Source: Cliona cf. orientalis
Lineage: Eukaryota > Porifera > Demospongiae > Clionaida > Clionaidae
Length of the DNA: 64,000 nt
Direction: 5' to 3'
Assembly (NCBI GenBank): GCA_963930775.1
Contig: OZ005695.1
Coordinates: 1,984,001 to 2,048,000, forward strand
How positions within the stretch are numbered: the first letter of the stretch is position 1; every line of letters starts with the position of its first letter. This document shows positions 1 through 64,000 of the stretch, piece after piece. The notes under the pieces were generated by a model. It did no database searches. It was not told the DNA's origin and was given only the letters and a program-made list of their open reading frames with translations. The translations under genes were made by a program, and so were the position numbers.

Positions 1-94
1 ATTGCGCTAGACCATCTCAGGAGGTGATGCCGATTCTATTCATACCACTAACATTAGAATTTGTGACAACACAAATTTTCATGTAGGTAACCCC
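1..94. other. Unassigned left edge
   Basis: Short AT-rich sequence ahead of the first transposon end. I see no reading frame, repeat or splice site in it. Confidence 0.4.
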
Positions 95-539
95 TTAAGG
101 TACCATTAAATTGCGTGGGCGTGAGGTGGGGGATATGACACCTAAACCACATCAAAGTCATTAGTGAGGTGCATGTTGTGTAACCACGCCCTTTTAATTG
201 CACAGGTCTCAGGGGTGTGGCTGCTAGAGCCGGAAGTGTTCATTTAATATCCTCCATGGACCGGAAGCCGAGCCGGAAGGGAGGGGCCAGGCCACGCCCA
301 AAACAGCCCCACCCTGTTCCCCAAGGACCACCATTCTCAATCAAGTGCCTACTAACCACCGGATGTCCACCGGAAGCCCACAATCAATCCCAATTAAAAC
401 ACACAGCTTCCTCAAGGCCAAAACACACACAAACACTTGGAGGCCGTTCTGCCACACCGCCCACGCAAGAGCTCACCTCATTTCCTGTGTGGGCGGAGTA
501 ACAACACGTCATCGCAACCACATCCGCTTCAAACCATCG

Positions 540-818
540 TCAGCTTCCGTCCAGCCGTACAGGCCCCTCGATCGCACCGCCGTACAGTGCCTCATTAACA
601 GACATGGCCTCACCTTTGACCTCCTGCCACGCCCCCAAAGCCTCCTGGACGGATTCAAAGGTCACCACCGCATCCGGGACACGCCCACCTATCGCCGCAG
701 CCAAGTCCCCGGCCCCGATGTCCAAGCACTGGCCTGTGAAGCCACGCCCAATCGGAAGCAATAAAACCAGCATTAACGCACACGCACACACTCCACACAG
801 TGCCAGGAACACGCCCAC
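540..818 (-). CDS. 92-residue frame conserved in TTAA element (copy 1)
   Basis: On the minus strand the GC-rich arm of the element holds a 92-residue frame that starts MGVFLALCGVCACAL, with about 20 hydrophobic residues resembling a signal peptide or membrane anchor, and ends GPVRLDGS. Frames of identical length occur in the other two full-ended copies (13611-13889 and 53918-54196) with scattered substitutions. A CAAAG/GTGAGG stretch two thirds of the way along would also serve as a splice donor, so it may be a captured exon. The opposite strand is open too, which weakens the case for coding. I do not recognise the protein. Confidence 0.25.
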   Translation of the reverse strand: MGVFLALCGVCACALMLVLLLPIGRGFTGQCLDIGAGDLAAAIGGRVPDAVVTFESVQEALGAWQEVKGEAMSVNEALYGGAIEGPVRLDGS

Positions 819-840
819 ATGCTTAATTAGGCCTAATTGG

Positions 841-2075
841 CTTTTTTTTTTTTTTTTTTTTTTTCAAGGCGACCTGAACACTAAGCAGAAAAAAAAATTG
901 TCCAAAAACCATCATAATATAATCAAGCTGGATGCATTGTGGAACCATACAATGCAAGCAGGCAGCCTAAATTTCAATTTTGTCAGAAGTTGGTAAAGGT
1001 CGTCACGTTTATGTGCGCGCGTGGCCCCGCCCCTCACGTAGCGCGTGGGCGGAAACATTGCAAACGCATGGCTTCCCTATACAAACATATGGGAAAACTT
1101 TAAAGGGCCGTAACTTTAATTCTAAGGTGTGAATCAAAATTCTTTCAGGTCAAATCTCTAGTTTCGACCCATTCTGCGTGCCCATGTAAAAATTATCCCG
1201 CCAAGTGCTCTCAAACCCCCCATGAATTAGATTATTTAATTATTTAAATCTTTTTTTTTTTCTACTTAGTGTTTAATTTCAAGGAGACCAGAACACTAAG
1301 CAGAAAAAAAAAGTCCAAAACCACCACATAGTTGAGCTGGATGCTTAGTAGAGCCATACAATGCAAGCAGGCACCCTATACTCCAATTTTGACCAAAGTA
1401 GGTAAAGGTCGTCACGTTTGTGTGCGCGTGCCTAACGGGGATTCCCCGTTTTTCACGTAGCGCGTGGGCGGAAAACATTGCAAACGCATGGCTTCCCTGT
1501 ACAAACATATGGGAAAACTTCAAAGAGCCATAACTTTAATTCTAAGGTGTGAATCAAAAATCTGTCCGGTCAAATCTCTAGTTTCGACCCATTCTGCGTG
1601 CCCATGTAAAAATTATGTCCCCAAGTACTCCCAAACCCCCCATGAATTAGATTATTTAATTATTTAATTATTTAAATCTTTTCTTTTCAAGGGGACCACA
1701 CACTAAGCAGAAAAAAAATGGTCCGAAAACCACCACACAGTCGAGCTGGATGCATAGTAGAGCCATACAATGCAAGCAGGCATCCAAATAGCAATGTATA
1801 CAATATTTGGTAAAGGGTCGTCAACGTACCCCGCGCGCCCATAATTTTTTTTATGGGCAAACATTGCAAGTGCATGGCTTCCTATACAAACATATGGGAA
1901 CACTCTAGGGGGTGTATCTTTAATCTAAAGGCGTGAATCAAAAATCCAAAAAGATTAAACTTCTTGTTTCGATCCATTCTGCGTGCCCATATCAAAAGTA
2001 TGGCCTGAAATGCTTCCTAGTGCTCTAATCTTTTTTTGGTTCTTAGATCTTTTTTTTTCCTACTTAGTGTGTAAT
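841..2075. repeat. Tandem array of ~400-bp modules (about 3) in TTAA copy 1
   Basis: Each module is framed by CACTAAGCAGAAAAAAA or CACTAAGTAGAAA at one end and its complement at the other. Inside are a conserved CATATGGG, a GCGTGGGCGG block and a TGGATGCATAGTAGAGCC block. The modules differ by point changes and small indels. The CACTA...TAGTG ends are CACTA-like, but no 3-bp target duplication can be assigned inside the array. Confidence 0.7.
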
Positions 2076-2325
2076 AAGTCGTTGCGGTTAATAGTTAAGC
2101 AAGAATGCTTTGATCTTGCTTTGATGTGGGCAATTACCGGCCTTTTCTTCAGGGGCCACTTCCGGTCGCTAATTACACGCGCATAATCATCCCTGGCCGA
2201 TTCTGGACACGCCCACCTTCGACCCAAAGCACTCGTATGGCTTCTTCGGCCACGCCCCTTCACGATTCGCTAATTGAATTAGCCATTCCTGACGCTCACG
2301 CCCACGCAATTAAATGGTACCTTAA

Positions 2326-3194
2326 ATGAGAAAGAGGAATATATATGCTGACCCAGTGTACACCAGCTCCGTACATTCTTCACAACATCCAATACATTAG
2401 CTAACGTGAGAGGTGGAGCTAGAGAGGAGAAAGACATAGAATCTCATAATTGTTGACCTACTAGATATGATAGATACGTAGCACAAAATTCGAAGAGCAT
2501 CACGGTTGACCAACTAATAAATTTTAGCGCAGAAAGGTCATGCATATGATCGAGATGATTAAAACGAATATACTACATACTGGTACTAGAAAATTTACTT
2601 GTATTCAGTGACCGTCACCGTATGAGAAATGCAGTAAGAAATACCTTCAATTTGTCTGTCCGCTGCCTGTGCCTCCATTTTTTAATCGTACCACGCCCAC
2701 GAAATTAGGTCAGATAGCGACGAGTACATTCTGCGCATGCCCACCAGTATACAAGTGCACCAAATAATAGGGACACACGTGAGTGCAGGAATTTCCTCGC
2801 TCAGCGCACAAGCCAATAATTGGTTAGGATGCGGTGAGGGTCGTTGCACCATGAGGCTCAAGTTTAGGGTGGGGCAAGTTTGCCTCAATACGAGTCAGAC
2901 CATAGATAATTTAGACTACGTACACGTAGTCTAAATTATCTATGGTCAGACGGTGCTAAAATCCTTGCGTTCTGTAGATCTATTTGACCGTCTCTGGCGA
3001 GGCGCTAGTTAAGACTAGGAGTCTGAAAGTTTAGTATTGGATAGGTACCGGCTTTAGACATCTTCTATGTTTGTGAAAGAGCTGACAAAGGGACTACATG
3101 ATATGTGCAAATAAGTCCACGGACGCAACATTACGCCCACACAGTAAGTCCAATTTTTAGCTAGGCTGTCAGTTTGGCATGTTCAAAGAGTGGG
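2326..3194. other. Gene-free stretch with a perfect 50-bp palindrome
   Basis: No exon with plausible splice sites is seen in these 870 bases. The one structured item is the perfect palindrome at 2898-2947 (24-base arms around AC). The rest is AT-rich and not visibly repeated elsewhere in the window. Confidence 0.5.
2898..2947. repeat. Perfect 50-bp palindrome
   Basis: Arm GACCATAGATAATTTAGACT plus ACGT, a centre of AC, then the exact reverse complement of the 24-base arm. It can form a cruciform or a long hairpin. No flanking target duplication is evident. Confidence 0.9.
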
Positions 3195-3848
3195 CCGATT
3201 GTAGTTGAGCTGGATGCATAGTAGAGCCATACAATGCAAGCCGGCAGCCTATACATCAATTTTGATCAAAGTGGGTAATGGTCGTCACGTTAATGTGCGC
3301 GCGTGGCCCCGCCCCTCACGTAGCGCGTGGGCGGAAAACATTGCAAACGCATGGCTTCCTATACAAACATATGGGAAAACTTCAAAGGGCCATAACTTTA
3401 ATTGTAAGGTGTGAATCAAAAATCTGTCCGGTCAAATCTCTAGTTTTGACCCATTCTGCATGCTCATGTAAAAATTATCCCCCCAAGTGCTCCCAATCCC
3501 CCCATGAATTAGATTATTTATTTAAATTTGCTTTTTTTTTCTACTTAGTGTTTAACTTAGTGTTTAATTTCTACTTAGTGTTTAACTTAGTGTTTAATTT
3601 GTCGTTGCGGTTAATAGTTAAGCAAGAATGCTTTGATCTTGCTTTGATGTGGGCAATTATCGGCCTTTTCTTCAGGGGCCACTTCCGGTCGCTAATTACA
3701 CGCGCATAATCATCCCTGGCCGATTCTGGACACGCCCACCTTCGACCAAAAGCACTCGTATGGCCTCTTCGGCCACGCCCCTTCACGATTCGCTAATTGA
3801 ATTAGCCATTCCTGACGCTCACGCCCACGTAATTAAATGGTACCTTAA
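3195..3848 (+). mobile_element. TTAA-flanked transposon, copy 2, left-truncated
   Basis: Begins inside a module (GAGCTGGATGCATAG) without a left terminal repeat. It continues through one module and a short duplicated CTACTTAGTGTTTAA run, then the same right arm as copy 1, and ends in GGTACC plus TTAA at 3845-3848. The GC-rich left arm with the 92-residue frame is absent. The start is approximate. Confidence 0.75.
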
Positions 3849-3877
3849 ACGTATAGATCATAAAAAATATGCCGAGT

Positions 3878-4509
3878 CAGGGGCGTAGCCAGGATTTATA
3901 GAAAAGGGGGGGGCTTTGACCACGCCCACTAATTATGTCACGTGACCATGGTTAATTGCTCGTTATTACATGTACATGTACAGTATACTAGTACAAGTAC
4001 AATACCGTAGGACGGGTTTTAATTGCGTAGTTTAATAAATGCGTTCTAGTCAAGTCAGGCGAAATTGCGAATCCAATAATTGCGATGGACGACCCCGTAC
4101 CGTACTGTACTATAGTATACGTGAACGTTTATGTTTGCGAATCTATTAATTGCGAAACGTAGAAAAACTCGCAATTCGCATTTAATAGATACTCGCAATT
4201 AAAACCCGACCTACGGTAGTACTGCAGTCGACTACGCCCATCGTTTGACCTTTCGAACTATTGTATCTTGGAGTGGTATATAGCTGCCTCGCTTAGCAGC
4301 TATGTGTCTGAACGAGCTTAAAATAGTAAGTATAGAAACTTATCCTTAGTGTTCTATATCATTTTAGTTACAAACTTTATTATAGTTTGTCATGCAGCTT
4401 CAGCTTGTCAGGCCAAGCTATTGTATATCCATAGACAGTGGGCCCACCCACTGAGCCCACTTTGGGAAGACAAAGGGGGGGCTCGAGCCCGCTGAGCCCT
4501 ATGCCCCTG
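3878..4509. mobile_element. hAT-like non-autonomous element with 5-bp target duplication
   Basis: Ends are CAGGGGCGTAGCCAGGA and the inverse of CAGGGGCATAGGGC. The 5-bp duplication CGAGT flanks it (3873-3877 and 4510-4514). The inside has G-runs and a nested TA-flanked MITE at 4003-4218. CAGGGGCG-type ends are typical of hAT MITEs, and 5-bp duplications fit the hAT5 group (family knowledge). No transposase is seen. Confidence 0.75.
4003..4218. mobile_element. TA-flanked MITE nested in the CAGGGGCG element
   Basis: The sequence is TA, then CCGTAGGACGGGTTTTAATT, and on the right the inverse CCGTAGGTCGGGTTTTAATT, closed by TA. TA duplication and short size suggest a Tc1/mariner-type MITE. The ends resemble those of 14693-15147. 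Confidence 0.75.
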
Positions 4510-4737
4510 CGAGTAGCTAGCTGCTGCCAACAGTAAAACTTAGAACTTGGTTTTCTCCCTAAGCGGAAAAGTATCATCACTACTTGGGCCGCCTATAGCA
4601 GCCTTCTTCGTTATCCTGTTCATCGTCAGAACGCAAGTTAATGAGGGGTGTGGCAAAGAATTTTGCGCACCTCCCATCTTTCACTTAATCAGAAGTTGTG
4701 AGCAAACCATGTAAGATGGCATTGATAAATTACACTA

Positions 4738-5130
4738 AGTGCAATAAAAAAAGAACAGAAACAAGTATAAAAACAATTGAATAAAACTGAAGAATGAAGT
4801 AGGGATGGCAGGATCAAAAAGTACACAAACAAGAGATAATCGCATGTACTATACATCCCTACGCTTGCTTTTTGAGAGGTGCAAAATAACCAGTAATAAT
4901 GCGATTGAATCAAACTGATAAACCTGAACCATCGTGACAACTAGGGAACAACCTGCACGAATGTCTCCCACATACTGCACTCAACAAACACGTCAATCAT
5001 GATTAGCTAAGAGGTGCTCAATAGTCGAGAAAAGCAAGCATAGGGATGTATAGTAGATGCGATTATCTCTTGTTTGTGTACTTTTTTATCCTGCCATCCC
5101 TACTTCATTCTTCAATTTTATTCATACTTG
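4738..5130. repeat. Foldback (inverted repeat) element 1
   Basis: A left arm of about 150 bp at 4738-4890 (key string GTAGGGATGGCAGGATC) is repeated in inverted form at about 5030-5130, separated by about 140 bp. A sister element lies at 5870-6300. Boundaries are approximate and no clear target duplication was found. Confidence 0.7.
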
Positions 5131-5869
5131 TTAAAGTAGGGATGGCATGGATATAATATTATTACTCCATATATATAATGCATTATAAACATCCAAATAT
5201 CTCAAAACAGGTAACTTTATGAGATTTCTATGTGTCAAAATCAGAATCTATAGCAAATTATCTATCCAACAAGACCAAGATCAACTCAATTGTATTTGCC
5301 AGAACCAGATGTTCAAAAAAATAGCCATAATTTTCTTTCTTTCTTTCCGTTTTCCTGGACTAACTCAAGACTACCATGACCGCTCACCTTAGTTCGAGTA
5401 TAAATCCACTCCATTTTGGAGCGCGCACGTCTGTGGCATGCTCGTTTTGTGTTATCAGGACAGCGATTTAATTGTGGGTGTGTACAGGGCATTTTGCGAG
5501 TGGGTGTGTCTGATTAGCCATTTTGTCATATAATGCGCATGCTCATAAGGTGTTGCCATGGTAAAATCATGTGACCGATGTCAGTGGCACGCATGCGCCG
5601 GCGCATCCACGATTGACATGACCTGCTCAAGCGCTCAGCTGATCAGCTCAGTGAACTGTCCATTATGGTGGCTATTACCATGTAATATTGTAATAATACA
5701 TTATTGTTAGAGCACGGTTGGATATAGCTAGGTCCAGAAGCTGGATTCATGCATTTTATAACGATGCTTGCCCAGCCTCTGTCCCCATGAGATTACTGAG
5801 TCAGCTAGGCTGGCGCATGGCATTGATGAAAATGACTATCATGCATGAGATACCCTGGGGGGGCACTAA
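5131..5869. other. Gene-free stretch between two foldback elements
   Basis: About 740 bases with no convincing exon. A GTAGGGATGGCATGG fragment near 5136 is one more scrap of the foldback family. I see no gene here. Confidence 0.4.
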
Positions 5870-6300
5870 AAAAAGAACAGTAGCTAACAAGTATAAAAAC
5901 AATTGCAATGGATAAAATTGAAGGTGGATGCATGAAGTAGGGATGGCAGTGCCAAAAAATACACAAAACAAGGTTTGTAGGGATAACGTATCACATCCAC
6001 TATACATCCCTATGCTTGCTTTTTGAGTAGCTGTGCACACACATAATATTATTGTATAAGGGGCACATGCATGCAGGAATGGAAATCAATACACGTATCA
6101 ATATCAAAATATAGTGACACTTTACATACTGAATCAGGAGTGTATGATGTTAATTATCAAGATAAGCAAGCGTAGGGATGTAGCTATAGTGGATGTGATA
6201 CATTATCCCTACAAACCTTGTTTTGTGTATTTTTTGGCACGCCATCCCTACTTCATGATCATCCTTCAATTTTATTCAATTGTTTTTTATACTTGTACAG
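5870..6300. repeat. Foldback element 2, just upstream of unit A exon
   Basis: Left arm 5870-6025 (AAAAAAAGAACAG, ACAAGTATAAAAACAATTG, GTAGGGATGGCAGTGCC) and inverted right arm of about 6160-6300. It ends only about 65 bases before the first visible exon of unit A, so that exon's upstream intron is made of repeats. Confidence 0.7.
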
Positions 6301-6365
6301 ATTCTATATTGCCCATTTAGTCATGGGGGGTGGGTTCTCATATTCATACGTCTATATTCCTACAG

Positions 6366-8974
6366 GAGAGAAGCTTTATACATATGGAAACGAAGGCTTG
6401 GTTTCAAAGCTACCTATCGAAGATTGATGAATGTCTTTGAACGAGCTAACTTTCAAAATTATGAAGACATTGTCAGAAGCATTATATTATGTGAAGATGA
6501 AAATGAAGTAGATGATTCTAGTGATTACGAAGACTTAGAGCCTATCCCGCAACCAGAGACATATCTAAATGAACAATCAAACCCTCGACCATTACTCAAT
6601 CTCTCAAGACATGTCTCATCATATGATGAATTTTTATTGATAAATCCAGCCACTGCTAACAACTTTCCTAAAGGTGAGTATTCTGTCTTTTCAAAGTTGT
6701 TATGTTCAATTGGTTGTAACATTATTATTATCCGGTAGATCGAGTACATAATCAGAAAATACTGGATTCATGTGATGTGTCTGTTGTACCCATGTTATCG
6801 TCTAAGTACAAGGTGAGTGAAATTACTTTCTTCTGATTTAGCTTTGGCTATACATTAGTTACCGTAAGAGGGAAAATTATCCTTTAATAATATATAATAC
6901 TGTAGCTAACAACTGCAGCTCCTGTCCCACCACCCAAAAGAGAGACACCTCTAACTTCTTATCCAACTTATATTGGATTGTATGATTATGACCCACAAGT
7001 TAATGATGACTTGGGCTTCAACAATGGTGATTTGATGTACATTATCAGAACTTACAATCATGACTGGTGGTGGGCTCGCTTGAAGGATAGTGGAGAAGAA
7101 GGCTACATTCCCTCCAACTATGTGACTGAGTACTGGAATGGTTTATATACTGAAAAGTGAGTTCAATGGGCTGTGGAGGGAGTACAGCTTTATAAATTAC
7201 CTCATGTGCATGCATAGTGGGGGTATCAAAAAGGTGATTGGTTTCTGTCTCTGTTGTTTATCACCCAACAGTGTCAAAAAGCCTATAATATTATAGCTAG
7301 CTACCTCATTTTACTTCTAGGCACTTAACAAGGGTCACAAGTACTACTATTTCAATCCGCCATGCTTTTTTTTATCACACTTACTATAATATTATTATGA
7401 CATTGTAGTTTTGTCCCCATCCTACATTCGCAAGTTAAAGGAGATCTTAAAGTTTAAGGTGCTCCAATCACCAGATCTTAGCTCTGCAGCTGTCAACCCA
7501 TATGACTATTTATCACAGGTGTTTGGATGGGTTAATCACTGTCAGTGGTACTGTTCAGCTGTTGCCTATGTATACACTTCGTTAAATCACCCACTGGTTA
7601 TAATAATTAGGTAAAACTTTGGGTTATAGAGAGTATTCCGCTACAATGCAAAACAGGCAGTTAACTATAATATAAATAATATTATGACTTCACCTATATA
7701 TATACACACCAAAGAACAGTATCCATACTCACCAGATCCCTTTTCCCTCACAGTGGATGGAGCCAGGGGCTGGGAATATTATATACGAAAGCTTGACTCT
7801 AAAATTTATTTATCCCCTTCTCTTTCTTTCTTATAGATGGTTTTTTGGCCGAATTAAGCATGAAGATGCTGAGAAACAACTCATGTCCCCGATAAATAGT
7901 TATGGGTCTTATCTTGTCCGAGTTGAAAGTGAAAGTACTCCTGAAAGTTATGCACTCTCTGTTCGAGACAGGGTTCGGGTTAAGCACTACAAGATTCATC
8001 ACTCAGACAAAGTTATCGAAGAATTCTTTATCACTGTACATTCCATATTCAAAACTATTCAAGATCTTGTAACCCATTATCAACAGCATGCTGATGGACT
8101 TTGTGTCAACCTCAGGAAGCCCTGTGAGATGCCTCCGATAGTTGATATTTTAGGACAGTCTGTTGATAGATGGCAAACTCCCAGACGAAAAATAAGACTC
8201 GTCAGGAAAATAATGGATACTCAATTTGTTACAGTATCAGAGGGTATATGGAATGATAGTTCACCAATTGCAGTTAAAGTACTTAAACCAAATAGGATAA
8301 CTGCACAGGATTTTTTACATGCAGCAAACCTGACAAAGAAACTCAGACACCCACAAATTGTTGCTTTTCACGGCCTTTGTTCAATGGAAGAGCCTGTGTA
8401 TGTTATCACTGAACTCATGGAGCGTGGAAACTTGCTAGATTACTTCGGTGGTGAGGGAAAGTCACTAAAAAGTCCCCAGCTGATTTACATGGCTTCACAA
8501 GTGGCAGCAGGAATGGCCTACCTTGAAAAGGAAAATGTCATTCACAGAGATTTATCAGCAAGAAACATCCAGGTTGGAAAAGGCATATCATGCAAAGTGG
8601 CTAACTTTGAACTAGCTCGAGTAACGGATGAAGCCAGTGTGCGCCAAACATGGGAAAAATTTGCTTTGAAATGGACAGCACCTGAAGCTGCCTTATACTA
8701 CAGGTTCAGCATCAAGTCTGATGTTTGGTCATTTGGGGTAGTTCTTTATGAAATCATCACTTATGGTAAAATGCCCTATCCATGGATGACCAATGGTGAG
8801 GTGATTGCCAAAACAGAGCAAGGCTACCGCATGCCCCCACCACCTCAATGTCCGAAAAAACTCTATGACATGATGCTCAAATGCTGGCGACAGGATCCTA
8901 AAGACCGACCTACATTTGCAACCCTGCAGAGGGAACTAACTAGTGATATTTTCACTGGTGATACATATATATAG
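6366..8974 (+). CDS. Unit A: Death(C-half)-SH3-SH2-pseudokinase, 3' part of an NLR/ROCO-kinase gene
   Basis: Exons 6366-6673, 6739-6812, 6906-7156 and 7837-8974, with GT-AG introns in the same phases as exons 3-6 of units B-D. Exon 3 holds the second half of a Death domain (REALYIWKRRLG) and an acidic tail (EDENEVDDSSDYEDLEPIPQ). Exon 5 has PVPPPK followed by SH3 (GLYDYDPQ, WWWARLKDSGEEGYIPSNYV). Exon 6 has SH2 (WFFGRI, SYGSYLVR with the phosphotyrosine-binding Arg) and a Src-like kinase domain. In the kinase the VAIK-type lysine (IAVKVLKP) and HRD (8543-8551) remain, but DFG is NFE (8603-8611), the glycine loop is gone and the alpha-C Glu position is Ala. The activation-loop Tyr is also missing. 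Exons 1-2 (NACHT to early Death) are not between 1 and 6366. They lie upstream of the window or are lost. Confidence 0.85.
7157..7836 (+). other. Unit A intron 5 with copy-specific insert
   Basis: The first part (to about 7370) aligns with intron 5 of unit D. The piece from about 7385 to 7690 is absent from D, so it is either an insertion here or a loss there. It contains a short open frame (SPSYIRKLKEILKFK and onward, 7411-7614) that I do not recognise. The 3' end (TCCATACTCACCAGATCCC) again matches D. Confidence 0.4.
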
Positions 8975-9055
8975 TAAATTAAATAATTATTAGTCACAGA
9001 TTAGCTAAATTTAATTGATATTACCAAGTCCTTACTGCTTATAGTATAATATTAT

Positions 9056-9232
9056 GTTATTGTTATTGCTGCATTGCCTTGAAGCTAGTCAGTATTATTA
9101 CTGCACACATGTTGCATGCATGGGCAAATGCACGCATGCACAGCCACCATGAGTATTAATTTTTCAAACCAGAACCTCCTAAATAAATCATTATTGTTAT
9201 TGCTGCATTGCCTTGAAGCTAGTATTATTATT
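9056..9232. repeat. Duplicated 3' flank of unit A
   Basis: GTTATTGCTGCATTGCCTTG with the following GAAGCTAGT occurs at about 9060 and again at about 9194. The downstream GTTGCATGCATGGGCAAA block is at 9110 and again at 11131, after a transposon. The same flank occurs once after unit D (about 57330-57440). This shows that a local duplication preceded insertion of the CACTA element into the second copy. Confidence 0.75.
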
Positions 9233-11114
9233 CACTACTGGAAAGTAGGTATAAGAAAACGATGTGAAGAATATTGGAAAGCGTGTGTGCGTATGATCCA
9301 TTTCATATCATCAAAGAAGTACTGGTAATGTATCTGAGAATTTGACCCCTGTTTTGTGGGAAATTGCTCAATAGTGTTTGGGAATAGTATTGGAATTTCC
9401 CACACTATTCCAATCTTTTCAGTGGGAAAATGTCAGCATAAATAGTGTTGGAATATAGTATTAAAGCTCATGAATGTAGGTTTAGTATGGTAAATTATTC
9501 AATTGTGAATATCATAATATTTTTAGAAAAGTTGATGAATAAAACCAATCAACAAGATAATTAAAATAATAAGAGTGAAACCAACGATAAAAGAATGATA
9601 AAAATTACAACACAATCAAACTTAGATGTTGAGTAATTATTATTATGAATACAAAATTTCAACAGTACATTAATTTTAGTACTTGAGGCTTACACCAATT
9701 AGTACATAAGTCACAATATCATCTTCTAGAACCGTGGGTCATCATGATGTTGTAGAACCTGTACAACAAAAAATAATGCACATTATTATATCATGCTTTA
9801 GCATAGCCTTGAGCTTTTACCAGAGACATCCCATGTTATTCAACATTACATGTTGAAAAAATGCCAGGATGGGCAGAGTACGACACTATTGTAGTTATGT
9901 AATGTAAGACAGGAAGGGGATATATTCCGAATGAATCTATAGTCGGGATAAGAGCGCTTGTCATAGAAGGTAAGGGCATCAGTGAGTTGATGACATGTTC
10001 AGACAGCCCAATTAAGGGGTTTATGTAGTGGCCGACTCTCTGGGCTGGGTGTATGGCACACAGCCAGATACAGTATTCACTTGATCAGACGTCACAGCCA
10101 CTATTTATTTCATTACCCGAGTTTGTGTGGTATTTATTCAAAAGTGATGACTTCTATTTGAGAACGGTTTTTATTAATACCAGTAGCTGCCAGAGAGGCA
10201 ATCCATAGAGAAATGGTCAATTGACACCACTGATTCAAACCCCTTCGCCAATGTAGAAGGTTACAGCTTGTTCTAGATTAAAAAGACTGCTAAGTATTAA
10301 TTTTAGTTACTTAGAACGAGTCGCAAGGCATGCTCAAATGCTAATGAACTTCTCAAATAGTAGGTGTGGTACAGCTACTAAATATATAGCTGGTTGCCAA
10401 TCATGAACCATGACCCATGACACTAAAATTAATATGCTGGAGTTTCTGATAGTGGCTATTAATTCAAGGTTTGGTAGCACTTATTGATTCTCTATCTACT
10501 GTATTCACTCGAACAGACGCCTCTATGAATTAGTTGCCGCACCTCCGGAAGTAGCTATTGAACAAAAATTAATAGCTGCCACTCTTGAATAGTAGCTATA
10601 TCAAGGGCTTAAAGGTGTCTAATGTGTTTTGTCAGTAATACCTCAATGATGCCCTTGTGTCCTTGATATGTATACATGTAGGGATCAGAATAGCTTATAG
10701 GCGTGTGGCTATATACTCTATTAAAATATTCTTTGGCTTGTACGTAACTAGCTATCTTAAATTGCTTACCAGAAGGCTGGTGCAATCCTTTGATTAACCA
10801 GTGAGCTGAGTCAGAAGAAATGGAGTAAACATCAGTATGGCTGTGCCAGCTGGAATTGTATATGAAAAATTTCCAATATATTAACAACACATCAAAAATA
10901 ACTATACTTTTTATAGACTCCTTTCCAAAATTTATCACATCTACTCCAAGTGATAATATATTATTCCAACACTATGAAATAATTTCCCACAGTTACACAC
11001 CAAAAAATTGGGCTCTGGTCCCAATTTCCAAGACTATTCCAGCTCTAAGAGCTCAGCACATATGATTTTCTCATACTTTCATTACACTTTTTATAGAATT
11101 GGCTTCCAGTAGTG
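9233..11114. mobile_element. CACTA (EnSpm)-type non-autonomous transposon
   Basis: The element starts CACTACTGGAA, ends TTCCAGTAGTG, and is flanked by ATT on both sides (9230-9232 and 11115-11117). A 3-bp duplication with CACTA...TAGTG ends is diagnostic of the CACTA superfamily. Subterminal motifs resembling CACTATTCC recur near both ends (about 9370-9440 and 10960-11040), as expected for transposase-binding repeats. Its 1.9 kb has no transposase-like frame. Filling-site evidence comes from unit D, whose matching flank is uninterrupted near 57350. Confidence 0.85.
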
Positions 11115-11274
11115 ATTACACATAATTATGTTGCATGCATGGGCAAAGGAACGCATGCACAGCCACCATGAGTATTAATTTTTCAAACCAGAACCTCCTA
11201 AATAAATTGTGTTCCCGAGGCTAACTATTAGCATCTAAACCCTAAGTGAGAGAAAAGTGAACGGTTAGCCTTGT

Positions 11275-11667
11275 CAAGGGCGGCAGAAGCAGTATGGCTG
11301 GTGTGGCATTTGCCATACCACTTTTTTCATGGATAGGCAATGCCATACCACATTTTTAATAGCTGCTGCCGCTATGCCACTAATACTTTCCTGACCTTGA
11401 AATAGCTGTAGCTTGGCTGTAGCAATGAGCAGGTCACGTCTTTCCATTACACTAGTAGCTACGTAGTATTGCCACGGTCATGACACTGTCAGACACGGTT
11501 TGGCTTGAACATGAGGCCAATGATTCGCGACTTACCCTGCCACGCCCACTTTTCTCAAAATATTAAAGAGCATTAATTTTTGTTTAAAGCATGTTTATGA
11601 TGTTATACTGTGCCTTTGTAATGGCAGGCTTTGCCACACCACTATTCTCAACCTTCTGCCGCCCCTG
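11275..11667. mobile_element. hAT-like MITE with 5-bp target duplication
   Basis: Ends CAAGGGCGGCAGAAG and the inverse of CAGGGGCGGCAGAAG, flanked by CTTGT at 11270-11274 and 11668-11672. The interior repeats the string TGCCATACCAC. No coding capacity is seen. It has the same end type and duplication length as 3878-4509 and 55606-55948. Confidence 0.8.
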
Positions 11668-11672
11668 CTTGT

Positions 11673-12079
11673 GGAAAGAGGAAAAAATCTCATGATATTA
11701 TAGCTACCAGCCAGGATTTGCTACCTACTTTCAGATTTTTAGTCAGACACTCTTAGCTACTGTAACGTACTGAGCTACTGGGTCCTGAATCAGCAGAGTG
11801 CAGGATTGGTGCATTGGTGGTACTATCAAAAGAAACTATAATAATATAATACTTCAACAGTGGCAATTTTCAGATTCACATGTACAACCATCAGCCAAAT
11901 TATCCTCCAGGACCTATACTATAATATAAGAGTCCACTGAACAATAATGTATCAGGACGCCACCCTATACATATCACATTAGCTAGCTACATACTATAGC
12001 TACTCCAGTGTAAGTATGCTTCAGGTTCTTGAACAGCTACTGCGCATGCGCAATCAAACGGGGGGGGTGGGGTTTCAAT
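11673..12079. other. Gene-free stretch
   Basis: AT-rich sequence between a MITE and a possible exon. No frame or repeat with support was seen. Confidence 0.35.
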
Positions 12080-12463
12080 CAGAGCCCAGCCTTGCAAGCG
12101 CCTGCCTTTGTCACTGAGCTAATCCGCTTCGCTATGGACACTAGTCAACGTCCATCAGCGCATCTTCATCTATACAAAAAGGATGATGTCAACGAGTATC
12201 TTCTGAAGAAGATCACCCAAAGACGGTGAGCCTCGAGATATTGAAGTGGATAAAATTGGAGACCCAGCCTCTCAGGCCCCAGGCTCTGCTCTCTCTCTCT
12301 CTCTCTGTCTCCAAGATTCTCTCTCATTACTCCCCTCAATGGTATGATCTCAAATATCCTACTGCAGTGGTGCTATAACAGACGATGAAGCTGCTGAGCT
12401 GGACTTTCTGAACCCTGCAAGATTCAGAGTCTTCAAGTTTCTGTGGCCAACAGTAGACCAGGG
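12080..12463 (+). pseudogene. Two possible exons of a host gene (fragment)
   Basis: A frame ending HLYKKDDVNEYLLKKITQR stops at a GTGAGC donor after 12225. After a short CT-rich intron an acceptor (ACTGCAG) opens a second exon at 12368-12463 (GAITDDEAAELDFLNPARFR) that ends at GTAAGC. The phases agree (CG plus T gives Arg). These could be upstream exons of the UNC13-like copy that follows, but I cannot confirm the homology. The start of the first exon is uncertain. A TTAA transposon lies 33 bases past the second donor. Confidence 0.35.
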
Positions 12464-12779
12464 GTAAGCTGTCAATAATGAACCTAATGCCTTCATTTAA
12501 GGTACCATTTAATTGCGTGGGCGTGAGCGTCAGGAATGGCTAATTCAATTAGCGAATCGTGAAGGGGCGTGGCCGAAGAGGCCATACGAGTGCTTTTGGT
12601 CGAAGGTGGGCGTGTCCAGAATCGGCCAGGGATGATTATGCGCGTGTAATAAGCGACCGGAAGTGGCCCCTGAAGAAAAGGCCGGTAATTGCCCACATCA
12701 AAGCAAGATCAAAGCATTCTTGCTTAACTATTAACCGCAACGACTTAAATTACACACTAATTACACACTAAGTAGAAAT

Positions 12780-13570
12780 TAATTAAACACTAAGTAGAAA
12801 AAAAAACAAAACTTAAATAATGTAATTCATGGAGGATTTGGGAGCATCTGGGGACATAATTTTTACATGGGCACGCAGAATGGGTCGAAACTAGAGATTT
12901 GACCTGAAAGAATTTTGATTCACACCTTAGAATTAAAGTTATGGCACTTTGAAGTATCCCCATATGTTTGTATAGGAAGCCATGTTTGCCCGTAAAAAAA
13001 AATTACGGGCGCGCGGGGTACGTTGACGACCCTTTACCAAACATTGTACATATGGCTATTTTGATGCCTGCTTGCATTGTATGGCTCTACTATGCATCCA
13101 GCTCGACTGTGTGGTGGTTTTCGGACCATTTTTTTTCTGCTTAGTGTGTGGTCCCCTTGTTATACACTAAGTAGAAAAAAAAGCAAATTTAAATAAATAA
13201 TCTAATTCATGGGGGGTTTGGGAGTACTTGGGGGGACAATTTTTACATGGGCACGCAGAATGGGTCAAAACTAGAGATTTGACCGAACAGATTTTTTATT
13301 CACTCCTTAGAATTAAAGTTACGGCCCTTTGAAGTTTCCCCATATGTTTGTATAGGAAGCCATGCATTTGCAATGTTTTCCGCCCACGCGCTACGTGAGG
13401 GGCGGGGCCACGCGCGCACATTAACGTGACGACCTTTACCGGATTTGTTCAAAATTGGAGTACAGGCTGCCTGCTTGCATGGTATGGCTCTACTAAGCAT
13501 CCATCTCAACTATGTGGTGGTTTTGGACAGTTTTTTTTTTCTGCTTAGTGTTCTGGTCTCCTTGAAAAAA
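12780..13570. repeat. Two ~400-bp modules in TTAA copy 3
   Basis: Two modules framed by CACTAAGTAGAAAAAA and TTTTTTTCTGCTTAGTGT. The first contains a variant block (CGGGCGCGCGGGGTACGTTG) in place of the usual GCGTGGGCGG block of the second. Both block types also alternate in copy 4. Confidence 0.7.
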
Positions 13571-13610
13571 AAAAAAAAAAAAAAAAAGCTAATTAGGCCT
13601 AATTAAGCAT

Positions 13611-13889
13611 GTGGGCGTGTTCCTGGCACTGTGTGGAGTGTGTGCGTGTGCGTTAATGCAGGTTTTATTGCTTCCGATTGGGCGTGGCTTCACAGGCCAG
13701 TGCTTGGACATCGGGGCTGGGGACGTGGCTGCGGCGATAGGTGGGCGTGTCCCGGATGTGGTGGTGACCTTTGAACCCGTCCAGGAGGCTTTGGGGGCGT
13801 GGCAGGAGGTCAAAGGTGAGGCCATGTCTGTTAATGAGGCACTGTACGGCGGTGCGATCGAGGGGCCTGTACGGCTGGACGGAAGCTGA
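13611..13889 (+). CDS. 92-residue frame conserved in TTAA element (copy 3)
   Basis: Same length and ends as the frame at 540-818, with a few substitutions (for example Gln for Leu at residue 17). The hydrophobic N-terminus MGVFLALCGVCACALMQVLL is kept. Whether it is translated is unknown, because three overlapping frames are open in this GC-rich arm. Confidence 0.25.
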   Translation: MGVFLALCGVCACALMQVLLLPIGRGFTGQCLDIGAGDVAAAIGGRVPDVVVTFEPVQEALGAWQEVKGEAMSVNEALYGGAIEGPVRLDGS

Positions 13890-14334
13890 CGATGGTTTAA
13901 AGCGGATGTGGTTGCGATGACGTGTTGTTACTCCGCCCACACAGGAAATGAGGTGAGCTCTTGCGTGGGCGGTGTGGCAGAACGGCCTCCAAGTGTTTGT
14001 GTGTGTTTTGGCCTTGAGGAAGCTGTGTGTTTTAATTGGGATTGATTGTGGGCTTCCGGTGGACATCCGGTGGTTAGTAGGCACTTGATTGAGAATGGTG
14101 GTCCTTGGGGAACAGGGTGGGGCTGTTTTGGGCGTGGCCTGGCCCCTCCCTTCCGGCTCGGCTTCCGGTCCATGGAGGATATTAAATGAACACTTCCGGC
14201 TCTAGCAGCCACACCCCTGAGACCTGTGCAATTAAAAGGGCGTGGTTACACAACATGCACCTCACTAATGACTTTGATGTGGTTTAGGTGTCATATCCCC
14301 CACCTCACGCCCACGCAATTTAATGGTACCTTAA

Positions 14335-14692
14335 TACCCCTCCCCACAGTATTATTGTAAGTAGTGTATATATTGTTTTTAATTAGTATTATGTTCTTGA
14401 CCCATTCATTGTTTAACAATGGGGGTCCCAGTCAATGGATATGTTGCTCAGATCACTCATGTCCAATGATAAAGAAACTTTGGACATGTCATGGCGTCAC
14501 TGGACAACCCTCTGGTCAAGTTGCCTGGATTCAGGAAGTGCTGCATGCATACTGGCATGATATGGGTGGCTTTTCTCTTGTAACCATGCATGCATGAATG
14601 CAACATTGGAGGTAGTCCTGCAGCACTATAGGCACAGTTCTTGTATGGGTCAATAATTATACCTGTGACAGTTTCCCTGCTATTCAACTATG
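14335..14692. other. Unassigned stretch between two transposons
   Basis: Contains a 77-residue frame on + and a 76-residue frame on -, neither recognisable nor bounded by good splice sites. It may be intronic to the decayed UNC13-like copy. Confidence 0.3.
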
Positions 14693-15147
14693 TACCGTAT
14701 GGCGGGTAATTTTCGTGGGGTGCTAATTTTTGTTATTTTCGTGGTTGACTTGCAGTCACGAAATTTTCCCACCCACGAAAATTAATGCCTACGGTGATAT
14801 GGTACTATGCGAGTCCATGATGATGGGCGTGGCCGCAAACATCGTGGCAGCGTGGCCAACACTTTCCAGTGTTAGCAAGAAACAGTAGCCACTGTCATCC
14901 TGCTGACAGAGTCTTTAACACTAATATTCTTCTATCTCATGCCTTTTATCCAAGTCTCTGTAGGTATATGGCTTTCCAAAGAAGATCGCGAGCGCGTGTA
15001 TCGATACATCATATGCAGCAGTGCCACGCCCCTAGACTGGTTGCGCTATTGCTGTCACGAAATTTAAAACCATGAAAATTAATTGTGAGGGCATTTTCGG
15101 ACTTTCCACGAAAATTAGACCCCACGAAAATTACCCACCATACGGTA
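14693..15147. mobile_element. TA-flanked MITE, mariner-like
   Basis: Starts TACCGTATGGCGGGTAATTT and ends with the inverse (CCCACCATACGGTA), so TA is duplicated around CCGTA...TACGG ends. Subterminal TTTTCGTGGGG and CACGAAAATT strings repeat in both arms. The interior is unrelated filler. A decayed fragment of the same family lies near 41325-41385. Confidence 0.8.
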
Positions 15148-15546
15148 TTACTAAGCCAAGTGGACCCTATACTTTCTCAAGTAATGGCTGCCATTATGTA
15201 TACGTATTCAATTTTGCCTTTGCCAATAGACCCTGCAAAATATTATATACTGTACAGGTGCACACTGCTACACTGTCAATTATCGAATGTTATGGGGAAT
15301 AATTAGTGTTACCAAGGGCTTTTAGTCTGCTGGGGGTCTATATAAGCCCTTGGGTGTTGATTATCTTTCAGTCTAGGTGTAAACTAGTACCAACTGATGA
15401 GCCTCTGAACATTAAATTTTGGCAGTGTCCCCAGCCTCTGCCAACAGGTGGCAAAGTTAACACCACTTAGATAAAGAATTACTAAGCCTTGTGTAGCTAG
15501 AAAGTGTGAAAATTGACTGATACTGTAGCTACCCCTTGCTAGAGAA
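15148..15546. other. Gene-free stretch
   Basis: About 400 bases with no frame, splice pair or repeat that I can support. Confidence 0.3.
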
Positions 15547-15783
15547 ATGACAAGTCCTGAAGACAGTTGTTTGTCTCCTGGTGCCTATGGAGCCTTTGCC
15601 ATATCAGAGGCGTTCCTCCATCGCACCAAGGTCCCTGAGTGTGAGCTCTATGCCTTGACTCAATTCCAGGAATGGATGAAGAGGCAGAATGGGAATGTGA
15701 TTGTGACTGATGGGCTGAGTATTGAGGAGTCAGACAGTATTTATACATCAGAATTAAATAGCAAAGCTATTACGTCAGAATAG
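15547..15783 (+). pseudogene. Coding-like fragment fused to UNC13-like exon end
   Basis: A 78-residue frame (KVPECELYALTQFQEWMKRQ is its clearest part) that I do not recognise. Its last dozen codons (SKAITSE) align with the end of an UNC13-like exon at 29012-29224 in the better copy, while the upstream part does not. It therefore looks like a rearranged, decayed exon and not a small gene. Confidence 0.3.
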
Positions 15784-16414
15784 CAAAGACGGTATAGTTT
15801 ACTGCATTAATTTTATGCTTGGGCTAATTCCTTGTATTATCATATCCTACGATCCACAGTTAGTTCCCAATATTATTCAACAACTTGTGCAGAAAATAGT
15901 CCAGGACAAGAAATCAGCTAATTCTGTAGATGTACATGTAAGTGGACATTTGAGTAATGTGGCTTTGTGGTATGGCATGCCAGTGAGGCACATACAATAA
16001 TAGCAGTATTTTTAGTGACCACTGAGTCACATGATATGCTCAGCTGTACAGTGGTATGGGCCTTACTGCTATAATTCGGGGCGAGCCTGAGCGAGCCCCG
16101 AATACACGAGGTACAGGAAGCGGTTTTATATGTATTAATATCATGACTTAGCCTTGTATCCTAGGTAACAGCCATGATATAACTCCCATATACCCCAGCC
16201 CTCAGGCATTATAACTCCCTACCCCTGACAATAGCCCAATAACTTAACATAGTTGCGCTGGCATGCCAAGTTTGTGTTGTAGCTACTCAGTAGCTTTTCA
16301 CTAACTATAATATAGCCAGTAGCTCCCACACATAATTCGGGGCGAGCCTGAGCGAGCCCCGAATACACGAGGTACAGGAAGCGGTTTTATATGTATATAT
16401 ATATATATATAGAG

Positions 16415-16739
16415 GGATTCCGCAAATCGATTATCCCGCGGTGCTAATTAGCTAAGCGGCAGAAGTCGACGTACCACGCCTACTGCCACACCCTTTGTGG
16501 GCAAAAAGGCCAATGCTGCATATTGTTGTATTGAAACGTGTCAAGTTTTTTTTCGAAAACGAGCGACTATTTCGAAGGTCTGAGCAATAAAGCGAAGAAT
16601 CGATACAAAGAGAAGCTCCAAGCAGTCGGTCTTGGTATTCAAGACGATTCTTACAAGCCTGAGAACGGCAGTAGGCGTAAAACGTCGACTTCGGCCGCTT
16701 AGCTAATTAGCGCCGCGGGATAATCGATTTGCGGAATCC
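16415..16739. mobile_element. MITE with ~55-bp terminal inverted repeats and coding scrap
   Basis: Starts GGATTCCGCAAATCGATTAT and ends with its inverse. The arms match over about 55 bases with few differences. The interior reads in one frame (about 16565-16680) as YFEGLSNKAKNRYKEKLQAV followed by a short tail. That segment resembles the frame in another MITE at 54740-54957, so it probably derives from the N-terminus of the parental transposase or another captured gene. It lies within a TATATA microsatellite. Confidence 0.75.
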
Positions 16740-17420
16740 ATCTATATATATATGTTTGTGGGGTGATCATTTCAGTAAGGAGAGAGTTAAATTTTGAACG
16801 CGTAAGGTAATGGTCGTCATGCGCATGCGCATACGCGCGCACTGCACTATCGATCTGAGAGACAACTCGAGTATAGGCAAGGCATAAAATTGGAAAGGTG
16901 AGTGCTGTACCTCTCTGGCAAGGCTCAGGTCCACGATTAACACCACTGGTAGACTCCACTTTCCTGAGCACGAAGATGACTGCATGGAGACTTATCCTCT
17001 CAGGGCCTTGCTACAGGTACTTGGACTCGTGGTCATGGCATGTAGACTACTAAATATAGTATTGATGATCAACATTATTGGACTATAGCTATTATACTAG
17101 CAATCTGTGATACTTTCACTGTCGTGCTAGCTTCTCAGGCCTAGCTATTGGGGTACCAACCCCATGTGCGCATGCGTGCCTGTGTGCTTTCAAAGAAATC
17201 TTGTGACTTTTGCGAAGGCTCGCCCCGCACAGATGATTTTCATCACCACTAGTACAATCACTAGGAGGGTTCCAGCTTCATGCATAGACTAACTATTGTA
17301 CAGATTGTCATTATGATAGAATCTAGCTACCTACTACTCCAACTCTCAGTCAAGTTTCAAATATGAAAAAGTAAACAGTCTGCTGATTTCACTGACCAAT
17401 CACGGTCAAGATATTAAACA

Positions 17421-17534
17421 GATAAACTATGTTTGCCCAGGATACACCATTCTTATACCACCTTCGCTCTCGGGCTACGCCCTCGAGCTCAGGGTGGTAT
17501 ATGAACGGTATATCCTGGGCAACCATAGTTTATC
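17421..17534. repeat. Foldback hairpin, 114 bp
   Basis: GATAAACTATG...GCCCAGGATA is inverted at the right end (TATCCTGGGCAACCATAGTT), with GGTGGTATA/TATACCACC inside. A small palindromic MITE is likely. No target duplication was resolved. Confidence 0.7.
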
Positions 17535-20014
17535 TATTACATATATATATATACATGTTTGTGGGGTGATCATTTCAGTGAGGAAGAGTTAAATTTTGAA
17601 CGCGTGAGGTAATGGTCATCATGCGCATGCGCCTGTACTGCACCATCGACCTGATCAGCTGAGGGACAACTCGAGGCATAAAACTGGAAAGGTGAGTGCT
17701 GTACCACTCTGGCAAGGCTCAGGTCCACGATTAACATCACTGGTAGACTCCACTTTCCTGAGCATGAAGATGACTGCATGTAGGCTTAATATCCTCTCAG
17801 GGCCTGGCTACAGGTACTTGGACTCATGGTCATGGCATATAGACTACTAATATAGGTGATCAACATTAGCTACTATACTAGCAATCTGTGATACTTTCAC
17901 TGTCGTGGTAACTTCTCAGGCCTAGCTATTGGGGTACCAACCCCATGTGCGCATGCGTGCCTGTGTGCTTTCAAAGAAATCTTGTGACTTTCGCGAAGGC
18001 TCGCCCCGCACAGATGATTTTCATCACCACTAGTATTATTATGTATAAAGAGGCATGGTGCATGCATGTATGTAGCACCAAGAGTATCAAGAGTATTATT
18101 ATATCATATTGATAATCAATCACTTACTCTATTTATTTCACTGTGTAGCAATCAAATGGTACAGCTACCGTGTTCTGTGCACCGCTGCTGGATTACCTCA
18201 CCGATTATCTGACAAGTTCTGCCAAAAGTTTGCATCCATTAATAGCAAGTTGGTAAGTTACTAGTAAAACAAATAATGACATGCAATAACTAGTACATGT
18301 CTGCGAAGAATGAGTAAGCTAGCTAATAGATTAGGTCAGTTGAACAAGAGCTGGTCTAGCTTGATTGTATGACTCTAGTATATAGATACATGTGTATGTA
18401 CTGGCAGGTATACTTCGATCTGTACACATCTGATTCATACAGCAATTTCAAGTCACATGCACTCATATGATAGTAATATTATTAATTGTTGTAGTATCCT
18501 GCTATACTTGTGGGAAGCTTCAGTGGATTCAGTGGAAAAGTGTGCTGATGAGATCCCGCGGAGAAAGGGCAGAGACTCTACCCATCTCTACTATAAGCTT
18601 TTATGGCACTGAGTTTGCTGAGGGAATTCTTCTACAGTGGTGGAATGGGCATTCAAAAGGAACTGCTGGATACTACGAAATTTGAGGTTCGTCGTTGCTA
18701 GTATGGTCAAATTGGATGAAGATTTAATCTGTAATAAGTAGCTATTTTGATTGTATATTGCTATTAATGTTTATGTCGGACTCGACTGAGTTTTGTGAAT
18801 GTCTAGTGAAGACTGTCTCCATCATTATGTCATTGCAGAAGCTCCACTCCAGACTGTACATCCTCAGTAAACCCACGGAAGACTTGGTGTCTCAGTATCT
18901 CTCTGACTTGGCTCAGCTCCAGCCCAGAGATGATGATGAGCGAGGAGGAGGAGGAGGAGAAGAGGAGACATTTGGGATGCTCCACTTTTCTGTGGCCTAT
19001 CTCAAGGATAGATCTACCCTTGAGGTTGATGTCATACAAGCAGTGGACTTGCCTGCTTTAGACCATGATGGTATATTAGCTATTTGCATTGCATGACTAC
19101 TCATAATTTTTTGGTAAATGCTTATACGGTATACTCATGAATTTTGGTTTATTAGTGCCCTTTTTCATAAAAATTTTGGCAAAGCCACCTGCTATATAGC
19201 TAATTGTACTCCACACACACATGCCAACATAAAAGCAATTGGTTTTATCTGTCATCTAACCTACTGTAAAGGAGATGGGTGGGGTGATCCAAAGTCTATG
19301 CATGCATGTGCATGTGCTTAAAATTATACGATGACATTATATGATTCATTAATTTGTCCTTCTTGCAGGTTCAAGTGATCCTCATGTGAAAGTGTCGCTA
19401 ATGCCTTTGTGGATATTCCGTAATGCATCCAAAAAAACCAAGGTGTATAAGAACACGATGAAGCCATTGATTGATGAAGAAATGAACCTGTAAGTCATAA
19501 TTATTGTGGGTGTGCGTATGTGTGTGTGGGGGGGGGGGGGGGGGGAAGGGGGTTGGTATGTCATATATAATAGATGTATTGGCAGTGGCCATGGCATTAG
19601 TTAGGGGACGGGGGCAAAGGATTACCCCCTCACTCTCTTTATGATGGGCTTAACCCCTTCATCACTTTACAGACAAGCTTCGGAGGAGAAGTTAAATAGT
19701 GAGAACACTATGCTCTTATTCACAATTTTTGATTGGGCTCTAATGAAAGATCGAGGATGACTTTGCTGGGATGTGCATTGTGCCTTGCAGAGATATACCA
19801 AGGCTACAGGGAACTGATGCTGAAATCAGAATAACAGAGAGCCATGATTTTGGAAGCGGATGCTCCACAGAGAAAAGTTTTCAGATTATCACTTTTTCAT
19901 CCTCCCGGAAAAGCCATATCACCCATCCGAGCTGAACTGGAATCCAGAGTTAAACTTAGTGACTTAAAAGCGAAGCTAATCATTGAAGCAGTACCATCAC
20001 AAAAATTAATGTGA

Positions 20015-21481
20015 AGTGAAGTTTATTATCAGAGTCCTTTATATCTTCAGCTATAGTTGTATTTGATCACCTAGGTCATTTAATTTAACTTTTCTCAATT
20101 TCATAAGTATACCGTGTAATGTAATTTGATCATTAATTGTTTATCCAATCAATTTGTCAACATTAATTAATTTAGCTACTGGTCAGGGTTTCATCTAGCG
20201 ACAAAAAATGGGGGTGGAAGGACTGAATCAGATATACTAATGTGCGTTTATAGCATGCCAAGTTCTGATCCTTGTATGGGATGAGAGTTTCTTTTTTAGG
20301 AGATTTTATTTAAATCCTCCAGATCACTTCAGGTGTTGAATAAGAAAACTAGAGGTTTGATCTTTGGACTCACTGCAATTATTAATTAAAAGCTTCCCCT
20401 GTCCCCCCCCCCCCCCCCCCCCCCCACCCCCCCACTGGATGAAACCATACTGATATTTGCTATGAAACACTCAACCATATCCCCAATAGCTGCAGAGCAG
20501 TGTTACAGTAATGGTGCATGTGATAAAAGGTCGCCACCGATTTTCAAGTCCCAGAAAGGCTCCAGCAAGGCCCTGAGTTTTTTCATAATTACCTCATGAC
20601 AATCATAACCACAGAAGATTACTAGGGATAATAATTAATTTTTGTCTGTCCACTGTATATAATTATATATATTCTTGATGTTATTATCATGAAAGTACTA
20701 TTAAAGTTTACACACAATAATTATTGACAATAATAATTGTGAACATAATAATGTATAGACCTGACAGTGTATGGAATGTGTGTGGGCAGCAGTGTTTGTA
20801 GTACTGAAGCCATATAAGTCAAAGAATGCCGACAACAGCTAAAATTGCCACATAATCGCCTTCTTGCAGGTCCCAATGCGTATAATAACTGACTTGACAA
20901 TGTTATTGACCTGTGGGGGTAGCAGCTCAGGGAAAGCATCTTAACTTATAGCTAGCTATGTGCACTAGCTGTGGGTTACATATTATAGATGGATGATTAG
21001 CTGATGGAGTCATGTAGTTGTGTGTCAATACCATGCACTGTTATCATTGACAGCACTCTTGTAGACATGGTCCAAGAATCCTGTCTTTAATGGACAAGAA
21101 TATTAATGCACCATTCTTCCTCTGATCCTTGGTAATCCCCTGGGGATCTCCCTTTTTAATAGCTTAGTATGGGTGCCAGCCCCTCCGCACAAAGGCGCAG
21201 CGCATTGATTATCCGTGGTCTACGGTACCGTATGTTACTAAAATTAATAGCGATTTTAAGTGTGCCCTGTGTGTCGCGTATACCTATATAAGCCTCGATA
21301 TCGCGAATTCGATTATTCTCGGTGATTCCGATTGAATTACCCAATAATAAACAACCAAGGAAATCATTGGATCATAGGATTTCGTTGGACTTTCCCGAAT
21401 CATCCCGATCGACGTCGACAGGCGGCGGCTCAGACGCATACGCTGCTGATCCCAGCTACGTATAATATACCCACACTGATC
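20015..21481. other. Intergenic region between UNC13-like pseudogene and unit B
   Basis: The first part (to about 20110) is the 3' flank of the UNC13-like copy and matches flanks at about 31850 and 41745 (CAGAGTCCTTTAT, CCTAGGTCATT). A C-run lies at about 20403-20438. GGTTTCATC at 20188 is inverted near 20440, suggesting a small decayed MITE. The last 150 bases resemble the DNA upstream of unit D (CATCCCGATCGA) and probably hold the promoter and 5' leader of B. Confidence 0.45.
21285..21292 (+). promoter_or_regulatory. Candidate TATA box of unit B
   Basis: TATATAAG about 190 bases before the chosen ATG of unit B. It is the only TATA-like string in the conserved upstream block. No initiator or transcript evidence is available, so this is weak. 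Confidence 0.2.
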
Positions 21482-24400
21482 ATGGATGATGAAATTTCAA
21501 GTTGTTTGGTCTGTATCAAAGAAAAATATCGCAATATAAGTTCTTACCACACAAAACAGTATCCATGTCACTTGAAGATCGTTAATGTACATGGATTGGA
21601 ATTGTTGGAGTCGGCGTTAGAAAAGGAATCAGGCATCTCAGGAGAGGTCAGGCAGGTTCGTATACCGTACAATCGCCTATTTGACCCAATATACGGTGAA
21701 ATAACATTAAGACCAAATTGTACGGCTCCTCGAAAAGTGATACTAATCCAAGGTGAAGCTGCTATGGGAAAAACGATGCTATGTATGTCAATTGTGGAGG
21801 AGTGGGCTAGTGGAAAGCTATTTCAGGAATTTCAACTTGTGCTTTTATTGCCTCTCAGTTTTAGGAATGTAGCTTCAGCTAGTTCTCTTTCAGGGTTGCT
21901 CAATGTGTTGTATGCTGATTTCAAAGATGATACTAGCTCCAAAGTGGCTAAGTACTTAACTGAGAAAAAGAGTCATTACAATACTTTACTTATTGCTGAT
22001 GGGTGGGAAGAGCTTCAGGCCTCCCAGTGCCAAGCAGGATCATTTTTACACTCTCTTCTTTTTAGCAGTGACATCATACCCACTTTATCTACCACATGTA
22101 CAGTTCTTATAACCTCCAGACCAGGCTGCCGCAAAGTTCAAATGTTATTAAATATTATGCAGTCAGCAAATGATCGTTTAATTACTTTGACTGGATTTGA
22201 CAGAAGAGCCGTTGAATCCGTAGTCCAGTCTGAGTTTACTGGTGACTTAAGGAGAATCCGTTACCTCACAGCACAGCTGAATGATAACCCATTAGTTGCA
22301 AATGCGTGTAGTACTCCTCTCAATCTTGCTATAGTATGTCGAACTAGTGATGCTGAATCCCTACCAGATACCATGACGAAGTTGTATTCAAAGTTGATTT
22401 GGACACTTATTTCAGCTAGCATAACACATCCTCACGAGAATCAATTTTCTAGCCATCATGATCTTCCTGAGGAGCTGCAGCAGTCATGGTGGCAAGTATG
22501 TGAACTAGCTTTCAGGAATGTTGAGAAGGGTCACAACAATTTTCCTCTTTCAGATGCAGCATTTTCTTCATCTAAATTAAATGAAATCTCATGTTTTGGT
22601 TTAACTAAGCCAATAGCAGAAACTGAAGATACTCTATCCTTTTCTTTCATTCATCCTTGCTTTGAAGAGTATCTTGCTGCTCTACATCTTGCAAAGCAGC
22701 CAAAAGAAGCACAGTTTAAATTCATGCATGAATTGGTAGCCTGGCCCAATGAAGAGGACAAAAATAAAATGGCTATTACATTCTGGCACTTTTTCGTCAG
22801 TAACTATGCACATGAGGTAGCCAACTTGAATCCTGATGTTATTGATCAAGTTTTGAAGCTTTTATTAGCAGCCTATAGCACTACCAAACAAGAGTACTTC
22901 ATGGATCTTTGCCATTTGTCTTATGAAGCAAAGTGTGATGTAGTCAATCAGAAGGTAATTGAAGCTATCAGCATCATGGGTACTGGAGTATTAAGGTTTG
23001 GCCAGTCACGTGATGTGTATGACTTCAATTCCATGGTGTATATGCTTCAAAATGTAACACAAGAGAGTGAAGTGGAGATCAACTTTCAAGACTGCATTCT
23101 GAGACCTGAACATGTAAATCACCTAGCAAATGCTTTGTGTGAAAAATCTAGCATTATTCAGATCAAAGGTCTTAATATGAGCGGCAACAGGCTCAGTAAT
23201 TCACTAGCGGTTGATTTCTTTAACAAAGGTGCTACTGCTCTTAAATCCTTAAAGGTCCTTATCCTCCGTAACTGTGACATTGGGACAACCTTGGATATCA
23301 AAGCGATGCTGTCTGCATTAACAGAGTCCACTTCTCCAACACTAACTCACTTTGATCTATCATTTAATCGCATATCAATTTCCTTTTTACAAGTTCTGCA
23401 ACAGCATCTTGAATCTTATGGCACATTTGAAAGCCTACAAAGTTTAGGTCTAAAGGGATCATTAAACAATGATGTGACAACGAGTTTTTTGGCAAATTTC
23501 AGTGATGCACTCTCATCGAAATGTAAATGTCTCCGACGACTTGACCTATCGGAAAACTATTTGGGTGAACCTGGAAATCCAGATTTAAGCAAAGTGATCT
23601 CACAACTCCTTAATCTTAGAAGAGACTTCAACCTGTGCTTAAATGACGAGTACATGTCTGAGGTTCACAATGAATTTGTATGTGTTATGGAAGAATCAAT
23701 AAAAAAGAAAGGAATAATAAATCATACTATTGCTCATGGAGTGATTGTTGGTCCTGGGCGCTCAGGTAAAAACACCTTGATGAGTCGTTTGATGGGAAAT
23801 GGACCGCCCAAGTCTGATACCCTTTCACCTAGTACCGGAGTATTGGAAAATATCGTTAAAGTTGAAGTGAAAAAGCTAAGTACAGTGGCCGCTGCTGTTA
23901 ATAATTTAGAATGGATAAAGCTGCAGTATGATGAAGAGGCGCTTGAACTAATTATGACCACAGCAAGGCATCACTCCGCTACAACCACTATATCAAAACC
24001 GATTGTGCCCAAGTATATCATTAAGGAGCAAACAGAAAGCCCTATATTAACTAGCACTAAGTCACCTATTCCTTCTAAACCCCTTCAAGTTGGTGATCCT
24101 AAACAGATGAAATATAAGATTATGGAATTTTTCAAGAAATTAAGATTTAAAATACGAAAATTTCAAGATCCTGTGGGTAAAATTCAAGAAAAAGGAAAGA
24201 GTGCAATTGTGTACACACCAGATGTTGAGCCTGTGGATATTTTTAAACAGGCAGTGAAGCTACGAGGCATGGATGCTCTACAAGAGCACCTTGAATCATC
24301 GTGGTCCCTATACCTCACCAACACAGGGGGACAGATTGAGTTTCAGGAGCATCTTCCCCTCCTTGTTTGTGGGCCATCAATCTTTTTTGTTACATTCCCT

Positions 24401-27400
24401 CTTCATTATGATCTTAATGAGCCTTATGATGTTTGTTACGAGTATCCAGATAGTCAAGTGGAGACCTACAAATCACCAGGAACTTTGTTGCAGGAACTAC
24501 TCCAAACACTTGCAACCATCAGTGCTTCTCACTTTACAAGTGGTCAGCAGAAAGATTCTGAGGCAAGAATAAAACCCAAAGTTTTCTTTGTTGGTACACA
24601 TAAAGACTGCCTACCAGCAAATAGTGCAGAAGAGATCATCCAAAGGAAGGATGAACTGCTTCAAAGTTGTGTAAGACAAACTGCTCTTTTTGATCAAGAT
24701 GCAATTCAGTTTGCTGAGCATCCTAAACAGTTAATATTTGCAGTCAATAATCTTTCACATGATGAGAGCGAATTTCAGAAAATACGATCAGCTGTACAGA
24801 CAACTGTTGAAAGAGATGAGTTTACAATTGAGTGCCCTTCATCATGGCTTATATTGAGCCTAATTCTCAGAGCAAAACACAAATCTGATCGGGTCTTGAC
24901 CTTTGATAAGTGTTTTAGTATTGCCCGGGAATGTGGGATATCGGATCGTAAAGAGTTGACTCAAGCACTATCATTCATTCACTCAAGGCTTGGACTTGTA
25001 CGATACTTTGATGTGAAAGATCTGAATACGCTTGTGGTGATTGATCCTCAAGTGCTGTTTGACAAGATCACGGATCTCATAGTCAAAACATTCACAATTG
25101 AAAATGTCGGCATTAAGAAAACAGAAGATTTTTGTCGGAGGGGGATCATTCTTGTGACAGATATGCAAAATATTAGCAATAAAGATAATGAAAAAGGCTC
25201 TGATTCACCGCTGCCATTTATATGGCTGACAAATCTATTGAACTACCTCAGAATAGCTGCCTTATTCAAAGACAGAGATGGTGATAAATATTTCTTTCCA
25301 TCAGCACTTTGCCATGCACCCAAATATCAATGTAATCCACCTCGTGCATATTTATGGCCTTCATTGCTAATTGGATTCAAGAGTGGCTTCTGCCCTCGCG
25401 GAATTCCAGGGGCGCTGATCAAGTATCTCATGACAAACGAAATGAGGTCGAAAAGACATTGGAATATTATTCCAAATAAGATATTCAAAAATGAAGTTTC
25501 CTTTGCTATCCAAGCACATGGAAATATTACTCTGAGAATTCTACCTACTCATTTGGAAATCAGCTATTACTCTGAAGCGGAAGTAGTATCTGAAGAAGAC
25601 TCAAACAAAGATCAGCTAATGAAAGAAGATGAACTAATGAAAAAAACTTGTGAAATGGCGTATATGCAAATCAAGAAGGCCATGAGCACCGTCACTAGTC
25701 AGTGCATGGAGTGCAGCTACTTCTTTGGCTTTTACTGCACAATACCTACATGTCAAGCTCATAGGCATCCAGCTCTACTAGAATGGGATGGAAAAAAACC
25801 ATTTAAGGTAGTATGTAAGGTTGCAAACAAACGTGGAAATCTACCAAAGGGCTATGAAATTTGGAATCTCCAAAAAAAACGAAAACCAGGTAAATAATTA
25901 TAATAACATAATACATATTAATAGTTAGCTGTTTGAGCTCACTACATTCTTATAGGAAAAGCACAATTGGATAAAGTGATTGATGGTGATGGCCATGGAG
26001 TTCTTAAGCACCTTGGTCAGATTGCTGATTCAATGACTGAGTGGGAAGGTCGGATTTCTGATGAACTCAAACTCACACCAGCTGATGTTGCAAGCATACA
26101 TACAAAGCACCCAAGAAATCTTAAACTACAATCGTAAGAGATCTGTTGGATGACATTCTTTCTGCATGAATTGTTGATTTAGCCCATTTTGTAACCAATT
26201 ACGTATTGTTTTGCATTCTTCTATAATTCTTTAGAAGAGAAGCTTTATACATATGGAAACGAAAGCTTGGTTCTGAGGCTACCTATCAGAAATTGATCCA
26301 AATCTTTGAACGAGCTGACTTTCAAAATTGTGCAGAAATGGTCAGAAATATTACATGTGAAGATAGAAGTGAAGTAGATGATTCCAGTTCTAGTGATTAT
26401 GATGAACCTATACCCCAACCAGAGACATATCCAAATGTACAATCAAATTTCCGACCATTACCCAAACTATCAAGACGTGTCTCATCATGTGATGAATACT
26501 TACTGATAAATCCAGCCACTGCTACCAAGCTTCCAAAAGGTGATTATGTTGTTGATTATAATATGAAAACTTGTTGATAATTATTATGCATTAATTTTTT
26601 TAAATTAGGTCACGTACATGATCAGAAAGTACTGGAGTCACATGATATTTCCATTGTACCCATGATATCATCTAAGCACAAGGTGAATAAAGTTTCTGTA
26701 CTATTCTTATAATTATAATATTATACTTATTATAGTATGCCACAAGCAGAATTTTATTCAGAGCAAAAGGTTAATGTTTATCCTACACTTGTAGCCAACA
26801 GCTGCAACTCCTGTCCCACCACCCAAAACAGAAGCATCTCCAAATTATCCAATCTGTATTGGATTGTATGATTATTCTTCAAAAGAAAGTCAAGATTTGA
26901 GCTTTATGAAAGGTGATTTGATGTACATTATCAATGATAAGGAAGGTAAGTGGTGGTTTGCACGCAATAAGGATAGTGGAGAAGAGGGCTACATTCCCAG
27001 CAACTTTGTAGCTGCTGCGTACAAGAGTGATTATACTGCAAAGTAAGTTGGGCTGCCTGAATGTGCCCGGGTGGATTATTATCCCCCTTTCCCTCCATCT
27101 CTTTTTCTTCTCTCTTATAGATGGTTCTTTGGAATAATGAAACGTGTGGCTGCTGAAAAGCTACTTATGCAAAAATGTAATAGTTATGGGTCATATCTTA
27201 TCCGACAAAGTGAAAGTGGAAAAAATATTTATGCACTCTCTGTTAGAGATAGGGATCAAGTTAAGCACTATGGGATTAGAAAATGGAGAATTCTTTATCA
27301 CTATGCGTTCCAGATTCAAAACTCTTCAAGACCTAGTAACCCACTATCAACAGGAAGCTGATGGACTTTGTATCAATCTCAAGAGGCCCTGTGTTTTTCC

Positions 27401-28271
27401 TACTGATATTTCAGGAAAAGGTATTGATGAATGGCAAATTGATAGAAGTGATATAAGACTCCTTAGGAAACTAACGTCTCATAATTTAACTGAAGTGTGG
27501 GAGGGTGTATGGAATAACACTACACCAGTTGCAGTTAAGAAACTCAAACCAAATCAAAACATGACTGTAGATGAATTTTTGCAATCAGCAAATCTGATGA
27601 AGAAATTACTACACCCCAAGCTTGTTCACCTCTATGGTCTTTGTTCAACCGAAGAGCCTGTATTCATTATCACTGAGCCCATAAAGCATGGGAGCTTGCT
27701 AGATATCTTGGGTGGTAAGGGGAAGTCACTAGGACTTCCCCAGCTAATTCGCATGGCTGAACAAGTGGCAGCAGGAATGGCCTATCTTGAGGAGAATAAT
27801 ATCGTTCACAGGGATTTACGAGCCAACAATATCTTGGTTGGAGAAGGTCTAATCTGCAAATTAGCCAACTTTGAACTAGCTCGAGTAACGCATAAGGGTG
27901 TCTATGATGGTCAAAAAGGGGAAAAGATTGCTATCAAATGGACAGCACCAGAGGCTCTCCTACATAATAGGTTCAGCATCAAGTCAGATGTTTGGTCATT
28001 TGGGATTGTTTTTTATGAAATCATCACTTGTGGTAAACCACCCTATTTTAGCATGACCGATGCTGAGGTGGAGCAGCAAATACGACACGGCTACCATATG
28101 CCCCGACCTATAGGATGTCAAGGCAAGCTCTATGATATCATGCTCAACTGCTGGCAAGTTGAGCCTGCTAACCGACCCACATTTGAGACCCTCCAGCAGG
28201 CACTAACATTGTATAATTATAATGTGAAGCATAATGTGAAGGAACAATGGACATTGCCAAAACATTTATGA
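21482..28271 (+). CDS. Unit B: NACHT-LRR-Roc/COR-Death-SH3-SH2-pseudokinase gene, SH2 frameshift
   Basis: Exons 21482-25889, 25956-26133, 26235-26539, 26609-26682, 26795-27042 and 27121-28271. The ATG (MDDEISSCL) is chosen because it is conserved with unit D, although the frame is open 50 codons further upstream. In exon 1: leader 1-85, NACHT with Walker A GEAAMGKT (91-98), Walker B LLIADGWEEL (~173) and TSRPG (~211), LRRs ~590-750, a second P-loop GPGRSGKN (~758), switch NTGGQ (~946), VGTHKD (~1037), a COR-like part and a Cys/His module (CMECSYFFGFYC). Then come Death, PVPPPK, SH3, SH2 and kinase. SH2 starts in one frame (SYGSYLIRQSES) and continues in another from about 27280 (GEFFIT), a net one-base shift. 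The kinase keeps HRD (27807-27815) but has NFE (27867-27875). Probably a cytosolic sensor and signalling protein (inference). Confidence 0.85.
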
Positions 28272-28545
28272 ACAAAAAGGTGTGTCAGTTATATAACATT
28301 TTGTGTGGTCACTCGTACTTTCCTCAAGATATTTTTGTATATTCATGTCACTATTACTCCACCAGATCTCACCATATGGTTCTTAGTCGGCCTCTTGCAC
28401 ACACTAATTCATTTTTACATTCATTTGTACCCAATTTTATTTCTTTGTGGAACAGTCTGTCTGCAGAACAAGTATCTGCTCCATCACTACATGCATTTAA
28501 GAGATTAGTATGTCTGCTTCTTGAAAAAAAGAAACTACCCGGTAA
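28262..28545 (+). mobile_element. LINE reverse-transcriptase C-terminal fragment
   Basis: The frame reads CQLYNILCGHSYFPQDIF, then PLAHTNSFLHSFVPNFISLW and NSLSAEQVSAPSLHAFKRLV. The pattern of Arg/Pro, a segment of the type NSFLHSFVPNFI, then WNSL, then PSLHAFK is the usual extreme C-terminus of non-LTR retrotransposon ORF2 proteins. Only about 90 residues remain. It starts next to the stop of unit B and ends just before the UNC13-like exons, so it may have come in at the junction of the duplicated block. The clade cannot be told from so little. Confidence 0.65.
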
Positions 28546-28601
28546 GTTAAGAGCCTCAGCTGGTTTGAGAGGTGCAATACAGTTCCTCAGTGGATCCTAG
28601 T

Positions 28602-31345
28602 TGCCATCGAAAAATGCAAAACTTGCATAAAAAATTCTGTTGCCGACGATGAGCCTATCCCTGTCACTAGCTGTGTCAAGTTCTCCCGCTCAGCTTTTCA
28701 TACTGAAGGATTCCTGCGTAAATTAGGAAGTTTTTGGAAGAATCTTGAGTGGCCTGAGCCTCTTATGTCGTCTTGTTATGCTGTAATGATAGTGAATGGA
28801 ATAGCTGAATGCAGTGGGTACTATGTGTCTGAATGTGGAAAGAGGCTGGGCTGTATTGAAGAGCATTTTGATGAGGAGAAAGTCAGCCAGAAGGTATCTG
28901 GACTACTACTATGCATATGTATACTGCTGCTATCTATTTTCTTCCTCTCCCTCCCTCCTCTCTCTTTCTCACTCTCTCTCCCTCCCCTCCCACTTCCCCC
29001 AAACAATGCAGCTATGTATATTCCTGAACAATGTGAATCATATTTGCAGTATAGTTTCTGAGTGTTCCGAGTGGTTAAATCTAAACCCCCTTTATGACTG
29101 GTTGGACGAAAAGCAGAAGATTGGAAAAAAGTGCAGGAGTGTGGTGGAGAAAATAATCCAAGAAAATCACGAAGCTATGTGCAGTTGCATAATAAGCAGT
29201 ATTACATCAGAAATAACAAAGACGGTATAATAATATTATTATTATACTAGTTTTACTGCAATTATGCTTGAGCTATCCTAGCTTGTATTATTATATTCTA
29301 CAACCCACAGATAGTTCCCAATATTCAACAACTACTGCAGAAAATGGTTCAAGACCAAAAATCAGCTAATGTTGTGAATGTAAGTGGATGTAGTAATGGC
29401 TCTGTGGCATATTGGCATGGTACAAGTATGTATATTATAGCACTATCTGGAATGTCACAATATCACGTCATATGTGGAGGTCAATAATCAACCACTTGCT
29501 CATGTGTTTGTTTTACTGTGTAGCAATCAGATACTACAGCTACTGTATTCTGTGCACCACTGCTGGACTACCTCACCGATTATCTGACCACCTTCACTAG
29601 CTGTTTGGACCCGCCAATAGCCAGTGGGTGAGTTCACTGATAATAGCATTATTATTTGATCATAACTAGCGCACGTCTTTGGAGAATGAGTAAGCTTAAC
29701 TTAGGTCATTAATTTTGGACAAGCACTACTCTTGGACTATGTATAATGCTATACATATATACTGGTCAGTATATACTTTTGTGCACAAAATATCATATTG
29801 TAACAGTATTTTTCACACTCACTTGATGCATTTTGTTGTAGTATCCTGCTATACTTGTGGGAAGCTTCAGTGGATTCAGTGGAGAAGTGTGCTGATGAGA
29901 TCCCGCGGAGAAAGGGCAGAGACTCCACCCATCTCTACTATAAGCTTTTTATGGCGCTGAGTTTGCTGAGGGAATTCTTCTACTGTGGTGGAAAGGGCAT
30001 TCAAAAGGAACAGCTGGATACCAAGAAATTTGAGGTTTGTTGCTTCTAGTATGGTTAAATGCTGATAGTGATTTAATGTATCATCAAGCTATAAAGTAGC
30101 TAATTTTAATGGCTAATTGCCTATTATTTTTTATATTGGACTCGACTGAGTTTTGTGAATGTAGCTAGACTCTAATGAAGACTATCTCCATCATAATGTC
30201 ATTGCAGAAGCTCCACTCGAGACTATACATCCTCAGTAAATCCACAGAAGACTTGGTGTCTCAGTATCTCTCTGACTTGGCTCAACTCCAGCCCAGAGAT
30301 GACGATGGAGGAGGAGGAGGAGGAGGAGAAGAGAAGGAGACATTTGGGATGCTCCACTTTTCTGTGGCCTATCTCAAGGATAGATCTACCCTTGAGGTTG
30401 ATGTCATACAAGCAGTGGACTTGCCTGCTTTAGACCGTGATGGTATGTTAGCTATTTGCATTGCATTACTACTCATAATTTTTTGGTAAATACTTAATAC
30501 TGTATATACTCATGCATTTGGGTTTATTAGTGGCCGCCGCCAGTAGCAATTTACTTTTCTGTGGTTATGAGGTAATTATGGTGTAGTATTATGATGAAAC
30601 CTATGGTGTAATCTCTATGAGATAATTATGAGAAAAGTTAGGGCCTCAATGGATCCTTTCTGAGACTTGAAAATTGGCAAGTATGTAGAATAGATTAAAA
30701 ACTGATTGCTACTCTCTCTGATAAGTACCGCTGGCCGAAGTTCACGCATTCTCTTAGCTGACGTAATCCTGTGGATAAATCCTTGTGCCATGCTGCGAAC
30801 AATCTGATGCTTGGAAGCTGTACGGTGCTATCGAGTTCATCTGCTCTCCTGTGATTGAAGCATTGAAACTTGTCACTATTGAGAACAAGAGTCACTCCAT
30901 CTCTGCGATTGAATTGAGGCGCTGGCATTGATGTGGCTTGTAGACTGTGCACGCACTATGTTGACGACCATTACCATATTATACACCATAAGAACTATGC
31001 AGCTACTGGAGATGTGGTCAAGGTTTCATTAATTTTAAAAGCAATTGGTTTTATCTGTCCATAGATTATCTATGATCTGTCTATCTGTCATCTAAAGGAG
31101 ATGGGTGGGATAATTCAAAGCCGATGCATCTATGTGCTTAACATTATGTGATGACGTGTGATTCATTAATTTGTCCTTGTAGGCTCGAGTGATCCTTATG
31201 TGAAAGTGTCGCTAATGCCTTCGTGGATATTCCGCAATGCATCCAAAAAAACCAAGGTGTATAAGAACACAACCAAACCATTGATTGATGAAGAAATGAA
31301 CATGTAAGTCATAATTATTATTATTATGTGGGTGTGTGTATATGT

Positions 31346-31377
<32 letters not shown>

Positions 31378-31831
31378 GGGGGGGTTGGATTGATGTATTG
31401 GCAATTTGCAGTGGCCATGGCATTAATTAGGGGTTAGGGGCAAAACATTACCCCCTCACTTTTTATGATAGGCTTAAACCCTTCATTCATCATTTTGCAG
31501 ACAAGCTTCGGAAGAGAAGTTAAATAGTGAGAACACTATGCTCTTATTCACAGTTTTTGATTGGGATCTAGTGAAAGAGGATGACTTTGCTGGGATGTGC
31601 ATTGTGCCTTGTAAAGATATACCAAGGCTACAGGGAACTGATGCTGAACAACAGAGAGCCATGATTTTGGAAGTAGATGCTCCACAAAGAAAAGTTTTCA
31701 GATTATCACTTTTTCATCCTCCTGGAAAAGCTGCATCACCCATCCGAGCTGAACTGGAATCCAGAGCTAAACTTAATGACTCAAAAGCAAAGCAAGTCAT
31801 CGAAGCAGTGCCATTGCCAAATCCAAGATGA
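28602..31831 (+). CDS. UNC13/BAIAP3-like protein, 3' half (MUN-type helices + C2), open copy
   Basis: Exons 28602-28893, 29012-29224, 29311-29379, 29524-29627, 29842-30034, 30208-30442, 31183-31303 and 31501-31831. All have GT-AG introns, matching phases and no stop. The protein has FWKNLEWPEP and the following helix, LCIFLNNVNHICSIV, a QSDTTATVFCAPLLDYLTDY segment, LLYLWEASVDSVEKCADEIP, LHSRLYILSKSTEDLVSQYL, an acidic Gly/Glu linker, and a C2 domain with Asp ligands in DLPALDRDGSSDPYVKV and FDWDLVKEDDFAG. This order matches the C-terminal third of UNC13D/BAIAP3 proteins, which tether and prime vesicles at the plasma membrane. The N-terminal C2 and the earlier MUN part are missing, because a LINE scrap abuts the first exon. 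It is thus a truncated duplicate, though it could still be transcribed. Confidence 0.7.
30443..31182 (+). other. Long intron of UNC13-like copy 2
   Basis: Sequence between the two C2 exons, longer than the 298-base intron of copy 1, with an extra ~470-base piece (about 30560-31040). No gene is supported inside it. An 85-residue minus-strand frame is unrecognised. Confidence 0.4.
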
Positions 31832-33180
31832 AGTACACGATGCAATCATGGTCTTTTATTCATCAGTATATAGCTATAGCTACAGCGCTGTAAACACTGA
31901 TTGCCTAGGTCATTTAATTTTATATAATTGACTACCTCAATTTCCAGAGTGTGCCACATTGCAGTATTGTAATCATTAATGATGATTACTTAAATTTTTT
32001 TTGTCAGTGAAAGCAAGCAGCACATCACATTGTTTCAACTTTGCCATCATCATTATGTGAACAGATGTACATGGAGTGCATTGGCAGCTCGTCAAGCAAC
32101 ATCTCTATCTCTAGTTTGCAATCATATGCATGTGCATGACTTCAAGTTTAATAAGCATCATGCAGTTCAGGGTGCCCCATATATAGATGCTTATATAAGT
32201 TGTGCGTGTATCGTAAGTATGTGGTACGTATATATGTGTGCATTATGTGTCAAGTGATATTCCATATTAGGGGCCTTGTCCAAAGTCCTTGTGGAAAAAT
32301 TAACGTCATTATGACGTTAACATTTTACCCCCTCCCCCCTTTCTTAATGTCGCAGCATTTCAGCATAGATTCAATACTGAAACTCTAATTCTGCTCCATT
32401 TAGCCTACACAGTCGATATTCACTTGTATTCTACAGTGCTAGCTATGTCTTCATGAATTCATAGCATACCTGTGCTTCTTTAACAGTTTCTTGCTTGCCT
32501 GTAGCTACGTGCACACTTTCAGCTAGGTAGTGCTTGATACAGCTGTCACAAAAATACAAATTTTGACACTGCTGGAGGTGTGTCTAGACTTGTTCAACCA
32601 CAAGAATGCATTACACAACTTAAGCTAAAATCTGCTGACAATGCAGTTGTAAAAACCCTCCCCCCTAACGTCATAATGACGTTAATTTTTCCACAAGGAC
32701 TTTGGGCAAGCCCCCTTAAGCTATTGATTGCTAGCATGCTACCAGATGGCCACAGTAGTGTGATGGCCACAACTATACATGATAAACACTACATGTAGCC
32801 TGCGGTGATCTGATTGGAGCTTCATGGCCATGAAGACATACACATGCAGGCTACATCCTGCAGGCAATGAATATTAAAAGAGGGGACTTCCCAAAGTCCC
32901 CATACTGGCAAAATTTTAGGGCTGCTATATGCCACAGGATTGAGCAATCTTGCTGAGTAAAATAGTTTGTATCAATGTGGCTCAAATCTTCTTAGACCGT
33001 TCTACTGAACTAGAATGCCAAACAATTGAGGACGTCCTTGAGAACTGTGTGAAGATGATAATTTTTGTCTGGTAGTGAGTTCTTAATTATTGTTAGTTAC
33101 ATATTCAGTAGTCCTCAAGGGAGTAGCTAACTACACTCTGAATAGTTTCAATATAAAAGCTATAAGCAACCCTGTAAGTC
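31832..33180. other. Intergenic region between UNC13-like copy and unit C
   Basis: The first 120 bases match the 3' flanks of the other UNC13-like copies. A TTA-flanked MITE lies at 32270-32715. The tail (TACCAGATGGCCAC, GTGATCTGATTG, AATATTAAAAGAGG) matches 58800-58925 upstream of unit E, so it is probably conserved promoter or leader DNA of the C/E subgroup. Confidence 0.5.
32270..32715. mobile_element. TTA-flanked MITE, PIF/Harbinger-like
   Basis: GGGGCCTTGTCCAAAGTCCT at the left is inverted at the right (AAGGACTTTGGGCAAGCCCC). The arms continue through a palindromic AACGTCATTATGACGTT. TTA is duplicated at 32267-32269 and 32716-32718. A 3-bp TWA duplication and G-rich ends fit PIF/Harbinger MITEs (family knowledge). 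There is no coding content. Confidence 0.75.
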
Positions 33181-36100
33181 ATGGAGGAAGAGATTTCAAG
33201 AATTCTAACTGGTATCAAAGAGAAGAGTCGCAGTGTATGTACAAATCAGTTGAAGCACTATGTGTGCAATTTGAAGAATGTGTATGTGGATGAATTAGAA
33301 CTATCAGAGCTAGTATTAGAAAAAGAGCCTGACACTGAAATGGGCAGTGATGATGGGAAGCAGGTTCGTGTACCTTACAGCAGCATATTTGATCCACAAT
33401 TGACTAAGGTGAAACCAGATGCTGCCCGCAAAACAGTCCTAATACAAGGTGAAGCTGCTGTGGGAAAGACTATGCTATGCTTGTCAGTGGTGGAGGAGTG
33501 GGCTAGTGGAAAGCGATTTCAAAAATTTCAGCTTGTCCTTTTATTGCCTCTTAGTTTCAGGAATGTAGCTTCAGCTAGTTCCCTTTCAGGGCTACTTAAT
33601 GTGCTCTATGCTGATTTCAAACCAGGTACTAGCTCCAAAGTGGCCAGCTACTTGAAGAGGAATGGGCAACACAACATTCTTCTTATAGCTGATGGGTGGG
33701 AGGAGCTTCAGGACTCCCAGTGCCAAGCAGGGTCATTCTTACACTCTCTTCTCTTTAGCAGTGACATCATCCCCATTTCATCCACTACAGTTCTTATTAC
33801 CTCCAGACCAGGCTGCATTAAGACAAACGTTATGCAGTCCGCAATTGATCGGTTAATTACTTTGACCGGATTTGACACAAAGGCAATTGAGTCTATAGTC
33901 CAATCAGAATTTGCAGGTGATTTTAAGAGTATCCGCTACCTTACAGCACAGCTGAATGATAATCCCTTAATAGCAAGTGCATGTGGAACTCCTCTTAATC
34001 TTGCCATAGTTTGTGATCTTTGTCGAGCTAGTGATGCTGAACCCCTACCAGATACCATGACGAAATTGTATTCAAAGCTGATTTGGACACTTGCTTCAGC
34101 TAGCATAGAAAGTAGTGATTCTCATGAACGTAGCTTGTCCAGCCATCATCATCTTCCTGAGGAGCTGCAGCAGTTATGGTGGCAAGTTTGTGAACTAGCT
34201 TTCAGGAATGTTGAGACAGTTTGCAACGCTTTTTCTTCTACAGCACTTACATCATCAAACTTTAAGAAAATCTCACACTTTGGTTTAACTAAGCCAATAG
34301 CAGGAACTGGATCATCCTCTTTCATTCATCCTAACTTTGAAAAGTATCTTGCTGCCCTACATCTTGCAAAGCAGCCAAAAGAAGCACAGCTTAAATTCAT
34401 GCATGAATTTGTAGCCAAAGAGTGCAAAAATAAAATACCAATAACATTCTGGTACTTCTTTGTCAGTAACTATGCACATCAGGTAGCCAACCTGAATCCT
34501 GATGTTGTTGATCAAGTTCTGAAGATTTTATTAGCAGCCTATTGCACTACCAAACAAGAGTACTATATGGATCTTTGCCATTTGTCATATGAAGCAAAGC
34601 ATGATGTAGTCAATCAGAAGGTAGTTCAAGCTATCAGCATCATGGGTACTGGAGTGTTAAGGTTTGGCCAGTCATGTGATGTGTATGACTTCAATTCCAT
34701 GGTGTATGTGCTTCAAAATGTAACGCAAGAGAATAAAGTGGAGATCAACTTTCAAGACTGCAATCTGAGACCCGAATATATAAATCACCTGGCAAATGTT
34801 CTGTGTGAAAAATCTAGCATGGTTCAGATCAAAGGTCTTAATCTGAGCGATAATAGGCTCAGAAATTCTCTAGCAGTTGATTTTTTTAATCAAGCTGCTG
34901 CTGCTCTTAAATCCTTGAAGGTTCTCATCCTCCGTAACTGTGACATTGGGACAACCTTGGATATCAAAGCCATACTGTTTACATTAACACAGTCTACTTC
35001 TCCAACACTGACTCACTTTGATCTATCATTTAATTGCATATCAATTTCTTTCTTGCAAGTTTTGCAACAGCATCTTGAGTCTTATGACACGTTTGAAAGC
35101 CTACAAAATTTAGGCCTAAAGGGATCGTTAAACAATGATGTGACAACAAGTTTTTTGGTAGATTTCAGTGATGCACTGTCATCAAAATGTAAATGTCTTC
35201 GACGACTTGACCTATCCGAAAACAACTTGGGAGAACCTGGAAATCCAGATCTATGCAAAATTATTTCACAACTCCTTAGTCTTGGAAGAGATTTTAACTT
35301 GTGTTTAAATGATAAATATATGTCTGAGGTTCATGATGAATTTGTATGTGTGATGGAAGAGTCAATAAAAAAGAAAGGAACAATAAATCATACTATGGCT
35401 CATGGAGTGATTGTTGGTCCTGGGCGCTCAGGTAAAAACACATTGATGAGTCGTTTGATGGGAAATGGACCGCCCAAATCCGATACCCTTTCACCTAGCA
35501 CTGGAGTATTGGAAAACATAGTTAAAGTTGAAGTGAAAAAGCTGTGCACAGTTGCCACCGCTGCTAATAATTTAGAGTGGAAAAAGTTGCAGTATGATGA
35601 AGAGGCACTTGAGCTGATCATGACCACAGCAAGGCATCACTCTGCAACAACCACTATATCAAAACCGATTGTGCCCAAGTACATCATTAAGGAGCAAACA
35701 GAAAGACCTATGATAACTAGCTCTAAGTCACGTATTCCTTTCAATCGTCTTGGTGGTCCTAAACATAAGACAAAACACAGGATTGTGAAGCTTTTCAAGA
35801 AATTTAAGAGATCTATAAAACGAAAATCCGATCAAGATTCTGTGATTCATAAAAAAGAAAGGAGTGCAATTATATATGCACCAGATGTTGAGCCTGTGGA
35901 TATACTTAAACAGGCAGTGAAGCTACGAGGCATGGATGCTCTACGAGAGCACCTTGAATCATCATGGTCCCTATACCTCACCAACACAGGAGGACAGATT
36001 GAATTTCAGGAGCATCTTCCCTTCCTTGTCTGTGGGCCATCAATCTTTTTTGTTACATTCCCTCTTCATCATGATCTTGATAAGCCTTATGATGTTTGTT

Positions 36101-39100
36101 ATGAGTATCCAGATGGTCAAGTGGAGACGTACAGATCACCAGGAACATTACTGCAGGAACTACTCCAAACACTTGCAACCATCAGTGCTTCTCACTTTAC
36201 AAGTGGTCAGCAGAGAGATTCTGAGGCAAAAATAAAACCCAAGGTTTTCTTTGTTGGTACACACAAAGACTGCCTACCAGAAAATAGTGCAGAAGAGATC
36301 ATCCAAAGGAAAGATAAACTACTTCAAAACTATGTAAGACAAACAGATCTATTTGATCACGGTTCTATTCAGTTTGCGGAGCATCCTAAGCAATTAATAT
36401 TTGCAATTAATAATCTTTCAGATGATGATGACGAATTTCAGAAAATACGATCAGCTGTACAGATCACTGTGGAAAAGGACGAATTTACAATCGAGTGTCC
36501 TTCATCATGGCTAATATTGAGCCTAATTCTCAGAGCAAAGCATAAATCTGATCAGGTTTTGACCTTTGACAAGTGTTTTAGCATCGCTTGGGAATGCGGG
36601 ATAGCTGATCCTAATGAATTAAAACAAGCTTTGTCATTCATTCACTCAAAGCTCGGTCTTGTGCGATATTATAATGTGAAAGACCTAAATGCATTTGTGG
36701 TAATAGATCCTCAGGTGCTTTTTGACAAAATCACAGATCTTCTTGTCAAAACCTTTACTGTTGAAAATGTTGATGTTAATGAAATAGAAGATTTTCATCA
36801 GAGAGGCATTATCCCTGTGGCAGCCATGCAAAAAATTAGTGTTAAGAGCAGTTCTGATTCACAGCTTCCATTTATATGGCTGACATATTTATTGAACTAC
36901 CTCAGAATAGCTGCATTCTTTACAGATAAAGATGGTGACAAATATTTTTTCCCATCAGCACTGTGCCATGCGCCAGAATCTCATTTTATCCTACCTCTTA
37001 ACAAACATTTATGGCCTTCATTGCTGGTTGGATTCAAAAGTGGCTTCTGCCCTCGTGGTATTCCAGGGGCACTGATTAAGTATCTCATGACAAATGAAAT
37101 GAAGTCAAAAAGAAGTTGGAATATTATTCCAAATAAAGTATTCAAAAATGAAGTTTCCTTTGCTATCCAGGCACATGGAAATATAACTCTGAGAATTCTA
37201 CCTACTCACTTGGAAATCAGTTATTACTCTGAAGCAGATTCAATGGAAGTATTGTCAGAAGAAGAGGATGAGCTAATGAAGAAAACCTGTGAAATGGCAT
37301 ATATGCAAATCAAGAAGGCCATGAGCACTATCACTAGTCAGTGCATAGAGTGCAGCTTTTTCTTTGGCTTTTACTGCACACTATCTACATGTCAAGCTCA
37401 TAGGCATCCAGCTCAACTTGAGTGGGATGGAAAAGATCCATTTAAGGTAAAATGTAAGGTTGCAAACAAACGTGGAAATCTGCCAGAGGGTTATGATATT
37501 TGGAACCTTCAAAAGATTCTGAAGAGAAAATCAAGTAATACACTCTGATAGCATAGCACTTGCAATTTTTATTTATTTGAACTCATTATACTCTTTTAGG
37601 AAAAATACAATTGGATAAAGTGATAGATGGTGATGACCATGGAGTTCCTAAGCACCTTGGTCAGATTGCAGATTCAATGACTGAGTGGGAAGGTCGGATT
37701 TCTGACGAACTCAAACTCACACCAGCTGATGTTGCAAGCATCCACACAAAGCACCCAAGAAATCTTAAGCTACAATCGTAAGACATCCATGTATTCAGTA
37801 ATGTTCATTCTGTATATCCAATTGTTCATCTAGCTAGCCCATTTTGTATGCACGAGTTTCATAAGTGGCTTTTACAACCATTCTGCACAGGAGAGAAGCT
37901 TTAGATATATGGAAGCGAAAGCTTGGTTCTGATGCTACCTACATGAGATTAATAAATGTCTTTGAACAAGCTGGCTTTCAAAATACTGCAGAAATCGTTA
38001 GAAGCATTGTGTGTGAAGATGAAAGTGAAGAAGATTCTAGTGATTATGATGAGCCTATACCCCAACCAGAGACGTATCCAAATGTACAAATATACCCTCT
38101 ACCATCACTCAAACACTCAAAACGTGTCTCTTCATGTGATGAATACGTACTGATAAACTCAGTCACTGCCAATATTCTTCCAAAAGGTGCATGAGCATTG
38201 CTAATAATAATGTAAGTATGATATAATATAGTTTTTAAACCAGGTCAAGTACATGATCAGAAAGTACTGGAGTCACATGATGTGTTTGTTGTACCCATGT
38301 TATCATCTAAGCATAAGGTGGGTGAAATTGATGTGCTCAAAATTTATGTCAGAGCAAAAGGTAACCACAATTTTATCCTTTATTTTGTAGCCAATAGCAG
38401 AAACTCCCGTCCCACGACCCAAAATAAAAAAGCCTCCAAATTATCCAATCTGTATTGGATTGTATGATTATTTTGCAAGAGAATCTCAAGATTTAAGCTT
38501 CATGAAAGGTGATTTGATGTACATTATCGATCATAAAGATGAGAGGTGGTATGCACGCAAGAAGGATGGTGGACAAGAGGGCTACATTCCCAGCAACCAT
38601 GTGACTGAGTATAGGAGTTACTTAAAGGCTGAAAAGTAAGTTAGGTGCCACATGTGCCTGGGTAAGTACATTTTGCTATCATTAGTGTAATGTTGTTATC
38701 CTATTTTAGCTTCATCCCAAGGCCACTCCCATGTATTCAATGATACATTCTCTTTCCCTCTCTCTCTTGTAGGTGGTTCATTGATGGAATCAACCGTGAG
38801 GATGCTGAGAAACAACTTATGTCCCCATTAAATAGTTACGGATCATATCTTATCCGAGAAAGTGAAAGTCACCGTACTCTTGGTTGTTATGCACTTTCTG
38901 TTCAAGACAGGGATCTAGTTCAGCACTATAAGATTTTTCAGTCAGTCAATCATGAATTTTATATCACTGAACACTGCAAGTTCAAGACTCTTCAAGATCT
39001 TGTAGCTCATTATCGATGGCAAGCTGATGGACTTTGTGTCAATCTCAGGAAGCCCTGCATCATCACTACTATTGACGCTTATGGACCCAAACCCGATGAT

Positions 39101-39967
39101 TCAGAATGGGAAACTGATAGACCTGAACCCGATGATTCAGAATGGGAAACTGATAGAAGTGGTATAACATTAGTTAAGAATCTCGAACTAATGTCTAATA
39201 GTTTAACTGAAGTGTGGAAAGGAATATGGAATAAGACCACACTGGTTGCAGTTAAGACACTCAAACCAAACCAAAATAATATGACTGTAGATGAATTTTT
39301 GCAATCAGCAAATCTGATGAAGAAATTACGACACCCACAACTTGTTCAACTCTATGCTCTTTGTTCAAAAGAAGAGCCTGTAATCATTATCACTGAGCTC
39401 ATGAATCATGGGAGTTTGCTCAATTATTTGCGTGATAACGGGAAATTAAAACTCCGCCAGCTGATTCACATGGCCGAACAAGTTTCATCAGGAATGACCT
39501 ACCTTGAGAAGCAGAATATCATTCACAGGAATTTATCAGCAAAGAATATTCAGGTTGGAAAAGACCTATTATGCAAAGTGGCTAACTTTGAACTAGCTCG
39601 AATAGTGGATAGAGACATCTATGAGGGTCAAGAAAAGGAAAAAATTGCTATTAAATGGATGGCACCAGAGGCTACCTTACACTACAGGTTCAGTGTCAAG
39701 TCAGATGTTTGGTCATTTGGGATTGTTCTCTATGAAATTATCACTTGTGGTAGAACACCCTATCCTGACATGACCAATGCTGAGGTGAAGCACCAAATAC
39801 AGCAAGGCTACCGTATGCCCCAACCATTAAATTGCGAATGTCCAGATAAGCTCTATGGCATCATGCTGAACTGCTGGCAAGTGGAGCCTGTAAACCGGCC
39901 CACCTTTGACACCCTCCAGCAAGAACTACTGAATTTTTTCGATCCTACTAGCAAGTGGAGCCTGTAA
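33181..39967 (+). CDS. Unit C: NACHT-LRR-Roc/COR-Death-SH3-SH2-pseudokinase gene, open copy
   Basis: Exons 33181-37534, 37600-37777, 37891-38186, 38244-38317, 38391-38635 and 38773-39967 add up to 2,113 residues without a break. The start MEEEISRIL is shared with unit E. Motifs: GEAAVGKT and LLIADGWEEL (NACHT), LRRs, GPGRSGKN, NTGGQ and VGTHKD (Roc-like GTPase), COR-like region, Cys/His module, Death (WEGRISDELKLTPADVASIH; REALDIWKRKLG), SH3 (GLYDYFARESQD), SH2 (SYGSYLIRESES) and kinase. The kinase keeps VAVKTLKP, but has HRN (39534-39542) and NFE (39584-39592) and Ser at the alpha-C Glu position, so it should be catalytically dead. An activation-loop Tyr (DIYEGQEKEK) survives. A 36-base repeat duplicates the SH2-kinase linker (PDDSEWETDR twice), and a 74-base duplication changed the C-terminus. 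Confidence 0.9.
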
Positions 39968-40024
39968 ACCGGCCCACCTTTGACACCCTCCAGCAAGAAC
40001 TACTGAATTTTTTCGAACCTGACT
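39877..40024 (+). repeat. 74-bp tandem duplication at the end of unit C
   Basis: GCAAGTGGAGCCTGTAAACC starts at 39877 and again at 39951, and the two 74-base units are nearly identical. As 74 is not a multiple of three, the second unit is read in a new frame and stops at 39967 after DPTSKWSL. The former ending (ELLNFFEPD) is now in the 3' untranslated part. Confidence 0.9.
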
Positions 40025-40173
40025 AATCCCTATCCTACACATTTCCTCCATGCATGAAATCCATATATATTTGTCTATATAGCTAGCTAGTGTAGCTTTG
40101 TTGCTGCTAGTTTTTTCAGGTAAAATTTGCCATGATTGTTGTGGCCTTTTTTGTACTGAACTATAATTATTAT

Positions 40174-40475
40174 CAGGAGTAGATTAGATAGGAGTGTTGA
40201 ACTGCATACAACAGCGTTCCGGTAGGATGACGTAGTAGTATGGCTTGTAATGAAACCAAGCTGTACCTCCCAGTTTATACAGTGACACAGCCAGTCTCAC
40301 ACTGCTGTGGGTGAGGGCACAGCTGCATCTAGTGAGCCATGGCAACCACAGGTCTGAGTTTACATAACACCTACTTAAGCTACACAGCATGAGGCACCGA
40401 TTACTATTTTGCTTGCTCGGAATGCTATACAGGCTTCTGTATGGGAGTTCAACACTCCTATCTAATCTGCTCCTG
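40174..40475. mobile_element. MITE with ~30-bp inverted repeats
   Basis: CAGGAGTAGATTAGATAGGA and the next bases GTGTTGAACT are inverted at the right end. TTATTAT lies on both sides (7 bp), possibly the target duplication. CAGG ends and a 7-8-bp duplication suggest hAT, but the flanks are low-complexity, so this is tentative. Confidence 0.65.
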
Positions 40476-40729
40476 TTATTATACAAGCTATAGTGGAGGT
40501 GCAAATTTAATGTTATAACTGGCCAAGAAGCCCACATTTAGGATTATGAATGTGTTTGATGATTGATGACGTTGTGGTGTTATCATTATGGGATAGGTAA
40601 TCAGAGCATCTTTAGCTACAGCTTGTTTCTGTAGCTATATGCATATACCCCAATAATTTATAGTCTCTTCTATGTTGATGTTCAGCACAGAACTAGACAA
40701 TAATGAGACCATGGCAGTCTCAGTGCTCA

Positions 40730-40945
40730 CCCACAAATGAAATGAGGTGAGGTCTTGTGTGGGTGTGGTATCTTAAGTGTGGCCTGATCTCTCCCTTTCA
40801 GCCTAGCTTACGGTCCTGATTAACAATATTAAATGTACTTAGCTATGGCCCTTCCCCTGTGACACAGGCAATTAGCTGAACGGACATGATTAGATACCTC
40901 ACTGTCGCCTTTAATGTGGCTTAAGCTATGACCTGCTGCTCACAT
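40730..40945 (-). mobile_element. Decayed relic of the TTAA element GC-rich arm
   Basis: Strings such as AAATGAGGTGAG, GGCCTGATCTCTCCCTTTC, ATATTAAATG, AGACACAGG-like and TTTAATGTGGCTTAAG follow the same order as 13945-14290 of copy 3, with many changes and lost CpGs. The terminal repeat is no longer recognisable. This copy is much older than the four other copies. Confidence 0.6.
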
Positions 40946-41324
40946 AATATACTTTGAAATTGGTCGTAGCTTGTACTACGTATACAGTGTGTGGGTGCAT
41001 CAAAGGCACTAGCATAAACCACCAAATTGAAGGTGTACTCTACTAACTGCCAATTAGCTATATACTACGCTTAGTCAGCAATAGATGGTAGTTCAACTAC
41101 AGCTGTTACGTAGTACAAGCTAGACAAATTGCACACTACTGAGGTTATCACACATAAAATTAATATTATGTTCGGTGATTATGCAAATAGACACCTTGGC
41201 GGAAACATATTATATTATGTTTCCATCCCCTGGGATTCTCCCCCCCCCCCCCCACCCCCCTCCAAGATGGAGAGCCAAGTTTGGCAATATGCTAGAGCCT
41301 CATGACACAAACTATCTAGCTAGA

Positions 41325-41385
41325 TTCGGGTAGTGGATAATTTTCGTGGGGGGCTAATTTTCGTTATTTTCGTACTACCCTGTGC
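41325..41385. mobile_element. Fragment of TA-flanked MITE family
   Basis: GGATAATTTTCGTGGGG followed by GCTAATTTTCGTTATTTTCG matches the left end of the MITE at 14693. The right end is absent. Confidence 0.55.
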
Positions 41386-41534
41386 ATTAAATTTATCTGA
41401 CACATAGAATTTCCTATAGCTTTCCTAAAAGTACAAATAAGGAAATGCCTCTTTTTTTTACTGTGAATTCTCTATAGATTTTTGTGGGCCTAGCTTACAT
41501 TTGTGTACATTACTAGTATAATATTATCTTATAA

Positions 41535-41730
41535 ATAGAGTATGCAGGGAACTGTTGCCAAACAACAGAGAGCTATGATTTTGGAAATGGATGCCCCGCA
41601 GAGAAAGGTTTTCAGATTATCACTTTTCACCCTCCCAGACAAGCTGCATCACCCATCCAAGCTGAACTGGAATCCAGAGCTAAACTTAGTGACTTAAAAA
41701 ACAAAGCAAATCCTTGAAGCAGTAGCTACC
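41535..41730 (+). pseudogene. UNC13-like last-exon relic
   Basis: CAGGGAACTG, CAACAGAGAGC, ATGCCCCGCAGAGAAAGGTT and CCCATCC match the last exon of the UNC13-like copies (C-terminal side of C2). The residues AASPIQAELESRAKLSDLK can be read in one frame, but the frame is broken relative to 31501-31831. The following 3' flank is also conserved. The rest of the gene is gone from this spacer. Confidence 0.75.
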
Positions 41731-42420
41731 AATTAATTCAAATAAAGTTATTATCAGAGTCCTTTATTCATCAGCCATAGTGTTAAAAAAACTGATCGCC
41801 TAGGTCATTAACTTATCTCAATTTCATGAGTGCATATACCATGTGCGTAATGTAATCATTAATGATGATTTTGTCCAATCACATCACATTTTGTCAACAT
41901 CATCATGCACTGTCAACAATAATATTATTATAACAAGCATAAAAATAAACCTGCATGGAATGTGTGTGGGCACCTCGTCATGATTTTTCATCTTATCTCA
42001 AGGCGCTATGCCTGCAATAGAGCCGTCACATCATATTATGGGCAGCACTACACATACTGGCTGGTCAGAAACCTTATCATGTGCATGTGTTATCACGCGG
42101 GTGTATACATGTTTGTACCGTGACCGCACAGTTTGTGATAATCAAAAATATTAAAAAGGAGTCAAATTATTGGGTCATATTATACAGAATTTTATTGGAC
42201 ATCAGCCTTTCCCGCGAGTCATCCCGATCGAGCTCAAGCTCGTGCCATGCGAATGAGACTATCATTGATTTAGAGTACTAAAGTTTTATTTGTTATCTAG
42301 CTAATCATAATAATATTATAACTATTTATTTGCATTGGTCAGTTGCAACTGGGTGCTCAGACGTTAAATTAACCGAGTCGGTGCCGCGGATCAGTGACAA
42401 TAATCCCACCTATACTGATC

Positions 42421-45400
42421 ATGGATGATGAAATTTCAAGTTGTTTGGTCTGTATCAAAGAAAGATATCGCAATGTAAGTTCTTACCACACGAAACAGTA
42501 TCCATGTCACTTGAAGACCGTTAATATACATGGATTGGAATTGTTGGAGTCGGTGTTAGAAAAGGAATCTGGCATCTCAGGAGAGGTCAGGCAGATCCGT
42601 ATACCATACAATCGCCTATTTGACCCAATATATGATGAAATAACATCAAAGCCGTCAAATAGTATGGCTCCTCGAAAAGTGATACTAATCCAAGGTGAAG
42701 CTGCCATGGGAAAAACGATGTTATGTATGTCAGTTGTGGAGGAATGGGCTAGTGGAAAGCTATTTCAGGGATTTCAACTTGTGCTTTTACTACCTCTCAG
42801 TTCCAGGAATGTAGCTTCAGCTAGTTCCCTTTCAGGGCTGCTCAATGTGCTGTATGCTGATCTCGAAGGTGATACTTGCTCTACAGTGGCCAAATACTTA
42901 ACCAAGAAAAAGAGTCACAATATTCTACTTATTGCTGATGGGTGGGAAGAGCTTCATGATTCCCAGTGCCAAGCAGGGTCATTCTTACAATCTCTTCTTT
43001 TTAGCAGCGACATCATACCCAATTCATCCATTACAGTTCTTATTACCTCTAGACCAGGCTGCCGCCAAGTTCAAATGTTAAATGTTATGCAGTCAGCTAA
43101 TGATCGTTTAATCACTTTGACTGGATTTGATAGAAGAGCCGTTGAATCCGTAATCCAGTCTGAGTTTGCTGGTGACTTAAGGAGAATCCGCTACCTCACA
43201 GCACAGCTGAATGATAACCCATTAGTTGCAAATGCGTGTAGTATTCCTCTCAATCTTGCTATAGTATGTCACGCTGACAATGCTGAACCCCTACCTGATA
43301 CCATGACAAAGTTGTATTCAAAGTTGATTTGGACACTTGCTTCTATTAGCATAACACATCCTCACGAAAATAACTTGCAATTTTCTAGCCATCATGATCT
43401 TCCTGAGGAGCTACAACAGTCATGGTGGCAAGTATGTGAACTAGCTTTCAGGAACTTTGAGAAGGGTCACAATATTATTTGCACTCCATTAGATGCAGCA
43501 TTTACTTCATCAAAATTAAAGGAAATCTCATATTTTGGTTTAATTAAGCCAATAGCAGAAACTGGAGACACACTATCCTTCTCTTTCATTCATCCTCGTA
43601 TTGAAGAGTATCTTGCCGCTCTACATCTTGCAAAGCAGCCAAAAGAAGCACAGCTTAAATTCATGCGTGAATTGGTAGCCAATGAAGAGTGCAGAATTAA
43701 AATGGGTATTTCATTCTGGCACTTTTTCGTCAGTAGCTACGCACATCAGGTAGCCAACTTGAATCCTGATGTTGCTGATCAAGTTTTGAAGACTTTATTA
43801 GCAGCCTATTGCACTACCAAACAGAAGTACTGCATGGACCTTTACCATCTGTCTTATGAAGCAAAGCATGATGTAGTCAATCAGAAAGTAGTCGAAGCTA
43901 TCAGCACCGTGGGTACTGGAGTTATAAGATTTGGTCATGCACATGATGCATACGATTTCAATTCCATGGTGTATGTGCTTCAAAATGTAACACAAGAGAG
44001 TGAAGTGGAGATCAACTTTCAAGACTGCAATCTGAGACCTGAATATGTAAATCACCTAGCAAATGCTTTGTGTGAAAAATCTAGCATTGTTCAAATCAAG
44101 GGGCTTAATCTGAGTGGAAACAGGCTCAGCAATTCTCTAGCGGTTGACTTCTTTAGGAAAGCTGCTGCTGCTCTTAAATCCTTAAAGGTTCTTATCCTCC
44201 GTAACTGTGATATTGGGACAACCTTGGATATCAAAGCCATACTATCTACATTAACACAGTCCACCTCTCCAACACTAACTCACTTTGATCTGTCATTTAA
44301 TCGGATATCAATTTCCTTCTTGCAAGTTCTGCAACAGCACCTTGAATATTATACAACATTTGAAAGTCTGCAAAATTTTAGCCTAAAGGGATCGCTAAAC
44401 AATGATGTGACAATAACCTTTTTATCAAATTTCAGTGATGCACTCTCAACTAATTGTAAACTTCTCCGACGACTTGACCTATCTGAAAACAATTTGGGTG
44501 AACCTGGAAATTCAGACCTATGCAAAGTGATTTCTCAGCTCCTTAGTCTTGGAAGAGACTTCAACTTGTGTTTAAATAACGAATATATGTCTGAGGTTCA
44601 CGATGAATTTGTATGTGTGATGGAAGAGTCAATAAAAAAGAAAGGAACAATAAATCATACTATTGCTCATGGAGTGATTGTTGGTCCTGGGCGCTCAGGT
44701 AAAAACACCTTGATGAGTCGTTTGATGGGAAATGGACCGCCCAAGTCTGATACTATTTCATCTAGTACTGGAGTATTGGAAAGCATAGTTAAAGTTGAAG
44801 TGAAAAAACTAAGTACAGTGGCTACTGCTGTTAGTAATTTAGAGTGGAAAAAGCTGCAGTATGATGAAGAGGCACTTGAGCTGATCATGACCACAGCAAG
44901 GCATCACTCTGCTACAACTACTAAATCAAAACCTGTTGTAACCAAGTACATCATTAAGGAGCAAATAGAAAGTCCTATAGTAACTAGTGCTAGGTTACCT
45001 ATTCCTTCTAAAAGCCTTCGTCCGAAACAGACAAAACATAAGATTGTGAAGCTCTTCAACAAACTAAAAAGATTTAAGGCACAAAAATCCAATCAAGATT
45101 CTGTGGGTAATGTTCAAGAAATAGAAAAGAGTGCAATCGTGTACACACCAGATGTTGAGCCTGTGAATATTTTTAAGCAGGCAGTGAAGCTACAAGGCAT
45201 GGATGCTCTACGAGAGCACCTTGAATCATCGTGGTCCCTTTACCTCACCAACACAGGGGGACAGATTGAGTTTCAGGAGCATCTTCCCCTCCTTATTTGT
45301 GGGCCATCAATCTTTTTTGTTACATTCCCTTTACATCATGATCTTGATAAGCCTTATGATGTCCGCTATGAGTATCCAGATGGTCGAGTGGAGACTTATA

Positions 45401-48400
45401 AATCACCAGGAACATTACTACAGGAACTACTCCAAACACTTGCAACCATCAGTGCTTCTCACTTCACAAGTGGTCAGCAAAGAGATTCTAAGGCAAGAGT
45501 AAAACCCAAAATTTTCTTTGTTGGTACACACAAAGATTGTCTACCAGGAAATGGTGCAGAAGAGATCATCCAAAGGAAGGATGAACTGCTTCAAAGTTGT
45601 GTAAGACAAACAGCTCTTTTTGATCAAGATGCAATTCAGTTTGCTAAGCATCCTAAACAGTTATTATTTGCAGTCAATAATCTTTCAGATAATGATGACG
45701 AATTTCAGAAGATACGATCAGCTGTACAGATAACTGTTGAAAGAGATGAGTTTACAATTGAGTGTCCTTCATCGTGGCTTATATTGAGCCTAATTCTCAG
45801 AGCAAAGCACAAATCTGATCAGGTTTTGACCTTTGATAAGTGCTTTAGCATTGCCCGGGAATGCGGGATATCTGATCACAAAGAGTTGATTCAAGCACTA
45901 TCATTCATTCATTCAAGGCTTGGACTTGTACGATATTTTGATGTGAAAGATCTGAATACTCTCGTGGTGATTGACCCTCAAATTCTGTTTGACAAGATCA
46001 CGGACCTCATAGTCAAGACGTTTACAGTTGAAAATGTTGGTGTTAAGAAAAATGAAGATTTTTGTCAGAGGGGCATCATTCCTGTGACAGTCATGCAAAA
46101 TATTAGTGATATAGATGAAAATGGTTCCGATTCACAGCTGCCATTTAAATGGTTGACAGATCTATTGAATTATCTCAGAATAGCTGCCTTATTTACAGAC
46201 AGAGATGGTGACAAATACTTCTTCCCATCAGCACTTTGCCATGCACCCAAATCTCATTGTAATCCACCTCACTCATATTTATGGCCTTCATTACTTGTTG
46301 GATTTAAGAGTGGTTTCTGCCCTCGCGGAATTCCAGGGGCACTGATCAAGTACCTTATGACAAATGAAATGAGGTCAAAAAGATGTTGGAATATTATTCC
46401 AAATAAAGTATTCAAAAATGAAGTTTACTTTGCTATCCAGGCATGTGGAAATATTAAACTGAGAATTCTACCGACTCACTTGGAAATCAGCTATTACTCT
46501 GAAGCAGATTCAACAGAAGAAGCACCTGAAGAAGACTCAAAAGAAGATGTGCTAATGAAGAAAACCTGTGAAATAGCATATATGCAAATCAAGAAGGCCA
46601 TGAGCATCGTCACTAGTCAGTGCATGGAGTGCAGCTACTTCTTTGGCTTTTACTGCACTCTATCTACATGTGAAGCTCATAGACATCCAGCTCAACTTGA
46701 ATGGGATGGAAAAGATCCATTTAAGGTAAAATGTAAGATTGCAAACAAACGTGGAAATCTACCAAAGGGCTACAAAATTTGGAATCTCCAAAAGAAACGA
46801 AAACCAGGTAATGCTATCTGACAATAACAATAGCATATTATTAGTTAAATAGCTATAATTTTGATCTTACTACATTCTTATAATAATACTATATATTATT
46901 ATTATAGGAAAAGCATATTATTAGTTAAATAGCTATAATTTTGATCTTACTACATTCTTATAATAATACTATAGGAAAAGCACAATTAGATAAAGTGATT
47001 GATGGTGATGGCCATGGAGCTCTCAAGCACCTTGGTCGAATTGCTGATTCAATGGCTGAGTGGGAAGGTCGGATTTCTGATGAACTCAAACTCACACCAG
47101 CTGATGTTGCAAGCATCCACACAAAGCACCCAAGGAATCTCAAGCTACAATCGTAAGACATCCATTCTGCATGACGTTATTTATTAATTTTAGCCAAATC
47201 CATGCAAGGCACAATCATATTATATTATATTCAACTAGAGCTCTGTAGAGCACATACCCCGCACATTATGTAGCCACTGTGGCAACATTAACACTCCACT
47301 GCCGAGCTGTTTTATGACTTGATGACCCTTTCCAACACTGAGCTTGAGCATGCGCAGTCGTACGTGCCACCAGTAGAGTGGGTGTGGTCAATAAACCACA
47401 CATGCCACTAGTCTCATGCAGCCACTGCCAGACTCTTACCCCTCAAGGGAGTCTGGCTGCACGAGACTAACATGCCACAGGCATGCTGAACAGTTTTGTA
47501 GCGCTTAGTAGTAAGCCTTTTTGAGCAATTTGAAGCGCGTATAAACCAGGATGTCTACCGATCGGTACTTCTCTATTCCTACAGGAGAGAAGCTTTATAC
47601 ATATGGAAACGAAGGCTTGGTTCCAAAGCTACCTATCGAAGATTGATGAATATCTTTGAAAGAGCTGACTTTCAAAATTATGCAGAAATTGTCAGAAGCA
47701 TTATATTATGTGAAGATGAAAGTGATATAGATGATTCTAGTGATTATGAAGATTTAGAGCCTATCCCCCAACCAGAGACATATCCAAATGTACAATCAAA
47801 CCCCTCACCATCACCCAAACACTCAAGACGTATCTCATCATGTGATGAATTTTTATTGATAAATCCAGCCACTGCTAACAATTTTCCTAAAGGTGAGTAT
47901 AGACGACTTAAGGCGCGACCGTTTAGCGCATTAAGGTACCATTAAATTGCGTGGGCGTGAGCATGAGGATTGGCTAATTCAATTAGCGAATCGTGAAGGG
48001 GCGTGGCCGAAGAGGCCATACGAGTGCTTTTGGTCGAAGGTGGGCGTGTCCAGAATCAGCCAGGGATGATTATGCGCGTGTAATTAGCGACCGGAAGTAG
48101 CCCCTGAAGAAAACACCGGTAATTGCCCACATCAAAGCAAGATCAAAGCATTCTTTCTTAACTATTAACCGCAACGACTTCTTATACACTAAGTAGAAAT
48201 TATTACCAACTAATTAAACACTTTAAAACACTAAGTAGAAAAAAAAAAAAGATTTAAATAATTAAATAAATAAATAATTAAATAATCTAATTCATGGGTG
48301 GTTTGGGAGTACTTGGGGAGATAATTTTTACATGGGCACGCTGAATGGGTCGAAACTAGAGGTTTGACCGGACAGATTTTTGATTCACACCTTACAATTA

Positions 48401-51400
48401 AAGTTACGGCCCTTTGAAGTTTCCCCATATGTTTATACAGGGAAGCCATGCGTTTGCAATGTTTCCGCCCACGCGCTACGTGAGGGGCGGGGCCACGCGC
48501 GCACATAAACGTGACGACCTTTACAACAAAATTGAAATTTAGGCTGCCTGCTTGCATTGTATGGTTCCACTATGCACCCAGCTCAACTATATGGTGGTTT
48601 TTGGACAATTTTTTTTTCTGCTTAGTGTTCAGGTCGCCTTGTTAAACACTAAGTAGAAAAAAATATAGAAAAATAATTCACAGGGGGGTTGAGAGCACCT
48701 GGGTGCATAATTTTTTTTATGGGCACGCAGAATTGGTCAAAACTAGAGATTTGACCTTAGGGAATTTTGATTCACGCCTTAGCATTAAAGTTACGGCCCT
48801 TTGAAGTTTCCCCATATGTTTGTATAGGGAAGCCATGCGTTTGCAATGTTTCCGCCCACGCGCTACGTGAGGGGCAGGGCCACGCGCGCACATAAACGTG
48901 ATGACCTTTACCAATTTTTTGACGAAATTGCAATTTAGGCGGCCTGCTTGCATTGTATGGTTCTACTATGCGTCCAGCTCGATTATATGGTGGTTTTTGG
49001 ACAATTTTTTTTTTTGCTTAGTAGTGTTCTGGTCTCCTTGTTAAACACTACTAAGTAGAAATTACACACTAAGTAGAAAAAAAGACACAAAAATAATTCA
49101 TGGAGGGATTGGGAGCACTTGGGAACGTAATTTTTTCATGGGCACGCAGAATGGGTCGAAAAACGAGATTTGACATGAGAAAATTTTGATTCACGCCTTA
49201 GAATTAAAGTTACGGCCCTTTAAAGTTTACCCATATGTTTGTACAGCGAAGCCATGTGTTTGCAATGTTTTGAGTCCCGGTGTGCGTTATTTAGAAAATC
49301 GCTAGTCCAGTACATGCATAGGCTACCATGGAGCTGGTATTGTATCCAGAGACTTGCTGAATGGATGAGGAAGCAGTCACAACAGTAACTCTCCCGTTTT
49401 TGCTGAGAGGTAGGTGGGGTGATACAGCTATAGTTTTACATTTTGTATGTGTGGATCAGTGTGTGGGAAAATACATCTAATTGAGCTCTAGAAACATAAC
49501 TAACTAAAATTGTTTTGTGCTTCTCCCCTAGCCTTGTGTGTGTGCTGTGGTGATCTTGAGTACTAGTACAAAGTAACGTGTTACAGTGGCCACAGGTACT
49601 GAACCTCTTCCCCTAGCCTTGTGTGTGTGCTGTGGTGATCTTGAGTACTAGTAGGAAGTAACGTATTGCAGCGGCCACTGGTACTGAACCTCTCAACACT
49701 GATCATATACTCTGTGTTTTCTAGGCTCTATTAGGAGCATAGATGGCCTTGTTTCCGATTGTATGGGCATCCAGCTCAACTATGTGGTGGTTTCTGGATT
49801 ACAGTAATACTCGGGATGACTATAATAATATTACTATACTGTAGCGTGTGAATATTATATACATGCATGTTTCTAATTATGTGGAACTTTTTGTGCTTAG
49901 TGTGCATGGTAGCTCCTTAGATGATTTCCTTAGATGATTTCCAGCAAGCTCTAACTGCGCCTGCAGCGCAGTTAGAGCGGGTGGAAATCACCTGAGGTAC
50001 TTGGTATTGTTACTATGGTATACCAATGCTAAATCGTACAGGCACTGTACATTGATTAAATTATTGTGGGCTAGGGTAGCTGTTTTGAACATGACTTGAC
50101 TATCTCCGGGATGGCATGCTCTACTCTACTGAAGAATGGTTTTAGTGACATTAGATGTTGTTACCATAGTAATATATACCAAATGTACATAAAGTATTGC
50201 AGTGTATGTATGTGCATGGTAAACAATCAATGTAAAGTAAGCCTAAGTGCATATTAATTTGTGCGAACCTATACAATGCAGGTACGTATACTTATGTGCC
50301 GCAGTTTTTTTTTCTGCTTAGTGTGCATGGTAGCTTGAAAAAAAAAAAGATTTTTAATTAATTAATTCAGGGGGGAACTGGGAGCACTTGGGGACATAAT
50401 TTTTGCACCGGCGCGCAGAATGGATCAAATGCAGAGATTTGACCTTCAGGAATTTTGATTCACGCCTTAGAATCGAAGTTACGGCCCTTTGAAGTTTCCC
50501 CATATGTTTGTACAGGGAAGCCATGCGTTTGCAATGTTTCCGCCCACGCGCTACGTGAGGGGCGGGGCCAGGCGCGCACATATACGTGACGACCATTACC
50601 AACTTTTTGACAAAATTAAAATTTAGGCTGCCTGCTTGCATTGTATGATTCCACTATGCACCCAGCTCGATTATATGGTGCTTTATGGACAATTTTTTCT
50701 GCTTAGTGTTCAGGTCGTCTTGAACTAATTACACACTAAGTAGAAAAAAAAAAAAGATTTTAATTATTGGGACTCTGGGGAGCGGTTGGGACCGTAAGTT
50801 TTATATGGGCACGCAGAATGGCTCAAATTACGAACTTTGATCGAGAGAATTTTTTTGATTCACACTCTAGAATTAAAGTTATGGCTCTTTGAAGTTTGTA
50901 TAGGAAGCCATTCACTTGCAATGTTTACCAAAAAATTTTTACGGGCACGCGAAAAAATTTTACGGGCGCGCGGCGTACGTTGATGACCCTTTACCGAAGA
51001 TTGTGCATATTGCTGTTTGGGTGCCTGCTTGCATTGTATGGCTCTACTACGCATCCAGCTCGACTGTGTGGTGCTTTTCGGACCATTTTTTTTAGCCACA
51101 ACAGTAACTCTCCCGTTTTTGCTGAGAGGTAAGTGGGGTAATACAGCTATAGTTTATGTATGTGTGGATGTGTGGGACAGTACATCTAGTTGAGAAACAT
51201 AACTAAATTTGTTGTGTGCTTTTCCCCTAGCCTTGTGTGTGTGCTGTGGTGATCTTGAGTACTAGTACGAAGTGCTTGAACGTGTTGCAGGGGCCACAAG
51301 TACTGAACCTCTTCCCCTAGCCTTGTGTGTGTGCTGTGGTGATCTTGATTACTAGTAGGAAGTAACGTATTGCAGTGGCCACTGGTACTGAACTAGTCTC

Positions 51401-54400
51401 GCGCGCCAGCCCCTCCTACCCAAAGAGGGAGAAAGGGTCTGGTCAAATGCCTATAGGGCCCGTGTCCCCGCGCACTGTATAGTGCGCGCCAATCAGATGC
51501 ACGGAATAAAGTCACATGACAGCGCGGGCATGAAAGGAATGCAAATTAATGATTGTGCGCATGCGCGATCGTGCCCCAGTACAGTGGAATGTTAATTTAA
51601 CTTTACGTTTCTTATTCACGCACACCAGAAATACGTGACGTCATGCATTCCTCGGCGACACAGGTCCTATACGCATTTGGCCAGACCCCTTCTCTCCGCG
51701 TGCGTGAAAGGGGGCTGGGGACGAGACTAGTACTGAACCTCAACACTGATCATATACTCTGAGTTTCTAGGCTCTATTAGGAGCATAGACGGCCTTGTTT
51801 CCGATTGTATGGGCATCCAGCTCAACTATGTGGTGGTTTCTGGACAATATTATTTTTACAGTAATACTCGGGATGACTATAATATTATACTGTAGTGTGT
51901 GAATATTATATACATGCATGCATGTTTCTGATTATGTGGCACTTTTATCTGCTTAATGTGCATGGTAGCTCCTTAGATGATTTCCAACAAGCTCTAACTG
52001 CGCCGCAGGCGCAGTTAGAGCGGGTGGAAATCATCTAAGGTACTTGGTATTGTTACTATGGTATACCAATGCTAAATCGTACAGCCACTGTACACTGATT
52101 AAATTATTGTGGGCTAGGGTAGCTGTTTTGAACATGACTTGACTATGGATGCTCTACTGAAGAATAGACATTAGATGTTGTTACCATAGTAATATATACC
52201 AAATGTACATAAAGTATTGCAGTGTATGTATCTACATCGTAAACGATCAATATGAATAAGCCTAAGTGTGTATTAATTTGTGCGAACCTATACAATGCAG
52301 GTACGTTGACTTATGTGCCGCAGTTTTTTTTTTTTTCTGCTTAGTGTGCACGGTAGCTTGAACTAAGTAGAAAAAACAAAATAAATTAATTCACGGGGGG
52401 TTTGGGAGCATCTGGGGAGATAATTTTTTCATGGGCACGCAGAATGGGTTGAAATTAGAGATTTGACCTTGGGGAATTTTGATTCATATCTTAGAATGCC
52501 CTTTGAAGTATCCCCATACGTTTGTATAGGAAGCCATGCATTTGCAATGTTTTCCGCCCACGCGCTACGTGAGGGGCGTGGCTACGCGCGCACAATAACG
52601 TGACGACCTTTACCCACTTTTGTCAAAATTGAAGTTTAGGCTGCCTGCTTACATTGCATGGGTCTATTGTGCATCCAGCTCAACTATGGTAGTTCATGGA
52701 CTGTTTTTTTTCTGCTTAGTTGGTCCGCTTCTTGCAAAAAAAAGAATTTATATAATTAATTAATGTTTGGGGGGTTGGGGAGCACTTAGGGAGATGATTT
52801 TTACATGGGCACGCAGAATGGGCCGAAACTAGAGATTTGACCTTGGGGAATTTTGATTCACGCCTTAGAATTAAAGTTATAGCCCTTTGAAGTTATCCCA
52901 TATGTTTGTATAGGATTTGCAATGTTTTCCGCCCACGCGCTATGTGAAGGGCGGGGTCACGCGCGCACATGAACGTGACGACCATTACCCGCTTTTGTCA
53001 AAATAATAATTAATGTATAGGCTGCCTGCTTGCATTGTATGGCTCTACTATGCATCCGGCTCAACTATGTGGTGGTTTCGGACATTTTTTTTCTGCTTAG
53101 TGTTCTGGTCTCCTTGAAAAAAAAAAGATTTATATAATTAATTAATGTTTGGGGGGGTTGGGAGCACTTGGGGAGATAATTTTTACATGGGCATGCAGAA
53201 TGGGTCGAAACTAGAGATTTGACCCTGGGGAATTTTGATTCACACCTTAGAATTAAAGTTACGGCCCTTTGAAGTTACCCCATATGTTTGTATAGGAAGC
53301 CATGCATTTGCAATGTTTTCCGCCCACGCGCTACGTGAGGGGCGGGGCCACGCGCGCACATTAACGTGACGACCATTACCCACTTTGATCAAAATTGATG
53401 TATAAGCTGCCTGCTTGCATTGTATGGCTCTACTATGCATCCAGCTCAACTATCTGGCGGTTTTCGAACAATTTTTTTTGTTCTGGTCTCCTTGAAATTA
53501 CACACTAAGTAGAAAAAAAAAAAGATTTTAATTATTGGGACTCTGGGGAGCGGTTGGGACCGTAAATTTTATATGGGCACGCAGAATGGCTCAAATTACG
53601 AACTTTGATCGAGAGACTTTTTTGATTCATGCCCTAGAATTAAAGTTATGGCTCTTTGAAGTTTGTATAGGAAGCCATTCACTTGCAATATTTGCCAAAA
53701 AATTTTTACGGGCACGTGGAATAAATTTTACGGGCGCGCGGGGTACGTTGACGACCCTTTACCAAACATTGTATTTATTGCTGTTTGGGTGCCTGCTTGC
53801 ATTGTATGGCTCTACTATGCATCCAGCTTGACTGTGTGGTGGTTTTCGGACCATTTTTTCTGCTTAGTGTGTGGTCCCCTTGAAAAAAAAAAAAGCTTAT
53901 TAGGCCTAATTAAGCATATGGGCGTGTTCCTGGCACTGTGTGGAGTGTGTGCGTGTGCGTTAATGCAGGTTTTATTGTTTCCGATTGGGCGTGGCTTCAC
54001 GGGCCAGTGCTTGGATATCGGCGCCTGGGACTTGGCCCCGGCGATAGGTGGGCGTGTCCCGGAAGCGGTGGTGACCTTTGAACCCCGCGAGGAGGCTTTG
54101 GGGGCGTGGCAGGAGGTCAAAGGTGAGGCCATGTCAGTTAATGAGGTACTGTACGCCGGTGCGATCGAGGGGACCGTACGGCTGGACGGAAGCTGACGAT
54201 GGTTTGAAGCGGATGTGGTTGTGATGACGTGTCGTTACCCCGCCCACACAGGAAATGAGGTGAGCTCTTGTGTGGGCGGTGTGGCAGAACGGCCTTGAAG
54301 TGTTTGTGTGTGTTTTGGCCTTGAGGAAGCTGTGTGTTTTAATTGGGATTGATTGTGGGCTTCCGGTGGACATCCGGTGGCAAGTCGGCACTTGATTGAG

Positions 54401-57255
54401 AATGGTGGTCCTTGAGGCACAGGGTGGTGCTGTTTTAGGCGTGGTCTGGCCCCTCCCTTCCGGCTCGGCTTCCGGTCCATTGAGGATGTTAAATGAACAC
54501 TTCCGGCTCTAGCAGCCACACCCCTGAGACCTGGGCAATTAAAAGGGCGTGGTCACACAGCATGCACCTCACTTATGACTTTGATGTGGTTTAGGTGTCA
54601 TATTCCCCACCTCACGCCCACGCAATTTAATGGTACCTTAACTGCATAGCTAGCAACCATTGCTATCCGCCATTTTGGTGGTCAAGCGGCAATACCGCTC
54701 GTACTGCCAGTCTGCCAGTCGAAGCTCGCAAGATCGATCATGAACAAGAAGTACACCGACAGTTTGTCTAAAGCAGCCCGAGAGCGTTACATCTGGAAGC
54801 TTCAATGCATTTATCGTATCGTAGGCGAGCTGAGAGACAAGAAATACACTCGCGATCGTACGCTGTATAAAGCTATGGCAGCGTTGACCACCAACATGGC
54901 AGATAGCAACGGTTGCTATGCAGTTAATGTGCTAAACGGTCACATGCGCCTAAGTCGTCTATTCTGTCTTTTCAAACAATTGGTGATATTATTATTACCC
55001 GATAGATCAAGTACATAGTCAGAAAATACTGGATTCTCGTGATGTATCTGTTGTACCCATGTTATCGTCTAAGCACAAGGTGAGTTTTTCTTCTGACTTA
55101 GTTTGGCTACAGTATATATAACACGAAAATAAAATATGCTTTAATAATAATATTGTAGCTAACAACTGCAGCTCCTGTCCCACCACCCAAAACAGAGATA
55201 CTTCTAACTTATCCAACCTATATCGGATTGTATGATTATGACACACAAGTTGATAATGACTTGGGCTTCAAAAAAGGTGATTTAATGTACATTATCAGCA
55301 CTGATGAAGGTGACTGGTGGTGGGCTCGCTTGAAGGATAGTGGAGAAGAGGGCTACATTCCCAACGGTTATGTGACTGAGTACTGGAATGGTTTATATAC
55401 TGAAAAGTGAGTTGAATGGGCTATGGAGGGGAGTACAGCTTTATACTGAATTTGCTCAATGACATATTATGCATGTAGCTATAATGGGGTATCGAAAAGA
55501 TGATTGGTTCTGTCTCCGTTGTTGTCACCTAACAGTGTCAAAGAGCTTAGCTACCTCATTTTACTTCAAGTATTATACTCTGTTTCAATCAGCCATGCTT
55601 TTTTTCAGGGGCGGAGAAATAGGGGGGGGGGGGGGGGACAGGGCCCCCCCCCCCCCCCCCCCCCCATTTTATCACATGCCCATGCTATAAAATGACAGCA
55701 CATAGTTCTCAGTAGAAATAGCTACTAATTTAAAATCAGTTCAAAAACTCCTGCCAGAATGCATCAGAAACACTCTCAGAGAGTCGAAATTTCCAAAAAT
55801 TTCTAGGGGAAGAATGCCCCCAGACCCCCCTAGATGGGCTGTGAGCATATGCCCACAGCCTAATTGTTGTCACAGTACATAGTCAAAGGTCTGAGCCCCC
55901 CCCCCCCCCCCCCCCCCCCCCACTTTTGCTACCTGTTCTCCGCCCTTGTTTTTGTCACCTATATACACACACCAAAGAAAGCATCCATACTCATCAGACC
56001 CCTTTCCATCACATAGGGTGGAGTCAGGGGCTGGGCATATTATATACAAGAGCTTGACTATTAATTATTAGCTATTAATCTCTAAAATCCTCTTTTCTCC
56101 TTTCTTTCTTGTAGATGGTTCTTTGGCCAAATTGAACGTGAAGATGCTGAGAAACAACTCATGTCCCCACTAAATAGTTATGGGTCTTATCTTGTCCGAG
56201 TTCAAAGTGAAAGTACTCCTGAAAGTTATGCACTCTCTGTTCGAGATAGGGATCAGGTGAAGCACTACAAGATTCATCACTCAGAAAAATTTATAGAAGA
56301 ATTCTTTATCACCGTGAATTCCACATTCAAAACTGTCCAAGGTCTTGTAACCCATTATCAACAGCATGCTGATGGACTTTGTGTCAATCTCAGGAAGCCT
56401 TGTAAGAAGACCCCAATAGTTGATATTTTAGGACAGTTTGTTGATCAATGGCAAATTCCCAGAGGAGAAATAAGACTCGTTAGGGAAATAATGGATACTC
56501 AATTTGTTACAGTGTCAGAGGGTATACGGAAGGATAGTTTACCAGTTGCAGTTAAGGTACTTAAACCAAATAGAATAACTGCACAGGATTTCTTGCAAGC
56601 AGCAAACCTGACAAAGAAACTCCACCACCCAAACATTGTTCGTTTTTATGGTCTTTGTTCAAAGGAAGAGCCTGTGTATGTTATTACTGAACTCATGAAG
56701 CATGGAAACTTGCTAGATTACTTGCATGGTGAGGGGAGGTCACTAAAACTTCCCCAGCTGATTGATATAGCTGCACAAGTGGCATCAGGAATGGCCTACC
56801 TTGAGGAGAAGAATGTCGTTCACCGCAATTTAAAAGCAAGGAACATCCAGGTTGGAGAAGACATGCTATGCAAAGTGGCTAACTTTGAACTAGCTCAAGT
56901 AACGGATGAAGCTAGTGTGCAAAGAACATGGGAAAAATTTGCTATAAAATGGATAGCACCAGAAGCCTTATACTACAGGTTCAGCACCAAGTCTGATGTT
57001 TGGTCATTTGGGGTTGTTCTTTGTGAAATCATCACTTATGGTAGCATGCCCTATCCTGGCATGACCAGTGGTGAGGTGCTTGCCAAAACAGAGCGAGGCT
57101 ACCGCATGCCCCCACCACCTGGATGTCCAGGAAAACTCTATGACATGATGCTCAATTGCTGGCGAGAGTATCCTAAAGACCGACCTACATTTGCAATCCT
57201 GCAGAGGGAACTAATTAGTGACATTTTCACTGGTGATAGGGCAAATGCTAGTTAA
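42421..57255 (+). CDS. Unit D: intact NACHT-LRR-Roc/COR-Death-SH3-SH2-pseudokinase gene
   Basis: Exons 42421-46807, 46975-47152, 47585-47892, 55006-55079, 55159-55406 and 56115-57255 give 2,111 residues with correct phases and no stop. Exon 1 (1-1462): NACHT (GEAAMGKT, LLIADGWEEL, TSRPG), LRRs, Roc-like GTPase (GPGRSGKN, NTGGQ, VGTHKD), COR-like region with FFPSALCHAPK, and a CMECSYFFGFYC module. Exons 2-3: Death domain then an acidic linker (DIDDSSDYEDLEPIPQPE). Exon 4: short linker (PMLSSKHK). Exon 5: PVPPPK and SH3 (GLYDYDTQ, WWWARLKDSGEEGYIP). Exon 6: SH2 (SYGSYLVR) and kinase with VAVKVLKP, HRN (56821-56829), NFE (56881-56889), no glycine loop and no activation-loop Tyr. Intron 3 is 7.1 kb because of nested transposons; elsewhere it is under 70 bases. 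Probably a cytosolic scaffold-type sensor (inference). Confidence 0.9.
46833..46974 (+). repeat. 80-bp-period tandem duplication with duplicated splice acceptor (unit D intron 1)
   Basis: GCATATTATTAGTTAAATAG starts at 46833 and 46913, and both copies run to a TATAG/GAAAAGCA acceptor. The downstream one (exon at 46975) keeps the frame. The upstream one (exon at 46908) would run into a stop after a few codons. Confidence 0.85.
47409..47469. mobile_element. 61-bp palindromic element with perfect 9-bp target duplication
   Basis: Starts TAGTCTCATGCAGCC and ends GGCTGCACGAGACTA, with ACATGCCAC on both sides (47400-47408 and 47470-47478). Nine-base duplications are typical of Mutator-like elements (family knowledge). 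The TAGTCTC ends equal those of the 336-bp element at 51394. Confidence 0.75.
48186..49290. repeat. Module array, left block of copy 4
   Basis: Modules at about 48229-48640, 48646-49040 and 49066-49290. The third is cut off in the middle at GCAATGTTTT where the 1-kb spacer region begins. Each carries CATATGTTTG and, except the truncated one, GCGCTACGTGAGGGGC. Confidence 0.7.
49310..50335. repeat. Internal ~1-kb segment of copy 4, first occurrence
   Basis: From CAACAGTAACTCTCCCGTTT to the TGCCGCAGTTTTTTTTTCTG border. It includes two tandem units of TAGCCTTGTGTGTGTGCTGT (about 49530 and 49615) and a hairpin CTCTAACTGCGC/GCGCAGTTAGAG at about 49950-49977. It is repeated at 51096-52340. No gene was seen in it. 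Confidence 0.75.
50338..51090. repeat. Module array, middle block of copy 4
   Basis: Two modules (about 50338-50725 and 50735-51090) lie between the two 1-kb segments. The second is the variant type with CGGGCGCGCGGCGTACGTTG. Confidence 0.7.
51096..52340. repeat. Internal ~1-kb segment of copy 4, second occurrence
   Basis: Same order of strings as 49310-50335, including the two TAGCCTTGTGTGTGTGCTGT units and the CTCTAACTGCGC hairpin (about 51991-52021), with a 336-bp element inserted at 51394. So the duplication came first and the insertion later. Confidence 0.75.
51394..51729. mobile_element. 336-bp element with ~80-bp inverted repeats and 9-bp target duplication
   Basis: Flanked by GTACTGAAC at 51385-51393 and 51730-51738. 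The empty site is visible in the sister segment near 49680-49690. The arms share TAGTCTCG, CAGCCCC, TCTGG, CAAATGC, TATAGG and GTGTC in the same order when inverted. Long arms with a 9-bp duplication are Mutator-like. It has no transposase. Confidence 0.8.
52345..53885. repeat. Module array, right block of copy 4
   Basis: Four consecutive modules (about 52360-52735, 52735-53118, 53118-53495 and 53500-53885). The first three are the GCGTGGGCGG-type and the last is the CGGGCGCGCGG variant that also adjoins the GC-rich arm in copy 1 orientation. Neighbouring modules are more alike than distant ones, as expected for unequal exchange. Confidence 0.7.
53918..54196 (+). CDS. 92-residue frame conserved in TTAA element (copy 4)
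   Basis: Third version of the frame at 540-818 and 13611-13889, with the same start, length and stop. It differs at about ten positions (for example GAWDLAPAIGGRVPEAVV). The hydrophobic N-terminus is kept. Upstream the frame stays open to 53663, but that part is module sequence. Confidence 0.25.
   Translation: MGVFLALCGVCACALMQVLLFPIGRGFTGQCLDIGAWDLAPAIGGRVPEAVVTFEPREEALGAWQEVKGEAMSVNEVLYAGAIEGTVRLDGS
54740..54957 (+). pseudogene. Coding scrap in the outer MITE
   Basis: The frame begins MNKKYTDSLSKAARERYIWK and runs to the inverted repeat. It aligns with the scrap in the MITE at 16415-16739 (shared pattern Y..xLS.xA..RY..KLQ). It is likely the 5' end of a transposase or captured gene retained by internal deletion. 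The parent family is not recognised. Confidence 0.4.
55606..55948. mobile_element. hAT-like MITE in unit D intron 5 with long G and C runs
   Basis: CAGGGGCGGAGAA at the left and TTCTCCGCCCTTG at the right, flanked by TTTTT (55601-55605 and 55949-55953). Unit A lacks it at the matching intron position. It contains a G-run (about 55622-55637) and two C-runs (about 55646-55666 and 55899-55921). Confidence 0.75.
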
Positions 57256-59163
57256 TCTAATTATTAGTCACACATTAAATTTATGTTGAAATTAATTAGT
57301 CCTTACTGCTTATACTTTATTATTATTGGTGCATTGCCTTGAAGCTAGTATTATTACTGCACATATGTTGCATGTATGGGCAAATTAAAGGCATGCAGCC
57401 ATGCACGTGCACCATGAGTAAATTTAATAAATCGTGTTTCTGAGGCTACTATTAATATCTAAACCCTAAGTGAGAGAAAAGTGAACAGTTAGAAAAAAAT
57501 CTCATGATATACATGTAGCTAGCTAACAGCCAGGATTTGCTATATACCTACTTTCTGATTTTTAGTCAGACAGGCATTGTAATGAAGAGTAGTGGAGATA
57601 ACACAATGTTAACATCACTTTGTTGAATGTTCACGAATTTCCTGTGCACGCGTGCAATTAATCATGTGATACTCTCTTATCATTGTCTCCACTACAATAT
57701 CGTGTGCTTAATAATAATAGCAAGTGCTTGACTATATATAGCATATGGTATTGTAATGTATAGTGCACTGAAGATAACACAGCAATAACATTCCATTGTT
57801 GAATCAGCTCACTAGCTTCTCATGTCTATTCACATGATGTTAGCAAATAAGGTGATCATTGTTCTCTCTTTATAGCTATAATATGAATACTGATCCACTG
57901 GAGTAAAGCAGATTGGTCTGGCCTAAGCTAATATTCATTGCTCGTTCTAAGATTTTGGTTGATACTGTAGCTACCAATCACTTAATAATACTTTATTCCA
58001 AGAATGACATGGAATTGCAATGACAAACTTAATACGGAACTAACTTTCTACTTAGGATGCACATTGTCATAGTAATTGTGAGTAGCATAAAGGCACTGGT
58101 GCATGTACCTCTGCCTACAAAATATGAATGGCTTTTAATCATGAGTAATTTATTTATTAATTTTGCAGGCTGCTTAATTATAGCTAGGGTGCATTGTTGA
58201 TCATGAGACCTCGAGTTAGGGCTATAATGATATACATAGTGAGAGTTTTTCTAGAGATGATCCTATAGTGGAAGGTTTGCTGGCAATAACAAATTTTAAT
58301 GTGAGATTGATAAGGACCAGTAAGGGTATACAAACAATGTCATACCAGTAATACTGTCTGAGTTAGTATATCAGATACTGATATCCAAGACTTAGTTGCC
58401 AAGGTGAGTGATTGAGTTTGCCTATTATGTGCATAACTTAAGCTTCAAACAAGTTTGCATGTCATGCAGTTCTGAGTGCCCTGTGTATAATATAAATACT
58501 TGCGTGTGTGGTAGGTATCCATGAATGTGAATATAATATGATAATAATGAAGGCGGCTGAGAACCATAGCTATATAGTGGGCTAACCCCAAATTAAATGA
58601 CTGTGGGGAATTGTCTAAAAAGCACAAAAATGGACTAAAAACCATACATTGTACTCTACCATGTTATAGAAATGTAAATTTTCTGTAGCTCATGAAACAC
58701 ATTTTTCAAGATTCGGGGGGCTAAGTCAACATTTGTGGGTTAGTCCACTATGGCTCTCAGTCCTTCAATTTATTGTGTCAGGTGATGCTATTATGTCCAT
58801 ATATAATTATCAGATACCAGATGGCCACATGCAGTAGTACAATATGTCATTACGTGTAGTGATCTGATTGAAGCTTCATAATGATGACAAACACAATGCA
58901 AGGTCATGAATATTAAAAGAGGCAAATTCTAAGGTTGAGCATTCTTGCAAGCAAGTAATAGTATTCTGCACTTAGTGCATACTACTAGTGATTCAACAAA
59001 AGTGCCAAAAATTGATGGCATTAGGGAGTGAAACTTTTTAGCTACCAGATATCTATCTTCATCCTCTGCTTGAAGACATATGGTACCAAATTCACAAAAT
59101 ATTGGTAGTGAGTTCTTAACTATTCCCATTGAGTTCATAGAATATTTTCTAATCCTATAAGTC
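57256..59163. other. Intergenic region between units D and E
   Basis: 57300-57480 matches the 3' flank of unit A. A small inverted pair (AGTGGAGATAAC near 57592; TTGTCTCCACTA near 57684) suggests a minor MITE. 58440-58930 resembles 32150-32930 upstream of unit C, without its MITE. No UNC13-like exon is seen here, unlike in the other spacers. Several AATAAA strings follow unit D (for example near 57425). Confidence 0.45.
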
Positions 59164-62100
59164 ATGGAGGAAGACATTTCAAGTATTTTGGCTGCTATCA
59201 AAGAAAGGAGTCGCAACGTATGTACTAGCCATATGAAGCACTATGTATGGAATTTAAAGAATGTTTATGTGGATGAATTAGAACTATCAGAGCTAGTATT
59301 AAAAAGGAGCCAGACACAGAAGAGGGTAGTGATGAGAAGCAGGTTCGTGTACCTTACAGGAGCTTATTTAGTACACAATTGACTAAACCAAACGCGGTCC
59401 ATAAAACAATTCTCATACAAGGTGAAGCTGCTGTGGGAAAGACTATGCTATGCTTGTCAGTGGTGGAGGAATGGGCTAGTGGAAAATGGTTTCAGGAATT
59501 TCAGTTCGTCCTTTTACTACCCCTTAGTTCCAGGAATATAGCTTCAGCTAGTTCCCTTTCAGGGCTGCTCAATGTGCTGTATGCTGATTTCAAACCAGGT
59601 ACTAGCTCCAAAGCGGCTAGCTACTTGAAGAGGAATGGGCAACACAACATTCTTCTTATAGCTGATGGGTGGGAGGAGCTTCAGGCCTCACAGTGCCAAA
59701 CAGGGTCATTCTTATACTCTCTTCTCTTTAGCAGTGACATCATACCTACTTCATCCACTACGGTTCTTATTACCTCCAGACCAGGCTGCATTGAAACAAG
59801 TGTTATGCAGTCCACAATTGATCGGTTAATTACTTTGACCGGATTTGACAGAAAAGCAATTGAGTCTATAGTCCAGTCAGAATTTGCAGGTGATTTTAAG
59901 AGTATCCGCTATCTCACAGCACAGCTGAATGATAATCCATTAATAGCTAGTGCATGTGGAACTCCTCTTAATCTTGCTATAGTTTGCAATCTATATCGAG
60001 CTAGTGGTGCTGAACCCCTACCAGATACCATGACGAAATTGTATTCAAAGCTGATTTGGACACTTGCTTCAGCTAGCGTAGAAAGTAGTGATTTTCATGA
60101 AAGTAGCTTGTCTAGCCATCATGATCTTCCTGAGGAGCTGCAGCAGTCATGGTGGCAAGTTTGTGAACTAGCTTTCAGGAATGTTGAGAAATGTCACAGC
60201 ACTTCTTCTTCATCAGATTCTACAGCACATACTTCATCAAGAATTTTGCATTTTGGCCTAACTAAGCCAATAGCAGAAACCGGAGACACTCTATCACCCT
60301 CATTCGTTCATCCTAACCTTGAAGAGTATCTTGCTGCTCTGCATCTTGCAAAGCAGGCAGAAGAAGTACAGAATAAATTTATACGTGAATTTGTGGCCAA
60401 TGAATGCAAAAGTAAAATGGCTATTACATTCTGGCACTTTTTTGTCAGTAACTATGCACATCAGGTAGCCAACTTGAATCCTGATGTTGTTGATCAAATT
60501 TTGAAGATTTTATTAGCAGCCTATTACACTACCAAACAAGAGTACTACATGGATCTCTGCCATTTGTCATATGAAGCAAAGCATGATGTAGTCAATCAGA
60601 AGGTAGTCGAAGCTATCAGCATCGTGGGTACTGGAGTATTAAGGTTTGGTCAGTCATGTGATATGTATGACTTCAATTCCATAGTGTATGTGCTCCAAAA
60701 TGTAACACAAAAGAGTAAAGTGGAGATCAACTTTCAAGACTGCAATCTAAGACCCGAACACATAAATCACCTGGCAAATGTTCTGTGTGAAAAATCTAGC
60801 ATTGTTCAAATGAATGGTCTTAATCTAAGCGGTAACAGGCTCAGTAATTCACTAGCAGTTGATTTCTTTAGCAAAGGTGCTGCTGCTCTTAAATCCTTAA
60901 AGGTCCTTATCCTCCGTAACTGTGACATTGGGACAACCTTGGATATCAAAGCCATACTATCTGCATTAACAGAGTCCACTTCTCCAACACTGACTCACTT
61001 TGATCTATCATTCAATCGCATATCAATTTCTTTCTTACAAGTTCTGCAACAGCATCTTGAATCTTATGCCACATTTGAAAGCCTACAAAGTTTAGGCCTA
61101 AAGGGATCATTAAACAATGATGTGACAACAAGTTTCTTGGCAAATTTTAGTGATGCACTTTCATCGAAATGTAAACATCTTAGACGACTTGACCTGTCGG
61201 AAAACTATTTGGGTGAACCTGGAAATCCAGATTTAAGTAAAATGATTTCACAACTCCTTGATCTTAGAAGAGACTTCAACCTGTGTTTAAACGATGAGTA
61301 CATGTCTGAGGTTCACAATGAATTTGTATGTGTTATGGAAGAATTGATAAAAAAGAAAGGAACAATAAATCAAACTATTGCTCATGGAGTGATTGTTGGT
61401 CCTGGGCGCTCAGGTAAAAACACCTTGATGAGTCGTTTGATGGGAAATGGACCACCCAAGTCCGATACTGTTTCACCTAGTACTGGAGTATTGGAAAACA
61501 TTGTTAAAGTTGAAGTTAAAAAGCTAAGCACAGTTGCCGCTGCTGTTAATAATTTAGAATGGATAAAGCTGCAATATGATGAAGAGGCACTTGAGCTGAT
61601 CATGACCACAGCAAGGCATCACTCTGCTACAACCACTATATCAAAACCGATTGTAACCAAGTACATCATTAAGGAGCAAACAGAAAGCACTATGATAACT
61701 AGCACTAAGTCACCTATTCCTTCTAAACCCCTTCAAGTTGGTGGTCCTAAACAGACAAAATATAAGATTATGGAATTTTTCAAGAAATTAAGGAGATTTA
61801 AAACACGAAAATTTCATCAAGATCCTGTGGGTAAAGTTCAAGAAAGAGAAAAGAGTGCAATTGTGTACACACCAGATGTTGAGCCTGTGGATATATTTAA
61901 ACAGGCAGTGAAGCTACGAGGCATGGATGCTCTACAAGAGCACCTTGAATCATCGTGGTCCCTATACCTCACCAATACAGGGGGACAGATTGAATTTCAG
62001 GAACATCTTCCCCTCCTTGTTTGTGGGCCATCAATCTTTTTTATTACATTCCCCTAACATCATGATCTTGATAAGCCATATGATGTTCGTTATGAGTATC

Positions 62101-64000
62101 CAGATGGTCGAGTGGAGACCTACAAATCACCAGGAACATTACTGCAGGAACTACTCCAAACACTTGCAACCATCAGTGCTTCTCACTTCACAAGTGGTCA
62201 GCAGATAGATTCTGAGGCTAGAATAAAACCCAAGGTTTTCTTTGTTGGTACACACAAAGACTGTCTAATAGCAAATAGTGCAGAAGAGATCATCCAAAGG
62301 AAGGATAAACTGCTTCAAAATTGTGTCAGGCAAACAGCTCTTTTTGATCAAGATGCAATTCAGTTTGCTGAGCATCCTAAACAGTTAATATTTGCAGTCA
62401 ATAATCTTTCAGAAGATGATGATGAATTTCTGAAAATACGATCAGCTGTACAGATCACTGTGGAAAAGGACGAATTTACAATCGAGTGCCCTTCATCATG
62501 GCTAATATTGAGCCTAATTCTCAGAGCAAAACACAAATCTGATCAGGTCTTGACCTTTGATAAGTGCTTTAGCATTGCCCGGGAATGTGGGATATCAGAT
62601 CCTAAAGAGTTGAATCAAGCACTATCGTTCATTCACTCAAGGCTTGGACTTGTACGATATTTTGATGTGAAAGGCCTGAATACACTTGTGGTGATTGACC
62701 CTCAAGTCCTGTTTGACAAGATCACAGATCTCATAGTTAAGACGTTTACAGTTGAAAATGTTGGCGTTAAGAAAAAAGAAGATTTTTGTCAGAGGGGCAT
62801 CATTTCCGTGACAGACATGCAAATTATTAGCAATAAAGATAATGAAAAAGGCTCTGATTCACAGCTGCCATTTGTATGGCTGACAGATCTATTGAATTAT
62901 CTCAGAATAGCTGCCTTATTCACAGACAGAGATGGTGATAAATACTTCTTCCCATCAGCACTCTGCCATGCACCCAAATCTGATTCTAAATTACCTCATG
63001 CAAATTTATGGCCTTCGTTGCTGATTGGATTCAAAAGTGGCTTCTGCCCTCGTGGAATCCCTGGGGCCCTAATCAAGTGCCTAATGACAAATGAAATGAA
63101 GTCGAAAAGATGTTGGAATATTATTCCAAATAAGATATTCAAAAATGAAGTTTCCTTTGCTATCCAGGCACATGGAAATATTACTCTGAGAATTCTACCT
63201 ACTCACCTGGAAATCAGCTATTACTCTGAAACAGAGTCAACGGAAGGAACATCTGAAGAAGACTCAAAAGAAGATGACCTAATGAAAAAAACCTGTGAAA
63301 TGGCACATATGCAAATCAGGAAGGCCATGAGTACCGTCACTAGTCAGTGCATGGAGTGCAGCTACTTCTTTGGCTTTTACTGTACACTATCTACTTGTCA
63401 AGCTCATAGACATCCAGCTCAACTTGAATGGGATGGAAAAGATCCATTTAAAGTATTATGTGAAGTTGAAAACAAACGTGGTAATTTACCAAAGGGATAT
63501 GAAACTTGGAACCTTCAAAAGAAGCAAAAACCAGGTATACAATACCAAAACTCAAAGTAGCTACCCTTGATAATAGCCTAGAATTTGAGCTGCTATGTAT
63601 ATGTACATTACAGGGAAAGCACAATTATTGGATAAAGTGATTGATGCTGATAGCCATGGAATTCCTAAGCACCTTGGTCAAATTGCTGATTCAATGACTG
63701 AGTGGGAAGGTCGGATTTCTGATGAACTCAAACTCACACAAGCTGATGTTGCAAGCATCCACACAAAGCACCCAAGAAACCTTAAACTACAATCGTAAGA
63801 CATCCATTCAATGATATTGTTTATTTAGCCAAACTCATGCAAGTTACAATCATAATTCATTCAATGATGTTTATTCTGCGCATATTATCTACATTGCCCA
63901 TTAACATAAAATTGGGTTTTTTCCTCATATTATGCATGCCTACAGGAGAGAAGCTTTATGTATATGGAAACAAAGGCTTGGTTCCAAAGCTACCTATCGA
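59164..64000 (+). pseudogene. Unit E: NACHT-LRR-Roc/COR-Death... gene copy with two breaks, runs off the window
   Basis: Exon 1 is 59164-63534, exon 2 is 63614-63794, and exon 3 starts at 63946 and is cut by the window end. The start MEEDISSIL and the first 45 residues match unit C. Then a one-base loss in the A-run near 59300 shifts the frame (LVLKRSQTQKR instead of an EKEPDTE-like reading). The normal frame resumes for NACHT (GEAAVGKT, LLIADGWEEL), LRRs and the Roc-like GTPase (GPGRSGKN, NTGGQ). At 62055-62057 a TAA replaces the TTA leucine codon seen in unit D, right after FFITFP in the GTPase domain. The rest (VGTHKD, COR-like, Cys/His module, Death) is open. Exon 2 has one extra leucine codon. 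Probably a pseudogene or a variant allele, since sequence error cannot be excluded. Confidence 0.8.

What the first reader, a model, noticed from the sequence alone, without database searches (positions are those of the whole stretch)
42421..57255. A single gene joins NLR, ROCO and Src-like modules: NACHT-LRR-Roc/COR-Death-SH3-SH2-kinase
Unit D reads without a break through six exons with matching phases, and the same exon chain recurs in B and C (and E as far as the window goes). It combines the sensor half of an NLR, a second GTPase of the Roc type, a Death domain and the SH3-SH2-kinase half of a Src protein. I know of separate animal families with NACHT-LRR-Death, LRR-Roc-COR-kinase (LRRK) and SH3-SH2-kinase (Src), but not of one described with all of them. 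It would be a direct link from an NLR-type switch to phosphotyrosine signalling.
Basis: partly seen in the sequence, partly recalled or inferred. Interest (0 to 1): 0.95.

Follow-up and report, generated by a model that had tools for sequence, protein, structure and literature searches.

The report
NLR fused to a dead Src kinase
An animal genome (perhaps a sponge) carries a tandem family of immune-sensor genes whose tail is a Src-type SH3-SH2-kinase unit that appears to have lost its kinase activity, so it looks more like a docking or bait module on an immune switch than a new enzyme.

Summary
The exon chain is real. Unit D joins six exons (42421-57255) into an open 2,111-codon frame; unit C gives 2,113 codons with the same intron phases. 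Intron 3, where a promoter for a separate Src-like gene could hide in D (7.1 kb), is 65, 69 and 57 bp in A, B and C, so one gene is far likelier than two; no transcript was available. Profiles support NACHT, LRR, COR-A, Death, SH3, SH2 and a tyrosine-kinase-type domain. Roc is not confirmed. Most SH2 pocket residues are kept. NACHT-LRR-COR-Death is constrained (omega about 0.3); SH3 (1.2) and kinase lobes (0.6-0.8) evolve faster. Best reading: an NLR with an integrated, catalytically dead Src module as docking site or bait, NACHT as switch, Death as output. Related chimaeras (sponge NLR with COR, anemone TIR/Death/Roc-COR/kinase/SH3, plant NLR-kinase fusions) are known, so this is a new variant.

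The parts
42421..46807 (+). Unit D exon 1: start ATG, N-terminal 80 aa without a recognised domain of its own, NACHT, helical region, LRR, Roc-like region, COR
   Evidence: start supported because clear similarity among B, C, D, E begins at the ATG
42679..43170 (+). NACHT domain (residues 87-250), Walker A GEAAMGKT, Walker B LLIADGWEE, sensor-1 LITSRP present (motif names recalled)
   Evidence: Pfam NACHT 8.7e-20; closest solved structures NLRP3; motifs in B, C, D, E
44008..44577 (+). Leucine-rich repeats (about residues 530-719)
   Evidence: Pfam LRR passes the curated cut-off in B (LRR_1) and C (LRR_6), below it in D; NLRP1 LRR matches E 0.011-0.012
44653..45750 (+). Roc-like region with altered G motifs: GPGRSGKN (44683), NTGGQ (45250), THKD (45526), long insert between G1 and G3
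   Evidence: motif order and position only; no Pfam Roc hit: inconclusive
45766..46062 (+). COR-A domain (residues 1116-1214)
   Evidence: Pfam COR-A 33.6 bits in D, 37.0 in B, 30.6 in C; cut-off 35.3
46975..47152 (+). Unit D exon 2: N-terminal half of Death domain
   Evidence: Death 4.8e-9 when exons 2+3 joined
47585..47892 (+). Unit D exon 3: C-terminal half of Death domain plus linker
47893..55005 (+). Unit D intron 3, 7113 bp, repeat-rich; 57, 69 and 65 bp in C, B and A
55006..55079 (+). Unit D exon 4 (74 bp linker exon, same length in A, B, C)
55159..55406 (+). Unit D exon 5: SH3 domain
   Evidence: Pfam SH3_1 1.3e-14
56115..57255 (+). Unit D exon 6: SH2 plus Src-type pseudokinase and stop
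   Evidence: SH2 4.2e-20, PK_Tyr_Ser-Thr 8e-81; Src chain 2ptk 7e-106; residue table
56473..57213 (+). Pseudokinase domain (VAVK kept; HRN, NFE, no loop glycines, no helix-C Glu)
33181..39967 (+). Unit C, intact paralogue, 2,113 aa, exons 33181-37534, 37600-37777, 37891-38186, 38244-38317, 38391-38635, 38773-39967; the more compact intact copy and best evidence for one gene
21482..28271 (+). Unit B, same chain, frame broken inside SH2 in exon 6
6366..8974 (+). Unit A, exons 3-6 only in the window: 6366-6673, 6739-6812, 6906-7156, 7837-8974
59164..64000 (+). Unit E, exons 1-2 and start of exon 3, with one frameshift and one in-frame stop at 62055

Best explanation
A tandem family of NLR genes into which a Src-type SH3-SH2-kinase cassette was built behind a NACHT-LRR-COR-Death protein. 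Shown: six-exon chain, domain order, loss of kinase residues, slower front and faster SH3/kinase. Inferred: one mRNA and one protein. Proposed mechanism: the Src-like tail does not phosphorylate. Its SH3 and SH2 pockets, and perhaps the surface of the dead kinase, are the docking or bait end that engages phosphotyrosine or proline-rich partners, or microbial proteins aimed at Src. Engagement releases the NACHT ATPase to oligomerise, with COR helping dimerisation. The clustered Death domains then recruit Death adaptors and caspases.
For: Single chain: open frames of 2,111 and 2,113 codons, identical phases, intron 3 of 57-69 bp in three of four copies, frame-preserving indels. Switch intact: NACHT motifs in 4 of 4 copies B, C, D, E. 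Tail not catalytic: DFG Asp to Asn and Gly to Glu 4/4, helix-C Glu lost 4/4, three loop glycines lost 4/4, HRD Asp lost 2/4. Tail still a folded adaptor: SH2 FLVR Arg, His and Lys kept in A, C, D; 0 internal stops in exon 6 of A, C, D, where random drift of 125 or 175 substitutions leaves none with P 0.011 or 0.003 (observed A-D 128 of 1132 and C-D 302 of 1126 differences). Tail is the faster end: ML omega exon 1 0.30, Death 0.34, SH2 0.36, against N-lobe 0.58, C-lobe 0.83, SH3 1.18; LRR 0.17 for C-D. SH3 variation sits in the ligand loops: 12 of 13 RT and n-Src loop sites vary, 12 of 39 elsewhere. Engineered precedent: a DED chimaera with PTB or SH2 that redirects tyrosine-kinase signalling to apoptosis is mentioned in PMC2575513 (passage).
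Against: No transcript, protein or relative was available. SH3-loop change is not significantly above neutral (18 nonsynonymous, 2 synonymous, P 0.125), and SH3 loops vary in SH3 families generally (recalled), so relaxed constraint explains part of the pattern; absence of stops in SH3 alone is not telling (P 0.18). The contrast is not clean: exon 3 with its linker has omega 0.39-0.79, exon 4 0.36-0.57, the helical region after NACHT 0.45. B (broken in SH2, where the pocket Lys also reads Gly) and E (stop, frameshift) suggest the cassette or whole copies are dispensable. B and C have no AATAAA or ATTAAA within 600 bp after the stop. Ligand, Death partner and immune role are untested. Some kinases with altered DFG keep weak activity (recalled).
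Confidence: 0.45

Rival explanations
1. Two genes in tandem pairs: an NLR-COR-Death gene and a Src-like gene, transcribed separately.
For: In D the halves are 7.1 kb apart, with 5 AATAAA and 15 ATTAAA in intron 3; B intron 4, D intron 2 and D intron 4 hold one AATAAA each. Front and back have different histories (first 1.6 kb of exon 1 B=D at 219 of 1513 sites; exon 6 B=C at 153 of 1103). No transcript seen.
Against: Intron 3 is 57-69 bp in A, B, C; no in-frame Met in the SH3 exon before LYDY, the nearest lying in exon 4 (B, C, D); shared phases in B, C, D; no AATAAA or ATTAAA in introns 1-3 of B and C.
Confidence: 0.08
2. Active NLR-linked tyrosine kinase: NACHT oligomerisation switches on Src-like phosphorylation.
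For: Kinase domain is 0.51-0.54 identical to Src, with beta-3 Lys, HRD His/Arg, catalytic-loop Asn and APE Glu kept in 4 of 4.
Against: DFG Asp and Gly, helix-C Glu and loop glycines missing in 4 of 4, HRD Asp missing in the two intact copies; kinase C-lobe omega 0.83, not distinguishable from 1.
Confidence: 0.05
3. Relic tail: the Src cassette was gained, lost its job and is decaying under relaxed constraint; the working protein is NACHT-LRR-COR-Death.
For: SH3 omega 1.18 and C-lobe 0.83 are not distinguishable from 1; B is frame-broken in SH2; HRD Asp lost in C and D.
Against: No internal stop and only in-frame indels in A, C, D exon 6; SH2 omega 0.36 differs from 1 (2 x lnL difference 12.4) and the four-copy kinase alignment 0.73 differs modestly (5.8); structural kinase residues kept 4 of 4.
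Confidence: 0.27
4. Scaffold or dominant negative: the dead Src module titrates SH3/SH2 ligands or regulates true Src kinases, and the NLR half only controls when it is exposed.
For: Most SH2 pocket residues and the SH3 core are kept while catalytic residues are lost.
Against: Does not by itself explain faster SH3/kinase change against a more constrained NLR half.
Confidence: 0.15

Closest known systems
Sponge NLRs, Dysidea avara repertoire (PMC12909245; passages and section 3.3 seen)
   Same: NACHT-LRR core; the Figure 2 legend lists COR among the domains of the NLR architectures, so NLR with COR in a sponge is already in print
   Different: SH2 and SH3 do not occur in that paper's main text; 'kinase' occurs twice, and the shown passage with it is the KIX abbreviation. 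Where those NLRs carry CARD or Death it is N-terminal; here Death follows COR
Actiniarian Novel Gene 3 (PMC5094078; section 11 and passages seen)
   Different: has TIR; no NACHT, LRR or SH2 is mentioned for it in the section read
Roco proteins with a C-terminal Death domain (figure-legend passage of PMC6337361; that this is DAPK is recalled)
   Same: Death domain C-terminal to Roc-COR
   Different: that member lacks LRR; no NACHT or SH3-SH2 and a different kinase at a different place (recalled)
Src family and sponge Src-Aque1 family (PMC8662651 passages)
   Same: SH3-SH2-kinase order; exon 6 best match is Src
   Different: catalytic residues lost; preceded by some 1,650 residues of NLR; whether Src-Aque1 genes include such fusions could not be checked
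Plant NLRs with integrated kinase domains (PMC5819176, PMC9528084; passages seen)
   Same: an NLR with an appended kinase domain, proposed to derive from effector targets
   Different: plant NLR, different kingdom; convergent if the same principle applies

Membership tests
NLR (NACHT-LRR) | NACHT ATPase domain | tested here: met
   Pfam 8.7e-20, 1.3e-17, 2.4e-20 in D, C, B; NLRP3 closest structure
NLR (NACHT-LRR) | LRR C-terminal to NACHT | tested here: met
   above cut-off in B and C, below in D; NLRP1 LRR matches E 0.011-0.012
NLR (NACHT-LRR) | N-terminal CARD, PYD or Death effector domain | tested here: not met
   first 80 residues give no Pfam domain of their own; Death is C-terminal. In Dysidea 81 of 126 NLRs are of the class without CARD or Death
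Roco | COR domain | tested here: met
   COR-A 37.0 bits in B (cut-off 35.3); below it in D (33.6) and C (30.6). The only 4 PDB sequences matched up to E 5 by the Roc-COR profile match over the COR part, best E 0.091, not significant
Roco | Roc GTPase domain | tested here: inconclusive
   no Pfam Roc at E up to 10 in 2 pieces covering the region; altered motifs in order; structure prediction uninformative
LRRK | LRR-Roc-COR followed directly by an LRRK-type kinase (recalled) | tested here: not met
   Death, SH3 and SH2 intervene; best kinase matches are Src
Src family kinase | SH3-SH2-tyrosine kinase order | tested here: met
Src family kinase | catalytic residues (glycine loop, helix-C Glu, HRD Asp, DFG) | tested here: not met
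   DFG, helix-C Glu and loop glycines lost in 4 of 4; HRD Asp lost in 2 of 4
Src family kinase | N-terminal myristoylated SH4 and C-terminal regulatory tyrosine (recalled) | tested here: not met
   cassette is internal; tails of the intact copies C and D hold no Tyr, tails of A and B do
NLR with integrated decoy | extra domain fused to an NLR | tested here: met
   (genomic DNA only)
NLR with integrated decoy | extra domain binds a pathogen effector that targets its free relative | not testable with these tools
   needs binding experiments

The most novel reading that the evidence does not exclude
An animal NLR whose variable, ligand-facing end is not the LRR but an integrated, catalytically dead Src module: an animal counterpart of plant NLR integrated decoys that guards the Src/phosphotyrosine pathway, with hypervariable SH3 loops on a conserved NACHT-LRR-COR-Death chassis and cassette exchange between tandem copies.
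Probability: 0.22. Interest if true: 0.9.

Novelty: new variant of a known kind. Interest (0 to 1): 0.62.

Why it matters
In vertebrates many NLRs signal through N-terminal CARD or PYD adaptors (recalled). A germline fusion of an NLR with Death and a Src-type SH3-SH2-pseudokinase would be a natural protein in which a phosphotyrosine reader and a death-fold output sit on one ATPase switch. If the tail is bait, it would give animals the integrated-decoy principle known from plants and make it directly testable: the fast-changing SH3 loops say where to look for ligands. If it is only a scaffold or relic, it is still a clear case of domain gain followed by loss of catalysis in a tandem immune cluster.

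Tried and rejected
Rejected: active kinase; LRRK membership; two genes. Roc by profile failed. Structure prediction of the Roc-COR region gave mean pLDDT 30 and of the SH2-kinase exon 33.5; since even a clear Src-type SH2-kinase failed with a four-row alignment, both are uninformative and no fold search was run. Scans for relatives, each with two short peptide patterns: exon 1 in genome contigs (0 of 25 candidates) and viral contigs (0 of 39), the Roc-COR part in viral contigs (0 of 12), exon 6 in genome contigs (1 of 68, a 27%-identical stretch in a bacterial MAG, not pursued). NCBIfam gave nothing for exon 1 and eight bacterial kinase models far below their cut-offs for exon 6. Pfam on ten other ORFs gave one C2 match and one sub-threshold match. 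Literature: ten searches (in 17, 33, 47 and 81 the listing showed only part of the papers found) turned up no NLR with an SH3-SH2-kinase module in what I saw; the library lacks most subscription papers, supplements were not open to me, and the 2014 Amphimedon NLR paper is not held, so this is weak evidence of absence.

An earlier SH3 test included extra positions picked after seeing the alignment (17 of 18 against 7 of 34); the report uses only the RT and n-Src loops, whose boundaries are recalled from Src.

Full report
What was checked. The finding claims one gene at 42421-57255 coding NACHT-LRR-Roc/COR-Death-SH3-SH2-kinase, with the same exon chain in neighbouring units. I rebuilt the models from the sequence. 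D has exons 42421-46807, 46975-47152, 47585-47892, 55006-55079, 55159-55406 and 56115-57255: 2,111 codons, no internal stop, GT-AG introns of 167, 432, 7113, 79 and 708 bp in phases 1, 2, 1, 0, 2. C has the same chain with introns of 65, 113, 57, 73 and 137 bp and 2,113 codons without an internal stop. B has the same chain with introns of 66-112 bp, but its exon 6 loses frame inside SH2. E shows exon 1, exon 2 and the start of exon 3, with a 1-nt frameshift and a stop at 62055. A shows exons 3-6, open when joined; tblastn found nothing of exons 1-2 upstream of it in the window.

More than chance. Apart from one 1-nt gap in E and an end-of-alignment artefact, all gaps in the exon-1 alignment of B, C, D and E are multiples of 3; so are all 19 gaps in the exon-6 alignment of A, C and D. 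B-C identity is 0.79-0.94 in exons and 0.55-0.69 in introns. Clear similarity of all four copies around the start of exon 1 begins at the ATG. Exon 1 omega is 0.30, and omega = 1 is worse by 128 log-likelihood units.

One gene or two. In D the halves are separated by a 7.1 kb repeat-rich intron, so D alone would leave the question open. The other copies nearly close it: intron 3 is 57 bp in C, 69 bp in B and 65 bp in A, which leaves little room for a promoter; the SH3 exon has no in-frame Met before LYDY and exon 4 has one (B, C, D); the phases agree. Against: B and C show no AATAAA or ATTAAA in the 600 bp after the stop, A and D do, and B intron 4 holds one AATAAA. A transcript is still needed.

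Domains. Pfam finds NACHT (8.7e-20), COR-A (33.6 bits in D, 37.0 in B, 30.6 in C; cut-off 35.3), LRR (above cut-off in B and C only), Death (4.8e-9 in D once exons 2 and 3 are joined), SH3 (1.3e-14), SH2 (4.2e-20) and a tyrosine-kinase-type domain (8e-81); the joined D protein shows them in that order, LRR and COR-A below cut-off. Exon 6 is closest to Src (2ptk, 7e-106); NACHT-LRR is closest to NLRP3 (4e-9). Roc is not confirmed: no Pfam hit in two pieces at E up to 10. Motifs in the right order exist, but the P-loop reads GPGRSGKN and the DxxG site NTGGQ in B, C, D and E. By general knowledge of G proteins (recalled) both changes would weaken Mg-nucleotide binding. COR is supported; its Roc partner is at best an altered G domain.

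The kinase is a predicted pseudokinase. Against Src 2ptk (residue roles recalled): three loop glycines lost in 4 of 4 copies, helix-C Glu lost in 4 of 4, DFG Asp to Asn and Gly to Glu in 4 of 4, HRD Asp to Asn in C and D; beta-3 Lys, HRD His/Arg, catalytic-loop Asn, APE Glu and F-helix Asp kept in 4 of 4; the activation-loop Tyr kept in B and C only. SH2 pocket: FLVR Arg, His and Lys kept in A, C and D; the helix-A Arg kept in C and D, His in A. In B, read before its frame break, the FLVR Arg and His are kept and the Lys position reads Gly. In SH3 most positions outside the loops are invariant (27 of 39). The tail therefore looks like a folded adaptor without catalysis.

Tempo. Maximum-likelihood omega: exon 1 0.30 (B, C, D; 1431 codons), Death 0.34 (102), SH2 0.36 (A, C, D; 91), kinase N-lobe 0.58 (86), C-lobe 0.83 (174), kinase in A-D 0.73 (280), SH3 1.18 (81). 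SH3 and C-lobe are not distinguishable from 1; the four-copy kinase set differs modestly (2 x lnL difference 5.8). Counting estimates give the same picture for exon 1 (0.25-0.28), SH3 (1.04-1.27) and exon 6 or its kinase part (0.52-0.78), but also faster stretches in front: exon 3 with linker 0.39-0.79, exon 4 0.36-0.57, the region after NACHT 0.45; the LRR in C-D is 0.17. So the usual recognition part of an NLR is conserved here and the Src tail is the faster end. It is not simply rotting: random drift of 125 or 175 substitutions would leave no stop in exon 6 with probability 0.011 or 0.003; for SH3 alone the same test is uninformative (0.18). In SH3, 12 of 13 RT and n-Src loop sites vary against 12 of 39 elsewhere, and 6 of 1640 placements reach the observed nonsynonymous count. 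Against the bait reading: 18 nonsynonymous to 2 synonymous changes in the loops do not exceed neutrality significantly (P 0.125), loops vary in SH3 domains generally, and four copies are few.

Shuffling. The first 1.6 kb of exon 1 pairs B with D (219 sites against 77 and 47), while exon 5 (38 against 21 and 11) and exon 6 (153 against 100 and 101) pair B with C; A pairs with D in the SH3 and kinase trees. Exon 1 is itself mosaic after about 1.6 kb. Front and back have different histories, which fits exchange between tandem copies. The duplicated block also holds the tail of an upstream C2-domain gene: the stretch before C has copies before B (85% over 748 columns) and D (87% over 180).

Mechanism. 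I place the Src tail at the input: SH3 and SH2 dock on phosphotyrosine or proline-rich partners or on microbial proteins aimed at Src; NACHT is the switch; COR helps pairing; Death is the output. Only the anatomy and rates are shown; binding, oligomerisation and output are inferred. An engineered DED chimaera with a PTB or SH2 domain that redirects tyrosine-kinase signalling to apoptosis is mentioned in PMC2575513 (passage). Relic tail and scaffold are the main rivals.

Known relatives. COR is listed among NLR architectures of Dysidea avara (PMC12909245). Sea anemones have a TIR, Death, Roc/COR, kinase, SH3 protein (PMC5094078). Amphimedon Death/TRADD-N proteins can carry SH3-LRR, kinase or SH2 domains (PMC8195603 passages). 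A Roco protein with a C-terminal Death domain and no LRR is described in PMC6337361 (legend passage; DAPK by recall). Plants fuse kinases to NLRs (PMC5819176, PMC9528084 passages). I found no description of the full set in ten searches of an open-licence library (listed in Tried and rejected). Hence: new variant of a known kind.

Limits. The species is unidentified; 'sponge' is not tested. No transcripts, no relatives, and uninformative structure models. The frame breaks in B and E could be real or sequencing errors.

Noticed in passing
27266-27290 (unit B exon 6): Reading frame breaks inside SH2; the downstream kinase frame stays open and keeps the HRD Asp. Real disruption or sequence error cannot be told.
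   Followed up: partly
59300-62057 (unit E exon 1): One 1-nt frameshift and one in-frame stop at 62055 in an otherwise open exon: likely pseudogene or sequence errors.
   Followed up: partly
21482-25889, 33181-37534, 42421-46807, 59164-63560: Exon 1 falls into two N-terminal classes (B,D against C,E) for about 1.6 kb and becomes mosaic afterwards, which suggests gene conversion between tandem copies.
   Followed up: yes
1-6365: No tblastn match to exon 1 or exon 2 upstream of unit A's exons 3-6, so A is either truncated or its front lies outside the window.
   Followed up: partly
30169-31828, 19000-20000, 41545-41723: The tail of a C2-domain gene (Pfam C2 1.1e-4) lies upstream of unit C; copies lie upstream of B (85-94%) and, as a fragment, of D (87%), so the duplicated block is larger than the NLR gene.
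   Followed up: partly
12797-13476 and 48262-53479: A repeat family of about 380-bp units, partly tandem (52395-53479, 2.8 copies), is shared between the A-B spacer and D intron 3.
   Followed up: no
54650-55015: ORF of 122 aa mostly inside D intron 3, running into exon 4, with a sub-threshold Mor match (0.0044); possibly part of a transposable element.
   Followed up: no
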